From Meira nashicola (Eukaryota; Basidiomycota; Exobasidiomycetes; Exobasidiales; Brachybasidiaceae): 64,000 bases of DNA. Below the pieces are notes generated by a model. The model worked only from the letters and a program-made list of their open reading frames with translations, did no database searches and was not told where the DNA came from. The number at the start of each line of letters is the position of its first letter. Position 1 is the first letter of the stretch. The translations under genes were made by a program, and so were the position numbers. The stretch is taken from contig BCJU01000004.1 in NCBI GenBank assembly GCA_001600355.1, positions 1,550,001 to 1,614,000 on the forward strand, read 5' to 3'. Shown here in pieces: positions 1-64,000 of the stretch.

Positions 1-1
1 G

Positions 2-1765
2 GCTAATGGCGATGCTAGACCTATTCCAATACCTGTAGGATCGACTTCAGCTCAGGAAAGGCGAGATTATGAAGCAGAAGGAAAGAAAAAGATGATCAAG
101 AAAGCCTTAAGAGCAGGTATAGAACGTGATAATACTGAACAACAGGTTAGATCTGAGAGCAATGAAGATACTTCAAAAGCAGAATCTAGCTCGGAGCCCG
201 AACAGAGCTCATCTAAAGACAAGATGGAAGAGCTAACAGCAAGTAGAGATGTGGAAGAAACTGTGAATAATGAAGATGATTCACAATTACGAGAAATCCA
301 AGACGAATGGTATGAAGGGCATGTTCTCACACCTATCAACGCCGATTCTCATTCTGGATTCGGTGCTAGTGTTAGTGCAGAGGGCAAGGGTAAGCAAAAG
401 GCTACTGAAAGAACATCAAGCGTTCCCTCTTCATTCAGACAGATGAACAATCATGCCAGAGGAGAGATTTTGCGATTCAATTCACAGCGAAGCCCTTTTC
501 ATTCTTCACAAGTAGGCCCTTTGGCTTCAAAACAACCCGCTACAGTATCTGTTGGAATCTTTCATCCAAATTATCCGTTTGTACCTAGTGGACGAAGAAA
601 AATACGTCAATCAGACACGCGAGCTCGAAGTGGAGACTCGGGAAGTCATAGCACTTCTGATCTTCGTGCAGAGAAGGAACCTTACGAAGCCGTATTCTCT
701 GTTTCGGAAGATGTTGCAAACGGAAACGTGTTTAAGAAAGGATGGACAAAATGGATGTTGGACGATGATCTTCGCTTGGCAGTTCCGGATGAATATAGAA
801 GACCGAGAAAAGAGTCTGCATTGATGATCGCAAAAGACATGTTGGGAAAGAAGTGGTACAGATGGCAACCTGGACAAGGATATGTTTTGAGCAGGTATAA
901 AGATTACGGTGTCTATAAGAAGGGGCCGGGAATCGCTTTAGGACAGTTATTGCCTCCACGCGAGAGGGTATATACCAGTCCTCTACCCTTGATTCCCAAT
1001 GATAGCAAAAGAGATTTCATTTGGCTCATTGTGATTTGGATTGTGATCTTAACAATGATTGCGCTTGTTCGGGAAGCAAGAAGTCATATGCGAAAGATTC
1101 GCCGAGGCAGACGCAGTCAATTGGTCGATGGTGCACCACTTGTGCCCTCTATACGCATATTCGATGATGGAGCAAGCCCAGTTCGTACCAGTTCGATGGA
1201 CCAGATCAGCATAGGTTTGCGTACCCGACAAAGAACGCAAGCCAGCAACTTTCGTGATTTATGCAAATCCGCTTTCTTTCCAGAAAGTATGGGAGTGAAT
1301 GGAAAGAAGCGTTCTTCGTTCTCTTTGCCGGATGGTAATTCTTTATCTATGACCAGTTTGGGATGGAGTAAAGATACGGAAAGAAAGGTTGGCTTACCAT
1401 TTACATCTCCATCGAAAGGAGATAGTGCTCTTGGAGGAATTGCGGTTAGAAGATCAAAAAGTTCTGGACCTTCAACGATGTCTGGTGATACATCACAAGA
1501 AGAGATAGATGAAAGGTGTATATTTGATGAAATCAAGAATGCTGCTGCCGGATCAAATTCACCTGCTTCAACATCTAATCATCATCAAAGACAAACGAAT
1601 GAGCGAGAAGATTTTAGTGCTGGTGGAGTTTACTCTACAGGATCCAATTGTCATTTATATAGCAATAGTATTGCAAGCACATCTGAAGCGATTTATGGAG
1701 CAAATGAAAGTGGAAGTGGACCAAGCTTTGCTCCGATAAAGATGAACGCTACAATTTCACATTAA
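2..1765 (+). CDS. Single-pass membrane protein of unknown function, 5' truncated by window edge
   Basis: The frame is open from the first bases, so the true start lies outside the window; the first ATG inside is at 92. From that ATG 557 residues are visible. The N-terminal third is acidic and Ser/Glu-rich (low complexity). A compact, Trp/Tyr-rich stretch around residues 210-290 (for example WTKWML and KKWYRWQPGQGY) looks folded. One hydrophobic segment (WLIVIWIVILTMIALV, about residues 311-327) is followed at once by a basic run (HMRKIRRGRR), which suggests a bitopic protein with the C-terminal Ser-rich tail in the cytosol. I do not recognise the family. The coding status is well supported by length and ordered composition; the function is open. 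Confidence 0.8.
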   Translation, partial: ANGDARPIPIPVGSTSAQERRDYEAEGKKKMIKKALRAGIERDNTEQQVRSESNEDTSKAESSSEPEQSSSKDKMEELTASRDVEETVNNEDDSQLREIQDEWYEGHVLTPINADSHSGFGASVSAEGKGKQKATERTSSVPSSFRQMNNHARGEILRFNSQRSPFHSSQVGPLASKQPATVSVGIFHPNYPFVPSGRRKIRQSDTRARSGDSGSHSTSDLRAEKEPYEAVFSVSEDVANGNVFKKGWTKWMLDDDLRLAVPDEYRRPRKESALMIAKDMLGKKWYRWQPGQGYVLSRYKDYGVYKKGPGIALGQLLPPRERVYTSPLPLIPNDSKRDFIWLIVIWIVILTMIALVREARSHMRKIRRGRRSQLVDGAPLVPSIRIFDDGASPVRTSSMDQISIGLRTRQRTQASNFRDLCKSAFFPESMGVNGKKRSSFSLPDGNSLSMTSLGWSKDTERKVGLPFTSPSKGDSALGGIAVRRSKSSGPSTMSGDTSQEEIDERCIFDEIKNAAAGSNSPASTSNHHQRQTNEREDFSAGGVYSTGSNCHLYSNSIASTSEAIYGANESGSGPSFAPIKMNATISH

Positions 1766-4062
1766 ATAGAATGTGTTGTCATCATTTTCCTATTTACAGA
1801 GATAAGATGTTAAGTATCTGTCTCTTTCTGTCCAACTGTACACATATACCCTCACGATCAAAAATGCACACGAATCGATTGTCACGTCTTTTGTACATAT
1901 TCTCACGCATCTCTTTTCATACATCCATCTAATTTATGATTGCACGCTGTACATAAAGAGAGGCAAAGAGATTGATGTGGAAATTTGCTATCTTCTTTCT
2001 TTTCAATCTGAAAACGAATCATGTATGTGCTGTCTGTTAAAGCAAGATTGTTAATGCTTCTTTAGCTTTGAGTGATAGTATCGGCAATCTTTCAATGTCT
2101 TTTTATCTAATCAACATTTTATTTTTCCCGAATTCCCGTTAATGCATAGAATGAAGGTGGGGGGAAGGCAGAAGACCGAAAAGCATATCGCGTCAGGCAA
2201 TCAGTGTGCAGCATAGTACCAAAATCGATTGCGGGTCACGCCAAGCCTTGGCTGCATATGAATATCTGTGTGCGTTAGTGCGCTGTGTGTGTGTTTATGC
2301 TATTCAACTGTCGAAAGAAAGGGTCAGAGTTATCTTTCTACTTCTGCATTTCATCGTTTTTGAGATCCAGTTCTTTTCCCCTTTCCTGTGCGGCGGTCGG
2401 CGGCGTTTAAAAAAGAAGCAAACTTTGATCATACATACATACATACATATGTATTCATATTTCGATACAGATAAGAACGAATGCCCACACACAAACCTTT
2501 ACGTGAGAGGCGTGCATATACATATATTGACTTAAGATAGATTTTTACTCAGCGGTTTCTCTATTGTTGCGGTCCAAGAAAAAAAGATAATGATTTTCTT
2601 ATTATATTTATCTTTCACGCAGCCGCATTATACGGCGGGAAGGCGGAGTTTGTGTATATGAAATTAGGCGACCATCTTTAATTGGTGGTGATGATCCAAG
2701 ACGTACATATTCTATCCAACAAATACATAAGTACAGACACGATTTTCCTAATTATCTTGTCAACTTTTCTCAAATTTGATTGTACAATGTATTGCTTTAT
2801 ATCCGCTTTGTGTGACTCTTTTCTAGAACGTGTCCTTCAGCCGGACCAATTCTCCGAGAGGTTTCTATATTCAGTATGTAATCAGCTTCTATTTCTGCAA
2901 AAAGAATCAGAATGACATGATCTGGGCTAAAGTGGCTGTGTGGGCGACGTCGGGCTACGTGTATTGTAGGACAAGTCAAGTATACGCCGTATGTGTCCAC
3001 GCCTAGAAGTTTGATGCATTTCTGCCTAGAAACGCTAAAGGGACGCTAATGCAAGTTGGACATCTCTTGTGTACGTTTTCAATCTATATCATTCGTTATT
3101 TTTTCACAAAGATTGCTTGGCAAATGAGAACCGTGTCATTTTAGAAATACATGTCACGTCAGCCTTTGCATACAGTTAACAATCTTAACTGATAAGCATT
3201 TATCCATTTCTATACCGCATTTGTACCTTCTAGCCTGTCAATATGCAATCTCGACCTTGCATGATGCGCTGCGATGCGTGTAAAAAGAGTGTTCTATTCT
3301 TAGCGACAACACTTTGATCTTTTTCCTATCTACTCCTCCTCTTTCAGGAATAAAATGCCAAGACAATTAGGGACGATGATGAGGAACATCCGGGCTTTAA
3401 ATTAAAATAAAAGTTTCCCATTTGTGATTGATAATCAAAAGATAGGAGATGGACACCGCCTCTTTTATACTTCCGCTTTCTTTTATTGGGCGGGCGGGGA
3501 TAAATGCGCGGCGCTCCACCTCAATTTTGACATTCCCATTCGGACATTGCATCATATTTGCGTCCCTTTTTTACTCTTAACATGCCAAGCACTGTAAAAA
3601 CCTTATTACACATCAAACAAGAGCGTGCCAAGGAGGAAGATCATCATATACATACTTTTGTTTTCAATTTAATCTGCAGGCGGCTTGAACCGCTTCTTTG
3701 TCCGTCTATTTTTATTATTTCTTTGGGAATGATTATGCGCCGAATATTTTTTCAATTACCGTAGGCATCTTGGAAGGAAGGAGTTCGAAAAAATGTAAGA
3801 GTTGCTTATGTTTACATATATACTTCTTTGGCTGACTTGCTTAAACGCAGTAAGTCACTGTAATAAAAAGTATGGAAATATGATATGATTTCACATAATG
3901 ATGATAGTTTGTCTTTCTTTTTGCATTCCTACCATCAACCCCACGTCGATACAAATATAGATTGCCGATAATAGACTGCTACCTGATAGAATTTCCTCCT
4001 TCCATTCTTCCTCGATACAACCACCACCAACAACGACAACTTTTGATTGAGTATCAATAATA
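1766..4062. other. Long gene-free stretch, 2.3 kb
   Basis: No frame here looks coding: the short open frames have low-complexity, Phe/Ile/Tyr-rich translations typical of AT-rich noncoding DNA. It holds an ATAC microsatellite near 2431 and GC-rich patches such as GGCGGTCGGCGGCG near 2392 and GGGCGGGCGGGG near 3489. The part nearest 4063 is presumably the promoter of the LrgB-like gene. No RNA gene was recognised. Confidence 0.6.
2431..2449. repeat. ATAC tetranucleotide microsatellite
   Basis: About five consecutive ATAC units in noncoding DNA. Confidence 0.9.
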
Positions 4063-6693
4063 ATGACTTCAACGACTTCCAATAATGCCAATAACAAATT
4101 ACAAGCACAAAGAACGAATTCCAAAAGAATGTCTAGAGAATTAAGCACATCACCTTCATCTCCTACACTTAACACTGTTGACGATGAAGAAGAGGCAACT
4201 TCAAATAACAGGATACGAGGCAGGCAAGATGTTAAAGCAGCAATTAAGCTAACATGGCAAAGACAAAAGAAACATTTGTTCACCACTTGGATACATGTAC
4301 CTCTTGGTGTAACGTTAATTTTAGTAATTTGTTGGGCTTTACGTTTAGCAATTCAACAAGCTCCATTCAGATTTCCTGCTCCTGTGATTGCGATGATTGC
4401 GATATTTGCATTACTACTTTTACTTGAATTGCTTTCAATAAAATTTCCAGGATCAAAAAATGAATCAAAAGAACTTGAATCAGGTCAACAATCAAACGCC
4501 TCAAAACCAAAAAAACGAAAAAGATTCGTTGATCCTGTCATGCTTTTACTTGCACCACCGTGTGAATTTTGTTTACGTAATATGTCAGTCATGTTTACTC
4601 CAAGTTTCATTTTGATTCCTGCAAGAGAAGTTATTCCAGGAAAAGAGATTGGTTTATTGGCTGCTTGGTTTATCGTTTCGCAAATTTTAGCTTTTGTCAT
4701 TCCAGTTTTCATGAATAGAGGTATTCAATATTCTTATGATCTTATCAAAAAAGATAAAAAGACCTCTCCATCATCAAATATACCTGATAACGTTGACAAT
4801 AATCAATTAAGACGTGGTTCTTCCGCAACTCCATTTCGTGATTCAAGAAGAGGAAGTACTGCAACTTTATCAGGAGTTGATTATGAAAAAGGAATGAGTT
4901 TCTCTGGCGGTCAAAAGTTAGGTGCAATTGCGACTGGTTTATCGGGTGTAACTGCACATATGATCGCTCCAGTTACGCATGTTGATATGTTCCTTGATGA
5001 TGATGATGTTCGTCGTCATTTAGAATCTACAGCGATGGAACAAGCTCGTCAACAAGGTGTTCAAGAAGTTATTTGTACTCCAAATAGCGAACATGCTCCA
5101 GGTCATCATAGACATCGACAATTACAATACGATTCATATGCACCCAAATCTGATGTTTCAAATTTCCAACATCATATTCATTCTCCTCGTTCACGTTCGC
5201 GTAGTCAAAAAAGAAGCAATAGTCGTAACGGCATTCGTTCTCGTTCCGTTTCGCCTTCGAATGGTAGACTTGAAAAGAATGAAGAAGATGAAAAGAATAC
5301 TTTATCTCTTGATGCGGCAATGAGAAAGATGCGTGGAAGACCGTCCACAAGTCCTGGCAATAATAAATCAATCGATAATGATATTCAAGTCATTCCAAAT
5401 TTAGGACAAAACTCTTTCGAAAGTGAGGAAAAAAAGTCTGGAGATCTTATTTTGCCTTCACGACCACAAGCTGCCGCTCATTTATCTTCGTACAAATTCC
5501 CAGCTACAGCTAATGATACCAGAGCAGTCATGGACGACAGTCAAGAATCATCATTACCAAACAAAGAAAAAGCCAGCCTTGATCCTCGTACCGTGACTTC
5601 TAGCCCTATCGATCAAAATGACGAAAACGCGGGAACACAAACTCTTGTTTCTTCAAGACGAGAGTCAAGCAACGATGAACAAGGAACAAATCGTAAGATT
5701 GGATTCAAATTGTTACCACATCCGTTACGACGTGGAAGCAATGTAAATCAAAAAGCAATCCCTCCAATGCAAGAAGAAGAAGAAGAAGATGAGGAAGAAG
5801 AGGATGCAATCGAACGTTTAGCATCTTGGTTTGGCGATTTGATTACTCCAACGATTTATTTTATCGTCTTTATTGTTGGTATTCCATTATTCTTTCTCAA
5901 AGATTTTGCTTTACCACTTTTCTTGGGTATCAATCTTTTAACCTTTATTGCTTCAATCACAATCGTACCACCAACAGTAAGAAGGTTCTTACATCCTATC
6001 CTCAGTACAAGTTTAGCAACCGTTTTGATCATTTGGGCATTCGCAGCAATGAAAGGAATCGGATTGATGAGTTGTCTGAACAGATTTTATAGCACTGATG
6101 CAAAATATTCCGTTTTATGGGATCCAAAAGGATATTCTGGACCGGTACCTGGAGCAGGAGATATTTTGTTCAGTACATTAGATGCAGGTATAGTTGCTTT
6201 AGCCGTACCAATGTATCGTTATCGTAAAGAACTTTGGCAAAATTTGACGAGAATGTTAATCGTCTTATTCCCATGCGCTGCTCTTTCATTATTCTTTTGG
6301 AATTATATCGCTCGATTGATGGGAATGGATCCAATTCGTTCTTTAGCTTTCTCTGCTAGATTTATGTCAACTCCTTTAGCAATCGAACTTGCAGGAAATG
6401 TTGGAGCGGATGAATCGATTACCGTTATTCTTGTCGTTATTACAGGTGTCGTTGCAGCAATTTTGAAAGAACAATTCTTTTATAAATTGATGCGAGTTAG
6501 TAAAGATGATTATTTAACTGTTGGTTTAACGATGGGTGCAACTTCAGGTGCAATCGGTGCAAGTTCACTTATCAGTACTCCACGTACGATGGCAATCGCT
6601 TCTTTATCGTTTGTTGTCTTTGGTGCAATCTTGCTCGTTTGCACTGCCATTCCTCCTATTGTTGAGATTGTTCAACAATTAGCAGGTGCATAA
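4063..6693 (+). CDS. LrgA/LrgB-type membrane carrier (CidA-CidB / PLGG1-like fusion)
   Basis: 876 residues in three parts. An N-terminal membrane part (about 80-225) has four hydrophobic segments and the stretch FTPSFILIPA, which resembles the LrgA/CidA half. The middle (about 226-585) is disordered, rich in Ser/Arg/His/Glu with an acidic run just before 585. The C-terminal part (587-876) is an LrgB domain with repeated hydrophobic segments and the signature ARFMSTPLAIELAG at about 765, followed by a Gly/Ala/Ser-rich re-entrant-like stretch. Plant PLGG1, a plastid glycolate/glycerate carrier, has the same LrgA-LrgB order, so carboxylate export is a plausible role, but location and substrate here are inference. 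The long cytosolic-type linker is unusual. ATG at 4063 is the first in frame after upstream stops. Confidence 0.85.
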   Translation: MTSTTSNNANNKLQAQRTNSKRMSRELSTSPSSPTLNTVDDEEEATSNNRIRGRQDVKAAIKLTWQRQKKHLFTTWIHVPLGVTLILVICWALRLAIQQAPFRFPAPVIAMIAIFALLLLLELLSIKFPGSKNESKELESGQQSNASKPKKRKRFVDPVMLLLAPPCEFCLRNMSVMFTPSFILIPAREVIPGKEIGLLAAWFIVSQILAFVIPVFMNRGIQYSYDLIKKDKKTSPSSNIPDNVDNNQLRRGSSATPFRDSRRGSTATLSGVDYEKGMSFSGGQKLGAIATGLSGVTAHMIAPVTHVDMFLDDDDVRRHLESTAMEQARQQGVQEVICTPNSEHAPGHHRHRQLQYDSYAPKSDVSNFQHHIHSPRSRSRSQKRSNSRNGIRSRSVSPSNGRLEKNEEDEKNTLSLDAAMRKMRGRPSTSPGNNKSIDNDIQVIPNLGQNSFESEEKKSGDLILPSRPQAAAHLSSYKFPATANDTRAVMDDSQESSLPNKEKASLDPRTVTSSPIDQNDENAGTQTLVSSRRESSNDEQGTNRKIGFKLLPHPLRRGSNVNQKAIPPMQEEEEEDEEEEDAIERLASWFGDLITPTIYFIVFIVGIPLFFLKDFALPLFLGINLLTFIASITIVPPTVRRFLHPILSTSLATVLIIWAFAAMKGIGLMSCLNRFYSTDAKYSVLWDPKGYSGPVPGAGDILFSTLDAGIVALAVPMYRYRKELWQNLTRMLIVLFPCAALSLFFWNYIARLMGMDPIRSLAFSARFMSTPLAIELAGNVGADESITVILVVITGVVAAILKEQFFYKLMRVSKDDYLTVGLTMGATSGAIGASSLISTPRTMAIASLSFVVFGAILLVCTAIPPIVEIVQQLAGA

Positions 6694-7094
6694 TTTAGGG
6701 TATAATGTCAATCATCCCCCTTTTTTGTTCATTTATCATTTATTTTCATTTGTATCATTTATCCTTCATCATATCATCTTGTAAATATTGCAGATTTAAT
6801 CAAAATCCTTGCACATAAGAATGTTAGACGAAAATGATCGAGAGGAGAAGATGAAGGCGATCAGAGAGAGTGGTCAGAATTGCATCTTGGTAGGGTAAAT
6901 GCATGTGAGGAAATGTGTGACTAAGCAATCAAGCCAAGAAATAAAACTCGGAAATGCAGGCTGATGCTTGATGAATAAAATACCTTTCGTTTAGCGCGGC
7001 CTCGGAAACGCCGCTAAATGCTCAAAAAAAAAGTTTCTTCTTGAACACGAACAAGCTTATCTCTAGAGCACACAATCTTTCAACGATCTGAATC
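6694..7094. other. Intergenic region with a hairpin upstream of the amidotransferase gene
   Basis: It holds the 3' flank of the LrgB-like gene and the promoter of the next gene. An imperfect inverted repeat at 6990-7018 (TTTAGCGCGGC against GCCGCTAAA, 2-nt bulge) stands out as GC-rich in AT-rich DNA, about 77 nt before the ATG. No TATA box was seen. Confidence 0.5.
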
Positions 7095-8030
7095 ATGACA
7101 CGACAAACAAGAACGTTAACGATTGCAATCTTAATTGCAGATACACCGCCAGAGCCTGTTGTTGCATTAAGAGGAGATTATACAAGAATATATCCTGAAT
7201 GGTTAAAGAAGTCACTTGAATCGATTCCAAGACATGATTGGCAAGATGGATATGAATTGAATTTATTGAAATATGATGTTGTTCAAGAACAGAAATATCC
7301 AACAGATGCAATGCTTTCAGATGGATTAATTGATGCAATAATGGTTACCGGAAGTGCATCTTCGGCTTATTTGGATATTGCTTGGGCAAACAAATTGGCT
7401 GAATTTATTAAACACGTTCATGATTCTCATCCATTAGTTCGTATTTGTGGAATATGTTATGGACATCAAATCGTTGCAAGAGCATTAGGTGGTGAAGTTA
7501 AATTGAATGAGACAGGTTGGGAATTAGGTGTTTACGATTGCGAATTAACAGAAGAAGGAAGGGAAATATTATGTTATCCAGAAGAAGAAAAATATATGAG
7601 AATTCAAGAAGTTCATAGAGATATCGTTACAGAATTACCTCTAGATTGCATAAACCTTGCATCAACGAAAATATGTCAAAATCAAGGTTTCGTCAAGAAA
7701 TTCGTCACTCCCGCTCCACCTTTACCTTCTGTTGCAGGAACATCTGCATATATGGCATTTGACGTTTCGGATTTTCAAACTGATTCTTCTGGTCCTTCAC
7801 CCGTACGATCAGCACATGTTTTAACGTTACAAGGACATCCTGAATTCGATCAAGAGATCGTAAAAGCACTTATTGAATCACGTTCAGAAATGGGAGTAGT
7901 TTCAGGTACACTTAAAGAAGAAGGTTTGAAACGATTTAATAAGCCACACGATGGTATTCATTTAGGAGCAGTTTTTTTAATCATGTTGGGCTTGGAACCA
8001 AGGAGAACAGAGGTAGATGTGGTTGGATAA
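7095..8030 (+). CDS. Class I glutamine amidotransferase-like protein
   Basis: 311 residues with the class I GATase fold signature. The nucleophile elbow GICYGHQ places the catalytic Cys at 121, and GHPEFD supplies His248 and Glu250, so the triad is complete. The motif AIMVTGSASSAY near 81 is the oxyanion-strand region of this family. No synthetase or other partner domain is attached, as in the stand-alone fungal proteins related to yeast YLR126C and to gamma-glutamyl peptidase-like enzymes. Likely cytosolic, with no signal or membrane segment. It may hydrolyse a gamma-glutamyl amide; the physiological substrate cannot be read from the sequence. Confidence 0.9.
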   Translation: MTRQTRTLTIAILIADTPPEPVVALRGDYTRIYPEWLKKSLESIPRHDWQDGYELNLLKYDVVQEQKYPTDAMLSDGLIDAIMVTGSASSAYLDIAWANKLAEFIKHVHDSHPLVRICGICYGHQIVARALGGEVKLNETGWELGVYDCELTEEGREILCYPEEEKYMRIQEVHRDIVTELPLDCINLASTKICQNQGFVKKFVTPAPPLPSVAGTSAYMAFDVSDFQTDSSGPSPVRSAHVLTLQGHPEFDQEIVKALIESRSEMGVVSGTLKEEGLKRFNKPHDGIHLGAVFLIMLGLEPRRTEVDVVG

Positions 8031-8377
8031 ACTCAAGATCACAAAGCTGTACAATAGAAGTAACATGATAAAATATAGACGTTAATCATTCTTATGCCCC
8101 TATAGGGGCTCCTCATCTCAACTTCAGTCTGTGCTCCTTTCTTCTTTTTTGGGGGAGCGTACAACTCACAATATCACAACCCCTTTTTGCAGGGATGTGT
8201 TCTCGGCAGTTGAGTTTCTATTTTTATACTTTTTTCTTTGTGCTTAACACTGAAAATAGAACAAGATGTTATACGAGGGGAAGAAGAAACAGATAAAAGA
8301 AAGACAATTCTTCATCCTTGAAGTAACTTATTACCCAACAATTACAACTCTTTTTGAACTTCTTGTATCTTTCCAAG
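8031..8377. other. Intergenic region before the secreted-protein array
   Basis: Contains a 12-bp palindrome CCCCTATAGGGG near 8097 and a weak TATA-like TTTATACT near 8223. An open frame from 8266 overlaps the first array gene but has no family resemblance and is not called. Confidence 0.5.
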
Positions 8378-8863
8378 ATGTTCTTATTCAAACCTTTAAC
8401 CATTTTCACATTAAACATAATCCTTTCACCTCTTTTAGTGTATGGAGAAATTACAGTTGATTCCAACGAATTAATTCCTAAAAAGTTAAAAAAAGGTCAA
8501 GGTGTTATTATGGTAGTTGGAGAATCAAGAAATGTTGCAATTTCAGCTGTTCATCGAACACCAGAAACAACTGCAGATTGTCATGGAAATATTAATGAAA
8601 TTACAAAAACATATGAAGGACCTTGCTTTTTATCAACTCAAGATCAACAACAAACTTTTCATGCTAAATGCTTAGATAGTCCAGGATCTGCTACTATCGT
8701 TTTTCATAAAGATGGTGAGAAAGGTAATACCGTTGAGACTCAAGCTGTTGATGGTATTTGGACTGGTTTCGATGATAGAATGCCTTTAAAGCAAAGTAAT
8801 ATGAGTACAAAGAAACAAGGAGTCAAAGTCATCTTAAATTGTTATAATAATAAAAGTACCTAG
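8378..8863 (+). CDS. Array member 1: small secreted four-cysteine protein
   Basis: 161 residues from ATG 8378; the frame extends upstream only to a TTG, so this ATG is chosen. The signal peptide is about 1-23 (hydrophobic, ending VYG). The mature chain begins EITVDSNELIPKKL. Cysteines are at 68, 83, 98 and 155, giving the C-x14-C-x14-C spacing of the array. GIWTGF lies at 126-131 and VILNC precedes the end. Closest to member 2: both have IPKKL, YEGPC and FHAKC. These two lack the HDQ triplet seen before C3 in most others (QQQ here). Secreted and probably with two disulfides. Function unknown. Confidence 0.85.
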   Translation: MFLFKPLTIFTLNIILSPLLVYGEITVDSNELIPKKLKKGQGVIMVVGESRNVAISAVHRTPETTADCHGNINEITKTYEGPCFLSTQDQQQTFHAKCLDSPGSATIVFHKDGEKGNTVETQAVDGIWTGFDDRMPLKQSNMSTKKQGVKVILNCYNNKST

Positions 8864-9223
8864 AGTATTCTTGTATAGCAAACATGACTTAATGGAATAT
8901 AAATGATTAATAATCTTATGATTTGTATAAATGTTAAAGGGTTTATTTGTAGTTCTCCTTTCTATCTGGCGTACATACATGAACTCCTCTTCAAAAACGC
9001 CTTCATGAACCTGATTAATGAAGTTATACGATTTCAATCCCATAAAACTCCTTACACCTCAATCTTCTCCTAAGCTCCTACCACAGTGGGCATTAAGTGT
9101 TCATGTCAGAACAATTTGCATAATAAGCATATTTCTGATATAATAAAAAGCATAAATAGGAACGGTTTTTATCGATTTTATAAAAGTGAACCCCCATCAT
9201 CTAATCTCTTTCTCTTTTTCAGA
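8864..9223. other. Intergenic region between array members 1 and 2
   Basis: No coding signal. It carries the member 2 TATA box, listed separately, and a second TATA-like CATAAATA near 9151. Confidence 0.6.
9179..9186 (+). promoter_or_regulatory. TATA box of array member 2
   Basis: TATAAAAG, 45 nt before the ATG. A pyrimidine-rich tract ending in CAG lies between it and the start. Confidence 0.6.
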
Positions 9224-9754
9224 ATGTTCTCATCAAAGATCAATTTTGCCACCTTGGCCATCTTTATTTTATGCACTGTTACACTTTTCGTTCAAGCAGA
9301 TATCACTGTTGATGCAAAACAAAAGATTCCTAAAAAGCTTGGATCTGATGAAGGTGCAATTTTGATTGTCGGTAATGTAGCAGATATTGCAATTTCAGCT
9401 GATAATATTGGTTCAAAGAATGGAACTGAAAATTCATCAAAACAAGCAAATCCATCAAGTGCAGTTTGTCATGGATTGATTGATAAAGATTCTCAAACGT
9501 ATGAAGGACCTTGTTTACTCTCTATTAAAGAATCAGAACAAGGTTTTCATGCTAAATGTTTAAAAGGAAAAGGTTCTGCTTCTATTACATTTTATAAAGA
9601 TCTTCGAGATGGTAAATCAGTTGAAGTTCAAGCAGTTGATGGTATTTGGGCTGGTTTTAGTAATAAAAAGCCATTAAAACAAGGTACTTTACACACAAAC
9701 AAGAGAGGAGTTAAAGTCATTTTGAATTGCGATAATGATAAAAGCAAGAATTAA
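9224..9754 (+). CDS. Array member 2: small secreted four-cysteine protein
   Basis: 176 residues from ATG 9224. The frame is open further upstream, but the TATA box at 9179 and the signal peptide (MFSSKINFATLAIFILC, ending VQA near 26) support this start. Mature Cys are at 82, 97, 112 and 169 (C-x14-C-x14-C). GIWAGFSNKKPLKQG follows C3, then VILNC. Closest paralogue is member 1 (shared ITVD, IPKKL, YEGPC, FHAKC); from GSASITF onward it also resembles member 3, so it links the first two subgroups. It has an insertion before C1 rich in Asn and Ser. Function unknown. Confidence 0.87.
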   Translation: MFSSKINFATLAIFILCTVTLFVQADITVDAKQKIPKKLGSDEGAILIVGNVADIAISADNIGSKNGTENSSKQANPSSAVCHGLIDKDSQTYEGPCLLSIKESEQGFHAKCLKGKGSASITFYKDLRDGKSVEVQAVDGIWAGFSNKKPLKQGTLHTNKRGVKVILNCDNDKSKN

Positions 9755-10197
9755 TGCCAAGTCTTAATTCGTATTTATAACGTTTTTTCCCTTATGCAAT
9801 CAAATTTGATTGACACTCATTTTATACGCTTTGATAAAAAGAGTGTGCTCAATTAAGTACCCGGTAGAAGTATGACATATTCTTTCCGTGTCTATTAAAT
9901 TTATTTTCAGGGGTATTGCAGTGATGCTGACAAAACATTTTTACGTAAAAATAAATAATTATTCGCTTTTCCTGTCTCTTTTCGGAAACGACGGACCGTC
10001 TTCTTCATTAAAACAGCCGGTAATGTTCCTAACGCCGAGAAGGAACACGGTAATCCGAAGGTGAAGGAATGCTGAGATAGTTGTTGATGTGAGTTGTGCT
10101 ATATAAGATGCTTCAATTCTACCCAAACTCTTTTGTTCTTTCATTTCTTATTCCCCCCAAATTTATCAACTCTAAACAAATTGTCATTCTTTTTAGT
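9755..10197. other. Intergenic region between array members 2 and 3
   Basis: No coding signal apart from short shadows. It contains the member 3 TATA box. Confidence 0.6.
10100..10107 (+). promoter_or_regulatory. TATA box of array member 3
   Basis: TATATAAG, 98 nt before the ATG at 10198. Confidence 0.6.
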
Positions 10198-10743
10198 ATG
10201 CTTTTCAACAATTATCAAAAATGGGTTCTTGTTATCCTCATTTCAATTTTACTAATTTTACCTTTAGCACAAACAGAGCTCGTTGGAGATTCACATTTGA
10301 AAATCACATGGCCACGCAAACGTGGTTCACACGCAATTTACGCCGTAGGAGATCGATCTAAAATTTTAATTTCAGCATCAAATTATAAATCAACAAATGG
10401 AACAGAAAGTCAAAAAGTTGGAATTTCATCAACAGGTCGTTGTAGTGATGTTATTGATGTAAAAAGTGGTACTTTTAAACTACCATGTAAACTTACAACA
10501 CGTAAACATGATCAAATTTATCATGCTGAATGTGTTGATGGTAAAGGTTCTGCTTCGATTACATTCTTTAAATTGGATGGAGAAGTTAAAGATAAAAGCG
10601 TTCAAATTATTACTTCAGATTCAATTTGGGCTGGTTTTACGAATAAAAAACATCATTCATTAAAACAAGGTACCCTTAACGGAAAAGGTGATCGTGTTGC
10701 CGTTGTTTTGAATTGTAAAAATGATAAACGCGGTCGTTATTGA
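10198..10743 (+). CDS. Array member 3: small secreted four-cysteine protein
   Basis: 181 residues from ATG 10198, chosen because it lies 98 nt after the TATA box and begins a good signal peptide (WVLVILISILLILPLAQT, cleavage near 26). Cys are at 82, 97, 112 and 173 (C-x14-C-x14-C). The mature start has the TWPRKRGSHAI block shared in variant form with members 4 and 5. KHDQIYHAEC carries C3, SIWAGFTNKK follows, and GDRVAVVLNC carries C4. The C-terminus is basic (KNDKRGRY). Subgroup: members 3-5. Function unknown. Confidence 0.88.
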   Translation: MLFNNYQKWVLVILISILLILPLAQTELVGDSHLKITWPRKRGSHAIYAVGDRSKILISASNYKSTNGTESQKVGISSTGRCSDVIDVKSGTFKLPCKLTTRKHDQIYHAECVDGKGSASITFFKLDGEVKDKSVQIITSDSIWAGFTNKKHHSLKQGTLNGKGDRVAVVLNCKNDKRGRY

Positions 10744-11110
10744 GCCCGCGCTCTTCAAACATTCTATACCTTTCATCTCGCTTCTTTCTCTGTCAATACT
10801 GTCGTTTACGTCTATTAATGCCATCCTTTCAAACCTTGAGATTTGCCATGGGCTTTATTCACAAAGAGTAGTCTAGTCAACGCCGGACTTCCTTTTTTTA
10901 CTTCGGTTTCCCCCAAATAAAGTTGTAGCGGAAGAACAAAAAATAGATAAACCGCGGTTGTAGTCAGGCTGGAATGTTTGAGAGCCTTTGTTTTTTGGCG
11001 TAATCCTAAACTTGAATTGTATAAATAAAAGCTATTCTGTTAGTAAACAAATCCTGTTTCTTACCATCAGTCATTCTATTAATCTCTACAAACAAACAAA
11101 ACCTTTAAAC
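10744..11110. other. Intergenic region between array members 3 and 4
   Basis: Holds the 10-bp palindrome AACCGCGGTT at 10950-10959, about 150 nt before the member 4 ATG, and the TATA box. CCG/CGG half-sites of this kind are bound by Zn2Cys6 regulators, but binding here is only inferred. Confidence 0.5.
11019..11026 (+). promoter_or_regulatory. TATA box of array member 4
   Basis: TATAAATA, 92 nt before the ATG at 11111. Confidence 0.65.
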
Positions 11111-11641
11111 ATGTTCTTCTTCAACACCGTAAAAGTATTCTTTGTTACACTTTGTGTTGTATCAACTATCGTTCAAGGTAGTATCACTGAAGATCCAACG
11201 CTCGTAGTCAAATGGCCAAGAGGAGTAGGACAACATGCAATTGAAGTTGTTGGAGATGCATCAAAGATTGATCTTTATGCAACGAACTACAAAACTGTTC
11301 AAAGCCCTGAAGGTGCTGTAATTGGTGTCTCTTCAACTGGAAAATGTAAAAAATTAACAAATGCAGAACAAGAAACATTTGAAGCACCTTGTACATTTGA
11401 AACGAATGAACATGATCAATCATTTGAAGCTGAATGCGTTAATGGTGATGGTTCAGCTTCAATTTATTTTCCAAAACAAGGCTCTGTTGGAACAAAAGCA
11501 GTTGTTTCAACAGATGGTGATATTTGGGTTGGATTTTCAAACAAAAAGAATGAACTTTTAAAACAAGGTGAAATTACAAATGATGGTGATCGTGAATCGG
11601 TTATTTTAAGTTGTGATGGTGATTCACGTGGAAATTTGTGA
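11111..11641 (+). CDS. Array member 4: small secreted four-cysteine protein
   Basis: 176 residues from ATG 11111. The signal peptide ends near VQG (about 23). Mature Cys are at 79, 94, 109 and 168 (C-x14-C-x14-C). Shared blocks with member 5 are ITEDP/T, VVKWPR, GQHAI, VGD, SKI, TNYKTVQ, KCKKL and GSASIYFPK, which make these two the closest pair by eye. EHDQSFEAEC carries C3 and DIWVGFSNKK follows. The chain is more acidic than member 5. Function unknown. Confidence 0.88.
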   Translation: MFFFNTVKVFFVTLCVVSTIVQGSITEDPTLVVKWPRGVGQHAIEVVGDASKIDLYATNYKTVQSPEGAVIGVSSTGKCKKLTNAEQETFEAPCTFETNEHDQSFEAECVNGDGSASIYFPKQGSVGTKAVVSTDGDIWVGFSNKKNELLKQGEITNDGDRESVILSCDGDSRGNL

Positions 11642-12029
11642 GCAATGAACAATCATCATAATCCATTACGATAGCATTTCGATCTTGTCAAACAAACTTC
11701 GCTATAGATATATTCTAATTTAATTATCATTGTTGAAGAATTGTTTCTTGTTTGAAAGCGTGTGCTTACTTAATCGTTTGATAAAGGCAATCCTGATTAT
11801 TTTTTTACTTCCGCCGCTTATGATCGATTGTGTACGGTATACCATCAACATATTTGCTAACTTTGTGTTTATACATAATTTTATTTTAGTGGCTACTTCA
11901 TTTCATTTCTAGGCAAACCGCTTTCGGGTTCATGACATAAATGACAAGGGCAGCCGGTGTCCGTTCTACTTTTATTTTCATCCCTTCTCATTTAAACGCA
12001 TCCGAAATGAAGTTTTGCAAATAAAGTCT

Positions 12030-12178
12030 AGCTTTTATAAATGCGGCGCGGCATACCTAACTTTCAACAATAATAAATTGCGGAGTTATATACACTTTAC
12101 CGTCCAGCTCCAGCTTTTATGAAGACGGCATGCCTACTTTTAACAATAAAGGATTGCGGAGAGATATACTTTACCGTC
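12030..12178 (+). repeat. Imperfect tandem repeat in the promoter of array member 5
   Basis: Unit 1 spans 12030-12104 and unit 2 spans 12112-12178. Both run AGCTTTTAT, CGGCAT-CCTA, CAACAATA or AACAATA, ATTGCGGAG, then ATATAC-CTTTACCGTC or the equivalent. Differences are small gaps and substitutions. The module lies 133-281 nt before the member 5 ATG, suggesting a duplicated regulatory block. Confidence 0.8.
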
Positions 12179-12212
12179 TGTCTTTTTGAAGTTAAGAAGG
12201 AGAGGAGAAGGT

Positions 12213-12220
12213 TATAAAAG
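12213..12220 (+). promoter_or_regulatory. TATA box of array member 5
   Basis: TATAAAAG, 98 nt before the ATG at 12311. Confidence 0.65.
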
Positions 12221-12310
12221 AAGCCTTTTTTCCAATTCAAAACTTTTTATTCTTTATCCCAACAATCCACTTCAAAACACTCAATCGTACCATTCACTCA
12301 CTTTTCAATC

Positions 12311-12841
12311 ATGTTCTTCTCAAACTCAAAGCTCATTGCAATCGTAACCATTGCTCTTTCTGCAAACATTTTCGTTATAGGTAAAATTACCGAAGATACT
12401 AATCTTGTAGTCAAATGGCCACGTTTAGCAGGTCAACATGCAATTCAAATCGTTGGTGATCCATCAAAAATTCAAATTTCAGCAACAAACTACAAGACAG
12501 TTCAAAATGCACAAAGTGCAAAAGTTGGAATTCAATCTTCTGCTAAATGCAAGAAATTGATTAATGCAAGTAGTGGTTTATTTGAAGGTCCTTGTACTTT
12601 GACTACAGCTCAACATGATCAAACATACTTAGCTGAATGCACAAATGGTAAAGGATCCGCTTCAATTTATTTCCCAAAATTAGGTAGTTCTCAAGATGTT
12701 AATGTCTTAACTGCAGGTCCAATTTGGGCTGGATTTTCAAACAAGAAAAATCAACCTTTGAAACAGGGTAATCTTAAAAATAATGGAGATCGTGTTGCCG
12801 TTATCTTGAATTGTGATGGTGATCAACGTGGTCACTTCTGA
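12311..12841 (+). CDS. Array member 5: small secreted four-cysteine protein
   Basis: 176 residues. Signal peptide is about 1-24 (IAIVTIALSANIFVIG). Cys are at 80, 95, 110 and 168 (C-x14-C-x14-C). The mature chain has VVKWPRLAGQHAIQIVGD, TNYKTVQ, FEGPC, QHDQTYLAEC, PIWAGFSNKK and GDRVAVILNC, so it is close to the consensus of the array and useful as a query. Closest to member 4. Alternating hydrophobic residues in short segments suggest an all-beta fold, which is inference. Function unknown. Confidence 0.88.
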   Translation: MFFSNSKLIAIVTIALSANIFVIGKITEDTNLVVKWPRLAGQHAIQIVGDPSKIQISATNYKTVQNAQSAKVGIQSSAKCKKLINASSGLFEGPCTLTTAQHDQTYLAECTNGKGSASIYFPKLGSSQDVNVLTAGPIWAGFSNKKNQPLKQGNLKNNGDRVAVILNCDGDQRGHF

Positions 12842-13219
12842 TGCGGTTCTATCTGTTTCATAGTCTATATACACTTTCACAATAGTATATTTGTTTCCTT
12901 GCTTCAGCTGATTGATGACATTCATTTCATTACAAAATAGTGCGGGTCGTTAAAGAGGCGGCATGTTTCCTCTATAGTCTAAAGAATCGATCTGTGTGTT
13001 TGCCACCTGAGATTGAAACAAGGGCGGCGGCCACCTAGAAATGAACCTCGCAATTCCGATGAGAATGCGGCTTGTTACTTGTTGTTGTCCACGTTGCATC
13101 AACGTCAAACAAGCTCAGACATGAAGGGTTTTTAAAAGTATAAATTACGCAAACTTCATGACCCTTTTTTACTCCTTTAACGACAACTCATGACCCCACT
13201 TCCAACTCTTTTCGAAAAG
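12842..13219. other. Intergenic region between array members 5 and 6
   Basis: Contains GC-rich patches (GGGCGGCGGCCACC near 13022), the member 6 TATA box, and a short upstream frame (ATG 13158) whose TGA overlaps the ATG at 13190. Confidence 0.55.
13139..13146 (+). promoter_or_regulatory. TATA box of array member 6
   Basis: TATAAATT, 81 nt before the preferred ATG at 13220. Confidence 0.55.
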
Positions 13220-13756
13220 ATGACGTTGAAATCCTTTTTGTTTTGCTTTATTGCAATTGCATTAATCTTGAATGCAAACTTTGTTCAAAGTCAAATTACT
13301 TATATTGAAAATTGGCAAGTACCTTATCCTGGCTCATTAGACAGTCGTGCAATTTATTTCGTTGGTGATCAAAATCAATATGAAATCTTTCCAACAAATT
13401 ATGGAGGTGGTCAACAATCTACAGCTCAATGTGAACGTTTGTTGAATGATCAACCTGGTCATTTTACCGGAGCATGTGATACGAGTGTTGCAGTTCATGA
13501 TCAATCATTCAACGTTCAATGTACTGCAAATCGTAAAAATGCAGCTTCAATCGTTTTCTTTAAAGATGATGGTTCAACTGATCATCAAGCAAGTATCGTT
13601 ACGGCAGGTAATATTTTTGGTGGTTTTACGTATGAAAGTAAAAATACTCCTTTACGTCAAAGTTCAACAAGTGCAATTACTGGTAAAGGTGATCGTATTA
13701 GTGTCGTGCTTAATTGTGGTAGCAATCAACGTCCTGCTCAATACGGTACTCGTTAA
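13220..13756 (+). CDS. Array member 6: small secreted four-cysteine protein
   Basis: 178 residues from ATG 13220. An in-frame ATG at 13190 would add ten residues; the inner start is preferred because the signal peptide (MTLKSFLFCFIAIALILNA, ending FVQS near 24) then begins normally and the TATA distance matches its neighbours. Cys in the mature chain are at 71, 86, 101 and 166 (C-x14-C-x14-C). The IWxGF motif is IFGGF here. VHDQSFNVQC carries C3 and GDRISVVLNC carries C4. Sequence is intermediate between members 3-5 (VGD, TNY) and members 10-11 (W-x-P near the start). Function unknown. Confidence 0.86.
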   Translation: MTLKSFLFCFIAIALILNANFVQSQITYIENWQVPYPGSLDSRAIYFVGDQNQYEIFPTNYGGGQQSTAQCERLLNDQPGHFTGACDTSVAVHDQSFNVQCTANRKNAASIVFFKDDGSTDHQASIVTAGNIFGGFTYESKNTPLRQSSTSAITGKGDRISVVLNCGSNQRPAQYGTR

Positions 13757-13954
13757 AAATAATAATCAAGCTCATGTACCTCACTCTCGATAAATCAATA
13801 GATCATTCTCCCCTTTCCCCCAAAAACTTTGTTTGCACTCCGATTATTCGGCTCCATTCATGTTTCGAATTCAGTTTAAATAAGGTTGAGTGCGATGTTG
13901 AGAAATATGTTCAATCATGCTACCATCCTTATACTTCTCACAAACTGCGAAACA

Positions 13955-14470
13955 ATGTCGCAAACATACTATTTATTTTATCTCTCATTCTTGTTATTAA
14001 CAAATATTATCTTTTGCCAAGTTCAACTTAAACAAAACTGGAAGCCAGAACAACCAGCAAAAGGATCAAAGCGTTTATTGCTCTTAGTTGGAAACGATTT
14101 AAGTATTTATAATATTTCCATTCCAAAACATCCTCCTAATTATTCACCATTTTCAAAAATCATTTGTGGTTATAAAACTACTTCTAAAGGAACCACAAAT
14201 CTTTTAAGCCCTTGTCAAATTTCAACAGCAAAAGGTATTCAATCAATTATGGTTCAATGTGGTAGTAGTCGAAATCAATCGAATTTTGCAATTTTAGAAT
14301 TCCTTGGATCTGAATTACCTGACTACCAAACGAATGGTTTCATTTGGGTTGGTTTTAGTTCGGATTCAGCTGAAAAACCTTTACAACGTACGATTGGAAA
14401 TTATTTTCGTCAAGGAAATGATAAACATGATGATATGATCGTAAATTGTTATAATAATAGAAGAATGTAA
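13955..14470 (+). CDS. Array member 7: divergent small secreted four-cysteine protein
   Basis: 171 residues from ATG 13955; in-frame ATGs at 13895 and 13907 are possible but would push the signal peptide inward. Signal peptide is about 1-21 (YLFYLSFLLLTNIIFC). Mature Cys are at 71, 87, 102 and 165, so C1-C2 has one extra residue while C2-C3 stays at 15. FIWVGFSS and MIVNC keep the family motifs. HDQ before C3 is replaced (GIQ), and there is no GD-x-V block before C4. It is the most divergent member; relaxed constraint or a new role are both possible. Only a weak TATA-like TTTAAATAAG at 13875 is seen. Confidence 0.82.
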   Translation: MSQTYYLFYLSFLLLTNIIFCQVQLKQNWKPEQPAKGSKRLLLLVGNDLSIYNISIPKHPPNYSPFSKIICGYKTTSKGTTNLLSPCQISTAKGIQSIMVQCGSSRNQSNFAILEFLGSELPDYQTNGFIWVGFSSDSAEKPLQRTIGNYFRQGNDKHDDMIVNCYNNRRM

Positions 14471-14805
14471 GAATTCATTCAATTTCCCCCGGATCAAGTT
14501 ATGTATTCCAAGAAAAATGTCGGCATTCCTGTGACTATGAAATTATGTTTCTTGGCACTTTCGGTACCGTAAATGTGACATACGGGACTCCGTGTATTTT
14601 CAAACACGGAATATCTTAAGTGAAATGTGAAAGGCGTAACTCCGTTTATTTTCTTAATTACGGTATATCTTGTGCGACGGGGGATTTGTTTGTTTGTGGT
14701 ACCTCATTGTGTCCGCATTAAACGGGTACTTAATTCACTACTTTTCATTCATTCTTTTCTTCTTTTTACACCACAACCTCATCATCTTGATAGTTCATCT
14801 TAATA
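14471..14805. other. Intergenic region between array members 7 and 8
   Basis: Holds three inverted CCGT/ACGG elements, listed separately. No clear TATA box was found before member 8. Confidence 0.6.
14567..14671 (+). promoter_or_regulatory. Three inverted CCGT...ACGG elements upstream of array member 8
   Basis: Element 1 is CCGT at 14567 and ACGG at 14582 (11-nt spacer); element 2 is CCGT at 14590 and ACGG at 14606 (12 nt); element 3 is CCGT at 14642 and ACGG at 14660 (14 nt). Elements 2 and 3 lie in a longer direct repeat, 14587-14617 and 14639-14671, of form ACTCCGT-TATTTTC-ACGG-ATATCTT. CCG-N-CGG pairs with spacers near 11 are typical Zn2Cys6 activator sites; this use is inferred. Confidence 0.55.
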
Positions 14806-15375
14806 ATGAAACTTATTCTTAGTTCAACTATTGCTCTTATTTTGGCATGCTCTACTGCTCTTGCAGATTTTACACCACTTAATACAAGAGGAGGTATTCA
14901 TCTCGTAGCTGGCTTTGTACCACCTCCATCTGGAGGAGCAGAAAAGATTCATAAGATTGATTTTCCAGGTTATTATACGGATTATAATATTACTTCAGAT
15001 GCATATGCAAAACATTTACAATCTTCAGCAACATGTGGAAAAGTGACAATCAAAGGTCAAGATTATGCAAAACATCCATGTGCAACTTCTGTTCTTGATC
15101 ATGATCAAATTTTAACAATTACATGTACAGCTGATGGAAAAGATGACGTTTATGTTGATATTCAATTTTTTCAATCAGGTGAAGTTACTTTAACTGGTTA
15201 TGGTAATATTTGGGGAGGATTTACAAACGAAGATCAATCAAAAGAACTTCAGATTATTCCAGGTCCAGATAATCAACTTACAGCAAAAGGTGATGATGTT
15301 GGAGTAATTGTGAATTGCAATAATAATAATAGAAAATCAAGCGATGATCCCCTAACTTCTGATCCTCAAAAATGA
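14806..15375 (+). CDS. Array member 8: small secreted four-cysteine protein
   Basis: 189 residues. Signal peptide is about 1-20 (LILSSTIALILACSTALA). Mature Cys are at 77, 92, 107 and 171 (C-x14-C-x14-C). Blocks shared with member 9 are RGGIHLV, VPPPSGG, ITSD-YAK, SSATCGKV and GPD, which define a subgroup. DHDQILTITC carries C3, NIWGGFTNED follows, and GDDVGVIVNC carries C4. A short polar Ser/Asp tail (SSDDPLTSDPQK) extends beyond C4, longer than in members 1-7. Function unknown. Confidence 0.88.
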   Translation: MKLILSSTIALILACSTALADFTPLNTRGGIHLVAGFVPPPSGGAEKIHKIDFPGYYTDYNITSDAYAKHLQSSATCGKVTIKGQDYAKHPCATSVLDHDQILTITCTADGKDDVYVDIQFFQSGEVTLTGYGNIWGGFTNEDQSKELQIIPGPDNQLTAKGDDVGVIVNCNNNNRKSSDDPLTSDPQK

Positions 15376-15585
15376 TCAATTATGTTTATAAAGCATTCTC
15401 CTAATTCTTGGCTATAGGACCCTTTGAGAAAAGGAGGAACATCATGTCTTATATGTGTCAGGAGAATGATAAATATTATGATTTGATCAACAATTGCTCT
15501 GACAAGCAAAGAAGAAAGGGTCTTATAATAACTCCTATACGCCATTCAAAGTTAATCATGTTCAATTTATTGTTTCAAAGTATGG

Positions 15586-15594
15586 TATATAAAG
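15586..15594 (+). promoter_or_regulatory. TATA box of array member 9
   Basis: TATATAAAG, 57 nt before the ATG at 15643. Confidence 0.65.
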
Positions 15595-15642
15595 CCACAT
15601 TTTATTACTGTCTTTACATCTTTCTTCATTTCCTCATTCACA

Positions 15643-16263
15643 ATGCGTCATCTTTCTGGATCCATTATAGCATTCGTCTTGTTTTGTTCAACAGTACTTG
15701 CTGAATACACTCCAATTTCAAGAAGAGGAGGTATTCATCTAGTAAGTGAACTCGTTCCACCTCCCTCTGGAGGACAAGAAAAGTTTCACACGATCGAATT
15801 TCCAGGTCCGATTTCAAATTATGCAATTACTTCAGATGTATATGCAAAACGATTACATTCTTCAGCAACATGTGGAAAAGTGATGAGTGATGAAAAATAT
15901 TTATGTGTAACATCAACAAGACAACATGATCAAATATTTTCAATAAGTTGTTTACAACCTTCAAATGAACAAAGTTATGCAGATATTGAATTTTTACGTT
16001 CGGGTGACGTTATGGTTAGTGGAAATGGAACGATTTATGCTGGTTTCACAAACGATCAATCAAATGTTCTTAAAATGCTTCAAGGACCAGATAAACCAAT
16101 TGATGCGAATGGTGATGATGTTGGAGTGATTATTAATTGCGTAGATAATCAAAGACAATCTCCCGATGTTGCACCTAGTCAAAATCAATTTACCGATGTT
16201 GCACCTGATCAAAAACAATCTTCCGATGTTGAAAATTCATTTGATTCTGATTTTCAAGAATGA
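15643..16263 (+). CDS. Array member 9: small secreted protein with repeated C-terminal tail
   Basis: 206 residues, the longest member. Signal peptide is about 1-20. Mature Cys are at 77, 88, 103 and 166: C1-C2 is four residues shorter than in member 8, whereas C2-C3 remains 15. TIYAGF replaces IWxGF and GDDVGVIINC carries C4. After C4 an acidic tail holds imperfect 11-residue repeats (SPDVAPSQNQF, TDVAPDQKQSS, then a partial SDV copy), encoded by a 33-nt minisatellite at about 16159-16232. Closest relative is member 8. The tail is likely disordered and may vary in copy number between strains. Confidence 0.87.
   Translation: MRHLSGSIIAFVLFCSTVLAEYTPISRRGGIHLVSELVPPPSGGQEKFHTIEFPGPISNYAITSDVYAKRLHSSATCGKVMSDEKYLCVTSTRQHDQIFSISCLQPSNEQSYADIEFLRSGDVMVSGNGTIYAGFTNDQSNVLKMLQGPDKPIDANGDDVGVIINCVDNQRQSPDVAPSQNQFTDVAPDQKQSSDVENSFDSDFQE
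16159..16232 (+). repeat. 33-nt minisatellite inside array member 9
   Basis: Two full imperfect copies and a partial third (CCGATGTTGCACCT, CCGATGTTGCACCT, CCGATGTTG as anchors), in frame, encoding the D-V-A-P repeats of the C-terminal tail. Confidence 0.8.
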
Positions 16264-16451
16264 TTAGAATACGATTGCATCTTTATCTATATTTAAAATC
16301 ATTTATTTCTTTTATTATTAATGTTAAAATTGAATTTAGTTGAATTCAAAACTTATTAAGTGTGAAGGCGTATTTTCGGATTCAAAAATTCCGATTCCGC
16401 CAGCGTGAATACATTCATTTCATGTTTATGTTCTTCTCTTTTCTTCCAACC

Positions 16452-17027
16452 ATGTTCTTTTTGAAATTGTACATTGTGGCAATCACCTTGCTCATCTTTC
16501 TATTCACGCTTATCATTCAAGTAGAAAGTATAACAAAAGATGGTATTAAACTTATCAAAGGATGGCAACCAGAACCAGTAGGTGGTAAAAACAAAACACA
16601 TTATATCACAACATTAGGCAACGCAGAAAATTATCAAATTAAAGCAGATCAATATGAAAAAGGAAAATTATCAAACGCAATTTGCAATTCTACTATTTCA
16701 AGTGATGGAAAAACAATTGCTTCAAATTTATGTTCTACTTGCGCAAAAGATCATGATCAAATCTTTACAGTCATTTGCACTTCAAATTCAGCAATTAATC
16801 CATTTGCGATCATTCAATTTGGACAAAATGATGAAATAAAAGTATGGACAATTGGTGATATTTGGATAAGTTTTCAAACATTGCTAGAAGTTACAATTCT
16901 TTTACAAAGTGCTTTACCGAATAAACCACTTCATTCAAGAGGTGATGATGTAAGCGTCATCGTTAGTTGTATAGGAAAACATCCTGATAATGCTTTGCAA
17001 AGTTATTTATCGCCCCTATCTTTGTGA
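16452..17027 (+). CDS. Array member 10: small secreted protein with an extra cysteine
   Basis: 191 residues from ATG 16452; in-frame ATGs at 16422 and 16428 are alternatives, and the frame reaches further upstream only to a GTG. The chosen start matches member 11 and gives a signal peptide of about 25 residues (ITLLIFLFTLIIQVES). Family Cys are at 78, 94, 109 and 173, with an additional Cys at 97, so an odd number in the mature chain: one may be free or pair between chains. KDHDQIFTVIC carries C3. DIWISF replaces IWxGF. Shares ITKDGIKLIKGWQPEP with the equivalent block of member 11. No clear TATA box. Function unknown. Confidence 0.82.
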   Translation: MFFLKLYIVAITLLIFLFTLIIQVESITKDGIKLIKGWQPEPVGGKNKTHYITTLGNAENYQIKADQYEKGKLSNAICNSTISSDGKTIASNLCSTCAKDHDQIFTVICTSNSAINPFAIIQFGQNDEIKVWTIGDIWISFQTLLEVTILLQSALPNKPLHSRGDDVSVIVSCIGKHPDNALQSYLSPLSL

Positions 17028-17331
17028 TGATTGCAATTCTTAACATCGCTCCTAGCATATAAAAAAGAGGGATGATCAATGACAGAAACATGCAAATATG
17101 AAACTCATTACGTATTCGTTGAAATGATTAAATTAATTCTTTATGAATTGTACGCTTTATCATTTCCTTCCTTATTTTAATGTGACCATTCTTTGTACCT
17201 ATTGTCCCTATTTGACGCAAGATGTCATTCATACTTCAGTCAATGAAAAGGTATAAATAAGCCCAAGTATATGTTTCATCTCCAACCCACTCTTTCTTCA
17301 TCAATTATCTCTCTCTTTCTCTTTCTCTAAA
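17028..17331. other. Intergenic region between array members 10 and 11
   Basis: No coding signal; holds the member 11 TATA box. Confidence 0.6.
17252..17259 (+). promoter_or_regulatory. TATA box of array member 11
   Basis: TATAAATA, 80 nt before the ATG at 17332; the sequence between is pyrimidine-rich. Confidence 0.65.
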
Positions 17332-17880
17332 ATGATCTTCTCAAACGTCAAACTTATCAGCTTTGCTGCAATTGCAATCACACTTGCAATCATTCCTTCA
17401 ACAATCGCAAAAAATGCAACAATCAGAGATGGTATCGATTTAATTGAAGGTTGGCAACCAGCACAAGGACAAGGTGTTCATGGAATCACTTTAGTTGGTG
17501 ATGGTAGAAAGTATCATATTAAAGCAGAAAAATATGCAAAAAATAAAAAGAGTGATGGAATATGTAATGCAACAGTTGTAAAAGGTAAAAAAGTCGCAAA
17601 AAGTCCTTGTTCAACAAATGCAAAAGAACATGATCAATTCTTTACCGTTGGTTGTACACCAAAAGAAAAAGATAATTTTGCAAGATTTTTAATTAAAGTT
17701 TCAGGTGAAATTGAAATTAATACTCATGGTAATATTTGGGCAGGTTTCACTACAGATGAGAAAAATCAAAAATTACGTCAAACAGAAAAATCAATGAAAG
17801 CATTAACTGCTTCAGGCGATAATGTTGGTGTGATTATTAGTTGCATTAGCGATGCTAGACCAACAGAAGAAGATCAATAA
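17332..17880 (+). CDS. Array member 11: small secreted four-cysteine protein
   Basis: 182 residues. Signal peptide is about 1-26 (ending PSTIA). Cys are at 78, 93, 108 and 171 (C-x14-C-x14-C). DGIDLIEGWQP near 33 matches member 10. KEHDQFFTVGC carries C3, NIWAGFTTDEK follows and GDNVGVIISC carries C4. The mature chain is Lys-rich between 60 and 100. It ends with an acidic tail (PTEEDQ). Last member of the array; the next gene is an unrelated transporter 1.3 kb away. Function unknown. Confidence 0.88.
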   Translation: MIFSNVKLISFAAIAITLAIIPSTIAKNATIRDGIDLIEGWQPAQGQGVHGITLVGDGRKYHIKAEKYAKNKKSDGICNATVVKGKKVAKSPCSTNAKEHDQFFTVGCTPKEKDNFARFLIKVSGEIEINTHGNIWAGFTTDEKNQKLRQTEKSMKALTASGDNVGVIISCISDARPTEEDQ

Positions 17881-19165
17881 TCAAGCCACCTCTTTGAAAC
17901 AATTCATATATTTTGTCTCTTTAATTTCTTAATCACATTCTTTTATCCTATTTCTTCCGAATGAGTGATTTGTGTAATATTTTGAGTAAGTACATCAGCC
18001 CTTACGGCACTCCCGAACAATGATTGCTTTTGGTGAGTGGCTTAACTTTATTATATACATGCAACCCTGCTCGGAAGAACGTTTAATGGGGGAATATAAT
18101 AAATGTCGTTTGTATGATTGACACTTCAGGTACATACACAGGTACATACATACGGTACACTTAAGCGAGTTTGGGGTGCATATACCTTCAGCCAATCAAA
18201 AAAGATTATAGACCTCTCTCTCCATCTTTTCCCCCGCATGCATGTTTGTATGGCATTGAGACTGTAAGCGAAACAATCTTTGACGCTAATGATCTAAAAC
18301 GAAATTAAAGAATGTATGTGAAGCCGCGGTTGAGCCGCATGAAAAAAAAAAACAACATTTGCAAGACAGGCAAAATAAGGAACAAAATTAAAAGACGCGT
18401 GCGTGTACATCAGAAAGGGGGAATAGGATGCCGATTCTTTCTTAGTTTTAATGCACTGCAGCAACGCGGAAGTTCCTTGTATTACCGCCGCTCCATTGAG
18501 TTTTATGCCGACGGCATGAGCGCTGTTGGAAAAAATATGAAATCCCCGCTCTTGATTAAAAAACAAGCATGCACACTGGTATTTCTATCAGTTCAGGCTA
18601 CTCTTCTAGACTTTGTATTTTGAATACCGCTTTTCCCTTGCACTTCCCGTCAAAGAGCGGAAATGAAATATGTTCCCCATAAAGTGCCTTTTATCAAATT
18701 GCTTGGTTTTTAAAAGGTATTTGAGGAGAAGAAGAAGTTAAGATTGAACTAGTGTATGTTATTTTAACTTATTTTTGCCTTTTTTTTTTATCTTATTAAT
18801 GACTTTGTTCCCCTGCGTATGTCTGTCTGTCTGTATTGCAAACCCCTGATTTACTTCATCTGCACAAATCACAGTTGTGCATGACGCCCTTTAATTCAAT
18901 GCGTGTTCAGCAATAAAGCAGGTACGCACTTAAGACACACTTTTCTCTTTCTGCTCTTTCCTTTTTTGTTGGGTCAATTATAAACATATAAAAGACCTAC
19001 TTCATTTCTCCATCCTTTCTTCTTTCATGTATCCCACCTTTGCGCCTCTTTATTAGGTCGCTCTCATCCCTTATACCCCTCACCGCAAAAAATTAACACA
19101 GCATATATCGTGCAATCGCTAGCAAAAAACACCTCCCTCTCCTTCACCACCATCATACTCACACA
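17881..19165. other. Intergenic region between the array and the JEN transporter gene
   Basis: 1.3 kb without a coding signal. A TATA-like TATAAAAG at 18987-18994 lies 179 nt before the transporter ATG and may be its core promoter. A pair of antiparallel short frames near 18300-18600 looks like noncoding shadow. Confidence 0.55.
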
Positions 19166-20734
19166 ATGAAGGATCTTACCAATGGTTTATTCAAATTGCC
19201 CTCTAAGGAGGAGCGAAGGATTGCAAGAGCAGGTGCTCCAATCAACCCAATCAAATTGATTATGATGTTATCGCCTATGCAAGGATTAATGTTCTTCAGT
19301 GGTTGGTTAGCATGGGTTATGGATGCTTGGGATTTCTTTTCAGTTTCTCTTTCCGTTACAAGTTTGGTAAAAGAATTTCATAAAAATGACGCGACTGCAA
19401 TTACAACAGCAATTACTCTCACCCTTTTATTCCGCCCTTTAGGCGCAATCATTTTTGGTTTAGCGTCGGACAGATACGGTAGAAAGTGGCCTTTGATCAT
19501 CAATTTGATCGTCATCGCTATCCTGTCTTTGGGAACAGGTTTTGTTAGGACTTTTGGAGAGTTCTTAGCAGTGAGATCTCTGTTCGGAATTGGAATGGGT
19601 GGAATTTGGGGAATGGCAGCCTCAACGGCTTTAGAATCAATGCCTCCTGCTCCTCGTGGATTGTTCTCTGGTGTTTTACAACAAGGTTATCCTGTTGGTT
19701 ACCTTTTCGCAGCTTCGGCAAATTTGAAATGGGTAGCACCAGCCGGCAATTGGCGTTATTTGTTCTACCTTGGTGCAGGACTTTCATTGTTTGCCGCTCT
19801 CGTTCGTCTTTGTTTACCCGAATCAGAAGTTTTCAGACGTGTTCAAGAAGAAAGAAGAGCAAACGGATCTGAATCAAACAAAGGAAAAGAATTTATGCGT
19901 CAAACATGGCAAATGCTTAAGCATAATTGGCCAAGAGTGATTTATGGTATCCTTTTGATGACTGGTTTCAACTTCTTTTCTCATTCTTCTCAAGATTTAT
20001 ACCCTACCATGATCGAAAAAGACAGTCTTGCTTATTTGCCAGATCCTGAAGCTAAACTTTTGGCTAGTAAAGCTACAATTATTGGTAACTGTGGTGCAAT
20101 CGCAGGTGGTTTCGTTGCAGGTTATTTATCACAATACTTTGGTCGTCGTTTAACAATCATCGCATTCACTTTATTAGCAGCCGCTTTGATTCCAGCTTGG
20201 ATTTTACCAAAATCTTTCTCTGGTTTAGCAGCAGGTGCTTTCTTTTTGCAATTTGGTGTTCAAGGTGCATGGGGTGTTATTCCAATTTATTTGAACGAAA
20301 TTTCACCTCCTGCATTCAGAGCAACGTTCCCGGGTGTTGCTTATCAAGTAGGAAATATGGTTTCTGCTGCAAGTGCACAAATTGAATCAACAGGTGGTGC
20401 TCATAACCAAAAACCAAATCCACGTTATACACCCGGTTCAACAACTCAAAAACCAACAATCAACAATTATGCCTTGGTTTCGGCAATCTTGTTAGGTGTA
20501 GTTTGTGCATTTATTATCATCGTCACTTTGTTTGGTGAAGAATACCGCGGCGCTCATTTTGAAAGTGCACCCGTTGCAACTCAAGCACATGCAGGTGAAG
20601 TTGATCCTGAAGAACTCGTTCAACATTCTCGTAGAGCAAGTCATGCAGGCGGTGAAGATTCGATCGAACATGTTGGAGATATGGCAAAAACTGATGAAAA
20701 ATCAGATGATGCTTCTAATGAAGAGAAACGTTGA
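19166..20734 (+). CDS. JEN1: JEN-type monocarboxylate/proton symporter (MFS)
   Basis: 522 residues with about twelve hydrophobic segments. The family-specific signature N-x-x-S-H-x-S-Q-D-x-x-x-T is present as NFFSHSSQDLYPT from Asn269, in the segment where JEN proteins carry it. An MFS loop motif, GLASDRYGRKWP, lies near residue 99. The C-terminal cytosolic tail is polar and acidic. JEN proteins import lactate, pyruvate or related short carboxylates with protons at the plasma membrane and are usually repressed by glucose. Substrate preference cannot be settled here. Starts at the first ATG of the frame. Confidence 0.93.
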   Translation: MKDLTNGLFKLPSKEERRIARAGAPINPIKLIMMLSPMQGLMFFSGWLAWVMDAWDFFSVSLSVTSLVKEFHKNDATAITTAITLTLLFRPLGAIIFGLASDRYGRKWPLIINLIVIAILSLGTGFVRTFGEFLAVRSLFGIGMGGIWGMAASTALESMPPAPRGLFSGVLQQGYPVGYLFAASANLKWVAPAGNWRYLFYLGAGLSLFAALVRLCLPESEVFRRVQEERRANGSESNKGKEFMRQTWQMLKHNWPRVIYGILLMTGFNFFSHSSQDLYPTMIEKDSLAYLPDPEAKLLASKATIIGNCGAIAGGFVAGYLSQYFGRRLTIIAFTLLAAALIPAWILPKSFSGLAAGAFFLQFGVQGAWGVIPIYLNEISPPAFRATFPGVAYQVGNMVSAASAQIESTGGAHNQKPNPRYTPGSTTQKPTINNYALVSAILLGVVCAFIIIVTLFGEEYRGAHFESAPVATQAHAGEVDPEELVQHSRRASHAGGEDSIEHVGDMAKTDEKSDDASNEEKR

Positions 20735-21109
20735 AAAGGCGCCTTATTTTCACATTTTCATTTTTGTTCTTGTAACCTTTTATCTTGGTCTTTGTTTACG
20801 ATGTACACCTTACTTTATTGTTATGATCATTTATCATTCTTGTGTTTGTGTGAAGTTTGACGTTCTACTTTGAGTACTTCTTTGTCTTTTTAATATCTTT
20901 CTTTTCACCTTTAAACTGATTCTTTCATTTGTAGGTATATGCAACCGATTTAAGCAAAATTGCTCATTGGTCATCCCCTTATCTGATACAGCAAGATGGA
21001 CGATTATTCAATTAATACGATTTCTAGGAATACAATGTCGGGGCAGCTTTAAAAAGCCTTAAATGAGAAAAAGATTTCTTCAGTCTAATGTACAATGCAT
21101 AAAGCATGA
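20735..21109. other. Convergent 3' flanks
   Basis: Between the transporter and the minus-strand gene that follows. AT-rich with T-runs; no gene seen. Confidence 0.6.
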
Positions 21110-21763
21110 TTAATACTTCACTCGATCGAAATAACCAGCGCCCAATTCTTGACGTAATTGTGGCGGTTCGATCAAAGCAGGTGCAGATTGAATCTGTGGA
21201 GCAGTCTGTGTGATGAATGAGTATGGATGAGGATGTCCTGTTGGCGTAGAAACGGCAAGTTGCAAATATTGTTCGGGTTGCATACATTCATGTGCAACGT
21301 TGTTATCGACATAATTTACCATTTCGCTGGTAGGTGAACTTGAGCTTGCCCTTCGATCATCATCCATATCCATATCTACATCCACCATCATACCACGATG
21401 AATAGGTGCTGGATGTCCCATCTGTTGAATGCCATGAAGATGGAAAGGTGAATGTAGTCTTGCTTTTTTGGCTTGATCTACGAACGAATTGATATCCGTT
21501 CTTTCATATCCATAATGATTTGGATATGCCTCTGATTCACTTCCGCTACTACTACCAGCATCCTCTTGTTCTGTACGCTTTCGTTTGATGGTACTAATCA
21601 TCCTCTGTTTGTTTGCTCGAACGGAGCTGAGCATTGTCATATTCTCTTCACGGCATTCATTCATCATACCGGAAGGAGAATTGAGATTTGACAAATTCGA
21701 GTAAGAAGATATTTCGTCCGGCATCCAGCGAGGTGTGGATGAATGTGGTGGAACAATGTACAT
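21110..21763 (-). CDS. Small low-complexity protein of unknown function
   Basis: 217 residues starting at a true ATG (21763). The sequence is polar, rich in Met, His, Pro, Ser and Asp, with a basic patch (ANKQRMISTIKRKRTEQE, about 50-67) that could act as a nuclear localisation signal, and an acidic run (MVDVDMDMDDDRR). No folded domain, signal peptide or membrane segment was recognised. It might be a transcription-related regulator, but that rests only on composition. Intact frame and ordered codons favour a real gene; an unseen intron or start is possible. Confidence 0.6.
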   Translation of the reverse strand: MYIVPPHSSTPRWMPDEISSYSNLSNLNSPSGMMNECREENMTMLSSVRANKQRMISTIKRKRTEQEDAGSSSGSESEAYPNHYGYERTDINSFVDQAKKARLHSPFHLHGIQQMGHPAPIHRGMMVDVDMDMDDDRRASSSSPTSEMVNYVDNNVAHECMQPEQYLQLAVSTPTGHPHPYSFITQTAPQIQSAPALIEPPQLRQELGAGYFDRVKY

Positions 21764-22663
21764 CTTTGCAAATTAGCTTTTGAGATGCGTGATGAACAAC
21801 AATTCAAGCGGATGGAAATTCCTCGAAGAAGATTTTGTTTACCTCGATGTGTGTGCGTAGGATGATTTTGACTTTATGCTCTGATGCAAGGATTGGGCGT
21901 GATGGATGAAGGGGAAACAAGTTGTGATAGTTGATTATAATTTGGATGACATCCAAGATTTCTGTTCTGTACGGGGCAAAATAATGAGAAGGAATCCGAA
22001 CTTCCTTTTTATGTAGAGAGAGAAGCAAAATAATCTTAAAAAAACGCGACACGCGCTTTAATTCAGTCGCAATTTCGTTCAATCCCCTTTGTCTTTCTTG
22101 AACGCGTCTATACTCAGGCTAAACTGAATGCGTCTGACAAGAATAGCTTAGTAAGCATAATTTCATTATTTTCCATCGCTCCACTCGTTTCACGCACTAG
22201 TACTCAGCCCCGGCTCACAGGGAAAAAATTACCAACCCATAAGCGGATGGATTTTTTGTTTTTAGTGGACAAGATCTTGGCGTAATTTTGGGTTGCATGA
22301 TTATTTTCTTAGGAAGAATTGCAGCACTTTCCGGGCGCTGCGCGTGGCGAATAATGTCATCTTGAGCACTTTTACACAGCCTTACCTTTCAATGAACTTG
22401 AAGATGGAGATTGCAACCCCTCTCATCTTTATATCTTACCATCATCATCATCATCTTGGCTTTAGGGATAAAATCAAGTATTACTTGAAAGGGGCCTGAT
22501 TATTACTCGCGACACGAGAACAAGGGATTATCATTATCGTATCAATTCTCTAGCCTCCACCTACCTTCTAAATTAGAACTTTCTTGCAACTTTAAAGACA
22601 AGAACAAACAATTGCAAAAGTACTATTCCACCTGTTTCTAAATCAACTTTAAATAAAGTCATC
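21764..22663. other. Divergent promoter region
   Basis: 900 nt between the minus-strand low-complexity gene and the plus-strand RCR-like gene. Includes a short CATCATCATCATCAT run near 22441. No gene seen. Confidence 0.6.
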
Positions 22664-23182
22664 ATGCCAAGTATCGCAAGCATAACAAGCTTTGGGGAAC
22701 TAACAAAACGTCAATTCTACGGAAATGGTTATTGCAATCCTAGATACCAAAACTGTAATGGATACTCTACCGGCGCCCGTGTGGGTACAGGTATAGGAAT
22801 TGCAGTTTTCATTATCCTTGTAATCGTAGTACTTGCTAGTTGCGGAAGACGAAGACGAAGAATGGCAGCATCGAATACAGCACCAGCATTTAATACAACC
22901 ACACCCTCAGGTTATTATACCGGACAACAAGGACAACAAAATCAAAACCTTCCTCAACAATCTTACCAACAAGGAAATTACGCTCAAGGAGGATATTATC
23001 CACAAGCAGGAAATCAACAAGGTGGATATGAATACCCTCCAAGCAATTATGGCGCTCAACCTAATTACGCTCCTCCTGAAGGACCACCTCCTGCTGCTGA
23101 TACACCTTATTCGCCACCCAGTATGCCACCACCAGTTTACAGAGAATCAGAAAAGAAGGAAAGAGGAGTTGTTGATCAATAG
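22664..23182 (+). CDS. RCR-like single-pass membrane protein with a PPxY motif
   Basis: 172 residues. A short N-terminal ectodomain with two close Cys (CNPRYQNC, about 24-31) is followed by one hydrophobic segment (GIAVFIILVIVVLASC, about 44-60) and a strongly basic stop-transfer run (GRRRRR). The cytosolic tail is rich in Gln, Gly, Tyr and Pro and contains PPPVY near the end, a PPxY motif bound by WW domains of Rsp5/Nedd4-type ubiquitin ligases. This plan matches yeast Rcr1/Rcr2, adaptors affecting chitin deposition and endosomal sorting. No cleavable signal peptide is obvious. The next gene downstream has the same plan. Family assignment rests on architecture, not on strong sequence identity. 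Confidence 0.75.
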   Translation: MPSIASITSFGELTKRQFYGNGYCNPRYQNCNGYSTGARVGTGIGIAVFIILVIVVLASCGRRRRRMAASNTAPAFNTTTPSGYYTGQQGQQNQNLPQQSYQQGNYAQGGYYPQAGNQQGGYEYPPSNYGAQPNYAPPEGPPPAADTPYSPPSMPPPVYRESEKKERGVVDQ

Positions 23183-23796
23183 AATGGTAATCTATAAACC
23201 GATCCAGTAAATGTGTCTTTTTCATCTCGAATGTTTCAACATGCAACATAATAAAAAAACGATATTTTGTGCTTCTTTAGAATTCGCACTCCATGATTTG
23301 TACTTTTGTAGCTTTATAATGCAAATTGTTTTTCGATCTTGAGTATCATCCTTTGTCTGCATCAACAATAGCACCAAGCTCCCGCTTCATTTATCGCGAA
23401 AGATGTATGTACCCGCCTTTGCTTGAATAGTCTAGTCTACAGCGGGGTTCGCCCCTCTAGACAATTTTCATTTCTTGGCAAAAAATGCGCGACGCAGTTG
23501 AAGCGGGCGCGATTATGTGCTTTTAGAGGAGAATGTGGCTTTAAAATAAAATTGAATCTGTCAAAGAAATTTTCAGGCACAAGAGCGCTATTCATGGAGA
23601 AAGAGATACCGCTGCATGAATGAGGGCGATATCTGATTCTCGACCTTTAATGCAGAAGTATGTACAGTAGGATTAAGGTTTTCTTTTTCTGAAACGTTTT
23701 CATCTTTATCACCATCATCTCTTAGACTGTGATTTGCTGATCAAAGATCGCGCATAATCTCTTTTCACGATTAATCCGCCGCCTGTCGTGTTCAAG
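23183..23796. other. Intergenic region between the two RCR-like genes
   Basis: 614 nt. A 66-codon frame near 23423 has no support. The frame of the next gene extends to a GTG at 23788, but the first ATG is at 23797. Confidence 0.55.
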
Positions 23797-24351
23797 ATGA
23801 TAAGGATTTGGCTATCACGAAGAGGATGTACTTCAGGTCCAACGGGTCAACAAATATGCAATAGTATATCAACGCAAGATCGTTGGACGGCAACAGGAAT
23901 TGGATCAGGTTTGGGAGTCTTTGTTGCTTTAATAGCGTTCATTTTATTACTGGTTTATTTAGAAAGAAGAAAGAAAAAGAGAAATTTTTCCTCTGAACTT
24001 GGAGATGAAGAAGACGGAGGAGTGATTGATCCTCATCGGATTGATATTGATACAACACCACAATCATATTATGCTGGAGAAGTGGAAATGCGAAATGGAA
24101 TAATGGTGGAAAGTGATGTGAACAAGAAAAACGATTTTGATAATAGTACATCACACCTTTATCCTCCTCCGCCTGCTACAATTGCACACAATTTACCTTC
24201 TTCTTCTGCAAAATCAATCACTTCTATACCTGATCATACTTTGATTAGAAACGATTCAGGATCTTCATCAATACCCTCGCCTCCGATTGGCACTGATTCT
24301 TTGGACGTTCCACCGCCAGCATATGTTGAAAAGTCCTCAAATCAGTCTTGA
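23797..24351 (+). CDS. RCR-like single-pass membrane protein with a PPxY motif (second copy)
   Basis: 184 residues from ATG 23797. A short ectodomain with two Cys (GCTSGPTGQQIC) precedes a hydrophobic segment (GLGVFVALIAFILLLVYL, about 38-55) and a basic run (ERRKKKR). The cytosolic tail is Ser/Pro/Asp-rich and ends close to DVPPPAYVEKS, a PPxY motif. Spacing of Cys pair, membrane segment, basic run and terminal PPxY parallels the upstream neighbour, so the two are probably old tandem duplicates that have diverged strongly in the tail. Likely a membrane adaptor for a WW-domain ubiquitin ligase; the cargo is unknown. Confidence 0.72.
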   Translation: MIRIWLSRRGCTSGPTGQQICNSISTQDRWTATGIGSGLGVFVALIAFILLLVYLERRKKKRNFSSELGDEEDGGVIDPHRIDIDTTPQSYYAGEVEMRNGIMVESDVNKKNDFDNSTSHLYPPPPATIAHNLPSSSAKSITSIPDHTLIRNDSGSSSIPSPPIGTDSLDVPPPAYVEKSSNQS

Positions 24352-25205
24352 TCGCTCTTGAACCTTTGTAAAATATGACTCAAACAAACAGCATAATGCT
24401 CGAAAGAGGAAACGAACAAATACAATCATGTACATTACATTAGAATGGAATCATATTTCCCCTCCCCTCCCTCGCCTTCTTATCAGTAAGACGTGTGTGA
24501 ACGGAAAAGATACGCTTCAACATTATCGAAAATTTTGTCTACGACTTGCTTTCTTCATATCCACTTCATCTCTTTGGTCAGGTCCGCGCTTTGCCTATGT
24601 ACAATGTATGCTTATTGTATGTCGTTTTTCAACAATCTTTCCACTTTGACTGATTGATTAGAATGTACTCTCAAGGTGGCGGTGTTGTTTGCTTGTCCAT
24701 CCTCCGTCGTAAGGCGGCCGGTTTTTGAATATAGCAGACTAGATTTACGTACGTATCAACAGGCGTAAAGGCTGTCTGAGTTTGATCGACGACACTAAAA
24801 AGTAGGATTTCACGCGCTTGCGCGAAAAAAAAGTGTAAAGGTAAGGTGTATGCGTATAAATCATGGAGAAAATTTTGGTTGAAATTTGTGTGTATCTGTG
24901 TAATCAATCGTCAATGCATGCACACAAACACAGTTTCGCTTTCATACAAACATTACGTGCATGCGTATGTATGCAAAATGTACGCACGCACTGTCATATC
25001 AAGTCAAAAGGGGTCCTTCTCTTTTCAAAGAATCTAATCGAGATTTTGTTCATCTTATCTCGTTCATCTAAAGATTATACCATCGTTCATTTTCGTCTTT
25101 AAAACAAAAGAATATAGATGGGGGAAAGATCCTATTAACACCGTTTCTCGTTAATCATAACGTAATCATCCTACGTGGAGGATTGTCTTTACAATTACAA
25201 ACAAG
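24352..25205. other. Intergenic region upstream of the hydrolase gene
   Basis: 854 nt with scattered purine/pyrimidine-alternating runs (for example GTGTGTATCTGTGTAATC near 24887) but no coding signal; presumably promoter sequence of the hydrolase gene. Confidence 0.55.
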
Positions 25206-28200
25206 ATGGACGATCAACCACCTCCATCGTATGCGGAAGTAGCATCTTCTTCTAACAATAACAATAATCATTCAAGAACACTTTTTAAAGATGAAAAGAA
25301 TGAAATGACATCAAGACCAAATATGCCTAGACAAAGATCTAGAGGACAAATTGCAAGAAGGAATAGTATCACACGTGGAGGTGATGGTAGAGCAGAAAGA
25401 CGTAAAAATCGTAAAAAAGGAATGGATTCTGATCAAGCAACATCTACAAAAGCAAAGTTAGCAACAGCTTCTTCTAGAGGTGGAAAACAACAACAACAAT
25501 CACGTTCAACTGAAAGACCATGGTTAGGTGGATTATACTTTACCGATATAATCTTTATAGCATTTACTTATTCTGTTAACCTATTACGCACTTTAGGTTT
25601 AGCAGAATTGGCAGATATCATATTTAAAGGATTGATGTATGCGCTCACAAAGCTACCTTTTGAATTGTATCGAAGATGGTCATTGAGTATTCCGCCTCAT
25701 GAAGCAACACTTCATTCTCGTCATCGAGCAGCAGCAAAGATTCGAAAAAGAAGAAGGAGAAGACAAGGTGATAAAAGGCAAATAAATTATTCAACAGAAA
25801 CTTCTTCTGATTCGGATCCATATGATTATTTATCAGAACAACCTAATATCTTTGCTTCTTCAAAAGAAAATAATCCTGAACCTGAAGTTATTGATCAATT
25901 ATCACCTTTTCATCATTTGGTCATCTTATTGAGCAGATTCGCATGTGGAAACTTTCCGCATCTTTTACCAAGAGTTTTATTTGCAGAAGAAACGATTGGT
26001 CCTTTTGTTTATTGGCGTACAGGAGGAGGATCGAATGCGATGGTACAAGAATTTACTGATTTAACAGAAAGAAAGATTCCTCTTTTACGAAACGATAGAA
26101 AATCCAATAATACTCAAACATCATCAAAACAAAATGAAGACGAGAAATCATTTCGAGCTTATTTGTTAAGTAAAGATGCAAGATTACCAATCGAAGTTCA
26201 ACGTGCAAATTTGGCATCTAGGCGGGCAACAACATTGTTATATTTGCATGGAGGTGGCTTTTCTTTGGGAAGTGTTGCTTTTTATGCTGAAGCACTTTTG
26301 AGACTTCGAGCAAAGATTGCATTGCTCGAATCAGACGGTCCAATAGATGCAGAAAATCCGGCAGCTGAAGCAAGATGTGTTGCGGTTGAATACGATCTAA
26401 GTCCAGCAGCAAGATTTCCACAACCTTTATTGCAATGTTTACGTTGTTATGCTCATTTGATCGAAGTGGAAAAAATTCATCCTGATAGCATTTGTCTTTC
26501 TGGAGATTCGGCAGGCGGTAATCTTGCAATGGCAATGTTACTTTGTTTAGATGGACAAATGAGAGATGAACCTCTTTTGGCAGAACGTGATTGGAGTACT
26601 TTACCTATGCCCGGTAAAGCTGTTTTGATAAGTCCTTGGGTGGATTTACGTCCTACAAGAGCACATGCATTTTCACATTTACGTTCAAAACGCAATAATT
26701 CAAATGATCTACAGGCTGAGAATATATCAACATCCGATTCGGAAAATGCAGCAAACGTCTGGACAGAAGCTGTGGCTAAATATGATTGGGACTTTGTTGC
26801 AGCTGAAACTCTTTTGCACTTTGCACAAGTTTATTCTGGAGTTTTACCTTTGCCTAGAAGAGTTTATGGACCTTTAGGTTGGATTGCACATGTTTGTGGA
26901 GTTTTATCGATTGAATATGATAGTGAAGAAGAATCAGAAACAAGTAAAAAAGGATTCATGAACCCTTTTAGAGCTTTATCTGCACTTTCAAGACCTTCAC
27001 GTAAATTAGCTCGAGCTACTCATGAAGCTTTAAATGATCCACTTTTACCAAGATTATTAGGACTGAATATGATCGGAACAGGAGTACAAAGTCAAAGTGA
27101 TACAGTTTCTAGATATGATTCAATTACTGCTGGATTTGAACCTCTTTTTACTCCAGGTGATAGACAAACAGATGTTGTGAATGATAAATCACATTTGTAT
27201 GAAGCGATTGATGGACCTCTATCTTCTTCTGGCGCTGACAAGATTGGAATCGATCAAAATGCAACACGTTCTCGACTTCACGCACGTCAATTATTAGACA
27301 CTCATCCACTCTTGAGTCCTGCAATTGGAGACTGGAGTAAAATTAAACTTAAACATGGCTGTTTGGTCACATGGGGAGAACGTGAACGAATGGCAGAAGA
27401 TATTGAATGTTGGGTTGATTCATTAGTTAATCAAACTCAACAATTCAATTTCCCACCTTCTACCGATACTCCAGCACCAGATGGACAACAAGCACAAAAC
27501 TTTAATCAATCAGCAGTGAATGATGAAAGTGATGAAGATTGGGTTTATACTGCAGTTGAAAAAGGTCCTGGTGGAGTACATGCATGGCCATTTGTATCAA
27601 TGTATCTTGCCGGATCGGAAGGTGAACGTGAACGTGGATTAGATTTGATGGCCAGATTTGTTGCAAGGACGAGATTAGACGTAGGTCAACATGATTCAAA
27701 GGTAGAAGAAGAAAGAGGAAGAGGAGATAAAAATGTTTCAAATTTAGGTCAACCCTTTTCTTTACCTGACCTTGATCCTCCTCATGCAGCACCCGAATCG
27801 GCTGATGAAATTTCTGATTCTGATTCAGTTGGTTCTATGCCATCTGATGTAGATCTTCATGGATTAGTAGAAGAAGATGACGGTGAAGAAGAAGATGAAC
27901 GAATTGTAAATATTGCAGACGCCGTCCGTCGTGCACAAGAATTAGGATATACCGATGAAAAGGTTTTCAATAATAATGATGATGGTGATGGAACTATAAG
28001 ATCAGAAGATAGTAACGTTCAAATTACACCTAAAGTATCAGCACGAATGATTAAAACCAGTTCTGCTCCTTCATCGTCATCATCATCTTCAACTTCTTCA
28101 CAAAGACCTCCATTTCGTCAACTTCCAAGTGCACCTATCGAAGTAGAACGTGGTAGATCTAGATCACCTCGAAAAGTTGTTTTACAAACACCTTCTGCTC

Positions 28201-29216
28201 AACGTACAGTAGATTCTTCTCATTTTGTTAGCAATGTTCACTTGCATCATCCACAAACGATTATCGGACAAAATGCACAATTGATCAATCCTACAAATCA
28301 ACCTTCACCTTCAAAGACACCAGCACCTTCGATTTGGTGGACAGGTGCAAGCGTTGGTACACGTTCAACTCGATCAACAGATGAAGATGATAGTAGATCA
28401 CAAAGTAGATCTCCTGAGCAAGAATTACGTAATTCGACAAACAATCTAGAACAAGAACAACAACTTGCCGATTTAAGCAAAGAAGTTAGTGTTGATACGG
28501 ATAATGATGAAGATGAAGATGATGAAGATCCTAGAAGATCTCAATTGGATGATATTCAAGAAGTATCTTCAGAAGAAGCAATGTCTCCTACTCAATCTAA
28601 TTCACCATCACCACCTCGTCAAACTGCTAATGCAGAATTATCAGTGAATACAGATCCAATCTTATACGGTAACAATCTTGCAAGATGGGCAATTAGAAGA
28701 CCTGAACCAGAAGGTTTAAGTGATATTGCAGAAGAAGGAAGTGTTTTAAGTGCAAGCATAACATCAAACGGAGGAGGAGAAGGATCAAGATCTAGAAGTT
28801 TATCACCCGTTGGACAATGGCAAAATGCTGCTACTGTTGAAAATCATTTCTCTGGACCGTCATTAACTGAAGCTGCTACACAGTTTATGATGCAACAACA
28901 AGATCAAACACAATCACAACCATCAACTCATCAATGGCGCTATTTACGTGATGAGATTGGAATGCGTAGTAGAACTGCAGATGATGATGAAGAAGAGGAG
29001 GAAGAAGAAGATGAAGGAAGTAGAGCATTTTCACCGCCGGCAAAGCCACAACCAGGAAGGAGTTTACCTGTTGTTTCGACGACGACAGGAAATGCTGCAC
29101 CACAAATAAGCGAGGAAAATGAAGAAGAAAGTCAATCGGAAGATCCTACAACTCCTGGACCCAGTGGAGCAGTCGGAATTCAAAGAAAGAAGCCAAAAGG
29201 AGATGTTTGGTGGTAA
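25206..29216 (+). CDS. Large alpha/beta hydrolase (hormone-sensitive-lipase type) with a long acidic tail
   Basis: 1336 residues. The first line carries a PPPSY motif (PPxY) within ten residues of the ATG. A hydrophobic region at about 112-150 may anchor it to a membrane. The hydrolase domain has the oxyanion motif HGGG from His348, the nucleophile elbow GDSAGG with Ser435 and a late His792 in GGVHAWPF. These identify the HSL/alpha-beta-hydrolase-3 class, which cleaves acyl esters. The domain is interrupted by long polar inserts between Ser435 and His792. Residues from about 830 on are disordered, Ser/Glu/Asp-rich with several acidic runs. Probably a lipid-droplet or ER esterase, by family analogy. 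The tail of about 500 residues is far beyond the usual family length. Confidence 0.87.
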   Translation: MDDQPPPSYAEVASSSNNNNNHSRTLFKDEKNEMTSRPNMPRQRSRGQIARRNSITRGGDGRAERRKNRKKGMDSDQATSTKAKLATASSRGGKQQQQSRSTERPWLGGLYFTDIIFIAFTYSVNLLRTLGLAELADIIFKGLMYALTKLPFELYRRWSLSIPPHEATLHSRHRAAAKIRKRRRRRQGDKRQINYSTETSSDSDPYDYLSEQPNIFASSKENNPEPEVIDQLSPFHHLVILLSRFACGNFPHLLPRVLFAEETIGPFVYWRTGGGSNAMVQEFTDLTERKIPLLRNDRKSNNTQTSSKQNEDEKSFRAYLLSKDARLPIEVQRANLASRRATTLLYLHGGGFSLGSVAFYAEALLRLRAKIALLESDGPIDAENPAAEARCVAVEYDLSPAARFPQPLLQCLRCYAHLIEVEKIHPDSICLSGDSAGGNLAMAMLLCLDGQMRDEPLLAERDWSTLPMPGKAVLISPWVDLRPTRAHAFSHLRSKRNNSNDLQAENISTSDSENAANVWTEAVAKYDWDFVAAETLLHFAQVYSGVLPLPRRVYGPLGWIAHVCGVLSIEYDSEEESETSKKGFMNPFRALSALSRPSRKLARATHEALNDPLLPRLLGLNMIGTGVQSQSDTVSRYDSITAGFEPLFTPGDRQTDVVNDKSHLYEAIDGPLSSSGADKIGIDQNATRSRLHARQLLDTHPLLSPAIGDWSKIKLKHGCLVTWGERERMAEDIECWVDSLVNQTQQFNFPPSTDTPAPDGQQAQNFNQSAVNDESDEDWVYTAVEKGPGGVHAWPFVSMYLAGSEGERERGLDLMARFVARTRLDVGQHDSKVEEERGRGDKNVSNLGQPFSLPDLDPPHAAPESADEISDSDSVGSMPSDVDLHGLVEEDDGEEEDERIVNIADAVRRAQELGYTDEKVFNNNDDGDGTIRSEDSNVQITPKVSARMIKTSSAPSSSSSSSTSSQRPPFRQLPSAPIEVERGRSRSPRKVVLQTPSAQRTVDSSHFVSNVHLHHPQTIIGQNAQLINPTNQPSPSKTPAPSIWWTGASVGTRSTRSTDEDDSRSQSRSPEQELRNSTNNLEQEQQLADLSKEVSVDTDNDEDEDDEDPRRSQLDDIQEVSSEEAMSPTQSNSPSPPRQTANAELSVNTDPILYGNNLARWAIRRPEPEGLSDIAEEGSVLSASITSNGGGEGSRSRSLSPVGQWQNAATVENHFSGPSLTEAATQFMMQQQDQTQSQPSTHQWRYLRDEIGMRSRTADDDEEEEEEEDEGSRAFSPPAKPQPGRSLPVVSTTTGNAAPQISEENEEESQSEDPTTPGPSGAVGIQRKKPKGDVWW

Positions 29217-29404
29217 AGGTTTCTCTTATATATATATGTATCATACTTTCTCTTTTTTAACAACGGAATACAAATATCAATTTCATCTCGGAAAAGGAAT
29301 GACTATATCCACATTTAGAAGAAGTAAATTAATGAATGATGAACAACGAAAAAAAGAATGTGTGATTGGCAAATAGACAAGAAGAGAAAATGATTGTGAT
29401 GGTT

Positions 29405-31084
29405 TTAGAAAGCATGACTTCGTGGAGGAACAGTGATACTAGGTTGATGGGCAAGACTATTACCTCTACTTCTACCTACTTCCATACTTGGCATTCGTTG
29501 AGGAGAAGCAGTAAGATCGGCAGTTGGTGGAAAAGGTTGCATTGCACTACCGTAAGTAGTTGTTCCAGTATAAGAAGATTGTAAATATTCTTTTTCTGCA
29601 TCATGTGAATTTTGATTTGAAGGTTGTTGAGAATTTGCTGCTTCACGTTCACGATGTTGAGCGATAATTTCTTCTTGTTCTTGTTTTACTTTTGCATCAA
29701 TTATTGCTTGATATTCTTCAACGTTAAATGTATCTAATCTACCAACATGATCTCCATTTGCATCAACTAAAACTTGACATGTTTGACCTGCTCCTGCTTC
29801 ATCTGCATCTTGATCGGGTGCAGCAGTTTCGTATTTCATCCATTTTAGCATTGCATAAAATGCTGCAGTTGCAATTGCAGCTGCATAAGGACCAGCATAA
29901 TAAATCCAAGTATAATGATCAAATTGACCTTGAACGATATCAGGTCCTAAAGTACGTGCAGGGTTAACTGAAGCTCCAGTATAAGGTTGACCTAATAATT
30001 GTGTAATCAAAAGACATAATCCTATTCCAATTGGTGCTAAAAATGTACCACGATGTTTTTCTGCTGCCAACATTAAAACTGTAAAGATAAGTAAAGCACT
30101 CATCAAAAATTCCAACCAAAAGCCTTGATTGATTGTCATTTGAGGATTAAGAGTCGTTCTTGTATTTAATGTATGAGAAGGATATAAACCAACAATTAAA
30201 CCACTTGCTGCAATCGCTCCTAAATATTGTGCAACCGTTAATGCAATAGCACGTTGCCAACCAAATGCACCACTTAATGCTAATGCAACCGTAATTGCAG
30301 GATTTTGAACACCACCTGAAACACGAAAGAAAACCCAAGCTGAAATTGCTAAACTAAAAGCGAAACCAACACTTGAAACTAATAATGCAGTTAAATCATT
30401 TGTGCGTAATCCTGCTTCTTTTTCCATATCTTTTACCGTTGAACAAGTTGAGTTAATCGCTAAAGCAAAGAATAAGAACATACATGTTCCAACGAATTCT
30501 GCTAAAGTTGCAATGATTAAATTCTTCATTGCTAATCTTCTATTCAAAACTTTACGTGAATAAAAATCATAATAATCTTTTGAAGTCCAATGAGAAGGTG
30601 GTTGATTACCACCGTTTGTACCATTCTCGATATCATTTCCACCTTTACCAAATTGTAATTGAGGTGGAATTTTTTCATGAATATTTGTTGGGATTGATCT
30701 CATAAAATGCGGTAATTTTGATTGAATAACTTCTGTCGTATGATCTTGCTTTTCTTTTTCTCCTGAAGGTGCACTTGACATAACACTACCACTACCTACA
30801 TTTTGAAATGATTTTGTACTAATTCTTGTTTTCAATGGTGGTGGTTGCGGGGTTTGAATTGAAATACTTGGCTTACGTGTTGTTGTCGTTGTTTGAAATC
30901 CTGCTGGATAAGATTGTTGAGGTGAAATTGTATTACCTTGATGGTGTTGCGCGTGACCTTGTTGTTGAAGACGATCAAACGAACGTGGCCGACCGTACAA
31001 ATCATTCGTTGGATCGACACTTGATTCCTCATATGGATCTTGTGCGATCGTCATCTCTGGAACGCTTCTTGGAAAGGCGGACAT
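29405..31084 (-). CDS. Aquaporin / MIP-family channel with long cytosolic termini
   Basis: 559 residues. The channel core (about 185-420) has six hydrophobic segments and both NPA boxes: NPAITVA at 261 and NPARTLGPDIV at 374, with the filter-type Arg377 after the second. The His that usually stands shortly before the first NPA is absent (GGVQNPA). The N-terminal extension (about 180 residues, Ser/Gln/Thr-rich) and C-terminal tail (about 140 residues, Gln/Glu-rich, coiled-coil-like near 460) are typical of fungal aquaporins, where tails gate or target the channel. Water versus glycerol selectivity cannot be fixed by eye. Convergent with the hydrolase gene; 188 nt separate their ends. Confidence 0.92.
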   Translation of the reverse strand: MSAFPRSVPEMTIAQDPYEESSVDPTNDLYGRPRSFDRLQQQGHAQHHQGNTISPQQSYPAGFQTTTTTRKPSISIQTPQPPPLKTRISTKSFQNVGSGSVMSSAPSGEKEKQDHTTEVIQSKLPHFMRSIPTNIHEKIPPQLQFGKGGNDIENGTNGGNQPPSHWTSKDYYDFYSRKVLNRRLAMKNLIIATLAEFVGTCMFLFFALAINSTCSTVKDMEKEAGLRTNDLTALLVSSVGFAFSLAISAWVFFRVSGGVQNPAITVALALSGAFGWQRAIALTVAQYLGAIAASGLIVGLYPSHTLNTRTTLNPQMTINQGFWLEFLMSALLIFTVLMLAAEKHRGTFLAPIGIGLCLLITQLLGQPYTGASVNPARTLGPDIVQGQFDHYTWIYYAGPYAAAIATAAFYAMLKWMKYETAAPDQDADEAGAGQTCQVLVDANGDHVGRLDTFNVEEYQAIIDAKVKQEQEEIIAQHREREAANSQQPSNQNSHDAEKEYLQSSYTGTTTYGSAMQPFPPTADLTASPQRMPSMEVGRSRGNSLAHQPSITVPPRSHAF

Positions 31085-32861
31085 ATTTTGGTTGTTGTGT
31101 GGTAAGACAAGAAAGACAATGTCTTTAGAGGTCGACGAAGGAGGGTGAAAGTTTTGATCGAAAAAGATAGGGCGATCATAGCCCTTTTATAGAATTCATT
31201 TCTTTTCTCGATCTTCCCTCCTTTTTCCATCTTGAGAACATTTTCAACGGGCTAAACAAATTTTTAATCTCTTCGTTTAAACAAAAATAGTTTCGATTTC
31301 AATTTATCACGTTAGTCTATTTTTTTTCATGAACGCACATGAAAGTTGACCTCCCGTCACTCCTCCCTCCTGAGAATCTCCTCTTGAATTGTCTCCTACG
31401 CAGGGCTGATGCACTCCTTTATTTGGCCGTCAAATTATAAGAAAAAAAAAGATGAATAACTCCTCATTCATCCCCTCTGCCCTTTCCTTGGGAAATTATG
31501 TCAACTATGTATGCACATTTTCATCATCTTCTTGATCCATTTTAGTTACGCTCGGACTGTGAACCAAGATTAGTTTCAAGTGTCGAAAGAAGAAGGCTAG
31601 AAGAAAAATTTCATTTAAGAAAATGAAACTTAATTGTCAACTCGCAAACTTGCTTTACAGACACATACACATACACCCACATAACTGGTATGATGATATC
31701 TTGATGAGCTTTTGTGATGGACTCCGTGTAGGACGAATCCACACAGAGAGAAAGAGGCCCAGGCACAAACTAAAAGTTGCCTATGCAGCGTAGCGCGTCA
31801 TGGGAACACATCTTCTTCCCGTCTTTTTCTTCCTCTTCTTGGCCTTACGCACCCACTTTGACATCCTTTTACGATCTAAACCGAAAGCACAGGCCTTTGA
31901 TGACGTCCTAACGATCTTTTGCGTCGACTGAATGTAAAGTTGTATAGCCTAAAACGAAAAAGTGGATCGATCCGGTTGAACTAGAATAAGCCAATCAATG
32001 TACTCTTGCGGACCGAGAATAAGAGATCAAAGCGTGAAAAATTGTTCTACCTTTTACCCGCAGCGGTCATGTTCGTCATTCTCATGCTATCTTACTGATA
32101 TGGAGAGAGAGCTTTTTTGGACATGCTAACTTCTAGCTAAAATCATTTCATGCCGAACATGATCTAATTAAAGTATGAATGCATACTTTACTAGAATTGA
32201 TCATTCCCGAAATGTATGATGTATGCATATATTGTGTGCTTTTACGATTTAAAGTTATCTTTTCTTCACTAGACAATCTTTCTCGTTGTTTTCCAATCTA
32301 GGCAAAAGCAAATCATCATCATTATTGTACTTTATTGATCCGCGGAAAGCTTAAATTGCGTTCCAAGTTGATCGAAGCATGTAGCATATGGTAGCTTTAC
32401 CGGTAAGATAGTTCACGACAAACTTGAATCTGGATTTCCATCTACCTCAACTCTGACTGATCCGGATGAAATACCATCATTGAGAATTTTCTTGTCATTC
32501 GAACGCACTCACGTGATGAATTTGCAACACAACCCTTCTTGTGATCATGCACGATCCAATCGAACATCGTATGATCATTCTTTTCTCTCTTCACACAATG
32601 TATGAATGAAAGAATGATCGGATTTACGAATACACATTATTCGGTTGTGGAGGTGTAACGCACGGACGTAAATGGAAAAAGACTGCTGATACGCCCATTT
32701 CCCTGAAATTTAAAATATAACAAGCTAAACAATATCCAAAAGCCGAAAGTTTGCATTGGAAGCATTTATTCGAATACATAACCTCGATTCACACAACGTT
32801 CCTTCCCATCATCATCTTCCTACAGGATTTATCTTTTCCTCCATAGTACTATTATATCAAA
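31085..32861. other. Divergent promoter region, 1.8 kb
   Basis: Separates the divergently transcribed aquaporin and dienelactone hydrolase genes. No coding frame or RNA gene recognised. The aquaporin TATA box is listed separately. An inverted AATGATCG/CGATCATT-like motif recurs near 32570-32620. Confidence 0.55.
31184..31191 (-). promoter_or_regulatory. TATA box of the aquaporin gene
   Basis: TATAAAAG on the minus strand, 100 nt before the ATG at 31084. Confidence 0.55.
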
Positions 32862-33641
32862 ATGGCTTTCTGCTCTCATTGTCTCGATTTGAATGAATTA
32901 ACCGGTAGCCCAAGTGGTTCGGAAACCAAGATCGGAGGTGTTGATACATACGTTGCCAAAGGATCAAACAAACAAGGTGGTATTATTGTTGCAACTGATA
33001 TTTTTGGTTTAAAGATTGTTAATCCAAAAATCGTTGCAGATGAAATTGCAAAACAATCTGGTTTTTCAGTTTACGTACCAGATATTTTCCCAGGTGGAGC
33101 AATTGACGCTCAAGATTTCGTTTTACCAAAACGTGCAAGTGAAGGCGCACCAAGTGAAGATCAAACTTCAAAAAATTTTGAAAATTTCGGTCAATGGATC
33201 GGAAAAAAGAATTCACCCGATCATACATTCCCAATCTTTAAATCCGTAGCTGAAGAAGTGAAAAAGACAAATGGCGGTAAAGTTGGCGGTGTTGGATTTT
33301 GTTATGGTGGAAAATTGGTCGCTTTGGGTGCTTTAGATGGCGTTCTTTCTGCAGGTGCAATTTATCACCCTGCCCTTTTGGAAGCTGAAGAAGCATCAAA
33401 GATTAAAGTACCAATTTTGTTGAACCAAGCTGAATTGGATCCTCTCTTCCAAGGTGAATTGAAAGATGCATGGAACAATAACTTAAAGTCAAACAACGTT
33501 CTCGACAAACGCACAAAAGAATATCCAAACACCGTTCATGGTTTCGGAAGCCGTCCTGATCTCAAGGACGCAAAGGTTAAAGCAGGTCACGAAGAAGCAC
33601 TTAAGAACACTTCAGCCTTTTTCGCAGAAACATTGGCTTAA
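32862..33641 (+). CDS. Dienelactone hydrolase family protein
   Basis: 259 residues, the normal family length. The nucleophile elbow GFCYGG gives Cys147; Asp193 (ELDPLF) and His226 (TVHGF) complete the Cys-Asp-His triad typical of dienelactone hydrolases rather than Ser esterases. The N-terminal motif ATDIFGL and the block VPDIFPGG are also characteristic. No signal peptide, so cytosolic. Members hydrolyse dienelactones in aromatic degradation or act as general carboxymethylenebutenolidase-like enzymes; the natural substrate is unknown and no aromatic-pathway genes are nearby. It ends only 62 nt from the convergent UPF0643-like gene. Confidence 0.92.
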   Translation: MAFCSHCLDLNELTGSPSGSETKIGGVDTYVAKGSNKQGGIIVATDIFGLKIVNPKIVADEIAKQSGFSVYVPDIFPGGAIDAQDFVLPKRASEGAPSEDQTSKNFENFGQWIGKKNSPDHTFPIFKSVAEEVKKTNGGKVGGVGFCYGGKLVALGALDGVLSAGAIYHPALLEAEEASKIKVPILLNQAELDPLFQGELKDAWNNNLKSNNVLDKRTKEYPNTVHGFGSRPDLKDAKVKAGHEEALKNTSAFFAETLA

Positions 33642-33703
33642 AGAGGTATTTTGAATATAAAGACATGAAATAAGGAGACAAAATGTTCAGATCAATAATT
33701 CAA

Positions 33704-34402
33704 TCAATCTTCTTTCCATAATTCTAATCGAATGCGTGATTCGCCTTTAAGTTTTTTGATTGAATAACGTGTAATTTGAACTGATTGATAAGCTTTTTTA
33801 GCAAAAGAATCTGCTTTTGCATGAAAAGGTAATTTTGCGGCTTTAATTGCATCTTGATAAGATTGCCAAATAAAAGTTGTGAAATTAAAACCTGTAATTG
33901 GATCAAGTTGACCTAACCAAAACATTAATAAACCACCTGAACGAATTGCTTCTTCATGATATAATTTATTCACTTCGAATAAACTTAAAGAACCACAATC
34001 ACGTTTACGCTTAGATTGAATTGCAACGGCAAACCAAGTATGTTCATCTTGTAATGGTAAATGGGATAATTGATTCCAATTAAATGACTTTTTGATCAGA
34101 GAAAGTGAAGAACCACTACAAGGAAAACCTTGCTTGTATTTTGTTGAAATGCATTGAAACGAATGCAAAGCTTGCCAAAGATGAAAAGAAGCACGATCGA
34201 TAGAAGGTAAACGAGAACGTGTATAAAGAACACTTTTACTTAATTCCGAATCTGAATGAATTCCTTCTACTCCTGAACTTGCAAATAAGTATTCGAGATT
34301 ATCATCAATAATATCTATATCGACTTCAAATTCATCATTCCCCTTGGCTGGAAGTCGAGATAAGATTGGTTGCATTTTGCGCAGAGGGGTTTTGTTGAAC
34401 AT
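33704..34402 (-). CDS. UPF0643-like protein, shorter tandem copy
   Basis: 232 residues. The C-terminal two thirds matches the upstream neighbour block by block: SRLPSID, FHLWQALH, LPLQDEHTWFAVAIQSKRK, HEEAIRSGGLLMFWLG, TTFIWQSYQDAIKAA and RLELWKED. The pattern (WxxVAFRSKRK, EEAxxSGGLLxYWxG, TxxIWxxxxDAxxA) is what I recall of the fungal UPF0643 family, whose function is unknown. Relative to its neighbour it lacks about 120 N-terminal residues and the linker before the domain is short. Starts at the first ATG. Probably cytosolic or mitochondrial; no targeting signal is convincing. Confidence 0.75.
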   Translation of the reverse strand: MFNKTPLRKMQPILSRLPAKGNDEFEVDIDIIDDNLEYLFASSGVEGIHSDSELSKSVLYTRSRLPSIDRASFHLWQALHSFQCISTKYKQGFPCSGSSLSLIKKSFNWNQLSHLPLQDEHTWFAVAIQSKRKRDCGSLSLFEVNKLYHEEAIRSGGLLMFWLGQLDPITGFNFTTFIWQSYQDAIKAAKLPFHAKADSFAKKAYQSVQITRYSIKKLKGESRIRLELWKED

Positions 34403-34565
34403 TCATAATAATTTTCAAAGGAGTTGTTATATATCTCACACGAGAGTATTGCCATGGATGGATTCAATATCAAGCGCGGGCTAATTTCAGTCATAATATG
34501 CCGGTTGGCCTTGTGTGATGTGATGTGATACGATTGAATGCTATGAATATGTTACAAATGCTGTA

Positions 34566-34590
34566 TGTGTGTGTGTGTATGTGCGTGTGT
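34566..34590. repeat. GT-rich microsatellite
   Basis: Imperfect (GT)n run with ATGTGC interruptions, between the two UPF0643-like genes. Confidence 0.85.
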
Positions 34591-34663
34591 ATGATTGGTT
34601 GACAGGTTTCTCGGCGGGATTCTATGGAGCATGCTCTAGAATCTATTGTCCCTATTGATTTTA

Positions 34664-35836
34664 TTATACCTCTTCTGTCCATTCTTCTAATCGTAATTTG
34701 GTTTCTCCTTTCACCTTTACGATTGCATATCGATTCAATTCAAAACTTTCATAAGCTTTAAAAGCATGAGCAGCAGCACGAGCATGAAGTGGTAAAGCAG
34801 AAGCACGAATTGCATCTTGACGATTTGTCCAAATACAAGTTGCTAAATTATGACCTGTTACGGCATTTGGACTTCCATACCAATACATCAATAAACCGCC
34901 CGAATCAACCGCTTCTTCGTGTGATCTTCTATCGGCTTCGTATAAATTTAAACTTTCACTTCCTACTTTACGTTTTGATCGAAATGCAACACCGTACCAT
35001 GTATATTCATCTTCCACGGGTAAACTTGGAAGTTCTGACCAATTAAAAATCCGCTTTACCAATGCTAATGCACGATCGGAAGCAGTTGATGTTGGAGCAT
35101 TAAATGCTGGGCATTGTGTCTCATCCATTTCATCCGAGATTGGATGTGGTGCTAATTGTGTTTTTGTTTTGCTGTGAACTTTCTTACTTGGATTTGCCTC
35201 ATATCCCTCTGCGTAATCGTTTGAAATACCTCGAAGGCGATGTAATGCATTCCAAAGGTGGTAAGATTCATCATCTAAAACCGGTAAGCGTGCTCGTGTA
35301 TAAGTTACCAAACCGCTCACGTCCGCTTCGGGATGGACGCCAACAGCTTCAATCACATTTGAAGAAGAAAGATAATCTAAACTTCCCCCTTCGGTAGGAT
35401 TAGCGGCAATAGCATCTAATTCTTCTCCTTGTTTCAGTGGAAGGCGTGACATAATCGGCCGTGTTGCCTCACGCGGAACTTCTTCGAATATTTTCAAATC
35501 TTGTATGGATTGTCGAATTGAAGAAGTAGAAGCGATCTGATGTGGATCTGGTGTTGAGAACCAACGATTCCAAGCTTCTTCGTAAGAAAGTGTTGAAGAT
35601 GTAATACCATCATTTTTGAACCACTTTTCCCATGCTTCATTGTATCGTTTTTCGGAAGATGCATGTTCAATGTGTTGCTGATGTTGATGATCATCGGATT
35701 GTAATAAACCAGGAGCGAGCTTAAAGTGAGTCTTTCCCAATTGACCTGGAATCCTTCTACGTGATTGTGCATTGAGAACTTCTTCTACTTCAGAAGAAGC
35801 TCTCTTATGCCTTATGTTCACACCAGCGCTTTGCAT
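34664..35836 (-). CDS. UPF0643-like protein, longer tandem copy
   Basis: 390 residues. The N-terminal part holds a short internal repeat, YNEAWEKWFKNDG (about 64) and YEEAWNRWFSTPD (about 84). The conserved domain (about 190-390) has LWNALHRLRG, EDEYTWYGVAFRSKRK, HEEAVDSGGLLMYWYG, LATCIWTNRQDAIRA and LRLEEWTEEV, shared with the gene just downstream on the same strand. The two form a tandem duplication about 260 nt apart. The domain may be an alpha+beta barrel-like fold, which is inference. Function unknown; family name from recollection of the fungal UPF0643 pattern. Confidence 0.77.
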   Translation of the reverse strand: MQSAGVNIRHKRASSEVEEVLNAQSRRRIPGQLGKTHFKLAPGLLQSDDHQHQQHIEHASSEKRYNEAWEKWFKNDGITSSTLSYEEAWNRWFSTPDPHQIASTSSIRQSIQDLKIFEEVPREATRPIMSRLPLKQGEELDAIAANPTEGGSLDYLSSSNVIEAVGVHPEADVSGLVTYTRARLPVLDDESYHLWNALHRLRGISNDYAEGYEANPSKKVHSKTKTQLAPHPISDEMDETQCPAFNAPTSTASDRALALVKRIFNWSELPSLPVEDEYTWYGVAFRSKRKVGSESLNLYEADRRSHEEAVDSGGLLMYWYGSPNAVTGHNLATCIWTNRQDAIRASALPLHARAAAHAFKAYESFELNRYAIVKVKGETKLRLEEWTEEV

Positions 35837-36760
35837 GATGATGAGTGTTGAGGTATTGTTAATGATGATGATGATGGTGAGTGGGAAAGGTTCACTTGAC
35901 AGGATTCTAGTTCAAATGCATTTCTTTGTTCCGTCTTTTAATCTGGGGCTGAATGAATATATTTCTTAAGAAAGAACTACTCATAACGCAAGTATCTCCG
36001 CCTTTTTTTTCCAAGGGCCAGAAAGAAGAGCTCGGTCCGCTCATTGAGTGCGTGCATACATGCTTAAATTCTCATTTCGTTCCATTCCCCAAAAGAAAGA
36101 GAGAGGAGGTTTAAAAAAAACCTTCATTCCTCCCTTTCCAAGACAAGGATGAATTTCTTGTGTTGGTGGAGAAAGCGTATGGGTTTACTCTGTATGCATG
36201 TATGCTAATATCCGCACGTCATTTCCGGGGATAATTGCTCAATACAATTCAATTCGCACGCAATGCAAGCAGGGGTGGCGTATTAAACTTTTTTTAAATT
36301 TTGTTCCTAGTAATAATTTTTCGGTCTCTTATGCGCCGAGGAAACTTCTAGAGCAAATTTAGCAGGGCACAACGCGATACGCCGCCTAAAAAAACATTCT
36401 TAGGGTACACAGGGAGTTCTGTCAAACTTACGTCCGTAAGCGTTTTAGGCACTCTCTAGAATTAATTCATACGGACGGAAGGGCGTCTAAGGCGTTAATA
36501 TGAGGTTGGTTTCATTGCGTGATCACAAACAGTGACACATCCGCATCCGCATCTACGATTCTGATGAATATGGTTTCGTTTGATCACACGTTCCTCAAAG
36601 GCAACGATTGCCACCATGTGGAGTTCTTCAACTGATGGTAAAACGATGTGAATTGAAAAGAATAACACAATGGAATTCTACAAATTCTGAAAAGATATGG
36701 AAGAGTGTTTGGTATATGTATATCGTGTATATTAGAAGAGAGAGATTCGGGTGGAGAAGA
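35837..36760. other. Intergenic region upstream of the UPF0643-like pair
   Basis: 924 nt. Contains ATG repeats (GATGATGATGATGG near 35865) and a small hairpin, CTTACGTCCGTAAG near 36428. No gene seen. Confidence 0.55.
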
Positions 36761-39700
36761 TCAGATTATACGATTGATGATTTCTGTATCGAAATTCACT
36801 CTTTTTTGGGTTTGGTAATGTTGTTGTGGAATTTCATGATCGTCTTCCAAACCAGTTGCTACCAAAGTCCAAGGTGAATTTGTGCATGTGGCGGAATGCA
36901 TACTATCCAAACCTTCAGATTGAGAATGATGATGTTGATGGTAATGATTATTGAAAATACTTTTTGGTGAAACGATTGATTGTGAATCATTTTCGGCAAT
37001 GGCTGTATTTGCACGTAATCGACGTAAAAGATTTCCGCGAGGGCTAATACGACCAACAGATTCTGAGCCTACTTTTTCATTTTTTTGAACTTGATTAGAG
37101 GAAGATGATTGAAAACCCAAACTACTCTTCCTACGAATTTTGTTGAATTTGGAATCTTTTGAATTGATATATTCACCATCAGCTGTATTGCAAATTGCAG
37201 ATTGTGGAGAATTGGAACCATTTCTGCGTAAAAGATCAAAAGAACGTGAAGCTCCGATTGACTTGATTGCTAGTGGAATACGTTGTTGACTACCACCAAC
37301 AAACTTCTCGGTTAAATTATTTTGTTTCTTTTTGACGTTACCATTTTTTGTACTTGAATAAATCGTACTTTGTAAATTTTGTTTACCTTCATCCGTACTA
37401 CCACGATAAGAATTTTGAAGGAGATTAAAATCTACACTCTTTTTCAATTCAGATTGACCGTTTCCGCCAACACCACCACCGTTTGAATTTTGTTCAAAAC
37501 GTGACATCATAGTAGAAGATGATTGAGGAGCAGAACAGCTCAAAGAAGAAACACAATCACGTACTGCAGGTTCACGATTCTCACTGCAAACTTTCCAACC
37601 GTTTATTGGACTTGGAGTTGAAACAAAAGAAGTTGAAATTGAAGAAGGCGTATTCATATCATTCGATGCAAAGCTGTATGTTATCGGAGAAGCCAAAGAA
37701 TATTCTGATATACTCATTCGATCATCGTATACTCCACTACGATGTTGACCGGGTTTTGGACGTTCAGGTCTTTGTGCAAATTGAACAGATTGAGGTGACA
37801 AATTCATCACGTTTGACGTAAATCTAGTAGGTGTTGTACTTGTACCTCCCGATTCATCATGATCTTGTTGAACTTGTGGTTGTTGTGGTGGAAGAAGTAA
37901 TGGTTTACCTGGACTTTTTGCAACACTTTCTACGCTTTCACTACGAGAATGAAGATAACGATCTTTCATTGATCCTTTTTCTTTTTCGGATGATTTATGT
38001 TGATTGTTATTTGTAATCATATTTGCTTCAAACCAAAACTCTTGACGATTTTCAACTTTTTGTTTGACTAATTGACTTACAGTTTTAAGATCTTTTGCGC
38101 GAGCTCGAAAAGGTATCAATCTGCTCAAATTAATACCTGAAAGCGATGTACTTTGCGATGTGATTGCATTAAAAGCAGGACTTGAACCAATGCAAGCTGG
38201 ACCTTCATCAGTTCTTGTTCGATTATTATTATTTGTTGAAATCGAACTTGAAACGTAACTCCAACTTGTTTGATGTGAACTTTCAGATCCATTTTCATCA
38301 CGATCAGGCTGTAAGCTTATCTTTGTTCCATTACTTCTTTGTTGAGCTTCACGTATTTCTTCCATGGTTGCGTTTGATGTTTTACGTTCATGTTGAAAAT
38401 GAACATGATTTGATTGTGAGGCATCGATCGTATGACCATCATCTAAAACATCGCTTGGAACTGCAGGTAAAGGTTTGTATAACATTTGATTACCATTTTC
38501 AATCATACCATTGATCAATTCAATAGGTAAGTTAATACTTGGCGTTGATGGCGTTGGTGAAACATCTCTAAAATGCTCTGAGCCTAATCGATTTGGCGTT
38601 GGAGTAGCAGGCGTAATACGCTCGTGATCGACATAATCATGTTCAGGAACTTTCTTTCTGTTCAAATTCAATGTTGTAGGTGCTCCACGACGACGACCAA
38701 ACAAAGAAGAAGAGGAAGAATGATTTACCAAATCACCAACGCCAGATTGATGAACATATTTACCGTCCAAAGAGATATCATTGTCTACACTATACATACC
38801 TGTGCTTGTATGAGGACGTTTGATATATCCGGTCCATTGATTTGCATAGGTATTTTTATTTTTGGCAGATTGTAATCTTTTGATCGTTTTATTTGCTGCA
38901 TTTTCGAATGCTTGACGTTGAGCATTAATCTTAACAATCAAAGAACTTGATCTACTAACGATCGAACTTGAACTATCAGAATTTTCCTCTCCTGTTACAC
39001 TTGGAGGAGCAGTTCCTTTTCCGCTAAGATCACTATTTGATCTTGAACGTGTACGTAAACCATTCAAACCAATTTTAATATGCTTTTTTGAAATTGATGG
39101 TATACGTGCAAGCATTGTTTTTGTTGACTTTTGTTCTTCTTTTTCTGTTTCTTCATTTATCAAATCACATTCTTCCTTTAAATGTTCACGATCACTTTCT
39201 TCTGAAAATCTTGAAGAGAGGCATTTATCACGTGTGTTTTGTTTACTTGCTTCTTGTTCTTCTCCTGTTTCTTTCAGAGGTGATGATACTGTAGGTTCTG
39301 AAATTGGTCTACGACTAATTGGAGAAGAAATTGATTGTTTGGGTGAAATATAATGTTCTTTTAAATTTGCACCCACAACATCATCCAAAGCATGTTCCAA
39401 ACTTGAAAATGAATAAGAAACTGAACTTAATCCACGAACAGAACGAAGAAATTTATCCGAAGGAGACAAAGGTGATTCCAAAATAGGAGAAACCATTTTT
39501 GGTGTTTGAGTTACTTTTTCTGTTCTTGGACTTGGTTGTACAAGTGAAAAGTTTGATTGAATTTGCATGTATTGATTCTCTTGAGTGATTTCACCTTCAC
39601 CTGTTTCAGCATAAGCATCAGTCGTTGATGTTCCGATCGTACGTGAGCAGGTTGGATCATGTGAACGACTTTGCCAAAATCTACGAGAAGCAGTCAAGGA

Positions 39701-41023
39701 GGTTGGTAACTCTTCACGTTTATCGCTACAAAGAATACGAATTGAACCTTCCCTTTGTGCTACCAACAACAAAAAGTTCTTGAAGAGAAGGTATTGCAAA
39801 GAAAGTTGTTCCCCAATCACCCAACGATCAATATATACCAAATTGAGACCTGCATTGTTTGGTGAAAGTCCTAAAGCTTCAGATACTGATTCGGATAAAA
39901 CAATGTGCATGTGCAGATTTTCCATCATTTCATCGTTTGTCGAACTTGCATCAGATGTAGAACGAACGCACAAGCGAACCAAGTGATCATAGCGGAATCT
40001 GTTGAGATATCTCTCTGAAATCCAGAATCTACCTTCATTACCTTGATATAGAACCAAGAATGATAATGCACATCCAAGACTTGCATGTGCAACTTCCTCG
40101 TCTTCTTGAATGAAAGATTGATCATCTGCTTCTGCTTCAACTTCTTCGTCACGAGTTCCAAGCCCGTCCTTGATATCAATTTCACTTGATGCAAAAGCAG
40201 CATTTGACTCTTCGTTTTGTTCAAATACAGAAGCAACGTTTGATCGAATAACTTGAGAAGAAGAAGCGTTGATGAGTGTATGCAAACCTTTGAAAGTTAA
40301 AAGATCAACAGAAACACGTTTAAGATCGGAATGAGCAGGAGCAGCACTGTTGATATAAAAAGATCTCTTTTCATCTTCTCCAGGTTCAGACATTGCCATC
40401 GAAATATGAGAAGAATGTTTTGAGCTATTATTGTTTGTTTTGAAAATTCCCATTTCATCTTCTCCGCTTTGTTCCAATAACCAACGTTGAGTCATTTCTT
40501 CCTTATTTGTCTTTTCGATATTTTTGGGAATCATTAGCGGATCGTTTGAACCATTTTTGGGTGTACAAAGTAAATGTTTATTATGACGATTTGAATTATT
40601 TTCTTCAACGTCCAAAGTTCTGGTTGTTAGGGTTGTTGGAATTGAAATCTTATTCAATAAAGTGATTTTCGCAATTGGTGGTTCACTTTGTTGACGTAAT
40701 TTTGCTTCTGAAGTAACACTCATTAAAGAAGGGAATTCTTCACCACTCAATCCTCCTCCTCCTGACATTAATGCTTTTCCTTTCAACGTTCCTGCTGGAC
40801 TTCCAAGAACTGAAGCTGGAAAATCTCCTTCAATCTCTAAAGTTGGAGCATCGGATAAGATTAAAAGTGAAACACCTGCATGTCTTTCACCACGACTACG
40901 ACGAAAACCAAGAGCGCCTGTTGAAGTTTGAGTAGCAAGAGCAGGTGTTGATCTTGATTGCTCTTCTGAAAACGTCGTCAAAGGAATTTGTACGCCTCCG
41001 CCGTCTTGAGCAATTCTTTGCAT
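36761..41023 (-). CDS. Large, mostly disordered protein of unknown function
   Basis: 1420 residues in one open frame. Most of it is Ser/Asn/Gln/Thr-rich and likely disordered. One ordered stretch at about 325-480 (ASLGCALSFLVLYQGNEGRFWISERYL and the region through QYLLFKNFLLLVAQREGSI, not quoted in full) has alternating hydrophobic residues and could be a small folded domain. A second block near the middle carries repeated Arg/Lys-Ser phosphorylation-type sites. There is no signal peptide or membrane segment. I do not recognise the family; a signalling or scaffold role is only a guess. The length of uninterrupted frame makes coding status certain. Confidence 0.85.
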   Translation of the reverse strand: MQRIAQDGGGVQIPLTTFSEEQSRSTPALATQTSTGALGFRRSRGERHAGVSLLILSDAPTLEIEGDFPASVLGSPAGTLKGKALMSGGGGLSGEEFPSLMSVTSEAKLRQQSEPPIAKITLLNKISIPTTLTTRTLDVEENNSNRHNKHLLCTPKNGSNDPLMIPKNIEKTNKEEMTQRWLLEQSGEDEMGIFKTNNNSSKHSSHISMAMSEPGEDEKRSFYINSAAPAHSDLKRVSVDLLTFKGLHTLINASSSQVIRSNVASVFEQNEESNAAFASSEIDIKDGLGTRDEEVEAEADDQSFIQEDEEVAHASLGCALSFLVLYQGNEGRFWISERYLNRFRYDHLVRLCVRSTSDASSTNDEMMENLHMHIVLSESVSEALGLSPNNAGLNLVYIDRWVIGEQLSLQYLLFKNFLLLVAQREGSIRILCSDKREELPTSLTASRRFWQSRSHDPTCSRTIGTSTTDAYAETGEGEITQENQYMQIQSNFSLVQPSPRTEKVTQTPKMVSPILESPLSPSDKFLRSVRGLSSVSYSFSSLEHALDDVVGANLKEHYISPKQSISSPISRRPISEPTVSSPLKETGEEQEASKQNTRDKCLSSRFSEESDREHLKEECDLINEETEKEEQKSTKTMLARIPSISKKHIKIGLNGLRTRSRSNSDLSGKGTAPPSVTGEENSDSSSSIVSRSSSLIVKINAQRQAFENAANKTIKRLQSAKNKNTYANQWTGYIKRPHTSTGMYSVDNDISLDGKYVHQSGVGDLVNHSSSSSLFGRRRGAPTTLNLNRKKVPEHDYVDHERITPATPTPNRLGSEHFRDVSPTPSTPSINLPIELINGMIENGNQMLYKPLPAVPSDVLDDGHTIDASQSNHVHFQHERKTSNATMEEIREAQQRSNGTKISLQPDRDENGSESSHQTSWSYVSSSISTNNNNRTRTDEGPACIGSSPAFNAITSQSTSLSGINLSRLIPFRARAKDLKTVSQLVKQKVENRQEFWFEANMITNNNQHKSSEKEKGSMKDRYLHSRSESVESVAKSPGKPLLLPPQQPQVQQDHDESGGTSTTPTRFTSNVMNLSPQSVQFAQRPERPKPGQHRSGVYDDRMSISEYSLASPITYSFASNDMNTPSSISTSFVSTPSPINGWKVCSENREPAVRDCVSSLSCSAPQSSSTMMSRFEQNSNGGGVGGNGQSELKKSVDFNLLQNSYRGSTDEGKQNLQSTIYSSTKNGNVKKKQNNLTEKFVGGSQQRIPLAIKSIGASRSFDLLRRNGSNSPQSAICNTADGEYINSKDSKFNKIRRKSSLGFQSSSSNQVQKNEKVGSESVGRISPRGNLLRRLRANTAIAENDSQSIVSPKSIFNNHYHQHHHSQSEGLDSMHSATCTNSPWTLVATGLEDDHEIPQQHYQTQKRVNFDTEIINRII

Positions 41024-42708
41024 CTTGTCAAATTGATGGTCATACGTTCATATAATTGAGCAAAAATCCAGTATGAGACACAAAGAAGAAAGAAAGAGAT
41101 GGCTGAACGGTTGAGGGTTGAAAAGAGATTAAGAACGTGCGCAACAAATTTGAAGGAGGAGTTTTTATACAAGGCGTTCATTTATGCAACAAAAAAATAG
41201 GCTGATTGATGGAAATGAATTTTCATTGATAAAGTCTACCGTTTTTTCGCGGAACACTCCCCCTTCAAAAGGCAAAAGGTAATCAAGGCACAAAATGAAA
41301 TGCAAACCCAGAATTCAATTTTTTGGCCGTTCTTTTTCCTTGTTCTCCTCTTTTGCTTTATTCGCCGAGTGTATTATAATAAATTTGCATTCGGAATCTT
41401 TCTTTTTTTTTTTAACAAGTTATGCAGCCGCGAAAAATGATAAATTGCACAATCAATCTTTTTTGAAATCACAAAAACTTCTATCCAGATTATGACCAAT
41501 CCTTATTTGTCAATTCGTTTCTCTCTCAAGTAAGACGTAAAATCAATATCCATTTTTCTTTCAATCTGGGCTGTTGCCGTCATCAGCCGATGAGCGGTGT
41601 TTCATCATAGTGCGTTTGCGGATTCTGAAAAGAATTTGTACGTGTGTATGTTCCTCTTTTTGATGCTGCCTCTGAAGATCAAAAATCGGAGAGTGATTTC
41701 AACGTTTTTTTAATTCGAAGATTTTTCCTTGTGGGTTTGTTAAACTAGGCTTTAAGCAACCGGTTCAGCGCCGCCAAGACGGAGGACGGATAGCGAATGA
41801 CCGCATTTATGAGTTGAGTGTGATAAAAAGAAGGTTTTTTTTATATTGGGCGTAAATCGAGGTAGTTGAGATACGCATTCGAAAGGAAATTGGCGCCAAC
41901 AGTTTAAGTACTCTTTTCACCATTTACGGCTCCATCGAACTCATTTTCCGTACACCACGCTGTAGAATCGCAGCCGCCCAAGCTAAAGATGATCAACTTT
42001 CAATAAATCACATAATTGATTAAATCGGAAAGAAATTTAAACGTGACGAAGAAATCATATCATCCTAATAATAAAGATCGACGTGATGGCGTTTAAAGGT
42101 AAGGAAATCTCGGAAGGAATGAATGTATAAATGAATCGAGAATGGATACGATAACACATAATAATGGAGCAATATACGCCAATTTTATATTGGGTTTCCG
42201 AAGTGATTTAAAGTCATCCGATCTTTCTTGTCTTAATGATGATGGTAATGGAAAATGGCTAGACTTTGACTTTAACTTTTCCACTTGTGGCTTAAAACAG
42301 TGCATTCTTCCTCCGCGCAAATCCGTCAACTTCACTGCAGACAGATGCAGAATTCGCATATAATTTTTGATAGGCAAGCCTGCAAAGCGCGTTTTTGCGT
42401 ACATGTGCATACACGCATGCAAAGAAGCGAACCGAGATCTGCCCAGGAGCAGACTTTCTAATTTTTGAGACGAACCCTGCATAAAGTGAGGAAATAAGGT
42501 GTTGTTATTCTTTTTTTCTTTGATACCTAACGTCATTCCTGTCAATGACGATGGTATTCCGATTCCATGTGCGTCAAATCTACAATCCCGTACGATAATA
42601 AAGAGATTAAAAAAGATTTGCGGAGAATGTTTTAACAAGGATAAAAAGAGTGGTACTTATCCTTGTCAAAATTAAATCACCCTTTTTTGCATCTTATCAA
42701 ACACAAAG
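41024..42708. other. Divergent promoter region, 1.7 kb
   Basis: Separates the large disordered-protein gene and the PPxY gene. A 181-codon frame on the minus strand (42093-42638) begins at TTG and has composition unlike a protein, so it is not called. No RNA gene recognised. Confidence 0.55.
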
Positions 42709-43839
42709 ATGATCAACTCCGATTCAATATCACAATTACCACCACCTGCTTATTCAGATTACGATGATGAAAATGTGATGAAATATTCACTTTATTTTGC
42801 CAACCAAACTGCTTCAACTTCTTATCATCACAATGGACTAACACAATTTTATTTGTATGATCACGCTCAAAGAAGATTTACGTATACAGCAAAAGTGCCT
42901 AAAAAACGTGAAGGTTGGAAAGCAGATATTGCATTTTTAACGGAAAAAGGCAGAGAAGAAGCAAGATATGAAGTTCGCAGGGAACCTTTGGCACGTAAAT
43001 TTGATTTTAGGCCGCCAAATGGAATGCATAACGTAATGACGCCTTCCGTTTTTACTAATACAAATCGATCATTTACCATTGAAGCGCCCGATGGGCAAAA
43101 ACTTATTTGGCGTAAAAATCAAACGCGAATTAATTTAATTTCTCTACCGAGTAATGCGATTATTGTTCAATATGATTCACATCAATCACAATCTCAACCG
43201 CATCACAATGGTATACCTTTCTCCAATTCAGCCTCAAATAATCTTCACGCAACCACAGCGATCGGCGATGATACAAGACCAGCAATGACGCTCAAGATTG
43301 GAGAACAAGAAGTTCGTTATCATGGATCATTATCACTTTCTCCATTACCGGCAACCGATCCAAAAGGTAAATCGATAATGACGCCACAGCCACGATCAAA
43401 TCTTCAAAGAACACAAAGTCAAACTTCAAACACTTCATCACATTCTTCATCTTCACAATCCGATCATGGTCCAAGACTATACGGAGCACATAGAAAAGGC
43501 GCGTGTATTGGATTATGGGGACCAGGAGTTATGTCAGCAGGTTTTGGATCACCTTTGATTGCAGCTCAAGGAATGAATGGAAATTGTTTGATTGGAGATG
43601 AATTGAGAAATTTAGGTAGAGCAACAATAAATGCACTTCCATTCGGCCATCAAGCTCCACAAAGGATTCAAACAGACGGTTATGGAAGACCAAACGGAAA
43701 TTCATCTTACGAACAAGCTGCAGAACATTGGGCTAGTTTGAATAGAATAGAAGTTAGTTCGAAAAACACAGATCCTAGACCGAGAAGGGTGGATATGGAT
43801 TTGATATTAGCGAGCATGATCGCGGTCTTGACTGGTTAA
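42709..43839 (+). CDS. PPxY protein with a possible tubby-C-like domain
   Basis: 376 residues. A PPxY motif stands near the N-terminus (LPPPAYSDYDDE, residues 10-21). Residues about 25-150 have short beta-type strands with the pattern FTIEAPDGQKLIWRK and SNAIIVQYDS, which recalls the tubby-C-like/LURP-type fold (DUF6593-like fungal proteins). A polar Ser/Gln insert follows, then a Gly-rich segment (GACIGLWGPG), and the chain ends with a hydrophobic helix (LILASMIAVLTG) like the terminal helix of tubby-like folds. Likely a peripheral membrane or lipid-binding protein recruited by a WW-domain ligase. The fold assignment is tentative. Confidence 0.7.
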   Translation: MINSDSISQLPPPAYSDYDDENVMKYSLYFANQTASTSYHHNGLTQFYLYDHAQRRFTYTAKVPKKREGWKADIAFLTEKGREEARYEVRREPLARKFDFRPPNGMHNVMTPSVFTNTNRSFTIEAPDGQKLIWRKNQTRINLISLPSNAIIVQYDSHQSQSQPHHNGIPFSNSASNNLHATTAIGDDTRPAMTLKIGEQEVRYHGSLSLSPLPATDPKGKSIMTPQPRSNLQRTQSQTSNTSSHSSSSQSDHGPRLYGAHRKGACIGLWGPGVMSAGFGSPLIAAQGMNGNCLIGDELRNLGRATINALPFGHQAPQRIQTDGYGRPNGNSSYEQAAEHWASLNRIEVSSKNTDPRPRRVDMDLILASMIAVLTG

Positions 43840-43907
43840 TGAACAGGTGCGTATTATTGAAGATCTCTACCACCTGTCGATGAGAATACACATATCGAAA
43901 GGTTTGA

Positions 43908-43931
43908 CTGGCTCAATCAACGTTGAGCCAG
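43908..43931. other. Perfect 9-bp hairpin in the convergent gap
   Basis: CTGGCTCAA, loop TCAACG, TTGAGCCAG. It lies about 70 nt after the PPxY gene stop in a locally GC-rich stretch (about 43880-44020) that also contains CTCC/GGAG pairings. Could be a 3' end structure or part of a small structured RNA; no known RNA family was recognised. Confidence 0.5.
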
Positions 43932-44052
43932 CTACGGGAAGCAACGGCTAACTCTCCGAGTAGTCTGGAGCACATGTTCCTATCAAGAGGCTTTTGAGCA
44001 GGCACACGTAGAACGCTATTTGATGGTATGAATTACAAGAAATACTGACACA

Positions 44053-45000
44053 TTAACTGTCCTTTTCTGATTTATACAGCTTCTCCCGTACAAGATATGA
44101 TGCAATGGGTGATATGGTCATCTGGCTCAAACTTTCTTCCAACTCTTCATCCGTTTTTCTGCCTTGTTCTTGAATCGTTTTGCGTATAGCAGTACTGCTC
44201 ACATCCTGCACAGATGTTGGTAAATCGATCATGACTACACTTCCACATTCTTTCCAAGGAGATACTTCTTTGCTGTTTAACAAATCTTCTTCCGCTTTTC
44301 GCGATGATTCATCTTGTTCAGTTGCGTTTGTATTTTTATGTAATTGTCTTCGTGCACAAACAAATGTCGTTCTCTCATCTTTAAAGAATTTTTGACATGC
44401 TTTTGTGAAATAATCTGGTGAAGGGTAATATTTGACTTGAAAGAAACGTTCTAGCGTATCAAAACCGACTAACCAATGCAGTCGTACTCGTGATGTGTTG
44501 GACTTTTGTTGCTGTTGAATGAAATCATGAATTAATGTACTCTTTGTGATCATCAATGGCTCTTCAACAATTCCAACAGCAACATTGATTGAATTTGAAT
44601 TTTCTAATTCTTTTGCCATTAATTGCATCATCTCTATTCTTTGAGAAGGTGTTGCATCTTTACTAGATCCTAATCCTTTATCAGCATTACGAACTGAGAA
44701 GAGTAGTAAGATTGAATCATATTGTTCCTTTCCTTTGATTGAAGTAGCTTTTTCATCTATGAATGCAGGTTTAGATGAAGTTGCTAAAGCATGATGAGCT
44801 TTATGTGGAGGATTAAAAGAAGAATCTAAAACGCCAATATCGATTTGTTGTGTTTCAATCGTCTTTTCGGCAAAAGGCCATGTTGGTGTACTTGAATAGA
44901 TTAATCGTAGTGGTTTTGGATTATTGGACAATTTGAGATAAGAACCAATCTGAGATGAAATTTCTCCTACATTCATTATCTTCTTTCTGGCTCCAGACAT
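44053..45000 (-). CDS. NMN/nicotinate-nucleotide adenylyltransferase family protein (POF1-like)
   Basis: 315 residues from ATG 45000; the frame extends upstream only to a GTG. The nucleotidyltransferase signature is present: DSSFNPPHKAHHALA near 59 matches the SFNPxHxGH ATP-binding box, and VSSTAIRKTI near 270 matches the terminal ISSTxxR box. The mid-region HWLVGFDTLERF is also typical. These motifs mark the NMNAT superfamily; the overall length and inserts resemble yeast Pof1 more than the main NMA1/NMA2 enzymes. It probably makes NAD precursors or repairs nucleotides in the cytosol; true NMN activity is not proven. Confidence 0.85.
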   Translation of the reverse strand: MSGARKKIMNVGEISSQIGSYLKLSNNPKPLRLIYSSTPTWPFAEKTIETQQIDIGVLDSSFNPPHKAHHALATSSKPAFIDEKATSIKGKEQYDSILLLFSVRNADKGLGSSKDATPSQRIEMMQLMAKELENSNSINVAVGIVEEPLMITKSTLIHDFIQQQQKSNTSRVRLHWLVGFDTLERFFQVKYYPSPDYFTKACQKFFKDERTTFVCARRQLHKNTNATEQDESSRKAEEDLLNSKEVSPWKECGSVVMIDLPTSVQDVSSTAIRKTIQEQGRKTDEELEESLSQMTISPIASYLVREKLYKSEKDS

Positions 45001-45194
45001 TTTGAAAAGGTGAATGTTATGTGTGGAGAAGAATGAACAAAAATGTATGCACTGCACGTCCTACGCTAAATTCCGCTAAACCTCAAATGCATGCAAATAA
45101 CAAATAACCCGATTCCGAACTTCTTTCTTTTTGAACACCACCACACAAGCACAGAAGGATGAAATTGCAAAAGTGATGTAACTATGTACAAGCT

Positions 45195-47486
45195 TCAACT
45201 GATACTCTTTTGCTGGAGAGTGAGAGATATGACGCATAATTGATGTAATCCTTCATTTATTGCATTTTGAGTGCTTAAACCGGCAGTTGTATGACCGGCA
45301 GATTTGACTAAATGCATTAATAAAGGATTTGTGTTATTAGGACGATCAGCTTGAATTTGTGCAAGAAATTTAAAACTATGAGCAGCGATAACACGATCAT
45401 CCGAATCACCTGGAATAACTAGAATTGTCGGATAATCTTTCGTTTTATTAATATTATGTAATGGTGACCAATCGATAATCGTGTCAAAATCTCGCGGATT
45501 ATTTGGATCACCAAATTCACCAAATTGTCCTGTACCACCAGGTGATCGAACACGTAGAAAGTAATCCAAAACTGCTCTTTTAGGTATAACAACACCTAAC
45601 GTTCCTTCGGGTGCTTTATTAGCTGCTGCTGCAACTACCATTCCACCTGCTGAAATTCCTTCTGCGATTATTTGACCTTTACCAACAATTTTTCGAATGA
45701 CTAAATCTTGTGCAATAGCAACGACGTCTTCAATTGTTTTTGTTTTATTATGTAATTGACCGGCGATATGCCATTCTTCACCTAAATCACCCCCACCACG
45801 AACAGAAGCCCAAACGAAGAATGTACATTCGTAGCCTACTAACCAAGAAAAGTATGTAGGACTAAAGAAAAATGTTTCAATTTTGCCGTAATTTCCGTAT
45901 GCATGAACCCAAGCTGTACAATTGCCATTCTTTGGCGTTCCATTCTTGTAAACGATGGAGTAGGGTACTTGTGTACCATCCATAGAAGTAGCAAATAATT
46001 GTTCGGTAATGTAATCTTTTGGATCGGTTCCATTAATCTTTTGAACTGTAAGCAGAACATCCTCGAAACTTGATCCAGTCCATCTAACATCATAAAGTGA
46101 TCTTGGAGAAGTTGTACCTGAAACTCCAATTGTGACAGATGTCCCGTTAAGTGCGGTTGTTATACTTGTAACTTGAGAAGGATCATTAGGAATAGCAGTA
46201 TGCAAAAATTTACCTGTTTCTAATTCTAAAATTTGAACGACATATCTCGCCATCTTTATATAAATTATAACTGCTAAATCTTTTGACAGTGCAACATCAC
46301 TATGTAATGTTGCAGATTCTTGCGTTGGAACAACATCAACGAAATCAAGACGATCAGTTAAAGTATTCACATTATTCGTTTCACGTGCTTTACTCCAATC
46401 GAGTTTGGCTTTTGCAATTTTACCATTCAATGCATTACGACTTGTACCAAAATATAGCCATTTATTCACAACATTGATCGGATCCACTGTGAAATCGTAT
46501 GAAGGAGCAACGGAAATCCATTTCATTTTATCAGATAACGTTTGACCAGGTAAATAAGTTGCATAAACTTTTGATTGTCCTAAAACATCTTTTACACCTT
46601 TTAAAACTAACCAAGTTCCATCTGTACTTAATATCAATGACCAACTATTTTCACTTCCATCAGGTTGAATGATTGTTGTATCATCTTCTGATGAAATACC
46701 TAACCTATGATAAGAGACTATCGAACCATCATCAGTTGCATGAACGTAAAAGGCTCCTGTTGAATCTTTTGACCATTTAAAGCTACCATATGAATTGGGT
46801 AAAACATCATTCGGTAAATGTCCTTCTCCACCAGGTGGAAATGAAGTAGCTTTTACCAAAGGAGTATCAATTTGACGAATATACCAAGTTCCAAAATCTG
46901 AGTTTGATTCTGATACTAGATAAGCAAAATATTTTCCATCAGGTGAATTATACCAATCTTTCATATTCGCTGTTCCATTTTCACTCAAAAGATTTTCGTC
47001 AAGAAACCTTTTACCGGGAGGAGTTGCAAGGTTATTCTTTCTTGCTGTTTCCAACTCTTCTGGCGTACAAACGTACCATGTCGGACGATTTTCATTTGCA
47101 CGTTTAAGGCTGTATGTATAATATGGATTTACGATTCCATCAACAAAAATTAAATTATCGTAATTATCATAATTGAAAGCTGAAGTGATTGATGATTTGA
47201 TTACTTCCTTTTCCGTGCACTTTTTCAAATATATTTCTGTGAGATTTGTTTGATCATTGATGAATTTGATTACGTCTGTATCTGTATGAAGATCTGCTTC
47301 AAGCCAATTATATGAATCCAAGATTGTTACGTTTCCTCCCTTCTTTGCAGATGCGTATGTGTATGTCTCATTGACTGTATGCGCTTTTGGATATGGATAA
47401 ATGCTTGGATTCCAGGTTGGATTTGCATTGACTGCCAAGAGGGCAAAGGTCGTAGACAGAACAAGGTGAAAAATGAGTAAAGTCAT
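45195..47486 (-). CDS. Secreted prolyl oligopeptidase (S9A), copy 1
   Basis: 763 residues. Signal peptide is about 1-21 (ends LLAVNA). The N-terminal arm has YPYPKAHTVNETY and NWLEADLHTDTDV, followed by a beta-propeller region and the C-terminal hydrolase domain. Catalytic residues: Ser612 in GISAGGM, the Asp pair 696/697 in DSDDRV, His732 in SAGHTTAG. RGGGDLGEEWHIAGQ precedes the Ser, as in the family. Several N-x-S/T sites agree with passage through the secretory path. Family enzymes cleave after Pro in short peptides and most are cytosolic, so a signal peptide is notable. Same strand as, and next to, copy 2; 372 nt apart. Confidence 0.93.
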   Translation of the reverse strand: MTLLIFHLVLSTTFALLAVNANPTWNPSIYPYPKAHTVNETYTYASAKKGGNVTILDSYNWLEADLHTDTDVIKFINDQTNLTEIYLKKCTEKEVIKSSITSAFNYDNYDNLIFVDGIVNPYYTYSLKRANENRPTWYVCTPEELETARKNNLATPPGKRFLDENLLSENGTANMKDWYNSPDGKYFAYLVSESNSDFGTWYIRQIDTPLVKATSFPPGGEGHLPNDVLPNSYGSFKWSKDSTGAFYVHATDDGSIVSYHRLGISSEDDTTIIQPDGSENSWSLILSTDGTWLVLKGVKDVLGQSKVYATYLPGQTLSDKMKWISVAPSYDFTVDPINVVNKWLYFGTSRNALNGKIAKAKLDWSKARETNNVNTLTDRLDFVDVVPTQESATLHSDVALSKDLAVIIYIKMARYVVQILELETGKFLHTAIPNDPSQVTSITTALNGTSVTIGVSGTTSPRSLYDVRWTGSSFEDVLLTVQKINGTDPKDYITEQLFATSMDGTQVPYSIVYKNGTPKNGNCTAWVHAYGNYGKIETFFFSPTYFSWLVGYECTFFVWASVRGGGDLGEEWHIAGQLHNKTKTIEDVVAIAQDLVIRKIVGKGQIIAEGISAGGMVVAAAANKAPEGTLGVVIPKRAVLDYFLRVRSPGGTGQFGEFGDPNNPRDFDTIIDWSPLHNINKTKDYPTILVIPGDSDDRVIAAHSFKFLAQIQADRPNNTNPLLMHLVKSAGHTTAGLSTQNAINEGLHQLCVISLTLQQKSIS

Positions 47487-47858
47487 TTTAGAAGTCGAGC
47501 ACTGATGATGGTCAAGAGAGATCAGCGCACTTTATACGTTGTGGAAAGCATTATCAAGTTTCCCACATTCATCCATAAGAATTTTGGCTTCTTCTCGTAA
47601 GAGGGGCAAAAGCGGAGTTTCATAGAATGCAAATATGGAAAAGAAATGAAGCAAGATTTAGTGTCGGGGTGAGAATTTGGGTAATACAGGAGTTTCATCA
47701 ACCCGTAACTTTTGCTCCTATTAATCTTAATGAATACCACACGCAGTACCGACGTCAAACTTAGAAAATTATAATCTCATTAATGAATCTGGAAAATTAT
47801 CATTTAAACTAGAACCTTCACAGTCAGTATTTGGATAATCGAAATTATGTTGAAATTC
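47487..47858. other. Gap between the two prolyl oligopeptidase genes
   Basis: 372 nt; promoter of copy 1 and 3' flank of copy 2. No gene seen. Confidence 0.6.
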
Positions 47859-50198
47859 TCAATTGGCCCGCTTGAGAACCAAAACAAGTGAAGCGACACA
47901 TAATTGATGTAAACCTTGAATAGTTTCCGTATCTGTACTCAAACCTGCTAATGTATGACCTGCTGCAGTGACTAAATGCAAAAGCAATGGTTTTGAATTA
48001 TTTGTATGATCAGTTTGAACTTCTGCAAGATATTTGAAACTATGAGCAGCAACAACACGATCGTCAGAATCACCTGGAATAAGTAACATTGCCGGATAAT
48101 CTTTTGTTTTATTGATATTTTGTAATGGTGACCAACCGAGAATCGTATCAAAATCTACCGGATTATCGACATCACCAAATTCATCAATTTGTGCTGCTCC
48201 ATCTCGTGAACGTTTACGTAAAAAGAAATCCAAAACTGCTCTTACTGGGAAAACGACTCCAAAAGTACCTTGAGGAGCTCTATTTGCTGCAGCTCCAGCT
48301 ACCATTCCTCCTGCAGAACCACCATCTAGAATAATATTACCAGGAGCAGCAATTTTACGTTTAACTAAATCTTGTGCGATTGCAATCGTATCATCGATCG
48401 TTCTTGTCTTATTCTTTCTTTGTCCTGCAATATGATAAAGTTCACCTTTATCACCACCACCTCTTGGAGAACCCCAAACGAAAACAGTACATGTAAATCC
48501 AGTCAAATAGGAAAAGTATGTTGGATCGAAATAAAAAGTTTCAATGTGCGCATAAGAGCCATATACATGCAACCAAGCACTACATTTACCATTCTTTTTC
48601 GTACCTTTTTTGTACACCAAAGCATATGGAATTTGTGTACCATCATGAGCTGTTGCAAAGAGTTCTTCGGAAACGTAGTCTGTTGATTTTGTTCCTTTGA
48701 TACTTTGAACGGTCAAAAGAACATCTTGATATTGTTTTCCATCATATCTGATTTCATAAAGTTCATTTGGAGACGTAGTACCAGAAAGAGTTAATGTGAG
48801 TGATTTTGAGTTACGTGCAGTGATTAAACTTCGGATTTGTGCTGGATCATTTGGAAGAGCAGTATGAACAATTTTTCCTGACAATAAATTCAAAATTTCC
48901 ACAACATATCTTCCATTTTTAATAAAAGCCAAAGCAGCCATAGAATCGGAAGATGGAACAACAACAGCTAGAGTAGAATCGTTTCGTTCTGGAATCACAT
49001 CAACAAAATGAAGACGATCAGTCAATGTATTCACATCGCTCACTTGACGTGCTTTAGTCCAATCCAACTTAACTTTTGCAACTTTGCTGTTTAATGCATC
49101 ACGATTTGTTGAAAAGTACAACCAATTATCGATTACATTGATTGTTTGAAATGTGAAATTATTAGTAGGAGAAATTGAGATCCATTTCATTTTATCTGAT
49201 AAAGTTTGATCAGGTAAAAGAGTAGCAAAAACTTTCCTATATTCAAGCGCATCGTGTTCTCCCGTTATGATTAACCAACGACCATCTTTACTTAGTCTGA
49301 CACTCCAATCGTTATTCGTACCATCAGCTGCAACTGGGTCAGGATGTACGATTGTAATGTCCTTTTCGTATTTTGTTCCCAATTGATGATAGCGAATAGT
49401 TGAACCAATCACTGTATTTGAACCTCCTTTACTATCTTCAGTTTGAACATAAAAGAATCCAGAAGAATCTGCTTTCCATTGAAATTCATCCTCGCAAAAA
49501 GGAATAACATCCGGTAAAGCACCTTCACCTCCTGGAGGAAATGTAGTTGCATGTACCAAAGGTGAACTAAAAGGACGAATGTACCAAGTTGCAACATCTG
49601 AATTTGCTTCTGAAGCTAAATAAGCGAAATATTTTCCATCTGGTGAATTATGCCAATTTTGAATATTGACTGTTCCGTTTTTACTTAATAGATCTTCGAC
49701 TAAAAACTTTTTACCTGGTGGTGTTGCAAGGTTATTCTTTCTTGCAGCTTCCAATTCTTCTGGCGTACAAGTATACCATGTCGGACGATCTTCTTTTGCG
49801 CGTTTTACTTGATAGGTATAGAAAGGCTTTGGTCCACCATCAACAAGGTCAAAGAAATCGTAATTGTCATAATCAAATGCAGAAGTAAGAGAAGCAGTGA
49901 TTGCATTTTTATCCTTACATTTTGCCATAAAATCTTCTGTAATCTTCGTTTCTTCTTTGATGAATTCGATCACATCAGGATCAGTATGAAGATTTGCTTC
50001 TAACCAATAAAATGGATCGGAAATTGTAACATTGGCGCCCTTCTTTGCTGATCCGTATGACCAAGTCTTGTTGACTGTATGCAATTTTGGATATGGATCC
50101 CATGATGGAATTTTGTATGCACAAATGTTGTCGGCGCTGACGGTAAGAATAGCAAGGGTGAAGAGGAAAAGAGGGTAAAAAGAGAAGGAGTTCGTCAT
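47859..50198 (-). CDS. Secreted prolyl oligopeptidase (S9A), copy 2
   Basis: 779 residues from ATG 50198, which begins a signal peptide (SFYPLFLFTLAILTVSA). An in-frame ATG at 50330 would place the signal 44 residues inward, so it is not used. Catalytic residues are Ser628 (GGSAGGM), the Asp pair in DSDDRV and His748 (AGHTLAG). The Ser-to-His distance of 120 equals that of copy 1. The two copies align along their length (AKKGANVTISD against AKKGGNVTILD; ATPPGKKF against ATPPGKRF) and differ by small inserts in the propeller. CATAAATAG about 60 nt upstream may be its TATA element. Tandem duplication; differing substrate range is possible. Confidence 0.93.
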   Translation of the reverse strand: MTNSFSFYPLFLFTLAILTVSADNICAYKIPSWDPYPKLHTVNKTWSYGSAKKGANVTISDPFYWLEANLHTDPDVIEFIKEETKITEDFMAKCKDKNAITASLTSAFDYDNYDFFDLVDGGPKPFYTYQVKRAKEDRPTWYTCTPEELEAARKNNLATPPGKKFLVEDLLSKNGTVNIQNWHNSPDGKYFAYLASEANSDVATWYIRPFSSPLVHATTFPPGGEGALPDVIPFCEDEFQWKADSSGFFYVQTEDSKGGSNTVIGSTIRYHQLGTKYEKDITIVHPDPVAADGTNNDWSVRLSKDGRWLIITGEHDALEYRKVFATLLPDQTLSDKMKWISISPTNNFTFQTINVIDNWLYFSTNRDALNSKVAKVKLDWTKARQVSDVNTLTDRLHFVDVIPERNDSTLAVVVPSSDSMAALAFIKNGRYVVEILNLLSGKIVHTALPNDPAQIRSLITARNSKSLTLTLSGTTSPNELYEIRYDGKQYQDVLLTVQSIKGTKSTDYVSEELFATAHDGTQIPYALVYKKGTKKNGKCSAWLHVYGSYAHIETFYFDPTYFSYLTGFTCTVFVWGSPRGGGDKGELYHIAGQRKNKTRTIDDTIAIAQDLVKRKIAAPGNIILDGGSAGGMVAGAAANRAPQGTFGVVFPVRAVLDFFLRKRSRDGAAQIDEFGDVDNPVDFDTILGWSPLQNINKTKDYPAMLLIPGDSDDRVVAAHSFKYLAEVQTDHTNNSKPLLLHLVTAAGHTLAGLSTDTETIQGLHQLCVASLVLVLKRAN

Positions 50199-50848
50199 TT
50201 TGAGAAAAAGAATAAGTGTGAATGTGAGAGGTAGAGGTGTATGAACATACTCAATCCCTCTATTTATGCATTTTGCTTCCCATTGCATACATTTCAACTC
50301 GATTGTTCGCAACAGCGCACTTCTTGGCATCGAAAATGGGTGGCGCCTTACATTGAGGAATTACAGTGTCCTTATCGGGACGGAATACCAATCAGTTCAT
50401 ATTTTAATTCTCTGAAGAATCTTCTTCAATCAATACAATCGATACGGTCGCGAAAATTAATTAATCGGAGTTTTACGTTACCTAATTGTAATACTCGGCC
50501 GCCGCATACATTCAACTCTTCTCGCGAAAAGTATCGACAATCAGTCATTGTTTCTCCGTAAGTAAGAGTGAATCAGCTGACACGATGTTTATCGGAAGAG
50601 GTGATCGTTTTTTACACAAACGATACATTGTGCAAAACGGAATTACTTGAGAAAGGGCGGGCCCGTTATGCTATTTATGGGTTTGCCCCCTTTTTTTTTT
50701 ATCATGACCGTCATTAAGAATGAATGCACACACACACCTTTTTTGGACGCGTTTTGTGTTACTTTTTCGCGTAAGCAAGCAATTGGGACTCTTTTCATTT
50801 GAATGCCTCCACTATTCTTTCATTTCTTGTTGATCATCATAAACAAGT
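50199..50848. other. Divergent promoter region
   Basis: 650 nt between prolyl oligopeptidase copy 2 and the AlkB-like gene. Holds a GC-rich CGGCCGCC patch near 50499 and a T-run near 50692. No gene seen. Confidence 0.6.
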
Positions 50849-51913
50849 ATGATTGAAAGACAGAATATAGCAATTCTATTTGCCAAAACAGGAGGAAAAA
50901 CTCCAAAGAAAAGCTTGGAAGAGATTGAGTTTGAACAAGCACTAGCTCTTTCGGAAGCGGAGGCAAAGATTGCAAATATGGATGATGAGGCTAGAATCAA
51001 AGCTGCAATTGAGGAAAGCTTAAATGAGGAAAAGAGCAGGAAAGTGAAAGAAGAGGCTGGATCTAGCTCAAAGAGAAAATTGAATGATGGTAGCCCGACA
51101 GAAACCTCTACCTCACTTGTCAGGAAAGTGCAACGGATAGAAGAGCCAATAGAAGAAGAGGAAAGACATCCTACTCTCGATGATGATTCGTTCGATACTC
51201 GATCTGAAAAAGAAATTGTGAAATTTGATCGAAGTTTGGATTTGCTTTACTGCAAAGGTTGGATTCGAAGTCAAGAGCGAAAGCGACTGAGAAATTGGAT
51301 GTTGAACGAATTAGCATGGCATCGGGTAACATACATTCAACCAAGAACAAAACAAAGAATAATAACGCCAAGATATACAGCAACATTCGGAAAAGATGAT
51401 ACAGGAACACCTGATTCATTTTATAAATTTCCACCAAAACCATTTCCTCCTTTATTAGATCAATTAAGAAAAATTCTTGAACAAAAGACTGGTTCAAAAT
51501 TCAATGCGATCATTATTAATTTCTATGCAGATGGAAAAGATTCAATTTCTTATCATTCTGATGATGAAGCTTTTTTGGGTAAATTACCAACTATTGCTTC
51601 AATTTCACTTGGTGCTTCGAGAGATTTTTATTTACGTAGAAAAGCTCCTGCAAATCAATCAGTTCCCGATCCAACTCCAAACGAAAAAATGGGAACAAAA
51701 GGTAAAGGTCCAGCAGCACAAAGACCAACGGAAAAAATGGTTTTGGAAGACGGTGATCTTTTGGTTATGAAAGGAAAAACGCAAGCAGATTGGGAACACT
51801 CCATTCCCAAGAGGGCATCGTATGTTGGAGGGAGGATTAATATGACCTTTAGACGAGTGATGAATGTAAGCGGGACGAATAGTGAGTACAACAGCTGCCA
51901 AAGTGAACAATAG
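50849..51913 (+). CDS. AlkB-family 2OG-Fe(II) dioxygenase with two ubiquitin-interacting motifs
   Basis: 354 residues. Two UIM-like helices at the N-terminus: EFEQALALSEAE (27-38, Ala31/Ser35/Glu38 spacing) and EARIKAAIEESLNEE (47-61, Ala53/Ser57/Glu60). A degenerate PIP-like start (RQNIAILFAK) precedes them. A Lys-rich linker follows, then the dioxygenase domain with NFYADG, the iron ligands His236 and Asp238 (HSDDE), distal His317 (WEHSIPK) and Arg329/Arg335 for 2-oxoglutarate. The layout resembles ALKBH2/3-type repair enzymes that reverse base alkylation. A ubiquitin-binding N-terminus suggests recruitment to ubiquitinated chromatin or PCNA, which is inference. Confidence 0.88.
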   Translation: MIERQNIAILFAKTGGKTPKKSLEEIEFEQALALSEAEAKIANMDDEARIKAAIEESLNEEKSRKVKEEAGSSSKRKLNDGSPTETSTSLVRKVQRIEEPIEEEERHPTLDDDSFDTRSEKEIVKFDRSLDLLYCKGWIRSQERKRLRNWMLNELAWHRVTYIQPRTKQRIITPRYTATFGKDDTGTPDSFYKFPPKPFPPLLDQLRKILEQKTGSKFNAIIINFYADGKDSISYHSDDEAFLGKLPTIASISLGASRDFYLRRKAPANQSVPDPTPNEKMGTKGKGPAAQRPTEKMVLEDGDLLVMKGKTQADWEHSIPKRASYVGGRINMTFRRVMNVSGTNSEYNSCQSEQ

Positions 51914-52312
51914 TTCAAGCAAGTATCTAACCATATTGCCTTCCCTGTAGACTTCATCAGGTACAATCGCATGGGAGACGGCGACTCTCCTCAATTCAGA
52001 TGGAATGAAAAATCTCGTCAAATGGTTCCTGGCAGCGGTGGCATATAGTTAAGAATGTGTATTTTCCCAATCAGAACACTCTCAAATACTTCACAGGAAT
52101 AACTTTAATATTGCTATTTATCTTGTACAAACTTATACTGCCTCTTGAGTTGCGTCACAAAAAAAGTGCATGCTTTTGCCATAGCAGTTCGGAAAGTCAA
52201 TTATGAATGTGAGTGATCGAAGTGCAGCGCTCGAAAGTCCCATTCAAACTTCTTCTTCGTCCTCGAACTCTTTCTGTCCTTACCCTGATCCATACATTCC
52301 TCCCTTGCTCAC
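51914..52312. other. Convergent 3' flanks
   Basis: Between the AlkB-like gene and the RRM gene. No gene seen. Confidence 0.6.
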
Positions 52313-53361
52313 TCACTCCCATCCAGACTCTTGATTAAAACGCTTAGATGCTTCCGTATCGCTGTCATCTCTAACAGCGTCGAATGAGCGTTTTCTCTTG
52401 CTAATGCAAGGAGTACTCTCGGAGTGTTTCATTGAATGCTTTTCCATGCTATCTAGCATTCTCATATCCCCTTCACTTCTGTGGCGACTAATTTCTTTCA
52501 TAGGACTAACGAATGGCTTGAACTCATGATTGCTGCCCTTTATCCTTGTCCAATCAGCATTGCAATTCTGGTACGGCTCCCCAGACTCTGCAGATCCACG
52601 AACAGCTTTCTCGTCGGTATCCCATCCGTTCCATGATGTCTCTGGGGATTGGTGTAAAGAAGTTGCCTTACTTGAAGCACTTGTATCGACCTGGATGGAA
52701 TTCTCATAAGCGTTGCTGTCCGGCATGACGTATCTTGGCGTATTTTTCTCTGGCGATTGGATAGATGTTCCATCTCTTTGAGAATAATTTGAATGATTTC
52801 TCAAAGGCTTAAGATGGCAAAAAGATGATGGAAATTAGGGCACTGCAGAGCTATTAGAATGCTGGATTAGCATTAACTCACATGGGCCCATGACACTAAA
52901 AGTTGGCTGTGTCCCAATGGATGACCGTTCATTGTCGTGAAGGCAGTCTGAAAGATGTGAGTGAGAAGTCAATTATACTGAAGGAAAAGGTGTCAAAAAC
53001 AGAAAGAAAGAACTCACATGAGCGTCTTCTGTTTCAAGGTATTCGACAAATGCGTATCTAGTAGACATTATATTTTGAGTGATCGTGCTTCATTTACTTC
53101 AGTATTTACTACTCACCGTTTCTGAAAAGGAATTCTACATTCAAAAATAGGGCCAATGCTTTCAAAGATGCTACCCAACTCTCTGTGGTGTGAAGATGTG
53201 TCAGTAGGAATGTAAATAGGTGCAATACCCTTCATTCTCACTTTGCAGACATTCCAATAGGATAATGTGTAACATAAAGTCTCTGTGATCAAAGAATAAT
53301 TCTGTAAGTGGTTACAATTTGCAACTTTTTCGCTTTGTCTTACCTTAGGGCTTGGGCTCAT
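52313..53361 (-). CDS. RRM-domain RNA-binding protein, six exons
   Basis: Spliced by eye: exons 53361-53344, 53282-53242, 53182-53117, 53057-53018, 52947-52882 and 52807-52313 (726 nt, 241 residues). Introns are 54-74 nt with GTAAGA, GTGAGA or GTGAGT donors and AG acceptors. The product starts MSPSPKRLYVTHYP, giving RNP2 (LYVTHYP), then ELGSIFESIGPIFECRI, RNP1 (KRYAFVEY), AFTTMNGHPL and LLVSW: one complete RRM at residues 7-84. The C-terminal 160 residues are polar and disordered with a basic KRKRSF near 215. An earlier acceptor for the last intron (exon from 52842) would end in a stop after 13 codons. Target RNA unknown. Confidence 0.8.
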
Positions 53362-53975
53362 GGTAATGAATATGAAGGTGTTGTGGGAGAAGGCAAAATG
53401 CAAAAATTCGTTCTTTACTTGAGAAAATCTAGCAAGCGGACATCAAGACTCTCATCGATCTTCAATTTACACGAAGCATAAGCAAGTGTGCTTTCAATGA
53501 ATGAACTCTAAAGCAATTTCCGATTACGTTCAAAGTCAGAATAATTCCCATTTATGCTCCGATCTTTTTGCTTTTACTCAATTCTTGGCATTAAAGCAGT
53601 CAATCCGCAAAAAAAGAAAGTACACATGCAAGTGCAAATTACGCCCGTCTTCAGCAGGACATCAATGTGACTTTACCAAAAATGCTATTCATTTGATGGT
53701 GTCAATTGTGCTATCTCGCAAGCCATCAAGTTAAGCCGGGCCGCTACTACCCGTAGGTTCAGATTGTAGGCGGTGTACGCTTAATAAGCACAATACGTAT
53801 GCGCACGCAAACGCGGTTGCACCACGCACGTATTATAGACTATTCTAACCCTAGACATGATTGCACTTTTCCTCTTCACATGTCGTCAAGATTGAAAGAG
53901 GAGTGATCCATTAACACTCATCCATCAACTCTCAGCACCACAACATCAATTGTGTTTGAGTAGGTAAAGACGGCA
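53362..53975. other. Divergent promoter region
   Basis: 614 nt between the RRM gene and the histone-fold gene. A 77-codon frame near 53501 is not supported. Confidence 0.6.
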
Positions 53976-55925
53976 ATGCCACCGCCGCATTTGTCTGTTC
54001 CATCATCATCTACGTCTACGTTCGCATCCACATACGTTCAGAGATATGTTCGAACAGCATTGTCTTCTGCAGGTTTTGCGAGGAGTAGCGGTCAGGCGGT
54101 CGAATTGTTGACAGAATTGATGGAAAGATATTTGCTCGTTCTTGGAAGTTCATGTCAAAAGAATGCTGAACATGCAGGGAGGACGAAGGCATGTGCTTGG
54201 GATGCAGAGGCAGCATTGAACGAGCTTGGCATTTCTAGTGAAGAACTTTATGATTGGACGATCAGCGAAGACGGTCAACAAGTAGCAGGACATAGAAGGC
54301 CGATGGATGATTCTGTTGCAGATGTAGACGATGAAAAAGACCAGCAATTAGCTTTACAAAGAATTCAGGATGCGGAACGACAAGCTGAACCTTGGTTGGA
54401 TGGTGTAAAAGAGTTAGATCGAGTGCTTCGGAACGCAAAGCCAGAAAAAGAGGATTCAATCAAGCATACACTCTCTTACGAAAGTATAGACCAAGAGCAG
54501 ATTGATCTTCTTGATCGTCTTTTGCAAGCAGACGCTTCTGACGAAGACAGTCAAGCAGAAGAATCACTTCATGCATCGCCATCTCCCACAACGCCAGATT
54601 CGACATCAGCTCAATATACCACCGCCAACGGAAGCTTGACGATGTACAATGGAAACAAAAGGAAACGAAGTCGGTCTTCATCATCATCGTACATACCCGA
54701 CTTTCTTCCCTCGATACCTCTCAAATCAGAACAGTACAGTGAAGCACCTCAAGATGCAAAGATTTATGTAATTGAGGATGCAGACTATGAAAGAGGCAGA
54801 GCAGCACGAGTGCAGGAGCAGATTGTTATTCAAAATGGTCACAAAGAATCTACAGATACAGCTCTACCTCTAAATCCTGCTGAAGAGTTGGCTGAACTAC
54901 CGAAACGATCAGTGGAGGACCTGTGGCACAAAGCCATCCCCTTTCAATCTTCAGTGCTGGCATCGGGACAAAGTGTGGATGATCTACCACTGGTGTCAGA
55001 AGAGGCAATGAATGGGCACAATACTCAGTCTTCAATGTCTAGCATGCATGCTTTTGCCAACGATTATCCTGTTTTGGTGCAAGAAGCACGAGATGCCCAG
55101 CCTGGTTATCTTACTCCTAGTGGGCCATCATACTCACGAGCATTTCAACAGCGACGTGCTCTTGCTTCTTTCTTGGCTGATTCGTCTAAATACCAACCAT
55201 GCGATACCATGTTTGGTTCCATTGCTGCACGTCCGACGATACTACCCTTCCATCCTACATCCTCTTTGCTGATCACACCACCAACAGCAGAGAATCCTGC
55301 GCCATCCTTCTCAGCCTTGCGACCTAATGGAAGGGATCTGCCTTCATCGACGATTGGAAATAATGCATTGTATCCTATTTGTCGACATCGCAATCCTGGC
55401 AACGTTCTCAATGCAGCACGTTTTCTTAGTGGTGGCGTAGGTTCCGAAACGTACAGGAGAATGACACGGATTCATGACCCTGAACCAATCTTGGACGAAC
55501 AACATGCTGAACGTGTTTTCCATGGACAACCAGCTCCGAAGGAATTATTGGTGGAGGACAACAGCATGTTGAAAGGAGCTTTGGATGTACTTAAAATCAA
55601 GCGGGCTGAAGAAAGGCAAGCAGCTCGTGAGGCAAATGGATCTCCAGATCTTGACCTTGGTGCACAGGGTGCAGGAACGGATGTTGATGGAGATCGAACA
55701 GGACAACTTGCTATGAGTGCAACACGAGATCGTATCAAAGTTAAGAGTGGTACGATTGTGTCTACTTGGGATTGGATTTCACGCGATTATACTGATCCTC
55801 AAATGTTGGGTAAAAAGTTTAGAGCTGGGACAGCAGGTGTTTACTTAAGCAATGGTACTTCTAGCGGTGGACGTGATCGTCAGAGATCCGAATCAGTAGC
55901 CGAAACTCCCAAACCTTTCAATTGA
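53976..55925 (+). CDS. Histone-fold (BTP) protein of TAF3/TAF8/SPT7 type
   Basis: 649 residues. Residues about 17-95 form a histone-fold of the bromodomain-associated type: YVQRYVRTALSSAGF, AVELLTELMERYLLVLG and DAEAALNELGIS mark the three helices. Such domains pair TAFs in TFIID or SPT7 in SAGA. The rest is acidic and disordered up to about 380. A conserved-looking block at about 385-500 (proline-rich, YQPCDTMFGSIAARPTILPF, then ALYPICRHRNPGNVLNAARF in part) and a C-terminal WDWISRDYTDP motif follow. No bromodomain or PHD finger is present, so TAF3-like and SPT7-like identities remain open. Nuclear by family. Confidence 0.75.
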   Translation: MPPPHLSVPSSSTSTFASTYVQRYVRTALSSAGFARSSGQAVELLTELMERYLLVLGSSCQKNAEHAGRTKACAWDAEAALNELGISSEELYDWTISEDGQQVAGHRRPMDDSVADVDDEKDQQLALQRIQDAERQAEPWLDGVKELDRVLRNAKPEKEDSIKHTLSYESIDQEQIDLLDRLLQADASDEDSQAEESLHASPSPTTPDSTSAQYTTANGSLTMYNGNKRKRSRSSSSSYIPDFLPSIPLKSEQYSEAPQDAKIYVIEDADYERGRAARVQEQIVIQNGHKESTDTALPLNPAEELAELPKRSVEDLWHKAIPFQSSVLASGQSVDDLPLVSEEAMNGHNTQSSMSSMHAFANDYPVLVQEARDAQPGYLTPSGPSYSRAFQQRRALASFLADSSKYQPCDTMFGSIAARPTILPFHPTSSLLITPPTAENPAPSFSALRPNGRDLPSSTIGNNALYPICRHRNPGNVLNAARFLSGGVGSETYRRMTRIHDPEPILDEQHAERVFHGQPAPKELLVEDNSMLKGALDVLKIKRAEERQAAREANGSPDLDLGAQGAGTDVDGDRTGQLAMSATRDRIKVKSGTIVSTWDWISRDYTDPQMLGKKFRAGTAGVYLSNGTSSGGRDRQRSESVAETPKPFN

Positions 55926-56091
55926 AAACAAAAGTTTTCCTCTTTTGGAAAACATCTTCCTGTATTATAATGTACTTTATTATTGATAAGAATGATGTAA
56001 TAAAGCCTGTTCTGTAAGCAAGGCGAAAAGAGATCCCATGGCGAATATTTGTTGTGTGACATGCAAGTATGCTTTTTCCACAGAAAGTTGA

Positions 56092-56263
56092 TAGAGACAA
56101 AATTGGAGCAAACAGCATTTCGTCACAGGGATACAGCAAAAAAAAATGATAGTCAATTATAAACGCATCCGTCATTGCCTCATGGTGTTACTAGGGCAGT
56201 TTGGTGTAACGGTTAGCATCTTTCCTTTACAACTTGTATTCGGACGTCAGTTTAGGTACTTGT
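56092..56263 (+). repeat. Inverted repeat, left arm
   Basis: Nearly identical to the reverse complement of 56576-56747 for about 160-170 nt. It includes the tRNA 5' flank, its 5' exon and 32 nt of the intron, then diverges. Arms are about 310 nt apart. Confidence 0.9.
56195..56263 (+). pseudogene. Truncated tRNA-Val copy (5' half only)
   Basis: The 5' exon (56195-56231) and 32 nt of intron are identical to the intact minus-strand gene. Homology stops inside the intron, so the 3' half is missing. D-arm sequence, which contains the A box, is retained; the T-arm (B box) is absent, so transcription from it alone is doubtful. Confidence 0.85.
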
Positions 56264-56535
56264 ATGCACAATCAGTATTAGGGTTCAATCCTGATATTGA
56301 TTATCCAAGTGCAGATCTCATCCTTTCCACACCTGTGCCAGGTACCCTACTGTGTAGACATGCTACTCATATGCTTTCACCTTCGAAAGAGCCATGAGCA
56401 AGCTATACAAATAGCAATGATTAAATAATTGTTGTTTCATGTAAGACAGCGAAGAAACAATAAAATTGGAATGAAGTACGCGTTGCTACTTTTATTTTTG
56501 GTGCAAATCAAAAATTCAAAAAAAAAGAACAAAAA

Positions 56536-56644
56536 AGGCTGTTGAGGGAATCGAACCCTCGTCTTTTCCGATTTGACAAGTACCTAAACTGACGTCCGAA
56601 TACAAGTTGTAAAGGAAAGATGCTAACCGTTACACCAAACTGCC
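56536..56644 (-). tRNA. tRNA-Val (anticodon UAC) with a 37-nt intron
   Basis: 5' exon 56644-56608 and 3' exon 56570-56536. T-arm is GAGGG-TTCGATT-CCCTC; anticodon stem TTTCC/GGAAA encloses the loop TTTACAC after splicing, giving anticodon TAC. The intron lies one base after the anticodon, the standard site, and carries TTGTA, which can pair with the anticodon. D-arm GTGT/GCAT is acceptable with wobble pairs. The acceptor stem GGCAGTT/AACAGCC has one A-A mismatch (4-69), and the discriminator would be T, unusual for Val. A T-run follows at the 3' end, as for Pol III termination. Confidence 0.8.
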
Positions 56645-56747
56645 CTAGTAACACCATGAGGCAATGACGGATGCGTTTATAATTGACTATCATTTTTTTT
56701 TGCTGTATCCCTGTGACGAAATGCTGTTTGAACCAATTTTTCTCTCT
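56576..56747 (-). repeat. Inverted repeat, right arm (contains the intact tRNA 5' part)
   Basis: Reverse complement of 56092-56263. The junction lies within the tRNA intron at 56576; beyond it the sequences differ. Confidence 0.9.
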
Positions 56748-57020
56748 CACCGTAAAGCCAACTCATGGAGAAAAGTAGCAAGATTGTTTGCAACCTACGA
56801 TACGATCAATCTCTATTCAAACGTCTTAAATTTGGGGTTATAAACATATGCGATTTGGGGTTTAGATTGTGTTTTCCTACATGGCTATTTTCATCGAAAG
56901 TGCAAAGGGAAAGGTGGGAAATTTGTTTTTGCTATTTTGAGTTTTGACTTTTTTTGTTTGTTTTCCTTTTTCTGGTGGCTTGCTTCTTTCTCTTTTTTTT
57001 TTTCTTGGAGTGGGATACCT

Positions 57021-60000
57021 TTACAAAAACCATGGAACTTCGCTAAAGTTGTCGACAAGGTTTACATGTATTGCTTTGTTTAGATCGACGTTTTGCATAT
57101 TTAATCGTTTTTGAATATCTTCAATTGAATAACCAGCAAGGTTGTTATTCCGAACGCTGCCTCCCAAGCTACTCAAATCTGAGCCAATGTCTGGATAAAG
57201 CAAAAACATGGCTTTGTAGGCAAGCAAGTGGGCGTACATCACGAGTGGCGGACGTGAAACCGAACGTGTTGCACGTTGATGTGAATAGCAAAGCGAATTA
57301 ATGAGACGTTGAATTTCATCGCTTGTGAAGTGGACCTCATCTTGTAAGACAGTATATTTGCAAGGACGACAACAACCAATACCAGTGTGTGCTTGTAGGT
57401 AGAATCTATGCGAAAAGAAAAATGTCAGTAAGAATGAATTGGAATCAATCAAATCGAAAACATACTCAAAAATAAAAGGGTGCGTGATAATTTGATCAGC
57501 AACTGTTCCGGCCGGAAGATTTCCGTTCTTTCTGTCGTGAAGATCACGTTCATTCTTTGCAAACATACGAATATGATGCTTCTTGGTAGCAATAACGTAT
57601 ACAACCTTTGGTGTTGGGTCATTTGCAGAATTTGTATTTAAGCACGCCTGTTTCAATTGAGTAACTTCAAACTCTTTCACTTGCATATATTCGCCTTGTG
57701 AAACTCCATCACGAAAAACGATTATTTGTTTTGGCAAATGATCACCATTGAACTTCTTCCAACTTTTTAGCAGACCGATAAACATATATTTGCCATCCAA
57801 AACGGTCTCTTGTTGATGTCCCAGGCTGGGATTGAATTGCGTACTGATTTGACTCCCGATTCGTGTACCTTGACCGTTCAAAGTAGCAACGGCAGCAACT
57901 ACACTATCATGTTGTAATCGTGCTGGTGGATGTCTAACATCGATTCCGATCATCATTGTATCTTGACCTATCAATGGAAGATCTTTGTTATTAGGCAAAA
58001 CATGATTGAAGCCTGACAATTTATCGTTAATCTTCATTGCAATATTGCTCATGTATTGCATTTGGCCACGTTCATTGTCAAACGCTTTGCATACGTCCAT
58101 GCATTGTGACGGAACGGAAGTAATATATTCCAAAATTGAAATACGCTTGATTCGTTGATATAATTCCGTGTTATAATCCATAAAGCAGATGAAAAGTTGG
58201 GGGGCGCATTTATCTGCAAAATTTGTGGAGTGGTCAGCAATTCTTCTTTTTCAAGTACATTTTACGCATTACTCACTACCACCATATTTCATTATTTCTT
58301 TTGCAGCCTCCCAAATACTTTTTTTCAAATTTGTTTGATCAGCTCCGATTTTCCTACAACGAATTTTTTCAACCTTAATTTCCATTCCAAATTGGCGACA
58401 TTTGTTGAACAATGCATACGTGAAATCTTCACATCTTCGATCGGCATAGTTAGAAAAGTTCAGGATCACGGGCGTAATCAATGGAACTCCTGATCGTAGA
58501 AAACGAATTGAACGTAAATTCCAAGAACCATTTGAAATTTGAGCAAAGTTGTTATCTCGATACGCTACTTGAGGTGGTGATAACTCTCTTGCTTGTAATT
58601 GAACGGGTTCATGTGCTACTTCAATTCCCCATGATACTAGCTTCTCGTTTGTTTCATATGCACGCTCTTTACGCCAATCAACCGTTTCCTTCAATCGATC
58701 TTGTGGACTTTGCTTTGTTTTTCTCAACATGTCCTAGATAAAAATGAAAAGTTTTGTTAGTCTTGTTGAAGAATGAAAGCTCTTCTTTCTTTTGCAACTC
58801 ACCTGAACTTGCTGTAACGACAACTTATGAGGAGGAATGTGCGCATTCTCAACGATCAAGCATAATTCCAAAGGACTAGAATGTTGTGTCAGTATATTCT
58901 CAATGCTTATCAAATTCTCGCTTACTTACACATATTGTTTTCTTTCTGGATTTTTGCTTTCTCTTCCCAAGATTGCACACGGAAAATACGGAAAACGTAA
59001 TTGGATGCCACATTTTGTCGAATAATAATCAGCAACACTCAATTCTTTTCCGTTCAACATAAACACTTCAAGTTGTGCACTTAAGCTCGTGAAACCTCTG
59101 AATACTTTTGGTTTGATTTGTGGGCAATGAATTAATCCAATTTTGACATTGCGAAAAGCTTTACGTAACTTTTGCAAATCCACACTCTTAAAGCCTTGAA
59201 AAGGGTCTTCGTTGTCATTACCCCGAAAACCGTTACCACGTCCACCGCCACGACCAGTATGTGCTCCATAATGATTGTTTTTGGCTGGCAAATTCTCCAA
59301 GATCTTTTTTGCGACTTCCAACAATGGACCTTTACACAGAAAAGTACTGAAAGCCAGATCAAGATTGACGAACACGCCACCACGCAAAGGAAGAACGCTT
59401 TGATAGAATCCGGACCAAATCTCAGCTCCTTGTGCGATTGGTTTTGCATTGAATGAATCAAAGAATTTGTCATTCTTTGTTGTAACACATTGTTCTAATG
59501 CATCCATTCGAAATGCAATATTGAAAGCTTGTAAAAATCGACCAACAGATTCAGTAGTAGTCTTTTGAAACTTTTTGATGAACTCGGCTTTGGCTGATAT
59601 GAAATCTTGAATCGCTTTGATATCGAAACGATTTGTTTGCTTGATGATCATCGTTAGATGTCCAACTCGTTTTTCGCCCTTAAGTTGAGGTACTTCAACC
59701 TCTGCAACACAATTACCTGGCTGAAAAGGTAAGTTTGTACAAGTGAATGCATTCTTGCAACCGTCATAAACAATTGCTTTGATTTGATTTTCTGTCAAAC
59801 CTTGTATTTTGGTAAGTGCTAATGTGAACATTTTCAGCATGATTGGACGCGTGAAGATGACATCAGTACTTTGAATTTCACCATGACTTCCTGTATCTTT
59901 TGTTTGTACAAAACGAACATCAAATTGAGTAATCTGTAATTCAGGATTGAATTTAGTAGAAAATAAATTAGCAAAAACCGGAATTGGTCTACCTTCACGA

Positions 60001-60125
60001 CCACCATTGTCAGGTCTAGGAACGGCATCTAATAAGCAAATTGAAGATTGATTTTGTAATTCTTGATCACTTTGACGGACGGCTCGTTGAACAGGATCTA
60101 CGAAAGATCCTCCTCCTCGATCCAT
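57021..60125 (-). CDS. AGO: Argonaute, five exons, catalytic tetrad complete
   Basis: Exons 60125-58930, 58875-58803, 58733-58277, 58213-57466 and 57405-57021 (2859 nt, 952 residues). Introns are 54, 69, 63 and 60 nt with GTAAGT, GTGAGT or GTATGT donors; the last keeps the frame open and would otherwise insert 20 residues between HPFIFE and FYLQ. Domain order is N, linker, PAZ (ending YVPLELCLIVENA), MID (NKCAPQLFIC) and PIWI. Slicer residues are Asp667 (GIDVRHPP), Glu711 (QQET), Asp744 (FRDGVSQG) and His884 (YAHLLAY). A Gly/Arg-rich patch (GRGGGRGNGFRGN) sits before the PAZ end. This is the small-RNA effector of RNA interference, expected to be able to cleave targets. Confidence 0.92.
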
Positions 60126-60621
60126 GATGTCAATGAACCAAAAAAAATGATGGAAGATTTTGCTTGTTCGGCGAAAAAAGGTAAAGGAGGATGATGGAGG
60201 GAAGGAAGAAGGATTGAAACAAGAAGGGGGATTTCCTTATTAGAAAAAGAATATAAGACTATTCAGACAAAAAAATGCTGAGCAAGTTCAAATTGCTGAT
60301 TGCAATCAATCCAAAAAACCTACGCCCACTTTTTACGGAACCTGCGCACCTCCGTCGAAATGCCACTCCGACAGCATTTATCGTTCAAGTACAGGCCATA
60401 TAAGAGCATTTATGATGGATCAGAGAGTACCTTAGCAATAAATGCAATATCCTTAATTCAAGCACCTCTCTATATGCATCGCAGCATTCATTCAAATCAA
60501 GCGCATGTATTAGTATATCTTATAGTTGAAAGCGTATATGCACAATTGGGAAAATTTGAAAGAATTAAACAAGACTATTCAACATTTCAAATACCCTTTC
60601 TGCTCTTTCTCTCCCCCTTTT
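60126..60621. other. Argonaute promoter / QCR2 3' flank
   Basis: 496 nt. A 126-codon plus-strand frame covers much of it but overlaps the QCR2 3' end antisense and has no recognisable content. Confidence 0.55.
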
Positions 60622-61992
60622 TTAAAGAACTTCATCAGCATATGGCAATTTATGAACGTCACCAACTGCAACTGTTGTAGCCTTTGTCTTCAATGCTTTA
60701 TCAGCAGCAGAAGCCAAACCGGAAGCGCTAACACCATCAATCTTACTAAATGTTTCCTCTAGCAATTGAACCTTCTTTCCTTCCAACAATTGTCCTGCAA
60801 CGGCAGCATGAACACCTGCACGGGTTTCAAGTGCAGCTGCAGCTTCGAATTTAGCCTTTGCTTTTGCTTTTTCCAAATCTTCCTTTGATAGACTCTTTGA
60901 AGTTTCTTTGATGGCTTGAGCTGCTGATTTAACAACTTGTTGTAATTGTGCATGAGGAGCGGTAACGTAAACACCAAACAATCCAGAATCGGTAAAGTTG
61001 ATATTGAATGCATTCACTGTTGATCCTTCAACTGATTCTGCAACCTTGCTCAAAGGTGATAATCCGCTAGACCATTTCACCGAGTTTTCACCTCCCAAAT
61101 GCGATCGCAAAACGGCCAATTCAGGAGATGCATCTACTGCACCACCTTCGAAAGCCAAGAAGTAGTGTCCAAAGTGCGATCTAGGGCTATCATCACCATG
61201 GTGAGGGGTGTAAGCAACACGAGCATCACCGCCAAAGTATTGTTTGCTGCCAGCTTGAACGCTTCCTTTGCTTGGGGCAACGTCTTTGAAATAGGTGGAT
61301 ACCAACTTTTGCAATGAAGCTGACTCGATTCCAGTTCCTACGACGGCAATGTTGTCCTTTGCGAACACACTACGAGCAAAAGCGACAGATTGTGAATAAG
61401 AAACTGGGCTAGAAGGAGAAGCAAAGAGAGAAGCACCCAATCCACGTTGACGATAAGCGGTTTGTGTTAGTGAATCGAAACCGAGAACGTTTGGTTGATT
61501 CAAAGCGGATTCGTATTCGGATTGAACGGAAGGTAAAACTTCTTCTTTAAATTCATGACTGGCAAGTTTTGAAGAAGAAAGAACGTCACCCAAAATTTGA
61601 ACAAAGAAATCTTCATCACCACGCAAGAATTCTGCTGTTAATAAAAGGTGTTCTTTTGATAAAGCAGTGCTTAAAATACCACCGTTTAATTCTGCTTCAC
61701 GTACGATTGCCAAAGCAGAACGTCTTGCGTTTGATTTGAATGTGAAATTTTTCAAAACATGAGCAACACCTGGAGTTGATTCAAATCTTGGTCCAGCTTT
61801 AATAGCAACAGTGATAGCTGCAGTCTTTGCACCTTCTCCTGCAGAAGCTGCGATTGGAATACTTTCAGCTTGTGCGGTTGAAAATCCTCTTTGAGCGACG
61901 GTAGTTGAACGTCCAAGGATTGCACCTTTACGTCCAACATTTGAACGAACAGCAGAAGCCGTCAAAGCGGAAGACCTTGCGGCGATGAACAT
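60622..61992 (-). CDS. QCR2: Cytochrome b-c1 complex subunit 2 (core protein 2)
   Basis: 456 residues from ATG 61992; the frame reaches upstream only to a TTG. The N-terminus is a mitochondrial presequence: Arg/Ser/Ala-rich with no acidic residue for about 40 residues, ending near GFSTAQAE. The body has the M16-peptidase-like fold of the core proteins: GPRFESTPGVAHVLKNF, AELNGGILST, LPSVQSEYESALNQP. The zinc motif HxxEH of active peptidases is absent, as expected for core protein 2. It acts at the matrix side of respiratory complex III. Both the single-frame structure and length match fungal QCR2. Confidence 0.92.
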   Translation of the reverse strand: MFIAARSSALTASAVRSNVGRKGAILGRSTTVAQRGFSTAQAESIPIAASAGEGAKTAAITVAIKAGPRFESTPGVAHVLKNFTFKSNARRSALAIVREAELNGGILSTALSKEHLLLTAEFLRGDEDFFVQILGDVLSSSKLASHEFKEEVLPSVQSEYESALNQPNVLGFDSLTQTAYRQRGLGASLFASPSSPVSYSQSVAFARSVFAKDNIAVVGTGIESASLQKLVSTYFKDVAPSKGSVQAGSKQYFGGDARVAYTPHHGDDSPRSHFGHYFLAFEGGAVDASPELAVLRSHLGGENSVKWSSGLSPLSKVAESVEGSTVNAFNINFTDSGLFGVYVTAPHAQLQQVVKSAAQAIKETSKSLSKEDLEKAKAKAKFEAAAALETRAGVHAAVAGQLLEGKKVQLLEETFSKIDGVSASGLASAADKALKTKATTVAVGDVHKLPYADEVL

Positions 61993-62506
61993 GACAGGAA
62001 ACCGCTTCAAATAGATCGTGTAAAAAGTCGGATGATGAAAGAAGGATAAGAGTTAACCATTTATCTTTCTTCAAAAAGAAGAACGGAGCACGCTAGATCT
62101 TCTCAAACCTACACACACACACACACGCTTTGGTATGATGCTTTTTTTACAACATACGTGAGACTGTACGCCGCCTACAGATTTCTTTTTACACGCCCTT
62201 TCATTCTGCTTGCACTTCACTTCACACTCAATTCTTCTCGACCAATCGTATCGCACAGGCATGCGCCCACTTACAAATCGGATTCTGTCTCCCGCTTAGA
62301 GACGAATACGAAGTTCTTCCCTTGCTTAATCTGGCAAAAGGCACAACGCGCTAGAGAAATGTCAATACGCCTTGCCGGCGATACCCGTGCACGTGAACTT
62401 TCACTACTGGTTCACGGCGATCATCATTGAAAGTCAGAAATGGCAAGGACTAGAGTCAAAAATAAGTACATGTAAGTACGAAAGGGGTATAAATTGAAGA
62501 ATGAAA
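61993..62506. other. QCR2 promoter region with a CA microsatellite
   Basis: 514 nt upstream of QCR2 and downstream of the amidase gene. Contains (AC)8 at about 62111-62126. No gene seen. Confidence 0.6.
62111..62126. repeat. AC dinucleotide microsatellite
   Basis: About eight AC units. Confidence 0.9.
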
Positions 62507-64000
62507 TCATGGTCTAACTTGTCCTGCCTGCGAGGCTAAAGTGCCGCCAACCTCGTCATGCGTGATTGCTTGATGTGATACGCTGTTGTCTCGGGTGAAA
62601 GTATTTCCATTACTGTCCTCATAGCTGTACGAGGTCATCGTTTCACCATATCCACTAACAGCCGTTGGGGGACTGCCCTCGATCACTGTAATAGCAATAC
62701 CGTTTTGTGTCATATCAATCTTTTGATTTAGAGGTTCTTTGAACGTCGAAGCGACTGAAGCGCCGTACGAAGTAGAAATATGATAACCATGTTCTAGAGT
62801 ATTGTTCGTTCCTTCACTAGTCAAGTTGAATGGGTAAGAGAATGTATGCGCAAGAATGATTTCTCCACCATGTTGAGAAGTGAATGACCCTTCGGCTTCC
62901 TGCAAGGTAGAGCTGTTACTTTGCGACAAATCATTTACGTTACTGTATGTGATACTTTGCTTCCAGCTGACAGGGATCGGTACTTGACTGCTACCTGGCT
63001 TAATTGTGCCTTCGATCAAAATAGTACGTGGTTGATCGATTGGTGTATGGATACTAGCAGATATGGTACCATTCTCAGATACGTTACCTTTCACGACACT
63101 CTTGCTTTCGTATGAGCCTACAGCAGAACCGATATATTGTGTGATACTGCCAGTCGTACGTTCGTTAGACGAATCCAGTTGTATCTGCACATTCCCTGAG
63201 ATAAACCAACCGAGAACAGTTTGATTTTTTTCAGCTGATACAACTTTGAGTGTAAATTCATGCTCTTTATTATCTGTCAAAGTGCCCAAGAAAGGTGTAA
63301 TATCGATCACATACGTTGGCTGATCAAATGCACCGAATGCCACTTGAGGTCGCCAAAAGAAAGGACTAATTCCACCTGTAAAGACTACCGGGAAGGGTTG
63401 TGCTATACCTGCCAATTTGTTATCGATAAAGACTTGTAATTCCCGCAATGTACCACGTGGATAAGCGACTGCATTTTGAGCTCCACCAAGTTCATCATAT
63501 ACTGCATTCGGAATGTTTGTATACCAAAATTCATCTTGTGCCGTTCCACTAGCATAAATTTCCACTAGAGCAGTACGTGCATTGTGTGGGATTGTCAATT
63601 TTGTGATTCCTTGACTTCCATCCAAATTATCACCTAAGCTAAAGAATGCATTCGCATCAGTCGTCTTTTTCGAAAGAGGAAGGATGGTCGGATAAGATTT
63701 CGATAGTGGCTGCAATTTGCAATGATTTCCAGTTGGGATATATGCAGTTAGTGTGATTGTATAGTCCAAAGGTGAAACATATACATCATTGACAATATTT
63801 GGAAGATCAAAAAGGAAAGTACGATTCGTTCTGAATAGATCGTAATACTTGTTCATTTCCTTTGAGAAATTCCAATTTGTGCCGTTCACGCTTGGCTCTT
63901 GGTTGTCTGTTCGTAAGACTTCCACACCGTCCAATTGAATAGAGCCTAAACGATCAAATTGTCGGCCTTTACCATAACCTGCGATATCCAATTGAATAAA
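62507..64000 (-). CDS. PNGase A-type N-glycosyl-asparagine amidase, 5' truncated by window edge
   Basis: The minus-strand frame is open to the window end, so the N-terminus (with any signal peptide) is outside; the visible part is 497 residues. The segment LDGVEVLRTDNQEPS, then YYDLFRTNRTFLFDLPN, VDSSxxR-free beta-rich stretches, and GISPFFWRPQVAFGAFDQPTY are characteristic of peptide-N4-(N-acetyl-beta-glucosaminyl) asparagine amidase A (PNGase A family). The enzyme releases N-glycans from glycopeptides in secretory or vacuolar compartments. Several N-x-S/T sites are present. The sequence ends shortly after a Ser/Gln-rich tail. Substrate specificity is inferred from family only. Confidence 0.82.
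   Translation of the reverse strand, partial: FIQLDIAGYGKGRQFDRLGSIQLDGVEVLRTDNQEPSVNGTNWNFSKEMNKYYDLFRTNRTFLFDLPNIVNDVYVSPLDYTITLTAYIPTGNHCKLQPLSKSYPTILPLSKKTTDANAFFSLGDNLDGSQGITKLTIPHNARTALVEIYASGTAQDEFWYTNIPNAVYDELGGAQNAVAYPRGTLRELQVFIDNKLAGIAQPFPVVFTGGISPFFWRPQVAFGAFDQPTYVIDITPFLGTLTDNKEHEFTLKVVSAEKNQTVLGWFISGNVQIQLDSSNERTTGSITQYIGSAVGSYESKSVVKGNVSENGTISASIHTPIDQPRTILIEGTIKPGSSQVPIPVSWKQSITYSNVNDLSQSNSSTLQEAEGSFTSQHGGEIILAHTFSYPFNLTSEGTNNTLEHGYHISTSYGASVASTFKEPLNQKIDMTQNGIAITVIEGSPPTAVSGYGETMTSYSYEDSNGNTFTRDNSVSHQAITHDEVGGTLASQAGQVRP

Follow-up and report, generated by a model that had tools for sequence, protein, structure and literature searches.

Array and Member Genes

The window examined here is a stretch of 64,000 nucleotides of Meira nashicola DNA. 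Between positions 8378 and 17880, within 9.5 kb, it contains eleven related genes on the plus strand, and all eleven reading frames are uninterrupted in the window sequence. The array is located on a 1.96 Mb contig, ca 0.4 Mb from the contig end, in a genome of 17.9 Mb and 20 contigs. The genes are the following:

Member 1: 8378..8863, plus strand; 161 aa, likely signal peptide 1-23
Member 2: 9224..9754, plus strand; 176 aa, likely signal peptide 1-25; sister of member 1
Member 3: 10198..10743, plus strand; 181 aa from internal Met (ORF opening 10108)
Member 4: 11111..11641, plus strand; 176 aa; TATA-like box at -91
Member 5: 12311..12841, plus strand; 176 aa; TATA-like box at -98
Member 6: 13220..13756, plus strand; 178 aa from internal Met (ORF opening 13190); TATA-like box at -81
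Member 7: 13955..14470, plus strand; 171 aa from internal Met (ORF opening 13895)
Member 8: 14806..15375, plus strand; 189 aa
Member 9: 15643..16263, plus strand; 206 aa; grouped with member 8
Member 10: 16452..17027, plus strand; 191 aa from internal Met (ORF opening 16422); five cysteines
Member 11: 17332..17880, plus strand; 182 aa

Members 3, 6, 7 and 10 likely start at the internal methionines at 10198, 13220, 13955 and 16452, respectively. For the first three we infer this start, and that of member 10 alone is backed by a database protein, P0002, whose beginning it matches.

A genome search with member 5 finds all eleven array members (itself included), ten of them at E values of 8.7e-7 or lower and member 7 at 0.0018. 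With the paralogue C1b as the query, member 7 is found at 9.5e-23. Sequence comparison thus excludes chance as the origin of the relatedness. An earlier note on this DNA had described eleven related genes on one strand, each with a signal peptide, and both points hold: the reading frames are intact with four cysteines aligned in 11/11, and every member has an N-terminal hydrophobic stretch, with a best 10-residue Kyte-Doolittle mean of 2.28-3.66 that exceeds every stretch past residue 40 in the same protein. Signal peptides are therefore likely by composition, with the cleavage sites chosen by eye.

Concerning the promoters, a TATA-like box is found between -180 and -50 in 8/14 family genes (C5b, introduced below, left out), compared to 3/18 of the other ORF starts in the window. 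In the array itself the count is 6/11, which was reached by 6/2000 shuffles. This excess would fit regulated expression, but proves nothing. Apart from it, no shared promoter word clearly exceeded the shuffled controls.

Family Members outside the Array

Genome searches that used members 5, 8 and 10 as well as C1b, C5a and C5b as queries gave a family of at least 15 genes, namely the 11 in the array, two on C1 and two on C5; these counts are lower bounds. A probable decayed copy was also found inside the array:

C1 pair: L030:3157-3744 and 3876-4406, minus strand; tandem, intronless
C5a: L031, exons 4102-3823 and 3759-3488, minus strand; one 63-base intron
C5b: about L031:5410-6030, plus strand; one intron, at a position different from that in C5a
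Probable decayed copy: 15378-15515, plus strand; between members 8 and 9; member-7-like C-terminal piece with an in-frame stop

C5a and C5b are in divergent orientation. The term intronless, applied to the eleven array genes in the earlier note, is valid for them, but C5a and C5b carry one intron each. Another study (PMC8476143) picked eight intron-poor fungi, Meira miltonrushii among them. Since this species is intron-poor and two members of the present genome bear introns, the absence of introns carries little weight and needs no special cause.

The piece at 15378-15515 was obtained by tblastn with one of 26 queries (E 0.005). Its score of 66 was reached by 0/200 shuffles, the shuffled maximum being 61, and it is probably a remnant of a family gene. 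A second relic candidate, at 17993-18082, was discarded, as its E value is 0.35 and its translation resembles nothing.

Sequence Signature

The four cysteines are invariant in the alignment of the array members (11/11) and in all 15 members of the genome. All 15 also share the pattern C-x10-21-C-x14-15-C-x56-72-C in a secreted mature chain of 138-186 residues, and in 14 of them the spacing between the second and third cysteines is exactly C2-x14-C3. The mature chain contains four cysteines in 14/15 members, while member 10 has a fifth one, placed between the second and the third.

One glutamine is also kept in 15/15 members, and in the IW-x-GF segment the glycine and the phenylalanine are near-invariant. 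In total, 16 columns reach a conservation of at least 85% (G, I, S, C, C, Q, C, A, F, W, G, F, L, I, C, R), and none of them is D, E or H. A hydrolase or other enzyme is considered unlikely because these columns hold neither an acid nor a histidine, yet an HD pair does precede the invariant glutamine in 9/15 members. The net charge varies from -13 to +12 across the array members.

Descent and the Second Species

The mean identity between array neighbours is 41.7%, compared to 31.0% for all pairs, a difference reached by 0/20000 random orders. As recorded in the sequences, this establishes tandem duplication as the origin of the array copies, with adjacent genes being the closest kin. In a tree of 27 rows (15 own members and 12 others), members 1-6 form one clade, members 8-11 another, and member 7 goes together with the C1 pair. 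Member 7 thus belongs to the array by position and with the C1 pair by descent. C5a and C5b are long branches whose placement is unsure, as long branches tend to meet.

In M. miltonrushii, the four proteins P0016, P0013, P0014 and P0009 cluster with members 3, 8/9 and 11, and P0005 matches the C1 pair. The identities are 68% for member 3 and P0016, 67% for member 8 and P0013, and 60% for member 11 and P0009; over the presumed orthologue pairs, taken as closest partners, they amount to about 60-81%. All four proteins are listed with the same longest contig of 4,542,697 bases, which suggests, without proving it, that they come from one array in that species as well. P0005 holds both C1-type domains and an internal signal-like stretch, and may be a gene-model fusion. 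Since M. miltonrushii has orthologues both of members 3, 8/9 and 11 and of the two C1 genes, the expansion is older than the present species. The earlier note had proposed a lineage-specific expansion, and the family is restricted to Meira at the sensitivity of our searches.

For seven paralogue pairs, crude pairwise dN/dS values of 0.35-0.71 were obtained. Divergence among the paralogues appears to be fast but constrained. None of the seven estimates exceeds 1, and they show no sign of positive selection.

This pattern of tandem, fast-diverging secreted paralogues is what one would expect if the proteins were plant-apoplast effectors of a smut-like fungus, which dampen defence or hide wall fragments during endophytic growth. 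In the mig2 cluster of Ustilago maydis, small secreted proteins with cysteines are encoded by genes in tandem, and the array resembles smut clusters of this type in the same features. Endophytic life has been reported for Meira species (PMC8840373), and parasitism by Meira, a relative of the plant-parasitic Exobasidium, cannot be ruled out according to PMC13010171. On the other hand, none of the dN/dS estimates points to such a role, and Pfam and protein searches (see below) did not connect the proteins to any named effector family. We regard the effector scenario as possible, if doubtful.

Searches for a Known Family

By hmmscan, neither the 15 own members nor five M. miltonrushii proteins gave a Pfam match above the cut-off. 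The runs extended to E values of 5 or 10, although HMMER filtering removes the majority of matches with E values beyond about 0.1. The rows below the cut-off are at chance level, with best E values of 0.032 for the array and C1 members, 0.0016 for P0009 and 0.082 for C5b. The description of the family as unrecognised, which a convincing hit to any named Pfam entry would have contradicted, has thus withstood this search.

In protein searches, with matches carrying nr/UniRef labels, the only matches were to Meira miltonrushii, to proteins of the window itself and to unnamed Logan/ENA proteins; it is important to point out that these searches require shared five-residue words, such that remote relatives may escape, and that one search missed P0009. 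No Ustilago protein was among the matches so labelled, where remote kin would be missed. A relationship to the smut Mig1/Mig2 proteins thus finds no support in these searches. Against solved structures, the best E value by sequence is 0.36. Among open-licence PMC papers, no publication on the four-cysteine family could be found by title or abstract start, and PMC10942635 and PMC9816061 gave nothing useful under the candidate fold names. The searches support that the array represents a real, undescribed secreted four-cysteine family.

One secreted protein known from M. miltonrushii is FTSP, which has relatives in whiteflies (PMC10583550). It has also been reported in Ascomycota and oomycetes (PMC10583550), where the array family was not found, and because of this spread a kinship between the two is thought unlikely.

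Predicted Fold and Disulfides

AlphaFold gives confident beta-sandwich models for member 5 (pLDDT 93.9, pTM 0.89) and member 11 (pLDDT 92.7, pTM 0.87), which are 30% identical to each other. Neither of these single-state predictions contains a helix of four or more residues. In the model of member 5, strands 54-61 and 66-74 form a hairpin in which C56 faces C71 (56+71 = 61+66), which leaves C86 for C144. We infer from this the disulfides C1-C2 and C3-C4; the predicted pairing is derived from strand limits and not from coordinates, and in model 11 the register is off by two residues.

The top structural neighbours of both models are mostly secreted sandwiches with binding or inhibitor roles (thaumatin-like, aegerolysin, Cry34, fungal lectin, actinoporin), and yeast SUN4 and thaumatin-like domains are among the structural matches listed for both. 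The modelling and fold search of member 5, suggested at the outset, have thus delivered a confident sandwich but leave its affinity uncertain. The kind of family, tandem genes for secreted proteins, is a familiar one. A viral origin was also considered and rejected, the best match in a viral structure library (E 0.058) being noise.

Among the closest known systems are the thaumatin-like proteins (PF00314), in particular TLXI, a small xylanase inhibitor. They have ten or more cysteines (10-16), compared to four, and five in one member, for the array family. In hmmscan a PF00314 row is absent in 15/15 own members; the same genome has three PF00314 genes over the cut-off. An hhalign comparison with five thaumatin-like proteins scored 12.6, within the range of 60 permuted controls (mean 11.0, maximum 15.3) and below the reversed profile (14.1), where the thaumatin-like profile consisted of these five sequences only, three from the same genome and two from plasmid records. 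Prokaryote genome scans gave no bacterial thaumatin relatives for a deeper profile. With hmmsearch, the E values between the two families are at least 0.32 both ways (small sets), and a further profile comparison was likewise noise. With neither a Pfam nor a profile signal, membership in the thaumatin-like family was rejected.

We have also compared the family with cytolysin and lectin sandwiches, namely aegerolysins, actinoporins, fungal fruit-body lectins and thermostable direct hemolysin. Foldseek never gave an E value below 0.1 for these, the TM scores are about 0.3, and a Pfam match is absent; the array family differs in its two likely disulfides and in lacking, in the two models, any helix of four or more residues. 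Actinoporins have an N-terminal amphipathic helix, and an actinoporin-type pore former was rejected on the basis of the models of members 5 and 11. PF06355 (aegerolysin) and PF07367 (fungal fruit-body lectin) are both absent in 15/15 own members. The genome search for PF06355 was empty, as were the control genomes, and that for PF07367 gave no match, with one control of 14 matched below the cut-off. For PF01823 (MACPF) there was no match in the genome, the control matching 1/14, and a split or divergent gene could escape such a search. With this MACPF result, an aegerolysin and MACPF system also appears unlikely.

These neighbours bear on the option that the proteins are lectins or lipid binders directed against mites or competitors, which would bind glycans or sphingolipids on mites or other leaf microbes and damage or repel them. 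With both models, insecticidal Cry34, aegerolysins, fungal lectins and actinoporins occur among the structural neighbours, mite killing is known from two species of Meira (PMC8840373), and a galectin-like beta-sandwich lectin of Pleurotus has been implicated in anti-mite defence (PMC10174108). However, the structural scores are weak, the known pore routes find no support in the models or in the MACPF search, and the effect of M. argovae on mites has been attributed to a small molecule, argovin (PMC8840373). We consider such a function rather unlikely.

The thaumatin-like and SUN4 matches would also fit proteins directed at the fungus itself, i.e. wall, adhesion or mating-surface proteins that bind its own beta-glucan or mannan. 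A precedent is Llp1 of Ustilago maydis, a secreted lectin-like beta-sandwich that covers the wall of the smut and is not required for virulence (PMC11857070). As predicted for the array proteins, it is a secreted sandwich with disulfide bonds, and its authors interpret it as a surface lectin that has structural relatives of possible redundancy, but it has a ConA-like fold and six cysteines in three disulfides (PMC11857070). In addition, a distribution restricted to the genus at our search sensitivity would be unusual for core wall proteins, and so would an orthologue identity of 60-81%, as judged without a baseline of ordinary genes. A self-directed role is thus also improbable.

Proposed Function

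The reading we favour, with a probability of about 0.5, is that the array encodes small secreted non-enzymatic ligand-binding proteins of the Meira lineage that act outside the cell. Each member would be exported via its signal peptide and fold into a single antiparallel beta-sandwich, probably held by the two disulfides C1-C2 and C3-C4. The fixed core would carry a surface that varies strongly among the paralogues, as the range of net charge suggests, and the combination of predicted sandwich and varied charge fits a set of binders. The copies would have been born by tandem duplication, with some now elsewhere (C1, C5) and some decaying. By analogy with other secreted fungal sandwiches, they would most likely bind glycans or lipids on surfaces encountered on the leaf, i.e. 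the plant apoplast, mites or competing microbes.

The earlier note had placed the role outside the cell, on a host, on competitors or at the fungal surface. Secretion is indicated by composition, while ligand binding and the outward-facing site of action are deduced. The scenarios of plant effectors, mite or microbe binders and own-wall proteins partly overlap with that of secreted binders. A bolder version, to which we give little credence, is a new structural family, i.e. a minimal two-disulfide sandwich, either reduced from or convergent with the thaumatin and cytolysin-lectin sandwiches, that Meira has expanded into a battery of surface binders against mites and leaf competitors.

The present results provide a membership rule and confident fold models for a family that is listed in M. 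miltonrushii only under the name "uncharacterized protein". Meira fungi inhabit plants both inside and on the surface, and some are mite killers. In its excerpted text, the review cited above credits metabolites only (PMC8840373), and a set of secreted proteins would therefore be a new lead. Since the 11 genes are collected in a compact array of 9.5 kb that can be removed in one deletion, their role is directly testable.

Family members within and outside the array, and further genes outside the window

The gap separating members 8 and 9 of the array holds a further piece of the family, the translation of which is interrupted by an in-frame stop:

15378-15515, plus strand, C-terminal piece resembling member 7, probable decayed copy

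Judged from its sequence, this piece is probably the remnant of a member-7-like family copy. Two further family genes lie on contig C5 of the same genome (L031, C5:549000-556000), in divergent orientation and ca 1.3 kb apart. Each has one intron, at a position that differs between the two, and in the tree the branches leading to both are long. In Meira miltonrushii, both domains of the type encoded by the tandem C1 pair are found within a single annotated protein (P0005, 339 aa), which has an internal signal-peptide-like stretch and would be either a gene-model fusion or a genuine two-domain protein.

For a secreted Meira protein, the MmFTSP-like XP_025357528, PMC10583550 reports kinship with whitefly salivary proteins. 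The M. nashicola genome contains a full-length thaumatin-like gene on C1 and two small ones, each with a single apparent intron:

C4:221 kb (L039), ca 165 aa mature
C5:665 kb (L040), ca 165 aa mature

Other genes in the window

33704-35836, minus strand, two adjacent proteins (232 and 390 aa), alike in appearance
45195-50330, minus strand, two tandem prolyl oligopeptidases (Pfam PF02897, PF00326)
57021-60125, minus strand, Argonaute-like gene split over several ORFs

The Pfam scan gave no match for the 232- and 390-aa proteins. Both prolyl oligopeptidases have hydrophobic stretches near the N-terminus. In the Argonaute-like gene, a Pfam scan of the 3' ORF only located a Piwi domain (PF02171) there, and because of this gene RNA interference may be retained in Meira nashicola.
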